Virus record (IMG/VR): IMGVR_UViG_3300045012_000031
Coordinates: 1 to 43,054 of that record
Length of the DNA stretch: 43,054 nt
From: a virus
Strand: one strand, 5' to 3'
A program made the position numbers and the translations under genes. The notes below the pieces were generated by a model that did not search any database, was not told the origin of the DNA, and saw nothing but the letters and a program-made list of their open reading frames with translations. How positions within the stretch are numbered: the stretch's first letter is position 1; each line of letters opens with the position of its first letter. Of this stretch, positions 1 to 43,054 are shown piece after piece.

Positions 1-131
1 CGGCTTTTGCAAATGCTGGATCAGCCAATGTCAGCCCAGTTATCAGTAAGATTAATGGCCTATTGGCAAGTCCGATCGGCAAGCGCGATATCCCATCGCA
101 GGCTCTGACTTGGCTTAAGGGTAAATTGGTG
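1..131. repeat. Terminal direct repeat, left copy
   Basis: These 131 bases recur at 42924-43054 with one mismatch (C at 32, T at 42955). The difference falls in a valine codon (GTC/GTT) and is silent. The reading frame continues seamlessly across the overlap. This is what a circular or circularly permuted genome gives when assembled as a linear contig with overlapping ends. The last 99 bases of the repeat are identical, which would fit an assembly k-mer overlap plus a population variant. A true short terminal redundancy of the packaged DNA is the alternative. Confidence 0.9.
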
Positions 132-872
132 GATTCCAAAGGGGATCCTGAAACCGATCCACAGAATCTCTATGCAGTCCGTCAAGATATTAATGATGCA
201 ATCGCAGGCAAGTTAGGCGGCGAACAATCTAAGTTCAAATTGGCGCAGGGGCAGCTTATCCAAATGCGCAATGAGTTGGATAATACAATCGAAGGCGCAG
301 CTCCGGGTTTTAAGGCTTATTTGACACAATATGGTGCGCTTTCCAAGCCTATCAATCGGATGCAGACGCTGCAGGACTTGCAAGATCATGCAAGCCTGAC
401 CGCAGTCGATCCGATGACTAAGCAGCCATTCTTAAGCCCCGCGAAATTCAGCAATAAGCTCGATGATATCAAGACCGACCCTTTCAGCGGGCTCGAGCCT
501 AATGATATCTCACGCTTAGAAAAGATCCGCGCAGATATGCAAAATCAGCAGGCGGTAAATGGGCCCTTAATGAAAGCACCTGGATCTGACACATTCCAAA
601 ATTTTGCAGTTAATTCCAAACTCCTTTCTCCGCTAAATGCGGTTTATAAGCCATTTGGAGTGGATAAAAAGGTTATGGAATTAGCTACTGAAGCTGGGAC
701 TAATCCACAGTTAGCAGCAGCCTTAATGCGCAAAGCAAATGCGCCGAAGTGGTCGGATTTTAGCTATCGTCCCGGAGATATTGGGACAACCATGGGGATT
801 ATGGCAGGAACTGGGCCGGTATCTAAAAGGCAACAGTTACTCTCAGAATATCTCAACAAGGGTTCGCAATAG
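1..872 (+). CDS. DNA-ejection / internal virion protein, C-terminal part
   Basis: This is the 3' part of the gene that starts at 41990 and crosses the contig junction. The frame is open from base 3, and the codons up to 131 duplicate those at the right end. Joined, the protein is about 601 residues. The C-terminal part is mostly helical and polar, without membrane segments or a recognisable catalytic motif. It is the last of four consecutive genes with Q/N/A-rich products after the tail-hub gene, the place where podophages of this type encode proteins ejected with the DNA. The role is inferred from position and composition. A start at TTG 63 is only an artefact of the linear cut. Confidence 0.75.
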   Translation, partial: AFANAGSANVSPVISKINGLLASPIGKRDIPSQALTWLKGKLVDSKGDPETDPQNLYAVRQDINDAIAGKLGGEQSKFKLAQGQLIQMRNELDNTIEGAAPGFKAYLTQYGALSKPINRMQTLQDLQDHASLTAVDPMTKQPFLSPAKFSNKLDDIKTDPFSGLEPNDISRLEKIRADMQNQQAVNGPLMKAPGSDTFQNFAVNSKLLSPLNAVYKPFGVDKKVMELATEAGTNPQLAAALMRKANAPKWSDFSYRPGDIGTTMGIMAGTGPVSKRQQLLSEYLNKGSQ

Positions 873-937
873 ACTCGCGGCCATTGAAACAATGGTAATA
901 ATGAACACGATAGCAAACATGGATAGAACTATGAATA

Positions 938-1129
938 TCATTTGTATCCATCCTGTTTCGCCACTTTCAGACAATGCTCATACGATAGTTTAGCTACTGG
1001 GTAGCCGATCAGTCCGCCGCCGTATGCGCGGCATTCGCGAGAGCCGCCATTGTCGCTATGTAGTAGCGTCGATTCGTTGGCGCAGGCGCTGAGAGCCAGC
1101 GCGAAAAGTATTGTGCATAGTTTGGTCAT
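938..1129 (-). CDS. Small outer-membrane-type lipoprotein (moron candidate)
   Basis: This 63-residue protein starts at ATG 1129, preceded by an AGGA ribosome-binding site 12 bases upstream. A longer reading from 1243 would bury the signal sequence. The N-terminus has a lysine, a hydrophobic stretch (TILFALALSA) and the lipobox LSAC with the lipidated cysteine at residue 16. The mature part has two further cysteines (ECRAY and EHCLK), possibly a disulfide, and several Gly/Tyr. It lies on the minus strand among plus-strand virion genes, directly downstream of an HNH gene. This fits a lysogenic-conversion or superinfection-exclusion lipoprotein, but the function is inferred. It is not the spanin, which is at 6350. 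Confidence 0.7.
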   Translation of the reverse strand: MTKLCTILFALALSACANESTLLHSDNGGSRECRAYGGGLIGYPVAKLSYEHCLKVAKQDGYK

Positions 1130-1139
1130 GCTCTGATTC

Positions 1140-1694
1140 CTAGTTGGTTTGTGAAGATAATCGGCGCCGACAAATTCTGAGAACATGGGTAGCGCTAATA
1201 CCGAATTGTTCTCCAACTGCTCGCAACGTTTGCGTTTTAGCAAGATTGCGAATAGTTTCGAATTGATCTAAAGGCACTTTTTGTTGCATCCGTCCTTTGG
1301 TGGCAGCATCTCGGTTGTTTTCTAATCTAGTACCGAGAACTAGATGTGCAGGATTTACGCAGGGTGGATTATCACAGGTATGCATGATTACTTTTCCAGA
1401 TGGAATCGGGCCGTTCGCGCGTTCATATGAATAGCGATGAGCGCGAATGCTTTTCCCACCCGGAAGAATCAGTAATCCATAACCGTATCCGTTATGGCTG
1501 GCAGTCCATTCCCAACAACCAGTAGGCATAACTTGGTAGCGCTCATGGAAAATATCTTCTGGGCCTAATATTGCGAATTGTGTATGGGTACCGGCTTTAT
1601 GATGTACATCGTAGTGATAAATGCATAACCCCCGTGTTTTTGCAGGTTTTTCACAAAGGTGACATGTTGATCTATTGGTTTGCTTAAATCCCAT
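1140..1694 (-). CDS. HNH homing endonuclease
   Basis: A 184-residue free-standing HNH endonuclease of the phage homing type. An N-terminal zinc-ribbon-like segment (CHLC, then CIYH) is followed by the HNH_3 core: GCWEWTA, GYGYG, AHRYSYE, MHTCDNPPCVNPAHL and then GTRLENNRDA. A C-terminal helix-turn-helix (LRAVGEQFGISATHV) is typical of the DNA-recognition tail of such enzymes. It runs against the surrounding late genes and is followed after 10 bases by the lipoprotein gene. Such genes normally spread by cutting alleles that lack them, so this looks like a mobile insertion between the ejection gene and the tail-fibre gene. Confidence 0.9.
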   Translation of the reverse strand: MGFKQTNRSTCHLCEKPAKTRGLCIYHYDVHHKAGTHTQFAILGPEDIFHERYQVMPTGCWEWTASHNGYGYGLLILPGGKSIRAHRYSYERANGPIPSGKVIMHTCDNPPCVNPAHLVLGTRLENNRDAATKGRMQQKVPLDQFETIRNLAKTQTLRAVGEQFGISATHVLRICRRRLSSQTN

Positions 1695-1731
1695 GTCAAA
1701 CAGTATATAACCTTAGCATAGGAATGGCAAT

Positions 1732-2607
1732 ATGGCATTTGATGGCAATGGTACATTCAATCGACTTTACAGTTGGGTACAGGATGCTAGTAATGGCATA
1801 AACATCACTGCAAGTCGTGTAGATGCCGAAGACTCAGGATTTGCCACTGCTTTGTCTTTATGCGTCACGAGGGATTCACAGGGCAAGATGGCTGCGGACT
1901 TCGTGCCAGGAACGACGGGGGTCTATAACTTAGGCACGGTGGCCCGCCAATGGCTCGCGGTTAATGCTATTTCTGCTGCGATTGGGGCTATTTCAGTAGG
2001 CCCTGCCGCCAGCGGCGCATCGCTTTCGGTCAACGGTGGAGCACTTGCCTCTGCGGCTTTTAACGTTACTGGCTCAACGGCTGCCAATCAATTCGTAGCG
2101 AGGTTTAACAGTAACAATACAACCGCTGGGCAGAGTTATGGGATCCAAGTGCTAGCCGGCACAAATACCGCTGATTATACCCAGCAGTGGTATAACGCCG
2201 CTGGTACTCTGGAATTGATGGCTATTGATGGCGCTGGAAACCTCCAAGTTTCAAATGGCGCTGGCAATAATCTTGTTGGGCCTGTCTATGCAGGTATTCC
2301 ACAAGACTTGCAATCCGGAGCTAGTTATTCTCTGGTCTTAACCGACGCCAATAAGCACATCTATAACAAAACGGCAGGATGCGCTTATACGATTCCTGCC
2401 AATGGCAGTGTGGCTTTCCCCATCGGTACAGCCACTACGTTTGTTAATCGCAGCGGTTCTAATGCCACAATCGCCATTACGACCGATACGCTTGTTTGGG
2501 CGGCGGGCGGCGGAACTGGTACGCGAACACTAGCCAATAACGGTATAGCCACAATCTTGAAGGTCGAAAGCACTGTTTGGATGGTTTCTGGCACCGGATT
2601 GAGCTAG
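1732..2607 (+). CDS. Tail fibre / tail appendage protein
   Basis: A 291-residue protein starting at ATG 1732. The N-terminus (MAFDGNGTFNRLYSW, later GFATALSLCVTRDSQGKMAA) is the kind of segment that heads tail fibres and tailspikes of proteobacterial podophages and attaches the fibre to the tail. The rest is Gly/Ala/Ser/Thr-rich beta structure with a YNLGTVARQW motif found in fibre shafts. The C-terminus (GTATTFVNRSGSNATIAI) resembles small beta domains of other virion proteins here. It is the first of three overlapping tail genes. The receptor is unknown. Confidence 0.8.
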   Translation: MAFDGNGTFNRLYSWVQDASNGINITASRVDAEDSGFATALSLCVTRDSQGKMAADFVPGTTGVYNLGTVARQWLAVNAISAAIGAISVGPAASGASLSVNGGALASAAFNVTGSTAANQFVARFNSNNTTAGQSYGIQVLAGTNTADYTQQWYNAAGTLELMAIDGAGNLQVSNGAGNNLVGPVYAGIPQDLQSGASYSLVLTDANKHIYNKTAGCAYTIPANGSVAFPIGTATTFVNRSGSNATIAITTDTLVWAAGGGTGTRTLANNGIATILKVESTVWMVSGTGLS

Positions 2608-3185
2608 TGGGCAACCAGCAAATGGAACTCGCTGGCGGCTTTATACCGGTAACGAGTGCTTACACAACGGTTCAGGTAGGCACCCCCGAGACGGTCCCGG
2701 CTAATGCCGCACTGGTCGTTATCAAAGTCTATGCCTCGGGCGGTTCAGGCCATAGTGATAACAGCGGCGGTAATGTTGGCGGTGGAGGTGGGGGCGCACG
2801 ATTCATCACGCTAGCTATTCCTGTTGCTGGTGGCAATACTTTTACTGTCAATTTAGCCGCGGGTGGCCTCGGTGTAGCAAGTCCTAATGATGGCAATCCA
2901 GGTGGCAATGCTACTGTTACGGGTACTCCGGCAGGTGGTGTGCTTTCGATCACCTGCCTTGGTGGTGGCCCAGGTACTGGATCGGCAGGTGGGGCTGGAG
3001 GAACAGCCGCTGGTACTGGATCAGCCTCTACTGGTACGGCGACAACTGGGAATCCAGGTACCTTTGCAAGCCCAGGTTTGGGCGGTGCTGGTCTTGATGG
3101 CTTTGGCGCGGGGAGTAATGGCAAAAATAATGGAATATCGAGCAGTAATGGTGCCATTGGTCATATCGAATTTGATTACTCATGA
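2607..3185 (+). CDS. Glycine-rich tail-tip / fibre-tip protein
   Basis: About 192 residues. The start chosen is GTG 2607, which overlaps the TAG stop of the fibre gene (TAGTG); ATG 2622 is the alternative. After a short beta-type N-terminus the protein is dominated by Gly-rich stretches (GGNVGGGGGGA, GGGPGTGSAGGAGGT), as in phage adhesin tips made of polyglycine-helix bundles and in glycine-rich fibre ends. The C-terminus IGHIEFDYS is a conserved-looking end. The gene overlaps the tailspike start by four bases (ATGA), so the three tail genes are translationally coupled. A receptor-contact role is inferred. Confidence 0.7.
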   Translation: MGNQQMELAGGFIPVTSAYTTVQVGTPETVPANAALVVIKVYASGGSGHSDNSGGNVGGGGGGARFITLAIPVAGGNTFTVNLAAGGLGVASPNDGNPGGNATVTGTPAGGVLSITCLGGGPGTGSAGGAGGTAAGTGSASTGTATTGNPGTFASPGLGGAGLDGFGAGSNGKNNGISSSNGAIGHIEFDYS

Positions 3186-4936
3186 CTTTCGCAAATAATG
3201 GCCAGCAATATTATTTAAACCAAAGTCCCGCATCGCTCCGTGTCGCGCTATCCAAAGATATCGGTACGCTTCAAGCTTCCCCAATCAATTTGTTGAACTA
3301 TGGAGCCGATCGTACAGGCTCTGGTGATAGTACTGCAGCACTTAATACGGCTCTAGCTGCACAGCCAGGAAGCGCTGTTTATGTGCCATCTGGAACCTAC
3401 AAAATTACTTCGCAAATCGTGATACCAGCAGGCACCATGCTCTATGGTGATGGCATGGGGATTACAACCTTTGTATTCAACAATCCCAGTAATAATCAGT
3501 TCGTGATCGGCGGCAATGAAGTCACGGCTCAATACTTTACTATTTCAATCACCGGTCTCGGAATAAATTCCAATGTTGCTGCGGTCAATATCAATGGAGC
3601 TGATTATTGCGAAATCTTACGCATAGAAGTAATTGGAGCATCGTGGGGTGGCGTTGGATTATTCACGACAAGTTCCCATAATTTAGTTGAGAAATGCTAT
3701 TTTCATGGGTTCCAGGGAACCATACAGGATTCTGCTGATATCATCCTTTCCTATCAGACCGGTCCTACTGATTACAACATCATCCGAGATAATTATTGTC
3801 TAGGTGGCAATGAAACAGGCATTCACATGTTGGGTAATGTTGGCTCTAATCCTCAGTACAATTTAATTACTGGTAATCGCATTGGGCAGCATACGACCTA
3901 TGGAATCATGGATTATCACAATGCCAATGGACTTGATGGTTTTAACCAGATATCCGATAACTACATTGAAAATATTCAAGGCACGACTCGCCCAGGAGGC
4001 GGCACCAGCGCGAGCGGTGCAGGGATTTATATTGCCGGGGCAGGCGGGGATTCTATCAAGGGGAATATAGTACGCAATTGCTGCGTACAAACGACATTTA
4101 GAAGCTTAGTTCCTGCTGGGATTGCGGTTACTCTAGGTCCTGCCGGTCAAGCCCCGGTAAATGTCATCGGGAATACAGTTGAGGGGATGACTAAATGGGA
4201 TGGGATCTGTGTAGCCTCCAGCGCCAATGGAGCCAATATCGTTGGTAATATGGTTCGAATGCCTGCAAATACTACTGGCAGTGCTGCAATCAATATCTTA
4301 GGTTCCAGCAATGTAGTTTGTACTGACAATGCCATTGACATTACGCCAGTGACCGGGACAACGGTTGATGGGATAGACGTTAATCTAACGACAAGCCAGA
4401 ATAATGTCGTCATTTCCAACAATCGTATCACCGGGGGCAATGCCCGCGGCATTTATATCACTTCTGGTGGTGCGCCCACTCTTACTACTGCGACGATCAG
4501 TGGGAACATTTTGAGTGGATCAGGCGGCGGTGCTAACGGGATCGATGTAATGAATCTCATCGGTGTCACAATCACCGGTAATAATGTAAATACAACTACT
4601 AACAAGGCACTGAATATTGCGACATGTACGCAGACGCGAGTATCTAATAATGTGCTGATTACTACTGGGACTACAGCAGTTGCCACATCCGGTACTTGCA
4701 CTGGCAGTATACTTGATGAGAGCAATTATTTAAGCTCGAGCGCCGGTACACAACTAAATGCCGTCAGTAACGCCGGTACGCTTTTGAATATGCGCCAACT
4801 GGGAACTATCGCGCCGACCTCTGGCACGCAGATTCTAGGTGATGTTGTGTACTCCACCACGGGCGTCAGCCCATTTGCACTATGGTGTACGGCAGCAGGG
4901 AGTCCAGGCACATTTACCGGATTGACCATTCCATGA
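3182..4936 (+). CDS. Tailspike with pectate-lyase-like right-handed beta-helix
   Basis: 584 residues. The N-terminal segment INLLNYGADRTGSGDST followed by AVYVPSGTYKIT and GTMLYGDGMG is the signature of the pectate-lyase-3 / tailspike beta-helix family. About 350 residues of N-and-G-rich beta-helix rungs follow (repeated NxIxGN-type patterns such as ISGNIL and ITGNNV). The C-terminus (GTQILGDVVYSTTGVSP) looks like a conserved terminal domain. Such proteins bind and often cleave surface polysaccharide of the host. Which bond is cut, if any, cannot be read here. It is coupled by ATGA overlaps at both ends. Confidence 0.88.
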   Translation: MTFANNGQQYYLNQSPASLRVALSKDIGTLQASPINLLNYGADRTGSGDSTAALNTALAAQPGSAVYVPSGTYKITSQIVIPAGTMLYGDGMGITTFVFNNPSNNQFVIGGNEVTAQYFTISITGLGINSNVAAVNINGADYCEILRIEVIGASWGGVGLFTTSSHNLVEKCYFHGFQGTIQDSADIILSYQTGPTDYNIIRDNYCLGGNETGIHMLGNVGSNPQYNLITGNRIGQHTTYGIMDYHNANGLDGFNQISDNYIENIQGTTRPGGGTSASGAGIYIAGAGGDSIKGNIVRNCCVQTTFRSLVPAGIAVTLGPAGQAPVNVIGNTVEGMTKWDGICVASSANGANIVGNMVRMPANTTGSAAINILGSSNVVCTDNAIDITPVTGTTVDGIDVNLTTSQNNVVISNNRITGGNARGIYITSGGAPTLTTATISGNILSGSGGGANGIDVMNLIGVTITGNNVNTTTNKALNIATCTQTRVSNNVLITTGTTAVATSGTCTGSILDESNYLSSSAGTQLNAVSNAGTLLNMRQLGTIAPTSGTQILGDVVYSTTGVSPFALWCTAAGSPGTFTGLTIP

Positions 4937-5163
4937 ACGACGAAGTCACAGACTTAGTAACGCACGGCGGCTGGTTTATCGCGGGACTGACAACGCTCTG
5001 GGCCTTTGTGCTGCGCTGGATAGTCGGGCGGCACTTAAAGCAGTTCGATTCTGTCAATGTAAAACTCGAATCGATCGATATGCGGCTATCGATCATTGAA
5101 GGACGGTTTACAGAGCGTGACAGGAACGGTCGATACCGCACAAAACCTGGTGATTATCGGTGA
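4933..5163 (+). CDS. Small membrane protein, holin-like candidate
   Basis: 76 residues. ATG 4933 overlaps the tailspike stop (ATGA). There is one transmembrane segment (GGWFIAGLTTLWAFVLRWIVG, with its ends trimmed) near the N-terminus, followed by a charged amphipathic helix (KLESIDMRLSIIEGRF) that could form a coiled coil. Its place at the start of the lysis cassette and its architecture fit a holin or holin accessory protein, but no family was recognised with certainty. Confidence 0.7.
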   Translation: MNDEVTDLVTHGGWFIAGLTTLWAFVLRWIVGRHLKQFDSVNVKLESIDMRLSIIEGRFTERDRNGRYRTKPGDYR

Positions 5164-5339
5164 GTGATGTACCGATGAAGGAATATGTGGATGCCCGTAT
5201 GTCTGACTTTCGCACCGAAATGGACGCACGGGTCAGAGCATTAAGCGACACGCAGCGCGGGCAAAGTTCCTGGGCTGCGATTCTCATCAGCATAGCGAGC
5301 TTGCTGATATCGCTGTTGGCCGTATGGGTGCATAAATGA
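5160..5339 (+). CDS. Tiny C-tail-anchored membrane protein of the lysis cassette
   Basis: 59 residues. GTG 5160 overlaps the previous stop (GTGA), and the stop at 5337-5339 overlaps the next ATG (5336), so it is coupled on both sides. This supports it as a real gene despite its size. A charged helix (YVDARMSDFRTEMDARVRAL) precedes a single C-terminal transmembrane segment (AAILISIASLLISLLAVWV), ending VHK. The reversed topology relative to its neighbour suggests the two act together, for example as holin and antiholin. This is inference. Confidence 0.7.
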   Translation: MSDVPMKEYVDARMSDFRTEMDARVRALSDTQRGQSSWAAILISIASLLISLLAVWVHK

Positions 5340-5686
5340 GCAAACTAGCCGAGGCCATAGCGCACGAAGAGGGGTACTATGTCCCAGGAAGTCTACCAAA
5401 TAGAGATAATAATCCAGGGGACTTGCGTCATTCCCCCCACAGCTTCCATTCCGCGGATAGCCCAGATGCCATTGGACAAATTGATAGCGCTGCTGATGGA
5501 TGGGAGGACCTTGAACGTCAGCTTGAAATCTACGCTAATCGGGGATTCACCTTAAGCCAAGCCATTTTTGAGTGGGCACCCCCAACTGAGAATGACTCTG
5601 CTGGCTATCTAGCGTATGTTGTCAATTACTTAGGTCCACCTGCAACCTCGGACATGCTGGTATCGGATGCACTGAAGTTAACTTAA
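5336..5686 (+). CDS. Muralytic enzyme (lysozyme/transglycosylase-like endolysin)
   Basis: 116 residues. The motif EGYYVPGSLPNRDNNPGDLR, then a GW.DLERQL stretch (DGWEDLERQL) and LSQAIFEWAPPTENDSAGY, match the small phage lysozyme-like family that includes virion-associated P5-type murein hydrolases. In this family the NNPG(N/D)LR block and an upstream Glu (here in AHEEGYY) are hallmarks. No signal peptide is seen, so export would need the neighbouring holin-type proteins. It sits between membrane proteins and upstream of Rz/Rz1, a standard lysis cassette. The catalytic residue assignment is tentative. Confidence 0.75.
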   Translation: MSKLAEAIAHEEGYYVPGSLPNRDNNPGDLRHSPHSFHSADSPDAIGQIDSAADGWEDLERQLEIYANRGFTLSQAIFEWAPPTENDSAGYLAYVVNYLGPPATSDMLVSDALKLT

Positions 5687-5695
5687 GGAGATAAG

Positions 5696-5884
5696 ATGTC
5701 AACGCCTACACCATTAACGCCCGAGAGTTTATCCCAGATCCTAGGCGCCCTCGATGCCGCGGCCAAGGCTAAGGAGAACAAGGTCGTTACTTGGCTTAAA
5801 ACCAATTGGCTGCATGCGGTTGGACACTTGGGCACATGGACGATCGTAAGCGGCGCCATCCCCTGGGTGCTCAAGCACCTATAG
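5696..5884 (+). CDS. Small hydrophobic protein of the lysis cassette
   Basis: 62 residues starting at ATG 5696 with a good AAGGAGATAAG ribosome-binding site. An N-terminal polar helix precedes a moderately hydrophobic C-terminal half (AVGHLGTWTIVSGAIPWVL) that could insert in the membrane once. Its stop is followed directly by the next gene's ATG. No family recognised; a role in lysis is suggested by location only. Confidence 0.6.
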   Translation: MSTPTPLTPESLSQILGALDAAAKAKENKVVTWLKTNWLHAVGHLGTWTIVSGAIPWVLKHL

Positions 5885-6133
5885 ATGCCGCGGCGCAAAT
5901 CCAATGCTCCACCTTCTTATTTCGGCTGGCGCTATATCTGGTGGATGGCGTATAAAAACGCCATTACCATCCTAATGATTGTGCAGGGCGGCATATCGGC
6001 CATCACACTAGATCCATCCTTAGTCAGCCATAACACCTTTCACTGGATGCTGATCGCCAACTCGGTATTGTGCTTAACCCTTGCGCAGATCAAGCGCGAC
6101 CATCCGCCGCCTAAGCGGGGTCGTAAGCGATGA
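5885..6133 (+). CDS. Two-helix membrane protein, holin candidate
   Basis: 82 residues. Two transmembrane segments are visible: one around NAITILMIVQGGISAITL and one around HWMLIANSVLCLTLAQI. The ends are strongly basic (MPRRKS at the N-terminus, KRGRKR at the C-terminus). Two helices with charged tails, 82 residues in length, and a position directly before Rz make it the best class II-type holin candidate in the cassette. The stop overlaps the Rz start (ATGA at 6130-6133). Confidence 0.7.
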   Translation: MPRRKSNAPPSYFGWRYIWWMAYKNAITILMIVQGGISAITLDPSLVSHNTFHWMLIANSVLCLTLAQIKRDHPPPKRGRKR

Positions 6134-6615
6134 TTCCCTACGCCAAGATCATCGGCGCAGTGGCCCTCCTAGCCTTCTTTGCCTGGGGGGCCTATGCCGA
6201 CTACTCAGCGGGTAAAAAGGCCGGCTCTGACGCCGTGCAGCGGCTGTGGGATGCCGATTTACTCAAGCGGCAGGCATTGACTGATGCTGCGATCGCGAAA
6301 GCCACCCAGGAACGGGATGCGGCCCTTACCGCTAATGGAGTTATCCAGGATGAATACCAAGCTAAGCTTACTGTTGCCAATAACAATGCTGCTGATTTCG
6401 CTCAGCGCTTGCGCAACGCAACATCCAGACTTCTTGCCAGTAGCAGTGCCATGCACTCGTCCGGTAGTGGACAAATCGCTCCTGACCCCAGTGCGCCATC
6501 AAGCGCTGGACAGCTTGGACAATTACTTGCTCTCATTACCGGACTTAGAAGTGAATGTATCGAAAACGCCGCCCAATTAACTGCGCTCCAGAAAGAGATC
6601 ACGCCGCAGCTATGA
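6130..6615 (+). CDS. Rz: Rz-like i-spanin
   Basis: 161 residues with an N-terminal signal-anchor (IIGAVALLAFFAWGAY) followed by a long periplasmic Ala/Gln/Lys-rich coiled coil, the layout of Rz inner-membrane spanins. A second gene with a lipobox (Rz1) is nested in another frame within it, which is diagnostic. Together they would span the periplasm and fuse the two membranes in the last lysis step. The sequence itself is not conserved between phages, so the call rests on architecture and the nested partner. Confidence 0.85.
   Translation: MIPYAKIIGAVALLAFFAWGAYADYSAGKKAGSDAVQRLWDADLLKRQALTDAAIAKATQERDAALTANGVIQDEYQAKLTVANNNAADFAQRLRNATSRLLASSSAMHSSGSGQIAPDPSAPSSAGQLGQLLALITGLRSECIENAAQLTALQKEITPQL
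6350..6580 (+). CDS. Rz1: Rz1-like o-spanin lipoprotein, nested in Rz
   Basis: 76 residues in the +1 frame inside the Rz gene. ATG 6350 is preceded by GGAG nine bases upstream. The signal sequence (KLSLLLPITMLLISLSAC) ends in the lipobox LSAC with the acylated cysteine at residue 21. The mature part has the proline-containing stretch FLPVAVPCTRPVV usual for Rz1. It would be anchored in the outer membrane and bind the Rz C-terminus. Complete nesting is one of the classic Rz/Rz1 arrangements. A longer start at 6284 would hide the signal peptide. Confidence 0.87.
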   Translation: MNTKLSLLLPITMLLISLSACATQHPDFLPVAVPCTRPVVDKSLLTPVRHQALDSLDNYLLSLPDLEVNVSKTPPN

Positions 6616-6621
6616 GTACCA

Positions 6622-6813
6622 ATGTCCGACGTCCAAGCTAAGGACTGGGATCATTTGACGGATGCCGAAAAACTGGCATGGTATGAAGCAGTGGACCGAC
6701 TGCGCAGAGCGGCGAAGGCTAGCAAGCAATTCTATTTTCAGGCCATGGCAAGCCCAAACGAAGCAATCATGGACCGCATCAATACGGCCATCAAAATACT
6801 GACAGAAGCGTAA
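6622..6813 (+). CDS. Small acidic hypothetical protein
   Basis: 63 residues, helical (DHLTDAEKLAWYEAVDRLRRA), no membrane segment. It follows the Rz stop by six bases and is the last convincing gene of the late rightward run. No family recognised. Confidence 0.55.
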   Translation: MSDVQAKDWDHLTDAEKLAWYEAVDRLRRAAKASKQFYFQAMASPNEAIMDRINTAIKILTEA

Positions 6814-6818
6814 CTCAT

Positions 6819-7007
6819 GTGCAGCGCTACAAGGATGCATTGCGGGAGTTTCAGACCAAGTACTGGACAGAGGCGCTAGCCGAGACTCGCGGCAATATCA
6901 AGGAAGCAGCGTATCTAGCCGGTACCGACTACGCCTACCTACCTACCCGCTGTAGCGATTACCGTAACGCCAGCATAAACAGCGCCAGCAATACGCCGGT
7001 GAGATAG
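6819..7007 (+). CDS. Fis-type helix-turn-helix-like small protein, possibly damaged
   Basis: 62 residues from GTG 6819. Residues 8-35 (REFQTKYWTEALAETRGNIK followed by EAAYLAG) look like the start of a Fis-type helix-turn-helix: a helix, then a GN-K-AA--AG turn. After the turn, the expected recognition helix is replaced by a poor sequence, and the frame runs 49 bases into the converging gene 6959-7210. A frameshift in the short repeat ctacctacctac near 6937, or a recombination scar at the junction of the late and early arms, could explain this. Function unknown. Confidence 0.45.
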   Translation: MQRYKDALREFQTKYWTEALAETRGNIKEAAYLAGTDYAYLPTRCSDYRNASINSASNTPVR

Positions 7008-7210
7008 CCGCTAAAATCGGTCAGGTTATCCTTGAAGGACTGCCCGACCTCGAAGTGTTTGTCAATGTAGAATTCTTTAATACCGGCAGCAGCTATTACA
7101 GAAATCGGCACAAAACTATAATTGAACGTATAGCATACTGCATAGGCGAACCAGCAATGCGCCTGGAATGCGATAAAGCCGGGCGTGACGATTTTTTCGA
7201 GTATGTTCAT
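6959..7210 (-). CDS. Small integral membrane protein
   Basis: 83 residues with at least two hydrophobic segments (HCWFAYAVCYTFNYSFVPIS, and GYLTGVLLALFMLAL at the C-terminus) separated by an acidic loop. The N-terminus MNILEKIVTPGFIAFQAHCW has the look of a conserved small phage protein. It is the last gene of the leftward early operon, and its ATG overlaps the previous stop (ATGA). The function is not known. Confidence 0.65.
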   Translation of the reverse strand: MNILEKIVTPGFIAFQAHCWFAYAVCYTFNYSFVPISVIAAAGIKEFYIDKHFEVGQSFKDNLTDFSGYLTGVLLALFMLALR

Positions 7211-7443
7211 GACTTCTCAGCGGCATCATTTGTGAAGCGTAGATCGGCTTCGTAGCGACGGACCTTCTCGCACATATTCCAGCCCGCGTTCAATTTGTCG
7301 ATCTCACGTTGCATGATCTCGATAACATCGCGGGCGTCGATCAGCATGTGACGCACCTCGTCATGGTTGGCAAGCTCTGGATTCCAGAGACCGCCGGAGC
7401 TTAAGTAGTCCGTGATACGTTGCGGGACTTGTCGGTCATCCAC
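7207..7443 (-). CDS. Hypothetical early protein
   Basis: 78 residues from GTG 7443, which overlaps the upstream gene's stop (GTGGATGA). This start gives a natural N-terminus, and an AGGGG box lies about 15 bases upstream. Helical and charged (MLIDARDVIEIMQREIDKL). No domain recognised. Confidence 0.6.
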   Translation of the reverse strand: MDDRQVPQRITDYLSSGGLWNPELANHDEVRHMLIDARDVIEIMQREIDKLNAGWNMCEKVRRYEADLRFTNDAAEKS

Positions 7444-7645
7444 CGTCCGCGCCCCTATCAGACTGTGAGCGCATGAGTCGCGCCGCTGTGCAAAATAGAC
7501 ACTCACCGCAACCATTCGGAAACCGTCGATGGTTGGTGCAGCGCTCTTCTGTCGCTATCACCATTGCGGCCAATTCCTCAAGTTCAGCAAGGCGGCGCTC
7601 GGCTTTGACGCGCAGCCGATTCATGTCATCAACTTCGGTCGGCAT
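7436..7645 (-). CDS. Small zinc-binding-type protein
   Basis: 69 residues from ATG 7645, with GGAG nine bases upstream. A helical N-terminus (LRVKAERRLAELEELAAMV) is followed by a cysteine cluster (CTNH, then CGECLFC) that could bind one zinc ion. The start lies 17 bases inside the RNA ligase gene. No named family; a DNA- or RNA-binding accessory role is possible. Confidence 0.6.
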   Translation of the reverse strand: MPTEVDDMNRLRVKAERRLAELEELAAMVIATEERCTNHRRFPNGCGECLFCTAARLMRSQSDRGADGG

Positions 7646-8258
7646 TGGCTTCTCCGCTGGGAGTAGAGCGCTCCCATTTGTGTTCCTGATCCTTTTCAAT
7701 CGTCATCTTGAACAGCGAGCGGCTGTGAACGTGGAACGCCACAACACCTTCCGGCTTGGCGAATCCCGGCGATGCTACTGACCCGTGTTGCTTGAGCAAT
7801 TCAATGGCTTCATAGACGACTTGGAAACCGATCCCGCGATTGATGATAGGCACCACATGGCAACACGCTGGCTTCGTGTCATCGGTCCAACGACCTACAT
7901 TAAACAGGCTCCAGCGCTTCTCAGACAGGCCATACTTACGTTGGATGCCAGAGCCCCACCATTCGCCGAAGTGCGCGCCAGCGCCCAATGCGGCAAGCTC
8001 GTGGGCATGCGCGTGGACCCATCGGCCGAAGCCGTTGTTATCGTCGCTGCCCAGGTGCAGTACCCAACGATTGCGGGAACCTGCGCGAATGTAGCAGGGC
8101 AACCCATCGACCTCGATCTGGGTGTCGTAACCCATTTCTAGATTGCCGTCTGCCAGCCGAATGTGAACTTGACCGTTCGTGCCGTCAATCTTCTCGGTGA
8201 CGATAACCTCGCGATTGAGGCGGCTGATCTTGTCGAACTCAGTAAATTCAATTGCCAT
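7629..8258 (-). CDS. RNA ligase, Rnl2-like family
   Basis: 209 residues from ATG 8258 (GGAGAAGGAA upstream). The nucleotidyltransferase motifs are in order: motif I KIDGTNG with the AMP-accepting lysine at residue 23, motif III/IIIa HFGEWWG (96-102) and LFNVGRW (118-124), motif IV PEGVVAF (169-175) and motif V FKMTIEK (183-189). This is the Rnl2/RNA-ligase family core without the C-terminal domain of T4 Rnl2. Phage RNA ligases repair tRNAs or other RNAs cut by host defence nucleases. No polynucleotide kinase was found here, so the partner enzyme may come from the host. A DNA ligase role is less likely given the short length. Confidence 0.82.
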   Translation of the reverse strand: MAIEFTEFDKISRLNREVIVTEKIDGTNGQVHIRLADGNLEMGYDTQIEVDGLPCYIRAGSRNRWVLHLGSDDNNGFGRWVHAHAHELAALGAGAHFGEWWGSGIQRKYGLSEKRWSLFNVGRWTDDTKPACCHVVPIINRGIGFQVVYEAIELLKQHGSVASPGFAKPEGVVAFHVHSRSLFKMTIEKDQEHKWERSTPSGEANADRS

Positions 8259-8694
8259 TTCCTTCTCCATCGGCCGGAAAGCCTTGAACCCAACGGCCCA
8301 CTTCCTGGCCGTCTGGCGAGAGCGTAATAGTCGCATCCGACCGGATCGCTTCGTCAGCGATCATCCCGCATTTGATCAGGCTGCCGTCGTCCTGAACCTC
8401 AGCACAGATCGCGCTTAGGGCCTCCATTAGCCTGTTGCCGCGCTCCCGCATGGCTTCGACGGCGATACGCAGCATCTTGATCTCCACGCCTTTTGCTGCG
8501 TCTTGCTTGGCCTGCTGGACCCATAGCGCCCGCCATTCATTGGCGGTCTGTCCAGCGCATCGCTCCTGTTGCGCGACGGCCTTGCGATAGTCGGCCCACG
8601 ATACGTAGATTTCCGACTCGGGAGTCTTGTCCTCAAGTTCGTGGCGATCCTTGGAAAATACCCGCCAGTAGCGCGGCTCCGGGGTCATTGTCAT
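8248..8694 (-). CDS. Hypothetical early protein
   Basis: 148 residues from ATG 8694, preceded by GAAGGAAA. Mostly helical with a charged central part (GVEIKMLRIAVEAMRERGNR) and an acidic tail. It overlaps the RNA ligase start by 11 bases and the upstream gene's stop by four (ATGA). No family recognised. It resembles the Ea22-type small phage proteins only in composition. Confidence 0.6.
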   Translation of the reverse strand: MTMTPEPRYWRVFSKDRHELEDKTPESEIYVSWADYRKAVAQQERCAGQTANEWRALWVQQAKQDAAKGVEIKMLRIAVEAMRERGNRLMEALSAICAEVQDDGSLIKCGMIADEAIRSDATITLSPDGQEVGRWVQGFPADGEGNGN

Positions 8695-8912
8695 GTGGAC
8701 TTTCCTTCTGTATTAGATTTTGAATGGTCGTGGCACATGATTACGTCAGTCGGCTTTGGCCCAACCCCTTCTTGCCACAGCTTGATGTCTTCCTCGGCGA
8801 CCTTCAGAGCCTCGAATCCCCTACGCTGTTTCTTGGTGAGAGTACGAATGACGTTCTCCCACCCTGGCGTATTGGAGATGCCCAAATAATCGGCCAATTC
8901 GGCGTCTGTCAT
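8691..8912 (-). CDS. Hypothetical early protein
   Basis: 73 residues. The N-terminus (MTDAELADYLGIS) reads like the first helix and turn of a DNA-binding motif, but the rest (KKQRRGFEALKVAEEDIKLW) does not complete a recognisable helix-turn-helix. Coupled by ATGA overlaps on both sides. Function unknown. Confidence 0.6.
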   Translation of the reverse strand: MTDAELADYLGISNTPGWENVIRTLTKKQRRGFEALKVAEEDIKLWQEGVGPKPTDVIMCHDHSKSNTEGKST

Positions 8913-9286
8913 GGCTTTGATTCTGGATTGGGAACGTAACCAGACATCGCGAGCAATACTCGAAGACGTTCGATTTCAGCAAGGGGCACTTGACCGTTGC
9001 CCTTCACCACGTCCCAGAGCGCCGCTGCCATATCGGGCGCGAAAGAAATCAGCTTTGCGTCATCCCAAGATATTGACAGAGAGTCATAACAGGTAGTGAC
9101 GACCATCTGCTGAGATTCAGGCCCAGCGATTCCCGGCATGTAGTCGACGCCACTGGCCCCGACCATCTTATAGTCATATACGCAGCCGTCCTTGCCGCCC
9201 GGACCAGGGTGACCATCGCGGCCAGCGTGTGTCTTATGGCATTGTCCTTGCCAACTTCCAATGCGCCACGGTCCCGGAGTAATCAT
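8909..9286 (-). CDS. Ead/Ea22-like early phage protein
   Basis: 125 residues. It begins MITPGPWRIGSW and contains the block DDAKLISFAPDMAAALWDVV. This pairing (TPGPW...AxLIaxAPxMxxAL) is typical of a widespread family of early proteins in temperate phages, often labelled Ead or Ea22-like. The middle is Gly-rich with a GRDGHPGPGGKDG stretch. The biochemical role of the family is unknown. Confidence 0.65.
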   Translation of the reverse strand: MITPGPWRIGSWQGQCHKTHAGRDGHPGPGGKDGCVYDYKMVGASGVDYMPGIAGPESQQMVVTTCYDSLSISWDDAKLISFAPDMAAALWDVVKGNGQVPLAEIERLRVLLAMSGYVPNPESKP

Positions 9287-9304
9287 TGCTCACCTGTGGT
9301 TTTG

Positions 9305-9877
9305 TTAGTTGCGCAACCGATTCGCCATGACCGCACGTTCAACGTCGGTCAGATCCCAAGCAGCCACCACGAGCCATGCGTCGCCGCCAAAGCGGCGCAA
9401 TAGGTACGGATCAACCGGGTATCGCTTCGTCCATTCGGCTTCCCATAGGACGTGATAATTCGCGAGCCCGCGCTTCGGGCGCAAATGCACCGGAATCAAA
9501 GGCACAACGGCTTCGTGGACACCATTGACATCCTTGAGACCAGGCCACTCCATGGTGATCGTCTTTGACTTGAGTGCGATCTTGTTTTGGTGATTCCACC
9601 AGCGGCCATCTCGAAACTGCACTTGCTCGCCGCGATTCTGCCAATAGCAAAGCGGCACGTCGGCTCTGGCAATCGCAAGACGCGGCAGCCCACGCTCATC
9701 AACCCCGGCAGCGCGGATCGATTCTAAGGCTCGTATGACGGTTTTCCCGCGAGCAATGCGTTTATAGATAGCCTCAATCTCGGCATCTGCTGGCGTCTGA
9801 TATGCGCGATGGGTCTGATACTTTTTCCAAAGTTCCAGCGCATGAGAAGGATCGACTCGAAGTTGTTCAACCTTCAT
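9305..9877 (-). CDS. Hypothetical early protein
   Basis: 190 residues from ATG 9877, which has AGGAG at the proper distance; the longer reading from 10000 has no such signal. The protein is rich in Trp and Tyr in its second half (CYWQNRGEQVQFRDGRWWNH), with basic N-terminal helices. No domain recognised. It is one of the larger proteins of the early operon. Confidence 0.65.
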   Translation of the reverse strand: MKVEQLRVDPSHALELWKKYQTHRAYQTPADAEIEAIYKRIARGKTVIRALESIRAAGVDERGLPRLAIARADVPLCYWQNRGEQVQFRDGRWWNHQNKIALKSKTITMEWPGLKDVNGVHEAVVPLIPVHLRPKRGLANYHVLWEAEWTKRYPVDPYLLRRFGGDAWLVVAAWDLTDVERAVMANRLRN

Positions 9878-10067
9878 TGTGTTCTCCTGTGGATTGATTC
9901 TGTGACTCGCGCAGCTTGCGCCAGGCGCGTAATTGATCGGTATCGCCAAACCAGTGGCCCGTGCCGTCTGTCCATAGCCATGGGCATTCAAGATCGCCAC
10001 GCTTAACCGTCAACACGGCAAGCTCGCCGGGATCGGTTATTGCAGTGAATCGCGGTTTAGTTTCCAT
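9867..10067 (-). CDS. Small hypothetical early protein
   Basis: 66 residues. ATG 10067 has a GAG box eight bases upstream. GTG 10073, which overlaps the previous stop (GTGA), is equally possible and would add two residues. Contains a Trp-rich beta-like core (CPWLWTDGTGHWFGD). No family recognised. Confidence 0.55.
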   Translation of the reverse strand: METKPRFTAITDPGELAVLTVKRGDLECPWLWTDGTGHWFGDTDQLRAWRKLRESQNQSTGEHNEG

Positions 10068-10069
10068 CG

Positions 10070-10264
10070 TCACTCGTAGTTAAACAAGATCGCCGAGATA
10101 ATCGGATCAAAAAGCTTTTTCGCTTCGGCCTCAGCTTTTACAAAGCGCTGATGCACAACTCCTGGCAGCCCGTCACATTCGGCTAAGTCAAGCGCAACTA
10201 TTTCAACTTTAGGGCGTCCGCAACGTCGGCACCAGTCCATGCGCCAGTCGATATCATGGGTCAT
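10070..10264 (-). CDS. Small CxxC-containing early protein
   Basis: 64 residues from ATG 10264, overlapping the upstream stop (ATGA). Only one zinc-type pair (CRRCGRPKVEI) plus a later Cys is present. The C-terminus VKAEAEAKKLFDPIISAILF is helical. Function unknown. Confidence 0.55.
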   Translation of the reverse strand: MTHDIDWRMDWCRRCGRPKVEIVALDLAECDGLPGVVHQRFVKAEAEAKKLFDPIISAILFNYE

Positions 10265-10695
10265 GGCTTCTCTCCGATTTTCGCCTGTGATGGCAATTCG
10301 TCTAAATTCATGGCAAGCGTCGGCATGCCTTTCTCGGTAAGTGTCGCCACCAGCACCCGTGTGACTTGCTCCAATTGCTTCTTGAGCATGTCGCCCAGCG
10401 TCCAGTCGTTGCACCGTGCCAGCGCCAAGCGGTCAACGTAATAGGCCGTATGCAGCCCTGAGTACGTCTGGCCGATGACGTGGTAGCCATAGCCATCGTC
10501 CCGGCAGTAGGTCCGCACGGCGACGTTTAATTGCTCCGTGCAACTGCGCATCTTCATGACCTGCGGCTCGACGGCAGCCGAATAGATATTGTCCGGGCCA
10601 GCGTTTTCTTTCAGATAGCGGTTCTCAGCCTTGAGCCGCGCGTTCTCTTGGAACAGCACGAACTCGGTGGCCGTCATTCCGAGAATGTCACTCAT
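10261..10695 (-). CDS. Hypothetical early protein with N-terminal coiled coil
   Basis: 144 residues. It begins MSDILGMTATEFVLFQENAR and continues LKAENRYLKENAG, a leucine-zipper-like dimerisation helix. A mixed domain with YCRDDGYGYHVIGQ and a helical C-terminus follow. No known family assigned. It sits just downstream of the helix-turn-helix regulator block. Confidence 0.6.
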   Translation of the reverse strand: MSDILGMTATEFVLFQENARLKAENRYLKENAGPDNIYSAAVEPQVMKMRSCTEQLNVAVRTYCRDDGYGYHVIGQTYSGLHTAYYVDRLALARCNDWTLGDMLKKQLEQVTRVLVATLTEKGMPTLAMNLDELPSQAKIGEKP

Positions 10696-10876
10696 GCTTG
10701 GCTCCCGTTTCCACAGGTGTGCAGTCGTGGATCGACACGGCCACGTCGTGATCGCCAGCCATGTCGAGGATCACGTCGCATATGATCTTGCGGTATGCCT
10801 CGATCTTTTCCGGCGTGTCGCTCGCAATCTCGACGCGCAGGAACTGTTCGACCGCATCGCCAACTTCTCTGATCAT
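10688..10876 (-). CDS. Small hypothetical early protein
   Basis: 62 residues, acidic and helical (DAVEQFLRVEIASDTPEKIE). The start ATG 10876 overlaps the stop of the regulator gene (ATGA). Nothing further can be said. Confidence 0.5.
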   Translation of the reverse strand: MIREVGDAVEQFLRVEIASDTPEKIEAYRKIICDVILDMAGDHDVAVSIHDCTPVETGAKHE

Positions 10877-11064
10877 TTCTCATCACCTTGTCTTTGCGCA
10901 GCAGAGCACACCCATTGAATGGCGTACTCCACGGTTTTAGGGATCGGTGCGTCACCGGCTACGTACTTGCGCATAGTCCTTTCGTTAATCTCTAGGGCCT
11001 TGGCTGCGCCGCGCTGCGATATGCCAGCGCGGTCCAACAGGCGTTGTAGTTGGAGGGCGGTCAA
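10873..11064 (-). CDS. Helix-turn-helix transcriptional regulator
   Basis: 63 residues. TTG 11064 is chosen because it overlaps the upstream stop (TTGA), has GGGAG at the right distance and gives the natural start MTALQLQRLLDRAGISQRGA. ATG 11079 is the alternative. The motif RAGISQRGAAKALEINERTM is a clear lambda-repressor-type helix-turn-helix, and VPIPKTVEYAIQW-like residues follow. It is the second gene after an internal leftward promoter whose spacer holds a perfect palindrome (11272-11283), so autoregulation is a reasonable inference. Confidence 0.8.
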   Translation of the reverse strand: MTALQLQRLLDRAGISQRGAAKALEINERTMRKYVAGDAPIPKTVEYAIQWVCSAAQRQGDEK

Positions 11065-11216
11065 TTGACCGGCTCCCATCGGAGCTGGTGATTCACGTAC
11101 ACGCATCGGGCGCTGCGACTCTTGAGAATCTTCGCCACCCCGATGCTTGTCATACTCGCATTCACCTCGCATATCTTGTTTCCGTTACCGCCGTACACCG
11201 CTACTTTCTTACCCAT
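11061..11216 (-). CDS. Small hypothetical early protein
   Basis: 51 residues from ATG 11216, with GAGG eight bases upstream; in-frame starts farther upstream (11252, 11288) would overlap the promoter. The sequence GKKVAVYGGNGNKICEVN suggests a small beta sheet. First gene after the internal promoter and coupled to the regulator gene. No family recognised. Confidence 0.55.
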   Translation of the reverse strand: MGKKVAVYGGNGNKICEVNASMTSIGVAKILKSRSARCVYVNHQLRWEPVN

Positions 11217-11258
11217 GGCGCGCCTCGCGTAGTTGCTAGTTGTTAGGTCCATGGGTGT

Positions 11259-11288
11259 ATTAGGCCATATAACCCTATAGGGTGTCAA
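11259..11288 (-). promoter_or_regulatory. Internal leftward early promoter
   Basis: On the minus strand: TTGACA (11288-11283), 18-base spacer, CCTAAT (11264-11259). Immediately upstream, separated by three bases, is GCAAATAG. The same box with the same spacing precedes the main leftward promoter at 15448. The promoter overlaps the end of the 11285-11488 gene and would drive 11216 to 6959. Confidence 0.6.
11272..11283. promoter_or_regulatory. Palindromic operator candidate
   Basis: ACCCTATAGGGT is a perfect 12-base palindrome lying in the spacer between -35 and -10 of the internal promoter, touching the -35. A protein bound here would block RNA polymerase. The helix-turn-helix protein encoded at 10873-11064 is the nearest candidate ligand. 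Confidence 0.5.
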
Positions 11289-11488
11289 GCCCTATTTGCA
11301 ATTAATAGCAAACTTCGCCAGTGCTTCACATAATCATCTACCTCGTCCAAGTCGGACTCTCTGAGGCTCGCGGCTTCTTCGAGGGCCTTGCTCAAGCTTT
11401 GGACTACGGCAACCAGACATGTGCAAGGCTTGTTTCGGGGTGAGCCGCCGATGCCGTAGGCGTCGCAATGAACTTCATGTTGACTCAT
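11285..11488 (-). CDS. Small hypothetical early protein
   Basis: 67 residues from ATG 11488 with GGAAGGAG upstream, overlapping the methyltransferase stop (ATGA). N-terminal His/Cys residues (HEVHCDAYG, PCTC) might bind metal; the rest is helical. No family recognised. Its last codons contain the box upstream of the internal promoter. Confidence 0.55.
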   Translation of the reverse strand: MSQHEVHCDAYGIGGSPRNKPCTCLVAVVQSLSKALEEAASLRESDLDEVDDYVKHWRSLLLIANRA

Positions 11489-11949
11489 TTGGCTCCTTCC
11501 TTTGCACGTGCTGAGTATTCGCCGCGCTTCACCATGCGATCATACAAAACGACATTAACGGTTGCGGCCAGGTTCATGCAGAACTCCGTCGGGATATAGA
11601 TCACATCGCGGCACCAATCGGTTACTGCGTGTCCGAGTGTTCCATCTTCTGGACCAAACACATAGAAGGCGCGCTCCGGGTGAACGTAGCCATTCATGGG
11701 GATCGCCTTGGGGAGAAGCTCTACGGCGACCGGAACACAATCGTAAGGGATCACTGTCGCCAAATCGTCAACCTGGATCAGTGGCAAGTGCCGATAGGCT
11801 TTCTGCGTATCCGTTGGGCAGCGTCCAAACCGTTTGCCCGTGGCCGCAACCATCGCAGCACCGTAACAACCAGCCGCACGCAACGCACTACCGACATTCT
11901 CTCGCGTCTTTGGCATATGTAAACCGATTGCGGCGTATCCTCTATTCAC
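11485..11949 (-). CDS. SpoU/TrmH-family RNA 2'-O-methyltransferase
   Basis: 154 residues. The three SPOUT motifs are present: motif 1 ENVGSALRAA (17-26), motif 2 VFGPEDGTL (97-105) and motif 3 IPTEFCMNLAATVNVVLYD (119-137), which form the trefoil knot and the SAM site. Length matches the minimal TrmL/TrmH-type enzymes that methylate ribose in tRNA anticodon loops or rRNA. GTG 11949 overlaps the upstream stop by eight bases. The normal Ser/Asn pattern of motif 3 is altered (MNLAATVN), but the family call is firm. A phage copy may protect or retune tRNAs. Confidence 0.82.
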   Translation of the reverse strand: MNRGYAAIGLHMPKTRENVGSALRAAGCYGAAMVAATGKRFGRCPTDTQKAYRHLPLIQVDDLATVIPYDCVPVAVELLPKAIPMNGYVHPERAFYVFGPEDGTLGHAVTDWCRDVIYIPTEFCMNLAATVNVVLYDRMVKRGEYSARAKEGAK

Positions 11950-12154
11950 AGTCTTTTCCCGTACCTAAGTACTTGCGCAATTGCGTCTCAGTGATCACCC
12001 GGTCTATCTCGCCATCCCCCGCCAGCGCAATACGCTCCTTGGCGAGGCGCTCAAGTTCGGCGACAAGCTTCAAGAGCATATCGGCAGCGGGGATTACCAC
12101 TGTGAGTCTTCCCAAGGAATGGGCGTGCGAATCGCTTTCAAGTACGCACGCCAC
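11942..12154 (-). CDS. Small hypothetical early protein
   Basis: 70 residues from GTG 12154; GTG 12100 or ATG 12079 are alternative starts. The convincing part is a helical region LLKLVAELERLAKERIALAG followed by an acidic turn and ETQLRKYLG. No family recognised. The start is weakly supported because no good ribosome-binding site is visible. Confidence 0.5.
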   Translation of the reverse strand: MACVLESDSHAHSLGRLTVVIPAADMLLKLVAELERLAKERIALAGDGEIDRVITETQLRKYLGTGKDCE

Positions 12155-12160
12155 CAGTGC

Positions 12161-12646
12161 TTAAAACGCATAGATCAGCCCTTCTAAACCCAGCGTGAGC
12201 AGCGCATACGCCCCATCCGCCGATGTGCTCTCGTAGCCGAACTGCACATCAAAGCCTCGGGTGGGATCGTAGAGCAGGATCTGCGTTTGGCTCGGGACCG
12301 GTAGATAACAACTCGTTGCGTTATAACCCGGTGCATACGTCCACACGTTCAGCGAGGGTGGGTTGGTGACGAACTTACCGCAGTAGGTGCCGGTATTCAG
12401 CGAGTTGCCGTACTTGTCCCAATTCGCCGTATAAACCAAATTGGTATAGGTTGGCTTGCGGCCACCACTGGCTGTCTGGCTGTAGCAGGTGCCGTTGGAT
12501 GAATCGTCCGCGTTGAAGGACACACCGATACAGACAACCTTGGCCGGATAGAGATTAGGAACGCCGCTGGGTGTGGCGAGCGGGGTAATCGTCACTGCCG
12601 CCGCACTCATGGACGCGAGCATCAGAACTGCAAATAGAATCTTCAT
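12161..12646 (-). CDS. Exported cysteine-containing protein
   Basis: 161 residues from ATG 12646, with AAGGAG nine bases upstream. It has a typical Sec signal peptide (MKILFAVLMLASMSAAA) with a likely cut after AAA. The mature part is polar, Tyr/Asn/Ser-rich and has four cysteines (VVCIG, GTCYS, TYCGK, SCYLP), suggesting two disulfides in the periplasm. A secreted product encoded in the early operon rather than among virion genes suggests action on the host envelope, for example superinfection exclusion. No family recognised. Confidence 0.7.
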   Translation of the reverse strand: MKILFAVLMLASMSAAAVTITPLATPSGVPNLYPAKVVCIGVSFNADDSSNGTCYSQTASGGRKPTYTNLVYTANWDKYGNSLNTGTYCGKFVTNPPSLNVWTYAPGYNATSCYLPVPSQTQILLYDPTRGFDVQFGYESTSADGAYALLTLGLEGLIYAF

Positions 12647-12755
12647 TTTCAACTCCTTGTTGCTTATTGATTGACTCACACTCATTGCAAAACTCCCGGT
12701 AGATACCGGACAAGAAATCCTCACCGCAGCAGAGGCATTGCCAGATGATGGTCAT
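12555..12755 (-). CDS. Small zinc-ribbon protein overlapping the exported-protein gene
   Basis: 66 residues from ATG 12755 (ATGA overlap with the upstream gene). MTIIWQCLCCGEDFLSG and then EFCNECE give a CxxC...CxxC knuckle. The last 30 residues overlap the signal-peptide coding region of the next gene in another frame and look unconstrained. The function may lie only in the N-terminal half. Confidence 0.55.
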   Translation of the reverse strand: MTIIWQCLCCGEDFLSGIYREFCNECESINKQQGVENEDSICSSDARVHECGGSDDYPARHTQRRS

Positions 12756-12970
12756 ACCGCATCCTTGAGCGTCGGTGTCGGCAGCCAGTAGATGGCCACC
12801 CGCTTGCCGCTTTTGAGCGTGACCATTTTGGACTGTACGTTGATGCCGCGCTTACGCAGGTCACGCATTCTGTCAGACAAACGGCATACCATGAATAGTC
12901 TGAAAGCCGCCAGAGTAGTGATGCTGTGACCGGCCTGTAAGTGTTTGAGCAGTTGGTCACACTGGCTCAT
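12752..12970 (-). CDS. Winged-helix-type early phage protein
   Basis: 72 residues. The pattern MSQCDQLLKHLQAGHSITTL, then AFRLFMVCRLSDRMRDLRKR and a beta hairpin (GKRVAIYWLP), corresponds to a common small winged helix-turn-helix protein of phages (helix-helix-wing). ATG 12970 overlaps the upstream stop. The role of this family is not established. Confidence 0.7.
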   Translation of the reverse strand: MSQCDQLLKHLQAGHSITTLAAFRLFMVCRLSDRMRDLRKRGINVQSKMVTLKSGKRVAIYWLPTPTLKDAV

Positions 12971-13290
12971 AGCAACCCCTTATTACGCGCACTGTTCAAA
13001 CTTCGCCATACATCGATGACCAAAACCTCTCGTGCCCGTTCATTGCGCATGGTGTCGTGGGCCTGCAGAGCGGCAAAATAGTCGTTCATCGCTCGTTCGT
13101 AATCCTCAGAGGTACCCGCTTTGGCCTGCCGTTCGGCTACCGCGCCCTCACTGCGCAGGAACACCGCATCCTTGACCGCCTTGGCTTTAAACTCTGCCCG
13201 CTCAGCTTTCATATGCAGCTCAGCTACCATGGCATCGGTCTTGGCTAGTCGGCCCAAGGCTTGCTCCAAGCGTTCGTCACTGACCAGCAT
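12967..13290 (-). CDS. Coiled-coil early protein
   Basis: 107 residues, almost fully helical and highly charged (LHMKAERAEFKAKAVKDAVF). No membrane or metal-binding motif. It lies between the SSB-like block and the winged-helix gene, the place where temperate phages often keep recombination accessories, but no such function can be read from it. Confidence 0.6.
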   Translation of the reverse strand: MLVSDERLEQALGRLAKTDAMVAELHMKAERAEFKAKAVKDAVFLRSEGAVAERQAKAGTSEDYERAMNDYFAALQAHDTMRNERAREVLVIDVWRSLNSARNKGLL

Positions 13291-13507
13291 AAGTCTTGCC
13301 TAGGTAAGCCATAGTTTTCCAAGCGGCACGCTCAGGAGCGCTCAAATGCTCCCAAGCGGCCATGTACGTCGGTACGTCAAGTTCATCATCCAAGATATGG
13401 GCACAATCAGCCGTAGCCTTGAGGACTTCGCGCATCTGCTGTGCGACAGCCAATGCCCGCTCTGAGTCTATCTCGTGCGAGTACTTGAGCATGTCGGAGG
13501 TCTTCAA
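13277..13507 (-). CDS. Hypothetical early protein
   Basis: 76 residues from TTG 13507, which overlaps the SSB-like gene's stop (TTGA) and has GAGG seven bases upstream; ATG 13492 is the alternative. Helical, with AWEHLSAPERAAWKTMAYLG near the C-terminus. No family recognised. Confidence 0.6.
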   Translation of the reverse strand: MKTSDMLKYSHEIDSERALAVAQQMREVLKATADCAHILDDELDVPTYMAAWEHLSAPERAAWKTMAYLGKTYAGQ

Positions 13508-13902
13508 AACGGCACCTCGCCATCTTCCTCAAAGTTGGCGGTTTGCGATCGAGAAGGCTGCTTAGCCAGTTCTTTGGCTATCTTTTCCTTGTGAATGCGC
13601 AGGCGAAGCCCACCTACGACTTTGCCACCGAAGGACACATTTGGGTCTACGTATACGATGACCTTGTTGCCGATCCATTGATCGGTATCCCCGCCTAAGG
13701 CCTGTTCGAGCACGCGGATAGTGGTGACGTTTAATACCATGCCTTTTGACTGTTCGCGGAAGTACAGTATCCAGCGTTCTTCTTTCGCCTCATCCTTGCC
13801 TAGATCTTCAAGCCTTACGCCCTTGATGGTGCAGATGGCTTCGTCTTCAAAGTCCTCTTTTCGCAGGTACTTGCTCGTGATCATATCGCTTACTTTGGGC
13901 AT
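13504..13902 (-). CDS. SSB-like DNA-metabolism protein with acidic C-tail
   Basis: 132 residues from ATG 13902 with AGAGGAAA upstream. The domain starts VSDMITSKYLRKEDF, continues with WILYFREQSKGMVLNVTT and VYVDPNVSFGGKVVGGLRLR, as in a conserved early-phage family of OB-fold-like size. The last residues FEEDGEVPF copy the acidic tip of bacterial SSB (DDDIPF-type), which recruits replication and repair proteins. A single-stranded-DNA-binding or SSB-mimicking role is inferred from this tail and the location. A bona fide SSB OB-fold cannot be proven by eye. Confidence 0.6.
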   Translation of the reverse strand: MPKVSDMITSKYLRKEDFEDEAICTIKGVRLEDLGKDEAKEERWILYFREQSKGMVLNVTTIRVLEQALGGDTDQWIGNKVIVYVDPNVSFGGKVVGGLRLRIHKEKIAKELAKQPSRSQTANFEEDGEVPF

Positions 13903-14020
13903 GACGTATTTCCTCTGTGATGTGTGTGAGTTCGGCTTGTAGTTGCATATGATGGTGCCATCGCTCATCGCATTCCTGAGCGTGCCACCAAGCATCATTC
14001 CAGTCGTCGGTATCGCTCAT
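13847..14020 (-). CDS. Small Trp/His-rich protein overlapping the SSB-like gene
   Basis: 57 residues from ATG 14020, which overlaps the upstream stop (ATGA). It begins MSDTDDWNDAWWHAQECDER and then has WHHHMQLQAELTHITEEI. The end overlaps the SSB-like gene by 56 bases in another frame. The tight coupling, and the gap that would otherwise exist in an operon without gaps, support it as real. Function unknown. Confidence 0.55.
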   Translation of the reverse strand: MSDTDDWNDAWWHAQECDERWHHHMQLQAELTHITEEIRHAQSKRYDHEQVPAKRGL

Positions 14021-14211
14021 AAATTCCCCGGCGCTTGCGGCTTAGGCCCATCTTTGAAGGCCGCATCAACCAGCTCGCGGGCCTTCCTGATGCCCTCCAG
14101 TTTGCCGTCGAGAAACCCATCTTCGTAGCCGCATCTGTAGCCTTGGCGAAAGATTGCATTGGACTGTTTTAGCTGCCGCTCGATCTCATCGGGTTGTGTG
14201 ACGATGTTCAT
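14017..14211 (-). CDS. Small hypothetical early protein
   Basis: 64 residues, helical, with the Gly-Tyr-rich block GYRCGYEDGFLDGKLEG that recurs in small phage proteins. ATGA overlaps at both ends. No function known. Confidence 0.6.
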   Translation of the reverse strand: MNIVTQPDEIERQLKQSNAIFRQGYRCGYEDGFLDGKLEGIRKARELVDAAFKDGPKPQAPGNL

Positions 14212-14383
14212 TTGAAGTCCTTGGTTGAAAAGCGATAGCCAGTCTCGAACATCCGGCGGTGAATGCGCTTACGCTGCCGGTACTTCATCACCCACTCGGC
14301 AATCACTGCGGCCAATCCCGCAGCGATGAAGAGGCCAGCCACGACATAGGTGCCAACGATAAAGACAGCGATGCCATGGTTAC

Positions 14384-14387
<4 letters not shown>
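14208..14387 (-). CDS. Small single-span membrane protein
   Basis: 59 residues from ATG 14387 (ATGA overlap with the alanine-repeat gene). One long hydrophobic segment (AVFIVGTYVVAGLFIAAGLA) is followed by a strongly basic cytoplasmic tail (KYRQRKRIHRRM). No family recognised. Confidence 0.6.
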
Positions 14388-15186
<799 letters not shown>

Positions 15187-15190
<4 letters not shown>

Positions 15191-15393
15191 GACAATTTCC
15201 TCCCATCGCCAATGGCAGCCATATCGCGCCGGTAGTTCTCGTTCTGCTCGATCTGCGTCGGCCGGCTGCGCGGCCCCAACGCCCGCTCGACCCAGTGCTG
15301 AATGGTCGGAATCGACATCCGGTCGCAGTCAGCCGCGTCATCGATGCGTGCATCCTCGGCGGCTCGAGCTTCTAGTTCGTCAAAGTCTGGCAT
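15187..15393 (-). CDS. First gene of the leftward early operon, hypothetical
   Basis: 68 residues from ATG 15393, preceded by TAGGAG. Acidic N-terminus (MPDFDELEARAAEDARIDDA), then IPTIQHWVERALG, which might form a small helix-turn-helix, then polar residues. First gene after the main leftward promoter. Function unknown. Confidence 0.6.
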
Positions 15394-15419
15394 GGCTGGC
15401 TCCTAGTTAGGTTGGACAC

Positions 15420-15448
15420 AGACTAATCCAACAATACGCATACGTCAA
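15420..15448 (-). promoter_or_regulatory. Main leftward early promoter
   Basis: Minus strand: TTGACG (15448-15443), 17-base spacer, TAGTCT (15425-15420), then a 5' leader and TAGGAG before ATG 15393. GCAAATAG lies three bases upstream of the -35, exactly as at the internal promoter (11288). It overlaps the rightward control region, so the two promoters may interfere. Confidence 0.65.
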
Positions 15449-15451
15449 CAA

Positions 15452-15474
15452 CTATTTGCTATTTATTTTTAGCA
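15452..15474. promoter_or_regulatory. Operator candidate in the divergent control region
   Basis: The segment contains TGCTA (15457-15461) and TAGCA (15470-15474), an inverted repeat with an 8-base AT-rich centre. It covers the box upstream of the leftward -35 and overlaps the rightward -35. The first 15 bases match 11292-11306 at 13 positions. The Cro/CI-like protein encoded next door (15491) is the likely ligand. Confidence 0.5.
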
Positions 15475-15483
15475 GTGTACAAT
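15456..15483 (+). promoter_or_regulatory. Rightward promoter for the Cro/CI-like gene
   Basis: TTGCTA (15456-15461), 16-base spacer, TACAAT (15478-15483). The -10 ends only seven bases before ATG 15491, so the transcript would be almost leaderless, as known for some phage repressor transcripts. Confidence 0.5.
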
Positions 15484-15490
15484 CCGTCAC

Positions 15491-15679
15491 ATGAAAGTAT
15501 TGCGCGATTATCTATCGATGACTGGCATGACACAGGATGAACTAGCTAAGCGAGCCAGGATGCAGCCATCGGCGCTAAATCACTTTTTGACAGGACGACG
15601 TGAACCGAGAATCAAAAACTTACGCAAGCTCTCAGAAGCCACCGGGATCAGCATTGAAAACCTGGTCAAAGGCTTCTGA
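15491..15679 (+). CDS. Cro/CI-like helix-turn-helix regulator
   Basis: 62 residues, essentially one HTH_3 domain: MKVLRDYLSMTGMTQDELAK, then RARMQPSALNHFLTGRREPR and LRKLSEATGISIENLVKGF. The helix-turn-helix is TQDELAKRARMQPSALNHFLTG, shown here without its flanks. No C-terminal cleavage or oligomerisation domain is present, so it is Cro-sized rather than a LexA-type repressor. It is divergent from the long leftward operon and next to an inverted-repeat operator. It probably decides between the two early transcripts. Confidence 0.85.
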   Translation: MKVLRDYLSMTGMTQDELAKRARMQPSALNHFLTGRREPRIKNLRKLSEATGISIENLVKGF

Positions 15680-15680
15680 T

Positions 15681-15779
15681 ATGCCGTGGGTGCTTGATTT
15701 CGATCCGGCGCAGCTGCCTTGCCAATTGTTGCCGTTTTACTGGTACTCACTGCTGGCTAGGTTGCGCGATGCAGCATAA
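15681..15779 (+). CDS. Possible 32-residue peptide
   Basis: A short frame starting at ATG 15681, right after the regulator stop, and ending 11 bases inside the following gene. It encodes MPWVLDFDPAQLPCQLLPFY and then WYSLLARLRDAA, rich in aromatics. Position and coupling to ATG 15769 suggest it is translated. It may serve only to couple translation. Low confidence. Confidence 0.4.
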   Translation: MPWVLDFDPAQLPCQLLPFYWYSLLARLRDAA

Positions 15780-15963
15780 CTGGCGAACGATAGCTATCGG
15801 CACAGATGGCAAACGATCGCGCTGCAAGGTCTGTGAGACAGAGCGGATGGTGTTTAACGTTAAAAGTTCATTCCCAGTGCCTAAGTACACGCTGAAAGAT
15901 GGCACAGTGCTGCTGGGGAAGGCGCCACCGTGTTCGCAATTCGATGGAGAAGTGAAGTCTTGA
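15769..15963 (+). CDS. Small zinc-knuckle-type protein
   Basis: 64 residues from ATG 15769. One CxxC pair (RCKVCETER) in a short beta-like context plus a later Cys (APPCSQF). It overlaps the methyltransferase start (TTGA). No family recognised. Confidence 0.55.
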   Translation: MQHNWRTIAIGTDGKRSRCKVCETERMVFNVKSSFPVPKYTLKDGTVLLGKAPPCSQFDGEVKS

Positions 15964-16805
15964 AGCCGCTGGCGATTGACCTGTTTTGTGGGCTGGGCGG
16001 ATGGACTGAGGGCCTACTGGCCGAGGGGTACTACGTGGTCGGATTCGACATTGAGCAGCACGTCTATGGGGAGCATCGCTATCCGGCGCAGCTCGTCATT
16101 CAGGACGTGCTCACGCTCCACGGTAACCAGTTCAAGGACGCTGCGCTGATCGTCGCCTCGCCGCCGTGCCAGGAGTTCAGTTACATGGCGATGCCTTGGT
16201 CGCGAGCCAAAGAGCGCGCACGTCAATATCGCTCAGGCGAGCGCGACGTGAAGGACTTGACGCGCCTATTCGACGCTGCGGTACGCATCGGCAAAGAGGC
16301 AGGCGTCCCCACTGTGATCGAAAATGTCTGCGGCGCTATCCCTTGGGTCGGTCGCTCGCGTTGGAACTATGGCAGCTTCCATCTGTGGGGCGACGTGCCG
16401 GCGCTCATGCCCATGACGAAGGCGGTCAAGGTGCCGGGATTTCGGTTCGACGGCAGCGGTAAATCGTTTCAAACCGAATCGGTGAAGGTTGCTGGCCTAG
16501 ATTGGAGCAAGTTCGGTCAGCCGGGATACAAGGCTCAAGGATTCAATGTGGTTGCCGCGCAGCGGTTCCGAGAAGGAAACAAAGGCGTTCCGCATAAGCC
16601 GACTGGTCACTGGACCAACCCAGCTGAGAACGGCATCAAGTGCGGCGGCGATTGGTTCAACGGCGAGGAACCCAGCCAAATGCGCCATCACAGCAGCAAA
16701 AGCGACAGCCGAAAAGCGGCATCTGCCCAAATCGCCAAGATACCGCTGCCACTGGGACGGCACATCGCCCGCACGTACTTTCCTTCCGATGGAGAAGCGA
16801 AGTAA
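15960..16805 (+). CDS. DNA (cytosine-5) methyltransferase
   Basis: 281 residues. TTG 15960 (TTGA overlap) gives the natural start MKPLAIDLFCGLGGWTEGLL. Motif I (DLFCGLGG), motif IV with the catalytic cysteine (SPPCQEFS, Cys 70) and motif VI (IENVCG, Glu 121) are all present. The target-recognition region is short, and the C-terminus (IPLPLGRHIARTYFP) fits motif X. No restriction enzyme is adjacent, so this is an orphan phage methyltransferase that probably masks phage DNA from host restriction. The target sequence cannot be read. Confidence 0.9.
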   Translation: MKPLAIDLFCGLGGWTEGLLAEGYYVVGFDIEQHVYGEHRYPAQLVIQDVLTLHGNQFKDAALIVASPPCQEFSYMAMPWSRAKERARQYRSGERDVKDLTRLFDAAVRIGKEAGVPTVIENVCGAIPWVGRSRWNYGSFHLWGDVPALMPMTKAVKVPGFRFDGSGKSFQTESVKVAGLDWSKFGQPGYKAQGFNVVAAQRFREGNKGVPHKPTGHWTNPAENGIKCGGDWFNGEEPSQMRHHSSKSDSRKAASAQIAKIPLPLGRHIARTYFPSDGEAK

Positions 16806-17138
16806 TGTCGCATTTAGACAAGTCGCATTCTGACTATTGCTTTGCAATACGACAGGCGTATAAATGAAAACGGCCCCTAATGTTCAGTTAAGGGCCGTAG
16901 ATTTCAGTTGTTCAGAGCAACTGGTAAATCAGGCGGCAATGCCCACGCGCATACTGCCTCATTCCAGCCAAACAAATCAACTGCGATCCGCCAGTGCTGC
17001 GAAAAATATGGCAACAGGCTGCCTGTCGCACGAGAAAGGTTTAGAGGTACTGAACCGGGTTGCCCACTCCCGCCTCCCCCTAATGGGGACGAACGAGTAC
17101 CCTAGGACTAGGATCCTGAAGGGGAAAGTGGGATCTTC
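16806..17138. other. Non-coding, structured stretch
   Basis: About 330 bases without a convincing gene. A 20-codon frame (16805-16867, TAATG overlap) may be a translated leader. After that come several hairpins: 16870-16898, 16905-16923 (CAGTTG/CAACTG), CCCC/GGGG near 17082-17093 and GATCC/GGATC near 17112-17135. Frames of 65-95 residues exist here, but their composition is unlike the neighbouring genes. No tRNA cloverleaf was found. A regulatory RNA or degraded gene are the options. Confidence 0.45.
16870..16898 (-). terminator. Hairpin, possible leftward terminator
   Basis: ACGGCCC (16870-16876) pairs with GGGCCGT (16892-16898), extended by TAA/TTA around a 7-base loop. Read leftward, the stem is followed by TTTTCATTTA, an imperfect U-tract; read rightward there is no U-tract. 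It may block leftward read-through towards the methyltransferase gene. Confidence 0.4.
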
Positions 17139-17237
17139 ATGCCTAAATTGAACCAAACTAACGGCGTCTGGAAAGCCATCAACGAAAATACCTATCAGTG
17201 GGGCGACTACAAGCTGGTTTCACGTGAAACATATTAG
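17139..17237 (+). pseudogene. Truncated relative of the 17691 gene
   Basis: A 32-codon frame from ATG 17139. Its residues NGVWKAINENTYQWGDYK align with NGVWKCVDDNAWQWENYK at the start of the protein encoded at 17691, but it stops after LVSRETY, just inside the HNH gene. The homologue continues for another 45 residues. The copy therefore looks cut off where the HNH gene begins, consistent with insertion of the endonuclease next to, or into, a duplicated gene. Confidence 0.6.
17216..17231. promoter_or_regulatory. parS-like 16-mer (ParB/Noc-type palindrome)
   Basis: GGTTTCACGTGAAACA contains the perfect 14-base palindrome GTTTCACGTGAAAC and matches 15 of 16 bases of the classic chromosomal parS consensus TGTTTCACGTGAAACA. 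It lies at the boundary between the truncated gene and the HNH gene, and the HNH start GTG is inside it. No ParB gene was seen in the window, so the host ParB would be the binder. The match is seen directly; the function is inference. Confidence 0.5.
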
Positions 17238-17694
17238 AACTTCGATGATCACGAAGGATAACTTCCATCAGTGCTACACGGTGGATAGTTGGGGCTGCTG
17301 GATTTGGAATGGAAACTACAAGACTGATGGTTATGGACGCGTGTGGATTCCTGGCGGAGCTCGGCTAATAGGGCAAAGGATCCCCGCTCATAAATGGTCT
17401 TACATGTTGCATATCGGCCAAGTTCCGAAAGGATTATGCGTTTGCCATCATTGTGATGTTAGAGGTTGTGTTAATCCAAACCATCTATTTCTTGGTACTT
17501 GGGCTGATAACAACCATGATCGAGATAGAAAAGGGCGCCATAGATTCGGTTTCAAGATTACTCGCGAACAATTGAACGAAATCAGATCATTAGGACTTAA
17601 ACCATTTACCGGTCAATATAAGGAAGCAGCCAAAAAATATGGCTTGCATGTTGAGTATCTTGGCAGACTAATTAGCGGACGGAACAGACCATGA
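17224..17694 (+). CDS. HNH homing endonuclease
   Basis: 156 residues from GTG 17224, or 149 from ATG 17245. HNH_3 core: SWGCWIWNGNYKTDGYGRVW, then AHKWSYMLHIGQVPKGLCVC, HHCDVRGCVNPNHLFLGTW and the N-terminal part of the tail ADNNHDRDRKGR. The C-terminal tail KITREQLNEIRSLGL with YKEAAKKYGLHVEYLGRLIS is a helix-turn-helix. It belongs to the same class as the gene at 1140 but is not a copy. It separates a truncated gene from its intact relative and ends in an ATGA overlap with the latter. Confidence 0.9.
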   Translation: MKHIRTSMITKDNFHQCYTVDSWGCWIWNGNYKTDGYGRVWIPGGARLIGQRIPAHKWSYMLHIGQVPKGLCVCHHCDVRGCVNPNHLFLGTWADNNHDRDRKGRHRFGFKITREQLNEIRSLGLKPFTGQYKEAAKKYGLHVEYLGRLISGRNRP

Positions 17695-17888
17695 ATGGCG
17701 TATGGAAATGCGTGGATGACAATGCTTGGCAATGGGAAAATTATAAAATTTATAGATCGGTCATGGGTTTTACCGTCTGGCACTGGGGCGATCACAGCCG
17801 CAGGGTGGGGGATGCTGATCTGATGTCCAAAGCGATGGAGATGGCACGTTTAGACAGCGCTGCAAGCTCTAGGACAGGCGATCGGTAG
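17691..17888 (+). CDS. Small hypothetical protein, intact relative of the truncated copy
   Basis: 65 residues. It begins MNGVWKCVDDNAWQWENYKI, then has GFTVWHWGDHSRRVGD, a small Trp-rich beta sheet, and a helical tail (LMSKAMEMARLD). Overlaps both neighbours (ATGA and TAGTG). Function unknown. Confidence 0.6.
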   Translation: MNGVWKCVDDNAWQWENYKIYRSVMGFTVWHWGDHSRRVGDADLMSKAMEMARLDSAASSRTGDR

Positions 17889-18208
17889 TGGGCCGCTACG
17901 TCTATGCCCCCAAGGCCGATAGCAACCACAGCGAGGTTACAGGCTGGTACGAGGAACTATTCTGTTCCGTGCTGGATTTGCATAAGTTGGGAGGTGGCGC
18001 ACCGGATCTGCTGGTCGGTTGTGCAGGCAGATCGGAACTGGTGGAAGTTAAACCCGAGGCCGGCCAGTTACGGGCCAATCAGGTCACATTTAACCGTACC
18101 TGGCGTGGTAACAAAGTGGTATTAGTGCGTACCCAGGCCGATGTGATCAATCACGTCAAAAACATCCGCGAGCGGGTGAGCCGCGGCAAATGGGAGAATA
18201 CGCCATGA
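17888..18208 (+). CDS. VRR-NUC-type PD-(D/E)xK nuclease
   Basis: 106 residues from GTG 17888, overlapping the previous TAG. The catalytic core reads GGGAPDLLVG (Asp 40), then ELVEVKPE (Glu 53, Lys 55) and QLRANQVTFNRTW, the order seen in VRR-NUC nucleases and stand-alone Holliday-junction-resolvase-like enzymes of phages. It may resolve branched replication or recombination intermediates before packaging. No RusA or RuvC gene was seen, so it could fill that role. Confidence 0.78.
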   Translation: MGRYVYAPKADSNHSEVTGWYEELFCSVLDLHKLGGGAPDLLVGCAGRSELVEVKPEAGQLRANQVTFNRTWRGNKVVLVRTQADVINHVKNIRERVSRGKWENTP

Positions 18209-18399
18209 AGTTCTTCTTGGCCTGTCTCGCCATGGCCGCAGCCCTAGCCTTAGTCTGGGGCCTGATCTGGGCGATAGAGCAGCGGGAGATTAAGCGGTTT
18301 TATAGGGGATATGCGCCAGATGAGGATGAAATCAAGGATAATGCCATGCGCAATAATGGCATACTGCGGCGCATCAAGGATGTAAATGATTCCCATTAG
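18205..18399 (+). CDS. Small membrane protein
   Basis: 64 residues from ATG 18205 (ATGA overlap). N-terminal transmembrane segment or uncleaved signal (MKFFLACLAMAAALALVWGL) followed by a charged cytoplasmic tail (QREIKRFYRGYAPDEDEIKD). No family recognised. Confidence 0.6.
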   Translation: MKFFLACLAMAAALALVWGLIWAIEQREIKRFYRGYAPDEDEIKDNAMRNNGILRRIKDVNDSH

Positions 18400-18748
18400 C
18401 ACTGTCAAAGCCTTAAGGGCTTGGTCTAAATGGGGGGAAAGTCTATCTATCGATTATCCGTCATTTTCGCCTATGTTCGGCGAACGTGCATTAAAAACAC
18501 CGCTTTATGGTAAAACTCACTGCCCGGATGGTATTGCCGAGATGGAGCATGCGGTATGTATGCTGTCCTATGAGCAGCGATACCTAATCGTGCAGTATTG
18601 GTGTCGCAGACGCACATTTAGGGAACTAGCTGAACAAGTTGGGGTGAGCCGCTTTAGGGTGCACCGGTTGCTTAGAGCCGCCGAGGCCGAAGTGCATCGC
18701 CAGTATGAATTGGTATTTGATCTGCAATATGCACTTGCACAACTTTAA
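18386..18748 (+). CDS. Late-gene regulator, Q-like / sigma-region-4-like
   Basis: 120 residues. The second half (MLSYEQRYLIVQYWCRRRTF, then RELAEQVGVSRFRVHRLLRA) is a sigma-70 region-4-type helix-turn-helix (leading helix, LAEQVGVS turn, recognition helix). This arrangement is shared by several antitermination/late-activator families of temperate phages. It is the last gene before an intrinsic terminator and the long late region, as Q is in lambdoid phages. Antitermination through the 18794 hairpin is inferred. Confidence 0.7.
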   Translation: MIPISTVKALRAWSKWGESLSIDYPSFSPMFGERALKTPLYGKTHCPDGIAEMEHAVCMLSYEQRYLIVQYWCRRRTFRELAEQVGVSRFRVHRLLRAAEAEVHRQYELVFDLQYALAQL

Positions 18749-18793
18749 AAAATAGCGTAATAAACGCGCAGGCTCAATAATTGTCACCAAACT

Positions 18794-18814
18794 ACCCGCT
18801 TATAGCGGGTTTTT
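18794..18814 (+). terminator. Intrinsic terminator at the end of the rightward early arm
   Basis: ACCCGCT-TAT-AGCGGGT (18794-18810), a perfect 7-bp stem with a 3-base loop, followed by TTTTT. It separates the putative Q gene from the late genes and would be the natural site for antitermination. Confidence 0.85.
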
Positions 18815-18833
18815 GCGTTCTAAGGGGTTAAAA

Positions 18834-19217
18834 ATGTCGTCTTTACGATCGACCGAAGGCTATTTGTGGATGACCCATAAATACTCCCCTGGCGTCCCTG
18901 ATGAGACCATGGTCAAAGGCGGGTATCCAGTGGGGGCTGCTCATCCTGATACCATCTTTGAGTCGGCTACTTTCACTTGTGCGGATTGTGAGCGGGTGGT
19001 CATTATGAACCCGGATCGCTCTCGAGCCCGCGGCTACTGCCCTAAGTGTAATCACTACCTTTGCGACACTTGTGAAACCGTGCGGGTAAAGTCTGGGGGG
19101 GAGTGTCGAAACTTCAAATTGCGCGTCGATCGCTTCCTACAGCATTCCCCGGTAAATCCAGTAATCGAAAACTTCTCATCGCCGCTATGCACTGCGGCCA
19201 CCATCATCGTTCCTTAA
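18834..19217 (+). CDS. Zinc-finger-type protein, first late gene
   Basis: 127 residues from ATG 18834 (AAGGGG upstream). Three CxxC pairs (CADC, CPKC, CDTC) sit in residues 44-80, with NHYLCDTCETVRVKSGGECR, so two zinc sites are possible. The N-terminus resembles no known DNA-binding protein. It begins the late block directly after the terminator. Confidence 0.65.
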   Translation: MSSLRSTEGYLWMTHKYSPGVPDETMVKGGYPVGAAHPDTIFESATFTCADCERVVIMNPDRSRARGYCPKCNHYLCDTCETVRVKSGGECRNFKLRVDRFLQHSPVNPVIENFSSPLCTAATIIVP

Positions 19218-19226
19218 GGAGTTAAA

Positions 19227-19727
19227 ATGGCTCGATATTCCCTGTCCTTTCAGTCGCAAGTGACAGTCGCGGTAGGCGATACTTCAGCGCTAACCACGCT
19301 CAAATATTCTGCATTGGGTGGGAACTCAGGCACGATGCAGCTTAAAGTTAATGAAATCCAGATCGGTGGGGAAGCCTCATCCGGTGCGGTCACAATCTAC
19401 GACTTTGCCCGAGACACTACGGTAGCGGCTACCTCCCTTACCTCAGTGGGCTTAAACAATGCGCTGATGGATGCGACCGCCACCGCACCTGGCACGCTGG
19501 CGCTATTCTCCAATAGCTCGACCACATTCCCGCAGCGCAGTGCCACTCAGCATTTGATTAACCATAGCTTCAACGCATTCGGCGGGGCCTTACGCTGGCA
19601 AGCGCGTCAGGGCGAGGAAATCACCATTATCGGGAATACTCAGCCCTTAGGTGAATGCAGCTATTCAGGCAATACCGGCACCGTGGCGAGTGCGGTATCA
19701 GGGCATATCATTTACGAGCTCGTGTGA
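19227..19727 (+). CDS. Beta-rich virion-type protein
   Basis: 166 residues with a perfect TTAAGGAG ribosome-binding site. The sequence is Ser/Thr/Gly/Ala-rich with alternating hydrophobics (LKVNEIQIGGEA, SGHIIYELV) and few charges, as in minor capsid, decoration or fibre proteins. A strong ribosome-binding site suggests high expression. No family recognised. Similar proteins are encoded at 22651 and 25410. Confidence 0.6.
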   Translation: MARYSLSFQSQVTVAVGDTSALTTLKYSALGGNSGTMQLKVNEIQIGGEASSGAVTIYDFARDTTVAATSLTSVGLNNALMDATATAPGTLALFSNSSTTFPQRSATQHLINHSFNAFGGALRWQARQGEEITIIGNTQPLGECSYSGNTGTVASAVSGHIIYELV

Positions 19728-21704
19728 GTGGGTGCAAGTCAGAGTTTGCGGTTAGTTTCTACCAATGCATTCTATGGCTATGATGGCACGATCCAGGTCA
19801 ATGGGAATACATTAGTCAATGGCCATGGAACTACGGTTCAACTAAGAGGAATAAATTTCCTTTATTTTGCCGGAGCGATGATCTTTGCCTTTAACAAGTT
19901 ATCGCCTTCTAATGTTCCGGACGCCTCTTACGGTTTAGGGGTAAATGATCAAGCTGGCACCGATAACGGATTATCTGGTGCCTCTGCGCTAGTTACACAA
20001 TTGGGTCCGAACTTAAACTATTTAGACCCATGGAAAATGAACGCCTGTCGGATCGGCTTGAATGAAGCATCTTGGCTAAGTTATACGAGCTATAACAGCG
20101 CAGGGACCGCAATCAATGCGAATAATTTTGGCGCCTTCACAAACCTTAGCTATCTGAATCAGCTTGATTATCAAATCGCTCAGTGCCATGCGCATAAGCT
20201 TTATGTCATTCTGACGCTGGCATTTACGAATCCTGGCCGCGTCGCACCATTCGGTCAAGATCTGATGGCGAATCAGGACAATAGCATTGCGTTGTGGCTG
20301 GCAGTAGCGGCTCGCTACGGATATCCGAATGGGACGGCTTTGAAGCGTAACGGTGGCACGCTCGATAACCGCGCTATCATTTTTGAGATGTATAACGAGC
20401 CGATCTTTCCAGACCAGCCTGTTTATCAGGGTGGCTTCCAAAATAGAGCCTTCCAATTTAGCGGCGGCGGAACAGGGGGAGTTGGGGGCAACGGTTACGC
20501 TTTCCCGGTGAATACGCCAACTGGCTCATTTACGCCTGGCGAGGGGTTTACAGCGTCCAATGGGACGGCTGGCAATATCATTTGCTACTACCTAAATACG
20601 ACGACTGGATATGATTCAAGCGGAACAAAGTTCCTGCATACTTGGAATCTTTCTGGGACCAACATTTCAGGTGGCGCGCCGACTAGCGGTATCCCGATGC
20701 CGGTCGGGACCACGATCACAGGCAGCACATCGGGCGCCACTGCGACCATTACGGCAACCGTTTATCCAGGGCAGGGAACGGCTGGCACTTATGGCTTCTA
20801 CTTTGCAGGAGCCGTGCAATTGGTCGCAGCCATCAGAGCGGCAGGGGCTGGCAATGTATGCCTATTCAGCGGCTCGAACTATGCGCATGATCTGACCAAC
20901 TGGGGAACTTATGGGGCGGGAACAGATACTACACCACCTGCTGGGTGGGTATCTGGTGGATTCGGTACATGGACTTCGCAGATTGCCGCACATTGGCATC
21001 CATATCCGGTTGTATCTGCAATCACCGGGATAGCCATTGCGAGTGGTGGTTCAGGTTATGCAGTCAATGATACGATTCTTCTGCCGATGGATGAAAGCGG
21101 CGGAAGCCAGTCTGGAAGTTGCTATTGGCAGCCACAGTTACAAGTCAGCAGTATCGGCGGCGGTGGCGCTATTACCGGTGTTACCGTGAATGCCTATACG
21201 GGTGGCACACCCGGAGTTTCTGGCGGCAATGCAGCCGAGTATTCCGGCTTTAAGAACATGGTTGGCGGTATTTATTGTGATATCCCGAATCAATTGCCGG
21301 TTAATCCTGTGGGGCAAGCGAGTAGTTCCGGCAGCGGCACAGGCGCTACGTTCAATCTTACGCTGACATTCAGAGATGGGCTCACAGCGAATTATGCCAA
21401 TTGGAATAATGCGCTGACCTACACCGCTGGGTATCCTTTGGTGATTGATGAAACCGGTGAACATACCGCCGCTAGCGGTATACAAGGATCACCATGGATG
21501 CAGAATTTGACCGCATGGGCAGATTTGAACGGCGTGAGCTTCGTACCATTCTACTGGTCGCCGAATAATGCGTTTAACTACAATGCAAAAGGCTGTGATT
21601 TCTTGATCTGTAACTCAACGCTGACCGGCTCACCACAGTATCGATCACCGTCCCCAGGATATGGGCAGTTCATGTTTACTTGGTATACGAGCCATGCACC
21701 ATGA
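19728..21704 (+). CDS. GH5-like glycoside hydrolase (virion depolymerase candidate)
   Basis: 658 residues from GTG 19728. Clan GH-A landmarks in order: LRGINF (39-44), CRIGLNEASWL, IIFEMYNEP (acid/base Glu 224), AAHWHPY (421-427), LVIDETGEH (nucleophile Glu 575) and FVPFYWSPNN. This is the layout of a GH5 cellulase-like TIM barrel. Two insertions break it: about 235-360 (Gly-rich) and about 430-545, the latter with GGSGYAVNDTILL. No signal peptide, so it is probably a virion enzyme rather than a secreted one. The substrate, perhaps host capsule or exopolysaccharide, is unknown. Confidence 0.75.
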   Translation: MGASQSLRLVSTNAFYGYDGTIQVNGNTLVNGHGTTVQLRGINFLYFAGAMIFAFNKLSPSNVPDASYGLGVNDQAGTDNGLSGASALVTQLGPNLNYLDPWKMNACRIGLNEASWLSYTSYNSAGTAINANNFGAFTNLSYLNQLDYQIAQCHAHKLYVILTLAFTNPGRVAPFGQDLMANQDNSIALWLAVAARYGYPNGTALKRNGGTLDNRAIIFEMYNEPIFPDQPVYQGGFQNRAFQFSGGGTGGVGGNGYAFPVNTPTGSFTPGEGFTASNGTAGNIICYYLNTTTGYDSSGTKFLHTWNLSGTNISGGAPTSGIPMPVGTTITGSTSGATATITATVYPGQGTAGTYGFYFAGAVQLVAAIRAAGAGNVCLFSGSNYAHDLTNWGTYGAGTDTTPPAGWVSGGFGTWTSQIAAHWHPYPVVSAITGIAIASGGSGYAVNDTILLPMDESGGSQSGSCYWQPQLQVSSIGGGGAITGVTVNAYTGGTPGVSGGNAAEYSGFKNMVGGIYCDIPNQLPVNPVGQASSSGSGTGATFNLTLTFRDGLTANYANWNNALTYTAGYPLVIDETGEHTAASGIQGSPWMQNLTAWADLNGVSFVPFYWSPNNAFNYNAKGCDFLICNSTLTGSPQYRSPSPGYGQFMFTWYTSHAP

Positions 21705-22357
21705 GTTATACGATAGGTACACCAGTAGAAGCCACGAGTAGCACCTCGACGGTTGTTTGTACGGTTACGGGAGTGCCGTCAGGCGCAGATCTTATCTGTC
21801 TAATCGATTGGAACAATGGTGGCTCGACAATCACAATCAGCGGTGTGGCTGATGGGCAGGGTTCTTACTCGCTACAAGGCACAAGCCTTGCCAATGCGAG
21901 CGGCAGAAGTTCCTCAGTTTACTTACTCACGAGTGCTAATTCTGGATCGCATACCATTACATGCACCTTTGCCGGAGGCTCAGGTTCTGCCTACATGGCT
22001 TCCTGGTATGTCAATGGAGTAGGTGCGACTGATGGCTTTAACCAAGCGATTAATAACTTTCCTGGGGCTTCCACTACGTTTAATTGCCCAACCGTCACTA
22101 CTACCGGTACCGGGGATTTAGTATTCGGTCTAGTTGCCAATGGTGATGCATCCTGTACTTTCACTGTTGGCGCTAGTTATACGACACTAGGGCTAGCTAC
22201 AAATGGCTATTTCGTTGAATACATCACACAAGTGAGTGCAGGAGCCATCAGCCCGCCTTTGCAGGAAAGTATCAATGATCCTAATAATACTTTTACGATG
22301 GCTTTTTTAGCTGCTTCGGGGGCGGGAGCTACGCTAATGGGCCAAATTCTCTCTTAA
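21701..22357 (+). CDS. Beta-sandwich virion-type protein
   Basis: 218 residues from ATG 21701 (ATGA overlap with the glycosidase). Almost entirely Ser/Thr/Gly-rich beta strands (TVVCTVTGVPSGADLICLID, HTITCTFAGG). Its coupling to the GH5-like gene suggests the two are in one virion structure, for instance a binding module or attachment protein. No family named. Confidence 0.6.
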   Translation: MSYTIGTPVEATSSTSTVVCTVTGVPSGADLICLIDWNNGGSTITISGVADGQGSYSLQGTSLANASGRSSSVYLLTSANSGSHTITCTFAGGSGSAYMASWYVNGVGATDGFNQAINNFPGASTTFNCPTVTTTGTGDLVFGLVANGDASCTFTVGASYTTLGLATNGYFVEYITQVSAGAISPPLQESINDPNNTFTMAFLAASGAGATLMGQILS

Positions 22358-22371
22358 GGACATCTAATGTC

Positions 22372-22638
22372 ATGAATATTAATGCTACAGCAGTAATTAT
22401 CAATGCATCTATCGATTTAGTTAATCATCCAGGAACTAATTTTATTACAGCACAGTGGGGAGCTTCTGATGGATCTACTCAACTCAGCAGCCAAGCAGAT
22501 GCATTTGTTTCTTATGCATCTAATCAGAAAGATCACGATATAAGAGTAGTAATTGCTGCAGCAATCTTAAATGCTAGCCAACAGTTATGGGTTATTGCTC
22601 CTGGCGATATCTTCATTCCATTTTCCAATAATTTATAG
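22372..22638 (+). CDS. Small hypothetical protein, AT-rich
   Basis: 88 residues. It contains ASIDLVNHPGTNFITAQWGA and a C-terminal WVIAPGDIFIPFSNNL. The third codon positions are visibly richer in A/T than in the neighbours, suggesting a recent arrival. No family recognised. Confidence 0.55.
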   Translation: MNINATAVIINASIDLVNHPGTNFITAQWGASDGSTQLSSQADAFVSYASNQKDHDIRVVIAAAILNASQQLWVIAPGDIFIPFSNNL

Positions 22639-22650
22639 ATGACCTAAAAA

Positions 22651-23244
22651 ATGGCACAAGGTTTTTGGCAAACATTAGCGACATTGCAGGCCCCTGGAAC
22701 TGCGGTAGCCGCGAGTTCTTCCCGCACGAGCGCCACAATAGGATCCACCCAAGCTCGTTATACGATGCCTGGTAATACCATCAAACAGATTGGTGACATG
22801 CTGTTGTTGAAGGCCGGCGGCATCATCTCAACAGTAGTTACTACTCCTGGCACTGAAACTATCGATTTTGCATTAGCGACGGCAGCTAATTGCTCGACCG
22901 GCGCTATGACCTTGAACACTGTTGCCCAGACCAATACACCTTGGTATCTAGAAATGTTGATGACCGCCGAGACAGTTGGGACGGCGGCTCAATTTCGTTT
23001 TAATGGCTATTGGCTTTCGGCGGCATCGGTTTTAGTTCCTCTAGGTGCCACAGGTCCTGGACCCGGAGGTCAGGATGTTCCCTACTCAGGAACCGCCACG
23101 GGTGCTTCAACTTTAGGCGCCACATTCGATTCTACCATTTCGCAGCTTACTGATATTTATTTTACGTCGAGCATTTCGACTGCTGGTTCATCGATTCAAT
23201 TATTGCAATACAACTTAACGTTAATGACCGCAACAGGGTTCTAA
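22651..23244 (+). CDS. Beta-rich virion-type protein
   Basis: 197 residues. Thr/Ala/Ser-rich strands with the pattern PWYLEMLMTAETVGTAAQFR and FNGYWLS, typical of small capsid or fibre jelly-roll proteins; the end TLMTATGF is hydrophobic. No catalytic motif. It probably belongs to the same group of surface proteins as 19227 and 21701. Confidence 0.55.
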   Translation: MAQGFWQTLATLQAPGTAVAASSSRTSATIGSTQARYTMPGNTIKQIGDMLLLKAGGIISTVVTTPGTETIDFALATAANCSTGAMTLNTVAQTNTPWYLEMLMTAETVGTAAQFRFNGYWLSAASVLVPLGATGPGPGGQDVPYSGTATGASTLGATFDSTISQLTDIYFTSSISTAGSSIQLLQYNLTLMTATGF

Positions 23245-23245
23245 A

Positions 23246-24667
23246 ATGGCTTTTAGGCGCAGACCCGGAGGACTGCCCTACCCGATCAATAAACTTTCCA
23301 GCGCCCCCGCCGCGAATCCGCCGGTCATAGAAGCCCGTAATCCGATCTTTACGCGATCCCCAGTCGCTGGGAGTGTTGATTCGATTGGCGCCAGTATTGT
23401 TGCTAATCTTTTGGTTAGCACATTGGCTGCGGTGGCGATGTTCCCGCCAGGACAACAAGTCCAGGCCTCAGCCCCGCAGGTTAAGTACAGCCCAAGCGCT
23501 GAGCAGCAGATCAACCGACTGCCGGCGAGCTCTCAGCCGCAGCCGCGGTTTTTGGCTCACGATACAACGCAGCCGCAGCTTAAGTACAATGTCTATGCAG
23601 AGCTGCCGGTAAGGCCGCTTACCTTAGGGATCCAAGCGGCTCCGAATCCGGTAGCACTCTTCGCCTCGGCGCCTGAGTTTAAGTACAACGTCCAGGTCGA
23701 GCCGCAGCAGCGATCGATAGCGCTAGGCATTCCCAGTCCTCCTACGCCGCCTAGCACGGTCCTACAGATCACAGGATCGGCGCCAGCGGTTAAGGCGCAG
23801 GTACAAGCGGATCTGTTCCAGAATCTGTCTGGTACCACGCTAGCGGCTCAAGCGACGATTATAGAGCCGCGCAACACGCTCTATACGTCGCTCCAGCCGA
23901 AGTTTCAGGTTATAGCGGACCAGTTCGTCAATACGCTGGTACTGGGTTATCCGCTCTTGATGCCGGGTTGGATTGATTTTGATGCCGCTCCCAGCGTTAA
24001 GTATCAGCCAAGTGTTGATCAGCCAATCAATAGATTGGCATTGGCTACCGGGGCGATTCCAATACCCCCGATTGCGCTGCAGATCACGCAAAGCGCACCG
24101 CAAGCGAAATGGCAGGCGAATGTAGATCAGCCAATAAGGCCGATTACTTTAGGCATACAGCCTAATCCTGCACCTGTGCAGATAAGCGCGTCGGCGCCTT
24201 ATCCGCCATACCAAGTTCAGAATGATTATTTCCAGAATCTAGCGAATACGCTGCAGTTCTCGCCGTTTCCCGCGCCGCCGCAGACGGTATTGACGATAAC
24301 GGCTTCTGCGCCGATTACGAAGTATGAGACGCAGGTCGATTATTTCCAGAATTATACAATTCTTGGAATACCTGTTCCGCCCTCCACCAGCGTTCCCGAT
24401 ACGCATGATGGCGGCACGCAGGTGGTGCGGGAAAGCCATTACAAGAAGATCTTAAGGCCTAAAAAACTTAAAGGTCAGGTCATACAACGGGCTGATTTGG
24501 TGGCCGAGGCCGTGATGCCGCTCTCAGCCAATAAGATGCCCACTCGCATCATTCAGAATAATGTGACAGATGATGATGCAGTAATAACTGCTTACCTCAC
24601 TCATGAAACTATTGAAATCGACAAATTGGCTGAGTCTTTAACCGAAATCGTCAAAGGAATTAAGTAA
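23246..24667 (+). CDS. Proline-rich repeat protein
   Basis: 473 residues. About nine degenerate units of 33-45 residues, each with SAP..KY....D(Q/Y)F/P..N/R.L.LGI followed by a Pro-rich linker. Examples begin at SAPQVKY, QPQLKY, SAPEFKY, SAPAVKA, AAPSVKY, SAPQAKW, SAPYPPY and SAPITKY. The C-terminal 90 residues (HYKKILRPKKLKGQ onward) are non-repetitive and basic, then helical. It looks like an extended fibre or spacer. No known family identified. Confidence 0.65.
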   Translation: MAFRRRPGGLPYPINKLSSAPAANPPVIEARNPIFTRSPVAGSVDSIGASIVANLLVSTLAAVAMFPPGQQVQASAPQVKYSPSAEQQINRLPASSQPQPRFLAHDTTQPQLKYNVYAELPVRPLTLGIQAAPNPVALFASAPEFKYNVQVEPQQRSIALGIPSPPTPPSTVLQITGSAPAVKAQVQADLFQNLSGTTLAAQATIIEPRNTLYTSLQPKFQVIADQFVNTLVLGYPLLMPGWIDFDAAPSVKYQPSVDQPINRLALATGAIPIPPIALQITQSAPQAKWQANVDQPIRPITLGIQPNPAPVQISASAPYPPYQVQNDYFQNLANTLQFSPFPAPPQTVLTITASAPITKYETQVDYFQNYTILGIPVPPSTSVPDTHDGGTQVVRESHYKKILRPKKLKGQVIQRADLVAEAVMPLSANKMPTRIIQNNVTDDDAVITAYLTHETIEIDKLAESLTEIVKGIK

Positions 24668-24864
24668 TGCCCAGTACTTCAAAAGCTCAAGCCAACTTGA
24701 TGGCCGCAGTTAGTCATGGATGGCAGCCGCCAGGTAAACATATCCCGGTTAAAGTGGCCAAAGAATTTCATAGCGCGGATAAGGCTAAAGGAACTTGGGA
24801 GCATCCTGGCAAAATGGAAAAGCTTAAAGGCCGCGCTAAAATGTCCACCGAAAGGAGAAAGTAA
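24667..24864 (+). CDS. DUF3008-like small basic protein
   Basis: 65 residues; TAATG overlap with the preceding stop. MPSTSKAQANLMAAVSHGW, then PVKVAKEFHSADK, matches a common small basic phage protein family (DUF3008-type, SKAQ start). The C-terminus EHPGKMEKLKGRAKMSTERR recurs in altered form in the next protein. Function unknown; often near packaging genes. Confidence 0.65.
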   Translation: MPSTSKAQANLMAAVSHGWQPPGKHIPVKVAKEFHSADKAKGTWEHPGKMEKLKGRAKMSTERRK

Positions 24865-24865
24865 A

Positions 24866-25408
24866 GTGCCCGCAAAGTTCTATGATGGCGCCTCGATCAA
24901 GGCGACGCGCATGTTATCGCAAGAGGATAAAGTAGCCCCTGTGCAAAGGAATTCCATGAAAGGTCTACCCGGATTCATCAAAACAGGCCAAGACACATCA
25001 TCCGGAGGCCTCGCAAGCAGTAAGCCAGTGGGACCGCGCTTTAATGCGGGTGAAACCCATGAGACAACTACCAAAACCCGCCAATTCAGAAAATCCCAAG
25101 GCGCTTATATTGGCCGGCGAGGAGGATCAGGAAGCCCAAATATGGATGCCGGCAAGTTTCGCGGATCCTCGGATAAGTCCTATCGTGCGACCTCCACTGG
25201 CCCAGCAGGCCCAATAGTCAGCAATAAGGGCGAGCCTGAGCGGCGTAAATCCTCAGAGCGTGAAGGGCCTAAGCGCGGTGCACCAAAATCAGGCTTTCAC
25301 CAATCCGATGTTCGAACCAAATCATTTAATCCACAAGGCGCAGGACATGGGCATCCCGGTAGGATGGAATCGCTCCGCGGTCGCGCTAAAACAAGCTGGG
25401 AGCGATAA
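24866..25408 (+). CDS. Basic disordered protein
   Basis: 180 residues from GTG 24866, with AAAGGAG upstream. Lys/Arg/Ser/Gly-rich, without hydrophobic core over most of its length, so probably unstructured and nucleic-acid binding. The end GHPGRMESLRGRAKTSWER is clearly related to the end of the neighbouring DUF3008-like protein. No family recognised for the rest. Confidence 0.55.
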   Translation: MPAKFYDGASIKATRMLSQEDKVAPVQRNSMKGLPGFIKTGQDTSSGGLASSKPVGPRFNAGETHETTTKTRQFRKSQGAYIGRRGGSGSPNMDAGKFRGSSDKSYRATSTGPAGPIVSNKGEPERRKSSEREGPKRGAPKSGFHQSDVRTKSFNPQGAGHGHPGRMESLRGRAKTSWER

Positions 25409-25409
25409 C

Positions 25410-25805
25410 ATGCCTTCACGATCTGCCTTAATGGGTTTGGCCGTCAATAACATGAATGCGGTTTTGGGTACTGTGACGGCTGTGAGCCTCATTACCGCAG
25501 CCTCCGGGACCGCCCAGAACGGCTATAAGATGCCTACAGACTTTGTGGTTATCACTGCTGCCAATGGCTCAAATACGGCTGTTACGCTTCCTGACCCCTA
25601 TCTTCAGAACTGGAATGTGGGGGACAGTTATAAGGTGATCAATGCTACCACGCAGGCTTGCGTCATATTCCCGCCCACCGGGGGTAATATCAACAATGCG
25701 GGCGCCAATGCCTCAATTGTGATGACGGCTAATCAGTCGCTCGAGGTGTTTGTTACCACAGTCGCATCAGGTGCTAGCGTCTTTACATCGAGCCTTGTGA
25801 GCTAA
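25410..25805 (+). CDS. Beta-rich virion-type protein
   Basis: 131 residues from ATG 25410 (GGGAG upstream); longer readings from 25260 overlap the previous gene. A helical N-terminus (LMGLAVNNMNAVLGTVTAV) precedes a beta domain (DFVVITAANGSNTAVTLPDP, QSLEVFVTTVASGASVF) of the small surface-domain type. Possibly a head decoration or fibre base protein. Confidence 0.55.
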   Translation: MPSRSALMGLAVNNMNAVLGTVTAVSLITAASGTAQNGYKMPTDFVVITAANGSNTAVTLPDPYLQNWNVGDSYKVINATTQACVIFPPTGGNINNAGANASIVMTANQSLEVFVTTVASGASVFTSSLVS

Positions 25806-25806
25806 T

Positions 25807-26067
25807 ATGGCTCGGCCAATACGCCAATTGAATGCCAAAACTCAAGAAGCGTTGCGGCAGCGCATACAATCAGCCCAGCTTATTAAGTCAGTGCAGAAAC
25901 TTGCACTTAGTGATCTCTCAAGCCTCGATGAAGGAAGCGCAAGGGCTGTGAGTGTTAAGCTTGAAGCGGCCAAGTTCTTGTTAACTCGCGCAATTAGCCC
26001 GCCGGTACCTAAAGATGACGACGGCAAGACTGCAACAGGCCCCGTCCTTATCACCTGGGGCACCTAG
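25807..26067 (+). CDS. Small terminase subunit candidate
   Basis: 86 residues, helical and charged (LNAKTQEALRQRIQSAQLIK), ending inside the TerL gene by 53 bases. Position directly upstream of TerL is where TerS lies. It is shorter than typical TerS, and no helix-turn-helix is obvious, so the call is positional. Confidence 0.5.
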   Translation: MARPIRQLNAKTQEALRQRIQSAQLIKSVQKLALSDLSSLDEGSARAVSVKLEAAKFLLTRAISPPVPKDDDGKTATGPVLITWGT

Positions 26068-27391
26068 ACGGATAGTCATCCCGTATACGCCACGGGATCA
26101 CTTCAAGGGCTTCCATGCCCGCACTCATCGCTGGGGCTGCATAGTCGCTCACAGGCGAGCGGGTAAGACAGTAGCTTGTATCAATGAGCTGATTAAGCGT
26201 GCCATTACGGACAAGAAGGAGCGCGGCAGATATGCCTATATCGCGCCCTTCTATGGACAGGCTAAGCAGGTGGCGTGGGAGTATTTGAAGTTCTTTGCAG
26301 CTCCTATCATGGTAGAGGAGCCCAGAGAGTCGGATCTATCGGTTAAGCTCCTAAATGATGCGACTATCAGGCTGTATGGTGCCGATAACCCCAATACGCT
26401 CCGGGGCCTCTACTTTGATGGTGTGATCATGGATGAGTATGCCGATATGAAGCCATCGGTCTGGTCTGAGGTAATACGACCAGCCTTGACTGATCGGAAG
26501 GGCTGGGCGGTCTTTATTGGTACGCCCAAGGGCAAGAACGCCTTCTGGGAGATTTGGGACCATTCGTCCAAGGCCCAGGACTGGTTTGCGGTAATGCTCA
26601 AGGCTAGCCGCACCAAGATACTGCCGGATGAGGAATTAGCCGCTGCGCGTCAGTCGATGACTGAGGATCAGTATGCCCAAGAGTTCGAATGTAGTTTTGA
26701 GGCGGCTATTCACGGGGCTGTCTATGGTCTTCCTATGCGCATTGCTCTTGAGTCTGGTCGCATCGGCGCTGTGCCTTATGACCCTGCTATTCCTGTACAC
26801 ACTGCTTGGGACTTGGGTTTTGATGATTCGACGGCTATTTGGTTCTGGCAGATCACCCATGGAGAGATCCGCCTAATCGATTATTACGAGAATAACGGCC
26901 AGGGGACCGAGCATTACTGCGATATCTTGAAAGCCAAGCCCTACAGCATCAATAACAACTATGGCCGGCACTGGGTACCGCATGATGCAGCGCATGAACT
27001 GATGGCCGCAGGCGGTCGGTCCATCGTCAATCAGGCTTGGAATGCGGGTGTGAAGATGTCGGTTATCCCGGCAACTAGCCAGCAAAACAGTATCGAGGCT
27101 AGCCGCAAGACCATCGAGCGCTGCTGGTTCGATCTTGAGAAGTGCCACGATGGCATAGAAGCGCTTAGGCAGTATCAGTTTGAGTTCGATGAGGACAAGA
27201 AGGCGTTCAAGAGTAAGCCGCGGCATGACTGGGCAAGCCACGGCTCAGATGCCTTTGAGATCATTGGGCAGGTATGGCAGAACCCCTCCACTGAGAAGCC
27301 CAAGCCTAAGCCCATATTCTTGAACGATATGACGGCAGATCAGCTTTTCTGGCCTAAAGACAGAAACAAGGTAAGACAGGAGCGAATTTAA
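26015..27391 (+). CDS. Terminase large subunit (TerL)
   Basis: 458 residues from ATG 26015. ATPase: Walker A AHRRAGKT (45-52), Walker B VIMDEYAD (137-144), coupling segment FIGTPKGKN (168-176). Nuclease: first acidic cluster AWDLGFDDSTA (Asp 266, 270, 271), later ones around HDAAHEL and HDWASHGSDAFE. This is the complete two-domain packaging motor that pumps DNA into the procapsid and cuts it. The packaging type (pac or cos) cannot be told from motifs alone. Confidence 0.95.
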   Translation: MTTARLQQAPSLSPGAPRRIVIPYTPRDHFKGFHARTHRWGCIVAHRRAGKTVACINELIKRAITDKKERGRYAYIAPFYGQAKQVAWEYLKFFAAPIMVEEPRESDLSVKLLNDATIRLYGADNPNTLRGLYFDGVIMDEYADMKPSVWSEVIRPALTDRKGWAVFIGTPKGKNAFWEIWDHSSKAQDWFAVMLKASRTKILPDEELAAARQSMTEDQYAQEFECSFEAAIHGAVYGLPMRIALESGRIGAVPYDPAIPVHTAWDLGFDDSTAIWFWQITHGEIRLIDYYENNGQGTEHYCDILKAKPYSINNNYGRHWVPHDAAHELMAAGGRSIVNQAWNAGVKMSVIPATSQQNSIEASRKTIERCWFDLEKCHDGIEALRQYQFEFDEDKKAFKSKPRHDWASHGSDAFEIIGQVWQNPSTEKPKPKPIFLNDMTADQLFWPKDRNKVRQERI

Positions 27392-27392
27392 A

Positions 27393-27740
27393 ATGGCTAT
27401 TGGCAATATGGAATTGGGTGCGCCTGTCAATCTATCAGCCAGCGGGCAGGTTGCCGGTGGAACGGCAATGGCCCGCACCTATGTGGGTGGGGCTAATGAT
27501 CCTGGTAGCCAAACTGAAACTACGGCACTACAAGGTGCCATGCTGGGCTTCTTTGTGGCTAGCAATTCGAGTGGCGTTATTACATTGACCGCAGGCACTA
27601 GCTCAGGTGGGGCAACACTCCTGGCTAGCTTTACCATTCCAGCGCTTGGTTGGTATTACTTTCCCATCATCTCGCCTACAGGCATCTATTTCACATTATC
27701 GTCAGGTTCGGCCAATATCACCTTCTGCGTAGTCGAATGA
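27393..27740 (+). CDS. Small beta-rich protein between TerL and portal
   Basis: 115 residues, Gly/Ser/Ala/Thr-rich, with SSGVITLTAGTSSGGATLLA and GWYYFPIISPTGIYFTLSSG, a beta-sandwich look. The ATGA overlap couples it to the portal. Possibly a head accessory; no family recognised. Its place between TerL and portal is unusual. Confidence 0.6.
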   Translation: MAIGNMELGAPVNLSASGQVAGGTAMARTYVGGANDPGSQTETTALQGAMLGFFVASNSSGVITLTAGTSSGGATLLASFTIPALGWYYFPIISPTGIYFTLSSGSANITFCVVE

Positions 27741-30337
27741 GCATGGAAGTAGCCACCCCCGTGGTGGCTTTTTGGAAAAATGAGATTGTCCTCTGGGAGC
27801 GCACAAGCGATAAGTGGCTGAAGCGTGGGCGCAAGATCATGAAGCGCTACAAGGATGTGCGCACGCCTAGGGAAGATGCGGTCACAAGGCTTAATATCCT
27901 TTGGTCAAACGTACAAACCAGAGTGCCGGCGCTATATGCTCGGGATCCTAAACCTGAGGTTGAGCGGCGATTCAAGGATAAGGACCCAGTAGGTCGTCAG
28001 GTGGCCGAAGTGCTTGAGCGGTGCTTGGACTATACGATCCAATGTACTAACCCCTTTGGGGCTGTTATCCGCCAGGCGGTCTTAGACTATGAGTTGCCAG
28101 GCCGTGGGACTGTCTGGGTGCGCTATGTGCCGCACTTCCACAAGCAGCTAAACCCGGCTGATAGCACCAATGCAGATGAGGCCGTTGAGGGTGAGGAAGT
28201 CACAAATGATGCTGAGGATGCAGCTTCCGAGCGCATCAAGTATGAAGAGACGATGGTCGATTACGTCTATTGGGAGGACTTTGGGCACACCTGGGCACGC
28301 ACCTGGGAGGAAGTCAGGGCGGTCTGGCGCATCGTTTACTTAACCCGTGAAGAGGGTATAGAGCGCTTTGGTAAAGAGTTCAAAGACTGTCCGTTGGACT
28401 GGCAGCCAAAGACCTTAAAGGACGCTCAGGTCAAACAGGACAATCGCGAGCAGAAGAAAGCCATTATCTATGAGATTTGGGATAAGCAGGACCGCAAAGC
28501 GCTGTGGCTCTGTAAGAACCACCCCAAATTGCTCGATGAGCAGGATGACCCGCTAAAGCTTGAGCACTTCTTCCCCTGCCCGCCGCCGATGTTTGCGAAC
28601 CTGACATCGGAAGAGTTAGTCCCAACGCCCAACTTCACCTTCTACCAGGATCAGGCGAATGAGATAGACGAGCTATCGAGCCGTATCACAGCCATCGGTA
28701 AAGCCCTTAAGGTGGCCGGTGTCAGGGACAGCTCTGCGGAGGGCCTAGATCGCCTCTTGTCTGAGGGCACTGAGAACGCTCTCGTTCCCGTGGACGGCTG
28801 GATAGCCTTAAAAGAGAAGGGCGGCTTGGCCGGCGTCATGGAGCTGCTGCCCTTAAAAGAAATAGCCGAAGCCTTGGGCTTCTTGCGCGAGCAGCGCCAG
28901 ATGATGATTGACGATGTGTACCAGATCACCGGCATGTCGGACATCATCCGGGGGCTCTCTGAGCCTAACGAGACGGCGACCGCTCAGCAGATCAAGGGGC
29001 AGTTTGCGGTATTGCGGTTATCCGACGCCCAGCGCGAGGTACAGCGCTTTTGCCGCGATGTGATCCGCATCATGTCCGAGATCATTGCGGACTATGATAT
29101 CGAGACGATCAAGAAGATATCCGGGGTTAAACTTCTTACACAGGCTGAGAAGGCGCAGTTAAATGCAATCATTAGTGCCGCACAGCATCCAATGCCCCCT
29201 ATGCAAGGAATGGCTCCAGGTGGAGCACCTCAGGCTGCTCCCGGACCACCCATGCAAGGACAACCGGGCCAAGCTCCAGCTCAAGGAAGTCCCCAACCGC
29301 CGCCAGGTCCTGGAGGACCGGCTGCCCCAGCGCCGGGCGTTCAAATGCCCGGAGCCGACAAGTTAAGCTTACTGAAAGAGCCGACTTGGGAAGAGGTCGC
29401 CGCCTTACTTGAAAACCCGGTATTGCGTGAGTTTCGCATCGATGTGGAGACAGACTCGACTATTAGACTAGATGAGGATAATGAGCGGGAAGCCCGTATG
29501 GCCTTCATTACGGCTGTATCGCAGCTGATTGGCGAGGCCTCTAACGTTCCACAGAGCATGATACCAGCAGCCGGCGAGCTGATCCTATTTGGCATCCGCG
29601 GCTTTAAGGTGGCTAGAAGCTTAGAGCGAGTATTTGAAGATGCGATCGAGAAGCTAGCCAATACTCCACCGCCGCCTAATCCTGAAGTGATGAAGCAGCA
29701 GGCGCAGGCCCAGTCAGATGCCCAGATAGCTCAGATTAAGGCTAAGGCGGATATTCAGATCGCACAGGCAAAAGCTGCGGCTGATGCTCAGTCTGATCAA
29801 GCCCGCGCACAGGCGGATATTCAGGTCACGACGCATAAGACGCAGTTGGAGACTCAGCGCGATCAGGCGATAGCTGAGGTTAAGCAGCGTTTTGAGGCTG
29901 AAAAGGCACAGTTTGAGACCGCAGCTAAGAAGGAAATAGCGGACAAGGACAATGCGACTAAGATTCAGATTGCCCAAATGGAGCATCAGCACGAGATGCA
30001 GCTAGAGGGCTCCAAGCAGGCCCATGAACAGAAGATCACCTCCATGACGCAGGAACACGAAGGCCGTATGGCTGAGCATGAACGGCAGACACAGGTTGGG
30101 GTTGAGTCCTTGAAAGCCGATAAGGCTAAGGAAATCGAGCATGTGAAGGGCGAGCACACCGAGAAGGTGGCAAAGCTCAAGCCTAAGGTCAAAGCAGACG
30201 CCGAGGCTGAGGGTAAGGCTAAGGAACATGAACCGACGGTTCAGGCCATTGCCAAGCTCACCGAGGCGCTAAAGGAAGCTCGCAAGCCCCGTAAGGTGGT
30301 TCGCGATGAGAAGGGCCAGATTGTGGGTATTCACTAA
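27737..30337 (+). CDS. Portal protein with long coiled-coil tail
   Basis: 866 residues from ATG 27737. N-terminal portal body (TRLNILWSNVQTRVPALYAR, YQITGMSDIIRGLSEPNETA, then TAQQIKGQF). A Pro/Gly-rich linker follows at about 480-540. A second folded part and then an Ala/Gln/Glu/Lys coiled coil (about 650-820) come next. The C-terminus is KPRKVVRDEKGQIVG, a typical end of podophage portals. The coiled coil fits the barrel extension of P22-type portals, which reaches into the capsid. It forms the dodecameric DNA channel. Confidence 0.9.
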   Translation: MSMEVATPVVAFWKNEIVLWERTSDKWLKRGRKIMKRYKDVRTPREDAVTRLNILWSNVQTRVPALYARDPKPEVERRFKDKDPVGRQVAEVLERCLDYTIQCTNPFGAVIRQAVLDYELPGRGTVWVRYVPHFHKQLNPADSTNADEAVEGEEVTNDAEDAASERIKYEETMVDYVYWEDFGHTWARTWEEVRAVWRIVYLTREEGIERFGKEFKDCPLDWQPKTLKDAQVKQDNREQKKAIIYEIWDKQDRKALWLCKNHPKLLDEQDDPLKLEHFFPCPPPMFANLTSEELVPTPNFTFYQDQANEIDELSSRITAIGKALKVAGVRDSSAEGLDRLLSEGTENALVPVDGWIALKEKGGLAGVMELLPLKEIAEALGFLREQRQMMIDDVYQITGMSDIIRGLSEPNETATAQQIKGQFAVLRLSDAQREVQRFCRDVIRIMSEIIADYDIETIKKISGVKLLTQAEKAQLNAIISAAQHPMPPMQGMAPGGAPQAAPGPPMQGQPGQAPAQGSPQPPPGPGGPAAPAPGVQMPGADKLSLLKEPTWEEVAALLENPVLREFRIDVETDSTIRLDEDNEREARMAFITAVSQLIGEASNVPQSMIPAAGELILFGIRGFKVARSLERVFEDAIEKLANTPPPPNPEVMKQQAQAQSDAQIAQIKAKADIQIAQAKAAADAQSDQARAQADIQVTTHKTQLETQRDQAIAEVKQRFEAEKAQFETAAKKEIADKDNATKIQIAQMEHQHEMQLEGSKQAHEQKITSMTQEHEGRMAEHERQTQVGVESLKADKAKEIEHVKGEHTEKVAKLKPKVKADAEAEGKAKEHEPTVQAIAKLTEALKEARKPRKVVRDEKGQIVGIH

Positions 30338-30684
30338 TGATCTACGACTACGAGTGTCCGACCTGTGGTGAGTGCAAGAGCATTGTTGGCTTGGTGCGCG
30401 ATCACGCTATAACGCATCCTTGCGGCTGTGGCGCCCAGATGGTGCAGGTGATATCCGCGGCCATGGTCACACCCGATATCGCCCCGTACAGAGCTGTAGC
30501 GGGCGACAGAGCCGGCGAATGGATCACCTCACGCCGTGACCATCGCGAGTTCTTGAAGCGCAACCGCTTTGTCGAGGTCGGCAATGAGCCGATAAAGCCA
30601 ATCAAGAATGATTTCAGGCCCCAGAAGGGCGAAGTAGCGAAAGAGTTGAAACGAGTATTGGGGAAACAATATGGCGGCAGATGA
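30337..30684 (+). CDS. FmdB-type zinc-ribbon protein
   Basis: 115 residues; TAATG overlap with portal. MIYDYECPTCGECKSIVGLV and HPCGCGAQMVQVIS form the FmdB-like zinc ribbon (CPTC...CGCG). The rest is polar. Such proteins are frequent between portal and scaffold genes in phages; the role is unknown, perhaps regulatory. Confidence 0.7.
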   Translation: MIYDYECPTCGECKSIVGLVRDHAITHPCGCGAQMVQVISAAMVTPDIAPYRAVAGDRAGEWITSRRDHREFLKRNRFVEVGNEPIKPIKNDFRPQKGEVAKELKRVLGKQYGGR

Positions 30685-31720
30685 AGCAGAAGTAATCCCG
30701 GAACGCTCTTTACGCGATGAGCTAATGGCTGCACGCGATGAGGTGGAAAGCCGCCAGGAACCTGAGTCAAAGGCTGAACCGGTAAAGACTGAGCCAGTAC
30801 GTGATAATCAAGGTAAATTTGCATCTGCTGAAGTTAAAGAGGATAACCAAGGTATAGAGGCTGCGAAGGAGCGGCCACCTGAACCTTCGGTCACAACTCT
30901 CCCCACAGCCGAAGTTTCCGCCGCTCCTTCCTTTATTCCGGCTCCCAATAGTTGGTCCAATGCCGCTAAAGCTAAGTGGGCTGCTATAGACCCAGATATC
31001 CGCGCTGAGATTGCCAAGCGGGAAGCGGATATGGCTAAGGGCTTCAGCAAGGTAGATGAGGAACGGGCATTCGCCAAAGAGATTCAAAAGATAGCCGCTC
31101 CCTATGAGGCCGCTATCAGGGCTGCTGGGACTACGGTGCCGGCTGCCATTCAATCGGTAATGAATACCGCTTATATCCTCCAGACCGCGGATCCTGTGGC
31201 TAAGGCCAATGCCATAGCACAAGTGATCCGCCAGTATGGAGTTGATTTAAATCTTTTAGGTTCGCCCGCTGAGGTTAATCCGCAAGTAGCTGCACTCCAA
31301 CAAGAGGTGGCCCAACTTCGCGCATCGACCCTGCAGCAAACCGAAGCTCAGCGCCAAGCGCAAGAGCAGCAAGTCATGGCCGCTATCGATGCGTTCGCTA
31401 AAGATCCTAAGAATAAGTACTTCCACGCTGTTCAGGCCGATATGGGACAGCTCATTGGAAGTGGTTATACCGGAACACTTGAGCAAGCGTATGAAGCCGC
31501 CATCTGGGCACGCCCTGACATTCGCGCACAGCAACTCGCTGATCAACAGCAAGAAGCGAAAGCGAAACAAGAGGCCGAGGCCAAAGCACAACGGGCGCGT
31601 ATCAAGGGAAAATCGGTTCGTGGAGGCCCAGGGGGATCCCCTGCACCGACTGTTAACCCTAATTCCTCTGTACGCGAAGACCTTGAGGCAGCCTTTGCGG
31701 AGGCCCAAGGACGTATATAA
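30671..31720 (+). CDS. Scaffolding protein
   Basis: 349 residues, acidic, Glu/Ala/Gln-rich, highly helical with a long coiled-coil region (LQQEVAQLRASTLQQTEAQR) and low-complexity N-terminus. Composition, length and position right before the major capsid protein are those of a podophage scaffold. The block WSNAAKAKWAAIDPDIRAEI is often seen in this family. It would direct procapsid assembly and leave or be cut before packaging. Confidence 0.85.
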   Translation: MAADEAEVIPERSLRDELMAARDEVESRQEPESKAEPVKTEPVRDNQGKFASAEVKEDNQGIEAAKERPPEPSVTTLPTAEVSAAPSFIPAPNSWSNAAKAKWAAIDPDIRAEIAKREADMAKGFSKVDEERAFAKEIQKIAAPYEAAIRAAGTTVPAAIQSVMNTAYILQTADPVAKANAIAQVIRQYGVDLNLLGSPAEVNPQVAALQQEVAQLRASTLQQTEAQRQAQEQQVMAAIDAFAKDPKNKYFHAVQADMGQLIGSGYTGTLEQAYEAAIWARPDIRAQQLADQQQEAKAKQEAEAKAQRARIKGKSVRGGPGGSPAPTVNPNSSVREDLEAAFAEAQGRI

Positions 31721-31734
31721 TTTAGGAGTCATGT

Positions 31735-32718
31735 ATGGCACTGATTAATCCGTCAACCGCGTTGACGGAAATCGTGACGACGACTCTGCGAAACCGAACA
31801 GGAAAACTTGCAGATAACGTCACAAAAAACAATGCCCTGCTCTATCGACTACGCGCCAAGGGAAAGGTTAAACCTGTCTCCGGTGGGCGCACGATCGTTC
31901 AGGAACTCAACTACCAAGAAAACGGCACTTTCAAGCGGTATTCAGGCTATGAAGCTCTAGATATCAGCCCCTCGGACGTATTCACCGGGGCGGAATACAA
32001 CTACGCGCAAGCAGCGGTAGCGGTATCCATCTCAGGCCTTGAAATGCTGCAAAACTCAGGCGAGAACGCGATTATCGATTTACTCGAAGGTCGCATTGAG
32101 AACGCTGAGCAAACCCTCACCAATAACATTGCACTCGATACTTACTCTAATGGCACGGCTGATGGTGGCCGGCAGATTGGCGGTATCCAGCTACTGATTG
32201 GGACGACCAATAACAGCGGTGTGATTGGCGGTATCGACTCATCGATTTGGAGCTTTTGGCGCAATGTGGCCTTCTCTGGCGTCACCAATGGTGGTGCTGC
32301 TACGAGTACGGCCAATATCCAGTCCTACATGAATCGTGTGTATTTGCAGCTCGTTAGGGGCGCTGATGCACCCGATTTGATCGTGGCGGATAATAACTAC
32401 TATCGGTTCTACCTAGAGTCCCTACAGGCGATTCAGCGTATTACCAGTGATGAGATGGCCGAAATAGGCTTTCAGTCACTGAAGTACATGAATGCGGATG
32501 TGGTCTTGGACGGTGGATTTGGTGGTGGTGCGCCAGTCAGCTCGATGTACTTCTTGAATACGAAGTACATTTTCTTCAGGCCCCATGCGGATAGAAACTT
32601 CGCTCCGCTGGGTGATGAACGGTTTGCAGTGAACCAGGATGCGATGGTTAAATTGATCGGTTTCGCCGGTAATTTGACCTTAAGCAACCGTTTCCTGCAG
32701 GGCGTTTTGTCGGCGTAA
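31735..32718 (+). CDS. Major capsid protein
   Basis: 327 residues with an AGGAGT ribosome-binding site. It has the HK97-fold major capsid layout of podophages: helical N-arm (TALTEIVTTTLRNRTGKLAD), then INALLYRLRAKG-like and QELNYQENGTFKRYSGYEAL (E-loop region), FRPHADRNFAPLGDERFAVN and the C-terminal GFAGNLTLSNRFLQGVL. It lies between scaffold and a decoration-type gene. Cleavage is not indicated. Confidence 0.9.
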   Translation: MALINPSTALTEIVTTTLRNRTGKLADNVTKNNALLYRLRAKGKVKPVSGGRTIVQELNYQENGTFKRYSGYEALDISPSDVFTGAEYNYAQAAVAVSISGLEMLQNSGENAIIDLLEGRIENAEQTLTNNIALDTYSNGTADGGRQIGGIQLLIGTTNNSGVIGGIDSSIWSFWRNVAFSGVTNGGAATSTANIQSYMNRVYLQLVRGADAPDLIVADNNYYRFYLESLQAIQRITSDEMAEIGFQSLKYMNADVVLDGGFGGGAPVSSMYFLNTKYIFFRPHADRNFAPLGDERFAVNQDAMVKLIGFAGNLTLSNRFLQGVLSA

Positions 32719-32735
32719 CCATAGGAGCATAGACA

Positions 32736-33392
32736 ATGGCTAAAGTTAGTTATGTAAGCCCGCAAGTCAATGCTGCGGTTACGTACAATTGGAGTACTTT
32801 CACCCCCTTGATCGGCGATTTGAGTTTGTGCACGGTATCACTTGACGCACCCGGCGTAGGCCCAGGCTCAGGTATCAATACCATCACGACCTCAATTGCC
32901 CCGCGGCCTATCTTTCAGCCCGTTTTGGGGCAGATTGTGGCCGGCTGGGAGCCGACTTTGGGTTATGGCGAGTTCATCTATCTTGCAGTGCCTGTATCGA
33001 CTGCGGTTCCTTTGGGCACGTTGGTCACATGGTTCACGAGTACGCTTGCGAATTACACTGTAGCGGCCTGTCCGACTACGGCGAAGTCCGCAGCTCCCGT
33101 GGCTGTGTGCGTATCCAACACCTCAGGCACCACTGGCGGTATCACCAGCAATGCGAACTCGATTCAATATGCCTGGTTCCAGTTAGTGGGTATCGTGCAG
33201 ACTCTAAAGACTGCCGTTATTCATACCTTGAACTCCAAAGTGTTTGTCTCAGGTACCGCTGGTCGCGTCATGGTGACCTCGGCATCGGGTACCAACATCA
33301 TTGGAGCACGGTTTGCATCATCCAACAGCGCTACCATCAGTATGGCGCTCGTGTGGTATGACCGGGCGAACGTTATGGGTAATATCACCTAA
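32736..33392 (+). CDS. Capsid decoration-like protein
   Basis: 218 residues, Ala/Thr/Ser/Gly/Val-rich beta protein (GEFIYLAVPVSTAVPLGTLV, GRVMVTSASGTNIIGARF). It follows the major capsid gene with its own ribosome-binding site, the usual place of a decoration or head-stabilising protein. TAATG overlap with the glycan-modification gene. No family proven. Confidence 0.65.
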   Translation: MAKVSYVSPQVNAAVTYNWSTFTPLIGDLSLCTVSLDAPGVGPGSGINTITTSIAPRPIFQPVLGQIVAGWEPTLGYGEFIYLAVPVSTAVPLGTLVTWFTSTLANYTVAACPTTAKSAAPVAVCVSNTSGTTGGITSNANSIQYAWFQLVGIVQTLKTAVIHTLNSKVFVSGTAGRVMVTSASGTNIIGARFASSNSATISMALVWYDRANVMGNIT

Positions 33393-35335
33393 TGCTCAAT
33401 ATCTGCTGCGTCTGCGTCAATACCGACACCTATATGGACGGTCATGCTGTGGAGGCGGTGGAGATTTTGTATTCAATGGTGAGACGGAATTTAAGCGCGG
33501 GGCTCCGTGGACGCTTCACGGTGTTTACGGATAACCCCGCAGCTTTTGATAAAATGGCAGGAGTTCAGACCAAACAACTACCGGCAGGCCCACAAGGCTG
33601 GTTCAATAAACTCTATTTGTTCAGCGAACACGCTTTCCCGAAAGGTGAGCGAGTGCTGTATTTCGATCTGGACACCGTAATAACGGGTCAGTTGGATGAT
33701 ATTGCGGCATATACCGGTTTCTTTGCAATCATGCGCGATGCTTATCGGCTGCATGGCTGGCAATCGGCTGTAATGGCCTGGGAAGCCGGCACTTTGGATG
33801 ATTTATGGCTGGGCTACTGCAATGCCGGATATCCAGAGATTGAAGGCGGGGATCAGGCTTGGATCGAACAATTCCAGCCAAAAGCTGATATCTGGCAGAA
33901 GATGTTCCCCAAAGCCTTTCGCTCCTACAAACTCGAATGCAGCGAGTTTGTGCCTAAGGGAACGTCAGTTGTGTACTTTCATGGGCGTCCGAGGCCGCAT
34001 GAAGTGCAGGGCTGGGTTAAGGATGTATGGAAGATCAGCAACGAAACGATGTTCTTTGCGATGAATGTCAAAGAAGCGGCGGTTCGTAGAAACATTAAAT
34101 ACGCATTAAGTAAACCTAATTGGATTTCAATGTGCGATGGGACGGTGTATCCGGCCATTATTGTGGGTGGCGGACCAAGCTTAGAGGCCGATGTATGGCG
34201 CATCCGCGGCTATCAGCTATCCGGTGCCATCGTCTATGCCACCAATAACACCTACAACTATTTAAAAGAGCAAGGCGTTACTCCCAATGCCCATGTGATG
34301 CACGATGCGAGGGAGCAGAATCTATCCTTCGTGCCGACCGATGAGACAGTGTGCTACTACGCTTCGCAGTGCCATCCCAAGGTCTTGGATGCTGCCGGCG
34401 ATAGATTAGTATGTTGGCATCCGCATACAGAGACATGCCTTGATGTGATCGGCAAGGATTCCAAAGGTCCGACCATGGTCAGTGGCGGTTCAACCATCGG
34501 GCTTAATGCACTATCACTGGCCTATATCTTAGGTCATCGGCAGTTCCTATTGTTCGGTTTTGACTCCTGCTATGCCGAGAATGAACATCACGCCTATCCT
34601 CAGGCTTTAAATGATGATGAGCTGGTGCTCGAAGTCATTGTCCATGGAGAGAAGTTCAACTGTAGCCCCTGGATGATTCAGCAGGGTGAGCAGTTCTTAA
34701 GCCTAGCGAATCAATTGACCGCTTTGGGCTGTGAACTATCGATTTATGGTTCAGGGCTAATCCCTACCATGGCCAAACATGCCATGCCGGTATCGACTGC
34801 GGCAGACCTTCGTGCCAAGAGCCTGCTCACCTGGCTTCAGGATAAGGAAAACCCGGTGGGTGCTGAGATAGGTGTCTTTGCGGGCGAGTTATCCCGCCGA
34901 TTGCTCACCCGTGAGGATCTAACACTCTATCTTGTGGACTCCTGGACCGCGCAGCACAAGCCGCAATATGCAGCCTCCGGGGACTTCCATGCCACGCTCA
35001 CCCAAGAGCAGCAAGAGCGCTACTACCGCATTACCCATCAAATGATCTATTTCGCAGGCCCAAGGGCCAAGATATTGCGCAAGGACTCATCCGATGCAGC
35101 CAAAGAGATCCCAGATAAGAGCCTGGACTTCGTTTTTATCGATGCAGATCATTCTTACGAAGGCTGCAAGGCAGACATTGAGGCTTGGGCGCCAAAGATT
35201 AAGCCCGGAGGCTTTATCTCAGGGCACGACTACGAGAACACCGCATTCCCCTGCTGGGGAGTGAAACAGGCTGTTACTGAGGCTTTTGGCGAACCAGAAT
35301 TAGGCGAAAACTACACTTGGAAGGTCAACTTATGA
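33392..35335 (+). CDS. Glycosyltransferase - DUF115/MptE-like - SAM methyltransferase fusion
   Basis: 647 residues. (a) 1-240: GT-A-type glycosyltransferase, NICCVCVNTDTYMDGHAVEA, and LYFDLDTVITG with the DxD-like DLD at 92-94. (b) 250-470: MAF/DUF115 (MptE-like) domain with AIIVGGGPSLEAD (255-267), YATNNTYNYL and GFDSCYAENEHHAYP. (c) 485-647: class I methyltransferase (Methyltransf_24 type), motif I EIGVFAGE (492-499), VFIDADHSYEG (581-591), GGFISGHDY. No frameshift or stop separates the parts. The likely role is making or capping a sugar on the phage or host surface. TAATG overlap with the decoration gene and ATGA overlap with the next. Confidence 0.85.
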   Translation: MLNICCVCVNTDTYMDGHAVEAVEILYSMVRRNLSAGLRGRFTVFTDNPAAFDKMAGVQTKQLPAGPQGWFNKLYLFSEHAFPKGERVLYFDLDTVITGQLDDIAAYTGFFAIMRDAYRLHGWQSAVMAWEAGTLDDLWLGYCNAGYPEIEGGDQAWIEQFQPKADIWQKMFPKAFRSYKLECSEFVPKGTSVVYFHGRPRPHEVQGWVKDVWKISNETMFFAMNVKEAAVRRNIKYALSKPNWISMCDGTVYPAIIVGGGPSLEADVWRIRGYQLSGAIVYATNNTYNYLKEQGVTPNAHVMHDAREQNLSFVPTDETVCYYASQCHPKVLDAAGDRLVCWHPHTETCLDVIGKDSKGPTMVSGGSTIGLNALSLAYILGHRQFLLFGFDSCYAENEHHAYPQALNDDELVLEVIVHGEKFNCSPWMIQQGEQFLSLANQLTALGCELSIYGSGLIPTMAKHAMPVSTAADLRAKSLLTWLQDKENPVGAEIGVFAGELSRRLLTREDLTLYLVDSWTAQHKPQYAASGDFHATLTQEQQERYYRITHQMIYFAGPRAKILRKDSSDAAKEIPDKSLDFVFIDADHSYEGCKADIEAWAPKIKPGGFISGHDYENTAFPCWGVKQAVTEAFGEPELGENYTWKVNL

Positions 35336-35994
35336 GCGAATTTGCTACACCGCAAACGATTGGGGCGAGCGGCAAGGTCATTTATGGAACAGAAAAGGGC
35401 TTATTGGTTCGTTTCTATGCGAAACCTGTGCTCATGGAGGCCATCTCAAAGGAGCAGGGGTATCCATACTATGAGGACCGCGTCTACATAAACATCGTCA
35501 GCCCCGGCAACACCAAGACGGTATGGGACATGCTCGCCAAAGGGGTCACTCCTAAGTACAAACAGATTTCAGGGGATGAATATGAGCAAGATGGCTGGGA
35601 AATCGATGACACGGAAGGTGAATCAGATCCTACAAAATATCCAGCGGCTTGGGCACTCTTTCTTAAAAAGGGTGAGAAAATCGATAAGGGCTGGGATATT
35701 TCTGAGTGGGGCGCTATTACGCGCTCTTTTGCTGAAAGCCTCAAGGCCTTAAATGTGCCTACCGTGGAAGCCCTAGCAGGACTATCTGATGCCGCGGCGT
35801 CCAACATCATGGGGGGACGTAAGTTCCGCGATATGGCGAAAGCTGCCTTAGATGAGCAGGAACTGATGAGCCTCGCCACCAAGGAGCAGGAAAAGGCAAC
35901 CAAGGCAGAAGAGCGGGTAAAAACCTTAGAGAAGCAGATCGAGGGCATGCAGGCGCAGATTAACTCGATGACTAAGAAGAAAGATGCGGCATGA
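35332..35994 (+). CDS. Head/neck-region protein with coiled-coil end
   Basis: 220 residues from ATG 35332 (ATGA overlap). The first part holds YYEDRVYINIVSPGNTKTVW and WALFLKKGEKIDKGWDISEW, followed by a helix-hairpin-like segment (NVPTVEALAGLSDAAASNIM) and a C-terminal coiled coil (ERVKTLEKQIEGMQAQINSM). A homologous gene is common between capsid and connector genes of such phages; the function is unknown. Confidence 0.65.
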   Translation: MSEFATPQTIGASGKVIYGTEKGLLVRFYAKPVLMEAISKEQGYPYYEDRVYINIVSPGNTKTVWDMLAKGVTPKYKQISGDEYEQDGWEIDDTEGESDPTKYPAAWALFLKKGEKIDKGWDISEWGAITRSFAESLKALNVPTVEALAGLSDAAASNIMGGRKFRDMAKAALDEQELMSLATKEQEKATKAEERVKTLEKQIEGMQAQINSMTKKKDAA

Positions 35995-36938
35995 GCCTAT
36001 TGTCGATCTGTACGGCAGCCTTAACAGAAATCGGACTCCCATCGCTGCCGACGATCATTGGAAATCCTGATCCACAGGCCATACAGACGCTCGCCCTTGC
36101 CAATCGTGCCGGCAAGGAGATGGCTGAGGATCCGCGGGCTGCTGGCTATTGGCAGCAGCTGCGCAAGCAATATACGTTCCAGACTTCCGGGGTTGGTCCT
36201 TACACCTGCACGATTACACCAGGATCCACTACCCTTACGAATTTATCCAGTACGGTCGGTATTACGATTGGTCAGAACGTCTACTCGACTGGCCTAGTCA
36301 ACGATACCCTGGTCGTCCCACCGGGAGTTGTGGGCTCCAGCGTTTCAATATCCCAAGCGCCTACGGCGACAATATCCCTCGCGGGACAGTCGGTGACCTT
36401 TGCGACTGAGAACTATCCGCTTCCCTCGGATTTGGCCTATTTGATCGTACAGACCGAGTGGGACCGCAACTTCAGATGGCAGTTGCTTGGCCCCTTGGAT
36501 GCGCAGGAGTGGCAAGTCATCAAGTCAGGCATCAGCCCAGTAGGTCCTCGTATGCGTTTTCGCATCATGCAGGGGCAGTTTTATATCAACCCGGTGGGAT
36601 CAGCCACCAGTCTCTTCACCGATACGATCGCTTACGAATACGTCAGCAGCTGGTGGGCAGCGATCGCCGCAGCACCTACTGTCGGGGTGAGCAATACCTG
36701 GGCGAATGACACGGACGTATCGCTGATTTCCGAAGATCTGATGATATTGAGCCTGAAATGGCGCTTCTTGAAGGCTAAGGGCTTGGATTGGGAGGCTGAG
36801 TACAAGGAATACAAAGACAAGTTCGATCGAGTGGCCGGTCGTGCAGCCTCAGCGCGTAACTTGCCGCTCAATGCAAGGGCATCAGGAATTCGACTCTTGA
36901 ATAGTGCCAATGTCCCAGATACCGGATTTGGGTCATAG
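35991..36938 (+). CDS. P22 gp4-like head-tail connector protein
   Basis: 315 residues, ATGA overlap. MSLLSICTAALTEIGLPSLP and ALANRAGKEMAEDPRAAGYW, then YPLPSDLAYLIVQTEWDRNF and SLISEDLMILSLKWRFLKAK, are the helical features of gp4-type adaptors that bind the portal and seal packaged DNA. A beta domain of about 75 residues (about 62-140, SGVGPYTCTITPGSTTL onward) is inserted compared with the 166-residue P22 protein. Confidence 0.8.
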   Translation: MSLLSICTAALTEIGLPSLPTIIGNPDPQAIQTLALANRAGKEMAEDPRAAGYWQQLRKQYTFQTSGVGPYTCTITPGSTTLTNLSSTVGITIGQNVYSTGLVNDTLVVPPGVVGSSVSISQAPTATISLAGQSVTFATENYPLPSDLAYLIVQTEWDRNFRWQLLGPLDAQEWQVIKSGISPVGPRMRFRIMQGQFYINPVGSATSLFTDTIAYEYVSSWWAAIAAAPTVGVSNTWANDTDVSLISEDLMILSLKWRFLKAKGLDWEAEYKEYKDKFDRVAGRAASARNLPLNARASGIRLLNSANVPDTGFGS

Positions 36939-37117
36939 AACGTTTCATTGTATCTATACAGAATAACAAAGCGAAATTAACAGCCGATAAAGTACGTATT
37001 ATTCGCGCAAGACGCAATGCAGGAGAAAACTTGAAGCCATTAGCTATCGAATTCGGTATTACTGAAACCGCGGTCTGTAATCTCTGTTTGCGCAAGACGT
37101 GGAAGCACGTTAATTGA
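36905..37117 (+). pseudogene. Helix-turn-helix relic, likely from an HNH endonuclease
   Basis: An open frame without ATG, GTG or early TTG. It reads QNNKAKLTADKVRIIRARRN, then PLAIEFGITETAVCNLC and KTWKHVN. This is the C-terminal helix-turn-helix tail found on phage HNH endonucleases (KLT-x-x-V-R-I...A..FGIT...V...R.TWKHV). The HNH core itself is missing. A frame beginning at ATA 36935 would overlap the gp4-like stop. TTG 37031 would give only 28 residues. Its TGA overlaps the TTG start of the next gene. Confidence 0.6.
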
Positions 37118-38910
37118 AATCGATCACGACTAGCGTTCCGGCGCCGGTCGGCGGGGTTAATGCCCGCGACAGCTTAGCCGCCATGCCGCCCACTGATGCG
37201 GTGATCATGGATAACTGGTTTCCGCAGCCATCATATGTATCCTTGCGCAATGGCACGCAGCTTTGGGCTTCCGGTTTGCCGACGCATGTCAATACGGTCA
37301 TGGCTTATAACGGCTTGCCAACCCGTAAGCTCTTTGCGGCCTCTGGTACTGCGATCTATGACATTACCGCTCAAGGTGCGGTAGGTGCTGCGGTAGTCAC
37401 TGCGCTATCGAGCGATAAGCTTCAACATGCAATGTTCAATGCCGGTGGGGGCAATTTCCTTATCTGGGTCGATGGGGTCGATACGCCACAGTTCTATAAT
37501 GGGACTACCGGCAATATCCTGACCTTTAACACGCTGGTTGGTGGCACCCTTTACACGGCAGGCACTTATACCAATGTGCCATTAACGGGTGGCTCAGGCT
37601 CAGGAGCACTCGCTACCATTGTAGTGGCCGGAGGTTCGGTCACTTCGGTAACGATTATGGTTAATGGCTGGGGCCAAAACTATCTGGTCGGCGATACGGT
37701 CTCCGCTGCTGCAGCTAATATCGGTGGTACAGGATCTGGCTTTAGTATCAATGTGGCGACATTAAGTGCTGGCTGGCATCCCTGCGTGATGACAGGTCCT
37801 GCATCGCCTGCGAATCTGATCACGATCACGGTGCATCAGCAGCGCTGCTGGTATATCGAAAATAACACCATGAACGTCTGGTATGCGCCCGTGACAGCAT
37901 TCCAGGGTGCACTTACGCTATTGCCGCTTGGGTCGCTGTTTAAGATGGGTGGCACGCTCATGCAAATGGCGTCCTGGACCATCCAGAATGTGGCCGGCAT
38001 CAGCGACTATGCGGCCTTCATCACGACAGAAGGTGAGGTAGCGCTATATCAAGGCTATGACCCCTCTCAAGTATCGACATGGTCACTGGTCGGAATATTT
38101 AGGATTGGGAGGCCCATAGGCCGACGCTGTTATTGCAAACTGGCATCTGATATCGCGGTCATTACTGCCGATGGGCTCACATCCTTAAATGCCGCAGTAC
38201 TCACTGATCGGGTAGATGCGGATAAGCAGCTAACGTTTAAGATATTAAACGCTATCAACAATGATGTGCAGAACTATAACGCCAACTTCGGCTGGCAGCC
38301 GATCGATTACCCATTGGGTAATAAGATCATCATCAACGTGCCGGAAGTGACGAATTCCGTGATGCACCAATGGGTACAAAATCCCATCTCCAGGGCTTGG
38401 TGTCGGTTTCGCAACTGGAACGCCAATTGTTGGGAACTGCAGCAAGACTCGCTCTATTACGGCGAGCAGACGCAAGTATTTTTAGCCGATCAAGGTAACA
38501 GCGATGCAGGGAATGCGATTACTGAGGACTGCAAACCGGCTTTTTCATATTTTAGTAAGTCTGGGCCAGGAGGATCTTCTTCATCATTGATGGGAGTCTT
38601 AAAACGCTTTGTAATGGCGCGGCCGATCTTTCAAAGCAATTCAAACCTTGTGCCGACGATTACTCTAAATGTGGATTTTCAGGATGTCATGCGCAGCCCG
38701 CAATCGATCAATTCAGCCGCTGGGAGTCCATGGAATACGAGTCCATGGAACACCTCACCTTGGGCAACCGGCAATATTTTCATCAAGAACTGGCAGGGCA
38801 TATCGGGGTTAGGCTATGTCGCATCTGGCCGTATCACACTCCAGACCAATGGAGTCGCAGCCAATTGGTTCTCAACTGACTACATGTTCGAGCCTGGCGG
38901 GCCCATTTAG
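37114..38910 (+). CDS. P22 gp10-like tail hub / packaged-DNA stabilisation protein
   Basis: 598 residues from TTG 37114. GGVNARDSLAAMPPTDAVIM, DNWFPQPSYVSLRNGTQLWA, VMAYNGLPTRKLFAASG, SLVGIFRIGRPIGRRC and WCRFRNWNANCWELQQDSLY are the blocks of podophage tail-hub proteins (gp10 type). Between residues about 145-230 lies an inserted beta domain (SGSGALATIVVAGGSVTSVT, NYLVGDTVSA) similar to one in the GH5-like protein. Near 545 an SPWNT tandem repeat occurs (SPWNTSPWNTSPWATG). It joins the gp4-like ring to the tail needle/spikes. Confidence 0.8.
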   Translation: MKSITTSVPAPVGGVNARDSLAAMPPTDAVIMDNWFPQPSYVSLRNGTQLWASGLPTHVNTVMAYNGLPTRKLFAASGTAIYDITAQGAVGAAVVTALSSDKLQHAMFNAGGGNFLIWVDGVDTPQFYNGTTGNILTFNTLVGGTLYTAGTYTNVPLTGGSGSGALATIVVAGGSVTSVTIMVNGWGQNYLVGDTVSAAAANIGGTGSGFSINVATLSAGWHPCVMTGPASPANLITITVHQQRCWYIENNTMNVWYAPVTAFQGALTLLPLGSLFKMGGTLMQMASWTIQNVAGISDYAAFITTEGEVALYQGYDPSQVSTWSLVGIFRIGRPIGRRCYCKLASDIAVITADGLTSLNAAVLTDRVDADKQLTFKILNAINNDVQNYNANFGWQPIDYPLGNKIIINVPEVTNSVMHQWVQNPISRAWCRFRNWNANCWELQQDSLYYGEQTQVFLADQGNSDAGNAITEDCKPAFSYFSKSGPGGSSSSLMGVLKRFVMARPIFQSNSNLVPTITLNVDFQDVMRSPQSINSAAGSPWNTSPWNTSPWATGNIFIKNWQGISGLGYVASGRITLQTNGVAANWFSTDYMFEPGGPI

Positions 38911-39328
38911 GCAGCTGCGAACTGGCCTAATTGTAGATAATGATCAACGCTTGGCTGATTGGTGCGCCACTCGGATGCCGCATTTCAGCGGCTGGGGCAC
39001 ACAGCCACGGGCTGTGGGTCTTGAGGTCAGAAGCAGGATCCGCGCTGCCGTTGTGTATACCAATTATAGCGTAGGAAATGTCTTTGCTTCCATTGCGATC
39101 GATGGGCGCATGAATCGTCAATTCCTGCATGCCATTTTCTATAATCCTTTTATCGCCTGGGGTGTGAGGCATATCACCTGCACCATCGAGGATGAGAACG
39201 TGAAGTCACTCAAATTATGCAAACACTTAGGTTTTAAGCAATGCGGACGCTTACGGCAAGCGGCATTCAACGGTGGAGATATCATCATTATGGGCATGCT
39301 AGAAAGCGAATGTAGGTACTTGAAATGA
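38849..39328 (+). CDS. GNAT-like acetyltransferase of the podophage tail region
   Basis: The conserved part starts near 38920 (TGLIVDNDQRLADW) and ends ESECRYLK. AAVVYTNYSVGNVFASIAID, then HAIFYNPFIAWGVRHI and ENVKSLKLCKHLGFKQCGRL, are the blocks of a GNAT-type protein widespread next to connector genes. The start is unclear: ATG 38849 gives 159 residues but lies 62 bases inside the hub gene. A non-ATG start (CTG 38915) would fit the domain better. Acceptor unknown. Confidence 0.7.
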   Translation: MESQPIGSQLTTCSSLAGPFRQLRTGLIVDNDQRLADWCATRMPHFSGWGTQPRAVGLEVRSRIRAAVVYTNYSVGNVFASIAIDGRMNRQFLHAIFYNPFIAWGVRHITCTIEDENVKSLKLCKHLGFKQCGRLRQAAFNGGDIIIMGMLESECRYLK

Positions 39329-40107
39329 GTAAGGGCGGCGGCAACGCTCCGCAACCGGTAGACCCATATCAGCAAGCGAGTGCTCAGTATGGCTTAAACA
39401 CCGGTACCGCAAACTATAATGCGGCGCTTAATCGTACTGGCAATAGCAATGCGTTAGGCTCGAGCGGTTGGAATGTCTCTGGTACTGATCCTCGCACCGG
39501 AGCGCCACTATATAATTTCTCGACTCAATTAGCCCCGCAGTTTCAACAAGCGATCCAAACCCCTTTAGATACCTCACAGATTGCAGGCGGTGGGGCGAAT
39601 AGTCCCAGCGTGAGCATGGGCAATCAGAATGTGGCCAATTCGCTCTTTGGCGAACAGATGGGCTATTTGGCGCCTCAATATGCGCAGCAGCAGACTTCTC
39701 AGAATGCACAGCTCGCTGCTGAGGGTGCAACGCCAGGATCTGAGGCTTGGAACAACGCACAGGGCAATCTAGCCCGTAATCAAACGTTCGGTGAGAATCA
39801 AGCGGCTAATTCGGCCATCACGGGAGCCACTGCACAGCAGGGGCAGTTGCAGAATATGGCTATGCAGGGCTTAAACGCTCAGCAATTAGCCCAGCAAGCC
39901 CCGGTGAATCTATTCAATGCGCTATCTGGTCAGGGTGGCTCTGCCCAAGCAGCAAACACCGACATTATGGGAGCTTTCAATAATCAGTATCAGGGGCAAT
40001 TAAATGCCGCGAATGCACAGAATGCGAGCAATAATGCCTTGACTGGCGATGCCGCGGGCTTGGCTTCATCCTATCTTATGTATCTGGCACTTGCCGGAGG
40101 TGGTTAA
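39325..40107 (+). CDS. Q/N/A-rich ejection-type virion protein
   Basis: 260 residues, ATGA overlap. Begins MSKGGGNAPQPVDPYQQASA. It is Gln/Asn/Ala-rich throughout with helical stretches (GLNAQQLAQQAPVNLFNALS) and an ending of hydrophobics (LASSYLMYLALAGGG). This fits a small internal virion protein ejected with DNA or a tail-needle-associated protein. No sequence-specific family assigned. Confidence 0.65.
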   Translation: MSKGGGNAPQPVDPYQQASAQYGLNTGTANYNAALNRTGNSNALGSSGWNVSGTDPRTGAPLYNFSTQLAPQFQQAIQTPLDTSQIAGGGANSPSVSMGNQNVANSLFGEQMGYLAPQYAQQQTSQNAQLAAEGATPGSEAWNNAQGNLARNQTFGENQAANSAITGATAQQGQLQNMAMQGLNAQQLAQQAPVNLFNALSGQGGSAQAANTDIMGAFNNQYQGQLNAANAQNASNNALTGDAAGLASSYLMYLALAGGG

Positions 40108-40395
40108 ATGTCTATGGATCCGCAAATGTTGGCCGCTATGCTCATGCAGCAAGGAGGGCAACAGCCACAAAATCAGTCTATCGGCGGTATGCAGCCTAAG
40201 ACCGGAATTGCTGGTGCTGGCATGCAGGGCGGCACTGACTTGATGAAGGCCCTCATGATGCAACGCCTGATGCAAAATCAGCAGCAGGGACAAGCTAATG
40301 CCATGCTGCCTGGAACTCAGCAGATGATGAACAGTCAGGCCCCGGCAATGGCTAGCGCCATTCAACCACCACCGATACCGGGGATGAGTCAGTAA
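40108..40395 (+). CDS. Small Met/Gln-rich virion protein candidate
   Basis: 95 residues with unusually many Met and Gln (DPQMLAAMLMQQGGQQPQNQ). It follows the previous stop directly, and its stop is followed at once by the next ATG, so the genes are strictly contiguous. Probably part of the ejection protein set. Confidence 0.55.
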   Translation: MSMDPQMLAAMLMQQGGQQPQNQSIGGMQPKTGIAGAGMQGGTDLMKALMMQRLMQNQQQGQANAMLPGTQQMMNSQAPAMASAIQPPPIPGMSQ

Positions 40396-42009
40396 ATGCC
40401 TGATCCGAATGCGACTCAGCCGCCATATCTAGATCCATCGGCATATCCTGATTATCTAGATATGCAGCGCAAGCAGATGCTTGCGCAGATGCTGATGCAA
40501 AATACCCAGCAGAGCAATCAAACGCCCTCTGATTGGAACCAAATGCGGTTAGTACCGCGGCGCAGCCCATTGCAGGGACTATCCACATTAGCTTCGAGCA
40601 TGCTTGCCGCAAATGCCCTTAAAGGCTCACAGCAGGCCCAGCAGAAGTACTTTCAGAACATCTATGGCGGTGGGCAGCCACAGGGCCAATCGGCCCCTGC
40701 GCAGTCCCAAGGGCCTCCACAGCCTGGGCAACAGCCACAAATGCAGCAGCCTCAACAGAATCCGCTGATCCCCAACGGCATGAGCCAAGGCACTGCGCAG
40801 CAGATGATTGGCATGATGGGACCGGAGAAGTATGCAGAGAGCTTCATTGCGCCGAACTATAAGCCTGCGGAGGTAAAAGCAGAGATTCGCGCCGCTGGTA
40901 TTGATCCAGACTCGCCGTTAGGGCGGCAACTGGCACAAGGCAGGCTTGCCAAGTCCAACTATGTGGCTCCGATCGAGCAGCGGCCTGGAGCTATTGAGCG
41001 CGATCCTTTTAGCAATCAGGTGATCGGCCAGAATCCATCCTTGCCACAAGGAGCCGTGAATACTTATGACCGAGAAGGCAAACTTTCAGGATCTGCGATG
41101 TCGCCCGGAGCGACGGAAGCGATTGCCCAAGCTGCAGGTGCGCAAACGGCCGGCAAGGTCGCCAATGAATATACGACGCTGCCCACCGCAAGTGGCGGCT
41201 CCGCAGTAGTCGGTGGACCACATACGGGGTTGCCGAATGCTCCTAGCTATTTTCCGAAGCCTACAGCATTGCCTGGATCCGCAGCGCCACCGCAAGCGCC
41301 TCCCGTGAATCCTAACAGTCCATGGGCAAGCATGCCTAAGCTAGCGACTCCTGAAGGAATTGGGGCTCCCGGTGAATTTACTAAGACAATGCTCAAGAAT
41401 GCAGCGGATAAGCATGCTGAATTAGTGACCAAGTATGGTGCTGAGGCCGATACGGCTGACCAGAAAATGAATTACAACAATGAGGCGTTAAAGGCGCTCC
41501 CTAATGCAGAAGTTGGCCCAATTTCGCATTTTATGACTGAGAATCGCGCGAAGCTTCAGGAATGGGGCGTAAGTCCTAAATTGATTCCTGGCAGTGGGAC
41601 GGTGACGCCGACCTTTGAACTCAATAAGAACTTGCTTAACTCAGCCTTGCAGGGTGCTAAGCAGATCTATGGTGCCCGCATGACGAGCAATGAGGTCATG
41701 CTGCAAAAGAACGAAGCCAGCCCTTCTGTGGCTACCTCGCAGCAGGCCGTTAAAAGCCTCATTCAGCAGGATAATGCTAAGAATGCGTACTTTAAGCAGC
41801 GATCTCAGGATTATGGGCAATATATGCAGCAAGGAGGGGATCCAAATCGCTTTGAGAGTTGGTATTCCAATAAGTTTCCGCTACAAGACTTTGCCAAGAA
41901 ATATGCAACGCCGCCGCAAGCTATCGCATTGCTAAAGACTAATCCGGCTTCGGCAGCGGCGTTTAAGCAAAAATATGGATGGTTGCCTGATGCCAGCAGC
42001 AGCCCCTAA
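40396..42009 (+). CDS. DNA-ejection / internal virion protein
   Basis: 537 residues. The N-terminal third is Gln/Pro/Met-rich and disordered (GQPQGQSAPAQSQGPPQPGQ). It is followed by helical parts (GGDPNRFESWYSNKFP) and the C-terminal NPASAAAFKQKYGWLP, a short block that recurs in internal virion proteins. Placed between two similar proteins and after the tail hub, as the E-proteins of P22-like phages are. Confidence 0.7.
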   Translation: MPDPNATQPPYLDPSAYPDYLDMQRKQMLAQMLMQNTQQSNQTPSDWNQMRLVPRRSPLQGLSTLASSMLAANALKGSQQAQQKYFQNIYGGGQPQGQSAPAQSQGPPQPGQQPQMQQPQQNPLIPNGMSQGTAQQMIGMMGPEKYAESFIAPNYKPAEVKAEIRAAGIDPDSPLGRQLAQGRLAKSNYVAPIEQRPGAIERDPFSNQVIGQNPSLPQGAVNTYDREGKLSGSAMSPGATEAIAQAAGAQTAGKVANEYTTLPTASGGSAVVGGPHTGLPNAPSYFPKPTALPGSAAPPQAPPVNPNSPWASMPKLATPEGIGAPGEFTKTMLKNAADKHAELVTKYGAEADTADQKMNYNNEALKALPNAEVGPISHFMTENRAKLQEWGVSPKLIPGSGTVTPTFELNKNLLNSALQGAKQIYGARMTSNEVMLQKNEASPSVATSQQAVKSLIQQDNAKNAYFKQRSQDYGQYMQQGGDPNRFESWYSNKFPLQDFAKKYATPPQAIALLKTNPASAAAFKQKYGWLPDASSSP

Positions 42010-43054
42010 TATTTATGATCAATTCGATGATCCACAACCGACGCAAACGATAGCGGCTTCCTCATCAACGAAAGAAGTCAATCCTTTTGATCAGTTTGAT
42101 CCCCCAGAAGTGCAAGCAGCTCGCGCACAGCAAAATAAAAAGATTGATCCGTTGCGTCAGGTAGCTTTGCAAGGTCGTGCTATCGGTGAAGGTGTAAGTA
42201 GTGCTTTGACACTTCCACTCACTGCAATGACTGCTTTGCAGAATACTCCTGCTTATATTGCCAATAATGTATTTGGTGGGAAATATCCTTATCGACCGTT
42301 TCCATCTCAGGGTATTTCAGCGGCTCTCAATAAAGCGGGAGCCCCCAACCCTGAAACTCCTGGCGAGCAATTAGGATCTGCTGCTACTCGTGGTGTTACC
42401 GGGGCCTTGACAATGAGTCCTGCTGGCATACCTGCTGCCATTAGATCAGGTATGTCAGGACTCACTGGTGCTAGTTCATCTGAGATTGCACGGCAATTAG
42501 GTGCTCCAGGCTGGGCACAAGTAGGGGCTGGTATTGTAGGTGGTCAAGTGCCATTAGCCTTAGAGCAAACGGGCGCAAATCTTTTCGATCTGGCACGCCC
42601 GGCAACCGCTGCTGGCCAACAGAGATTGGCGGGGAATCTATTCAATCAACAGGCTCGCAATCCGCAAGCGGCCATTCAAAATCTCGAAAGTAGTCAACCC
42701 ATAGTTCCTGGATCAATGCCAACATCTGGACCGGCGTCTGGTGATATTGGTCTATTGGGTTTAGAGAAAGGCTTGCGCGGTAATAGTCCTGCTGAATTTG
42801 GCGAGCGTCTATCGGGGCAAAATACTGCGCAGCAAGCCGAATTGTCGAGTATGGCTGGGAAACCCAGTGATATTACTGCTGCTGAACAAGCTCGCGATGC
42901 AGCCACTAAGGCCAGCAGAGATGCGGCTTTTGCAAATGCTGGATCAGCCAATGTTAGCCCAGTTATCAGTAAGATTAATGGCCTATTGGCAAGTCCGATC
43001 GGCAAGCGCGATATCCCATCGCAGGCTCTGACTTGGCTTAAGGGTAAATTGGTG
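41990..43054 (+). CDS. DNA-ejection / internal virion protein, N-terminal part
   Basis: 355 codons from ATG 41990 (20 bases inside the previous gene), open at the right edge and continuing at base 132 of the window; total about 601 residues. The N-terminus carries two copies of a short motif (IYDQFDDPQ and NPFDQFDPPE) seen at the start of podophage internal proteins. It then has a Gly/Ala-rich hydrophobic region (VSSALTLPLTAMTALQN and AQVGAGIVGGQVPLALE) that could insert in or cross a membrane during ejection. Confidence 0.75.
   Translation, partial: MPAAAPNIYDQFDDPQPTQTIAASSSTKEVNPFDQFDPPEVQAARAQQNKKIDPLRQVALQGRAIGEGVSSALTLPLTAMTALQNTPAYIANNVFGGKYPYRPFPSQGISAALNKAGAPNPETPGEQLGSAATRGVTGALTMSPAGIPAAIRSGMSGLTGASSSEIARQLGAPGWAQVGAGIVGGQVPLALEQTGANLFDLARPATAAGQQRLAGNLFNQQARNPQAAIQNLESSQPIVPGSMPTSGPASGDIGLLGLEKGLRGNSPAEFGERLSGQNTAQQAELSSMAGKPSDITAAEQARDAATKASRDAAFANAGSANVSPVISKINGLLASPIGKRDIPSQALTWLKGKLV
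42924..43054. repeat. Terminal direct repeat, right copy
   Basis: The partner of 1-131, differing at one base (T at 42955). It is inside the ejection-protein gene, in the same frame. Confidence 0.9.

Follow-up and report, generated by a model that had tools for sequence, protein, structure and literature searches.

The DNA studied here (43,054 bases; IMG/VR virus record) was analysed over its full length (hereafter, the window) and belongs to an uncultured Mx8-like podovirus. Its terminase and portal genes are followed by a gene in the scaffold position, the major capsid protein (MCP) gene, a predicted capsid decoration gene, a gene encoding a three-domain transferase (hereafter, the fusion), a 220-aa gene and a tail/adaptor gene (Table 1). 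The MCP is 65.6% identical to that of Bradyrhizobium phage ppBjS10J-1 and 48.9% identical to that of Mx8; a megablast search with 22 kb of the window against cultured phages returned no match. Structural genes are found at both ends of the record (window 1-5000 and 37114-43054), and in two relatives (L015 and L017) the homologues of 1732-2607 and 2577-3185 come directly after that of the gene at 37114; hence, the record probably represents a circularly permuted, near-complete genome. Elsewhere in the window, a GNAT-like acyltransferase gene (38816-39328) occupies the same place as in Mx8 (p53) and most relatives, and an RNA-ligase-like protein is encoded on the opposite strand (7629-8336 (-); phrog_548, E 3.2e-20) amid small ORFs without known function.

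Table 1. Features of the capsid operon around the fusion gene (window coordinates)
Feature	Position	Strand	Evidence or context
Terminase gene	26015-27391		Operon upstream of the capsid genes
Portal gene	27650-30337		After the terminase; then scaffold-position gene, then MCP
Major capsid protein (Mx8 p48-like)	31735-32718	+	phrog_9953, E 5.4e-126
Predicted capsid decoration/stabilising protein (Mx8 p49-like), 218 aa	32736-33392	+	phrog_29386, E 4.8e-8; AF2 fold
TAATG stop/start overlap, decoration gene/fusion	33390-33394	+	Sequence
Three-domain transferase (GT8-type GT, Maf/MptE-like PF01973, Methyltransf_24), 647 aa	33392-35335	+	Pfam, PHROGs, AlphaFold2 model, full-length homologues
N-terminal GT-A (GT8-type) glycosyltransferase domain, residues 1-218	33392-34045	+	phrog_1962, LgtC/glycogenin folds
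Middle PF01973 domain, residues 227-463	34070-34780	+	Pfam, 5MU5 fold and profile
C-terminal class I SAM-dependent O-methyltransferase domain (Methyltransf_24), residues about 480-647	34829-35332	+	Pfam, fold
ATGA start/stop overlap, fusion/220-aa downstream gene	35332-35335	+	Sequence
220-aa gene closing the slot (Mx8 p50 homologue)	35332-35994	+	HMM matches; present in Mx8 and nearly all relatives
Tail/adaptor gene (Mx8 p51-like)	35991-36938	+	phrog_6013, E 4.5e-45

Integrity and coupling of the fusion gene

The fusion ORF runs from the ATG at 33392 to the TGA at 35333-35335 with zero internal stops. The initial annotation had described a single frame joining a GT-A glycosyltransferase (GT), a DUF115/MptE-like domain and a class I methyltransferase, and the Pfam and phrog_1962 profiles together with the AlphaFold2 folds confirm both the domains and their order. 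The translational coupling claimed there is likewise present in the sequence, in the form of the TAATG and ATGA overlaps. At the same time, the statement that the coupling is to capsid genes holds in part: the overlaps involve the predicted decoration gene and the 220-aa gene of the virion operon, whereas the MCP gene lies one gene farther upstream.

Full-length homologues of the fusion, with identities of 80, 77, 68 and 44%, occupy the same position in independent contigs. The comparison of the window with the homologue in L002 (dN 0.15, dS 1.99) shows purifying selection, to be read as strong overall selection only, given the near-saturated dS. In addition, the first two domains contain 17 positions, putatively belonging to active sites or motifs, at which 24/24 proteins carry the same residue. 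Since these three lines of evidence coincide, the fusion is regarded as a genuine gene, neither a chance ORF nor an assembly join.

Folds and family assignments of the three domains

The AlphaFold2 model of the fusion, built from 24 homologues, reached a mean pLDDT of 87 and a pTM of 0.53; because of the latter value, the relative placement of the domains is uncertain. Folds were compared with VIA-align 2 run on Foldseek candidates, and one structure-prediction alignment left out the Mx8 and Mx9 rows. Structure prediction served as a check on the initial annotation and shows a GT fold in the N-terminal part and a DUF115 fold in the middle.

The N-terminal domain has no match in Pfam, the GT8 model included; it is recognised over residues 41-215 by the PHROG glycosyltransferase family phrog_1962 (E 2.5e-21). 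In the model, residues 1-218 resemble LgtC (1g9r; Z 18.3, 201 aligned, rmsd 3.0) and glycogenin (Z 18.1), and the family profile reaches the alpha-galactosyltransferase 6MW5 (E 4.9e-6). D92, D94, D154, H197 and G198 are invariant in 24/24 proteins, with D92-x-D94 as the DxD motif. As modelled, the domain has a GT-A fold of GT8 type with a DxD metal motif and a putative function in sugar-nucleotide-dependent transfer.

The middle domain matches the MptE-like family PF01973 above the curated cut-off (residues 248-396, E 3.1e-20). Its relatives in Pfam and UniProt are named 6-hydroxymethylpterin diphosphokinase MptE-like, and a true pterin pyrophosphokinase, 8sd5, is weakly matched by the family profile (E 1.7e-4), so an assignment of the fusion to cofactor metabolism had to be considered. 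However, the same profile finds the Maf flagellin glycosyltransferase 5MU5 with a far better E value (2e-11), so the domain is considered Maf-like rather than MptE. 5MU5 is also the top fold match of residues 227-463 (Z 21.9, 220 aligned, rmsd 3.1), the partners to which it is fused, or next to which it is encoded, belong to the glycan enzymes or the methyltransferases, and no pterin genes are seen near the fusion. A pterin kinase is accordingly highly improbable here, and this assignment was rejected on the far closer Maf profile and fold. G260, P262, S263, D305, R307, H343, G366, D391, S392, H400, N407 and W427 of this domain are invariant in 24/24 proteins.

The C-terminal domain matches Methyltransf_24 (PF13578; residues 492-614, E 2.9e-17, above the curated cut-off), and residues 446-647 fit class I O-methyltransferases with Z of about 17 (MeT1, Z 16.6). 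The motif residues E492, G494, D584, H587, H612 and D613 are kept in 16/16 proteins possessing this domain. The sugar O-methyltransferases MycF and MeT1, the latter a 1-O-methyltransferase blocking the end of an oligomannoside (PMC9883506), are among the Foldseek matches, and catechol-type O-methyltransferases fit the fold equally well; it is the fusion partners and the neighbouring genes that point to a sugar as the substrate. The top PHROG match, phrog_2675 (E 6.7e-25), is annotated as a DNA methyltransferase and might be taken to mean that the fusion glycosylates or methylates the bases of the phage DNA. Such a role has very little probability and was rejected, considering the Methyltransf_24 identity of the domain with its fold matches to small-molecule and sugar O-methyltransferases, the presence of a separate DNA-methyltransferase-like ORF (window 15930-16805; phrog_363, E 6.5e-14) and the replacement of the domain by FkbM and C-methyltransferases in relatives. 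Overall, the database names are misleading for both parts, i.e., MptE-like pterin diphosphokinase in the relatives and DNA methyltransferase in the PHROG record for the C-terminal part, and the present assignment corrects them for a common phage protein. The activity proposed in the initial annotation, the building of a sugar and its subsequent methylation, is backed as a predicted catalysis by profiles, fold matches and relatives.

A fixed slot with exchangeable contents

Scanning viral contigs with a GT+MptE profile yielded 47 loci, about 27 of which encode GT plus MptE. Wherever the neighbours are visible, the GT-MptE genes of these contigs sit between the decoration gene and the homologue of the 220-aa gene (hereafter, the slot), a position kept even at 35% capsid-protein identity; in many relatives, the slot gene overlaps the decoration gene. 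Relatives with the same domain order were sought as well, and about 16 distinct GT-MptE-Methyltransf_24 proteins were found, all in the slot (window, L002, L003, L009, L010, L015-L018, L021-L024, L027, L056 and L080). Pairwise identities of the three domains correlate across the family (r 0.69-0.87), as would be expected if the domains travel together.

Sampling by capsid protein (the 80 best matches to the query, not a census), chosen to avoid the bias of a search with the enzyme, provided 67 loci with a complete slot. A PF01973 protein is present in the slot of 23/67 and absent in 44/67 of these capsid-sampled loci; two of the 23 harbor the three-domain fusion, three GT-MptE plus FkbM, two GT-MptE, and 16 a PF01973 protein without a GT recognised by the GT model. 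On a capsid-protein tree of 91 loci, the presence of a PF01973 protein in the slot changes at least 15 times. None of the cultured relatives Mx8, Mx9, BUCT555 and ppBjS10J-1 carries such a gene at this place, a tblastn search of 50,697 phage records with the middle domain gave no match, and the three-domain architecture was found in no cultured phage of the collection searched. In plasmids, tblastn recovered the GT domain only, at up to 45% coverage. The first search of genome contigs gave no relative and the second only a GT-only protein on a contig from an Armatimonadetes MAG (L057), hence the phage could not be assigned to a host. A literature search on DUF115 in phages revealed nothing relevant.

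The partners of the GT-MptE pair vary from phage to phage. In L011, the third domain of the fusion is FkbM (PF05050, E 5.7e-12) in the same place as Methyltransf_24; a separate FkbM gene lies directly upstream of the GT-MptE gene in L032 and directly downstream of it in L072, L085 and L086. L026, L029, L030 and L035 combine a sugar C-methyltransferase (PF08484) with GT and MptE domains that are either joined in one two-domain protein or encoded by split genes; in L035, the domains are separate genes in the same slot. L031 carries another class I methyltransferase there. Other slot contents include a part of a nucleotide-sugar pathway in L025 (Polysacc_synt_2 dehydratase, E 5e-77, and FdtA, E 1e-24) and a hexapeptide transferase in L087. 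That other families have taken over from the methyltransferase several times, at a single location and always next to the same partner, speaks for a common pathway of methylation and sugar transfer.

Several peculiarities of these loci were recorded besides. Tandem pairs of PF01973 genes (543 aa + 245 aa) share one slot in L098, L101 and L107. In the glycan slot of L011 (5051-6007), a CTP-dependent riboflavin kinase domain (PF01982) and a class I methyltransferase are joined in one protein, which is an unusual pairing. In L136 (2-1571), GT and FkbM genes lie upstream of the capsid gene, outside the usual slot, and may mark a second site for glycan genes. An HNH endonuclease (PF13392, E 3.8e-15) directly follows the fusion in L010 (4624-5139), a possible means of moving slot cargo.

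A broader proposition, for which we see about as much reason to accept as to doubt, is that the Mx8-like podovirus family maintains a polymorphic, swappable virion-glycan cassette at a fixed slot by the decoration gene, in which Maf-type domains, familiar otherwise from flagellin, were co-opted to form the core that glycosylates proteins, while at least three methyltransferase families supplied the methyl cap anew. Such a cassette, if true, would correspond in phages to the glycosylation islands for O-antigen or flagellin and would make the virion surface vary.

Putative virion glycosylation and its known parallels

The decoration protein encoded just upstream contains 23% Ser+Thr. Its AF2 model, of modest confidence (mean pLDDT 65), resembles the decoration proteins of Pam3 (Z 11.5), XM1 (Z 11.4) and T1 (Z 10.4), the matches to Pam3, XM1, T1 and TW1 together covering Z 9.9-11.5, as well as the base of the phi29 head fibre. 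According to this model, the protein coupled to the fusion is likely exposed on the capsid and presents a natural acceptor candidate. The Ser/Thr content of the decoration proteins is higher in cassette-bearing phages than in others (21% vs 17%, raw p 2e-5), but the excess is gone once relatedness is considered (six supported tree pairs, median p 0.5); Ser/Thr content was therefore dropped as a hint to the acceptor, the independent tree pairs giving it no support.

The fusion probably, though with considerable reservation, represents the main enzyme of a polymorphic virion-glycosylation cassette. It would be made with the capsid genes during late expression, in the host cytoplasm. Maf relatives put sugar directly on Ser/Thr of flagellin; by the example of these relatives, the PF01973 domain would start the chain by linking a sugar to Ser/Thr of a protein on the phage surface, a further hexose would be added by the GT8-type domain, and the C-terminal domain would O-methylate the terminal sugar, ending the chain. 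The likeliest acceptor would be the Ser/Thr-rich decoration protein, otherwise the MCP. Location within the capsid operon accounts for late co-expression but does not define the substrate; taken with the Maf analogy, it suggests an acceptor on the virion surface, and this suggestion gains strength from the fixed slot beside the predicted decoration protein as well as from the exchange of sugar-modification genes there. No nucleotide-sugar pathway is visible at the fusion's slot in this phage, hence the use of host nucleotide-sugar donors is assumed. Maf enzymes use nonulosonic acids, and the phage has no sign of nonulosonic acid synthesis, which counts against the proposed mechanism.

It is well known that cell surfaces can be modified by glycosyltransferases of phages and by the O-methyl capping of polysaccharides. 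The fusion might thus modify LPS or another glycan of the host cell, rather than the virion, late in infection or in a lysogen, so that other phages or its own progeny could no longer adsorb. Maf's PF01973 core resembles the sialyltransferase Cst-II (PMC11339370), and one weak PHROG match is an alpha-2,3-sialyltransferase, both in agreement with such a role. Nevertheless, the gene lies amid the late capsid operon in every relative, often overlapping the decoration gene, and neither a flippase nor a polymerase is encoded beside the fusion. Moreover, Maf-dependent glycosylation is reported to be cytoplasmic and to precede flagellin export (PMC4065374). Modification of the host surface is considered unlikely.

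Slightly less probable still is an effect on host range through modification of tail or tail-spike proteins instead of the capsid shell. The tail adaptor gene is two genes downstream, a tail-spike-like gene is present in the same genome, and mycobacteriophages glycosylate the tail tube as well as the capsid (PMC12363180); against this, the directly coupled neighbour is the predicted decoration protein, and the slot adjoins head genes in all relatives.

For the glycosylation of the capsid surface, the refilling of the same slot with other glycan genes across Mx8-like phages means that the sugar coat probably differs from phage to phage. Such variation would be as expected under selection by something recognising phage surfaces; shielding or altered adhesion is a plausible benefit. 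To our knowledge, glycosylated proteins have been demonstrated in few bacterial viruses so far. In the present group of phages as a whole, a glycan cassette that is both dedicated and interchangeable seems to be maintained next to the capsid genes, including one enzyme with two sugar-transfer steps and a methyl cap. The new part is the genomic context: unremarkable in one genome, the gene becomes more interesting as a member of a swappable cassette. If true, phages would vary in surface chemistry as much as bacteria do in their O-antigens, with consequences for the question of what recognises phages in natural settings, and the fusion would offer a compact, apparently soluble, protein-directed glycosyltransferase-methyltransferase for glycan work.

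Relatives of the fusion have already been deposited under the name of pterin diphosphokinase: the best BFVD matches, uncultured Caudovirales phage proteins A0A6J5PVH5 (700 aa) and A0A6J7XC21 (685 aa), show 34% and 28% identity over 473 and 674 columns, respectively. Maf (5MU5) shares the PF01973 core and is the nearest solved structure by sequence and fold; it carries out cytoplasmic O-glycosylation of a self-assembling surface protein. Unlike the fusion, Maf has its own N- and C-terminal domains, flagellar loci and nonulosonic acids, and the overall architecture is not shared, the 5mu5 match spanning chain 244-502 only; in the fusion, which a phage encodes within its capsid operon, the PF01973 domain is flanked by a GT8-type GT on one side and a methyltransferase on the other. 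In mycobacteriophages (Che8 gp110, Corndog gp38, Myrna), phage-encoded GTs modify capsid and tail-tube proteins (PMC12363180, citing Freeman 2023). The GT is phage-encoded in both cases, that of the fusion lying inside the virion gene region; the mycobacteriophage enzymes, however, are single GT proteins proven by experiment, and the text consulted on them describes no PF01973, fused methyl cap or swappable slot.

The closest functional parallel, by analogy and not by family membership, is A064R of PBCV-1, a single GT-GT-MT protein of 638 aa that assembles the terminal portion of the glycan on the major capsid protein and also methylates it (PMC9614988). It differs in belonging to a virus of a eukaryotic alga, in extending an N-glycan and in having a rhamnosyltransferase of a new GT family, not PF01973, as its middle domain. 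At the same time, both proteins are almost equal in size, the predicted layout of the fusion is of the same kind as that of A064R, with two glycosyltransferase domains followed by a class I methyltransferase, and the first domain of A064R is likewise a GT-A fold with a DxD motif.
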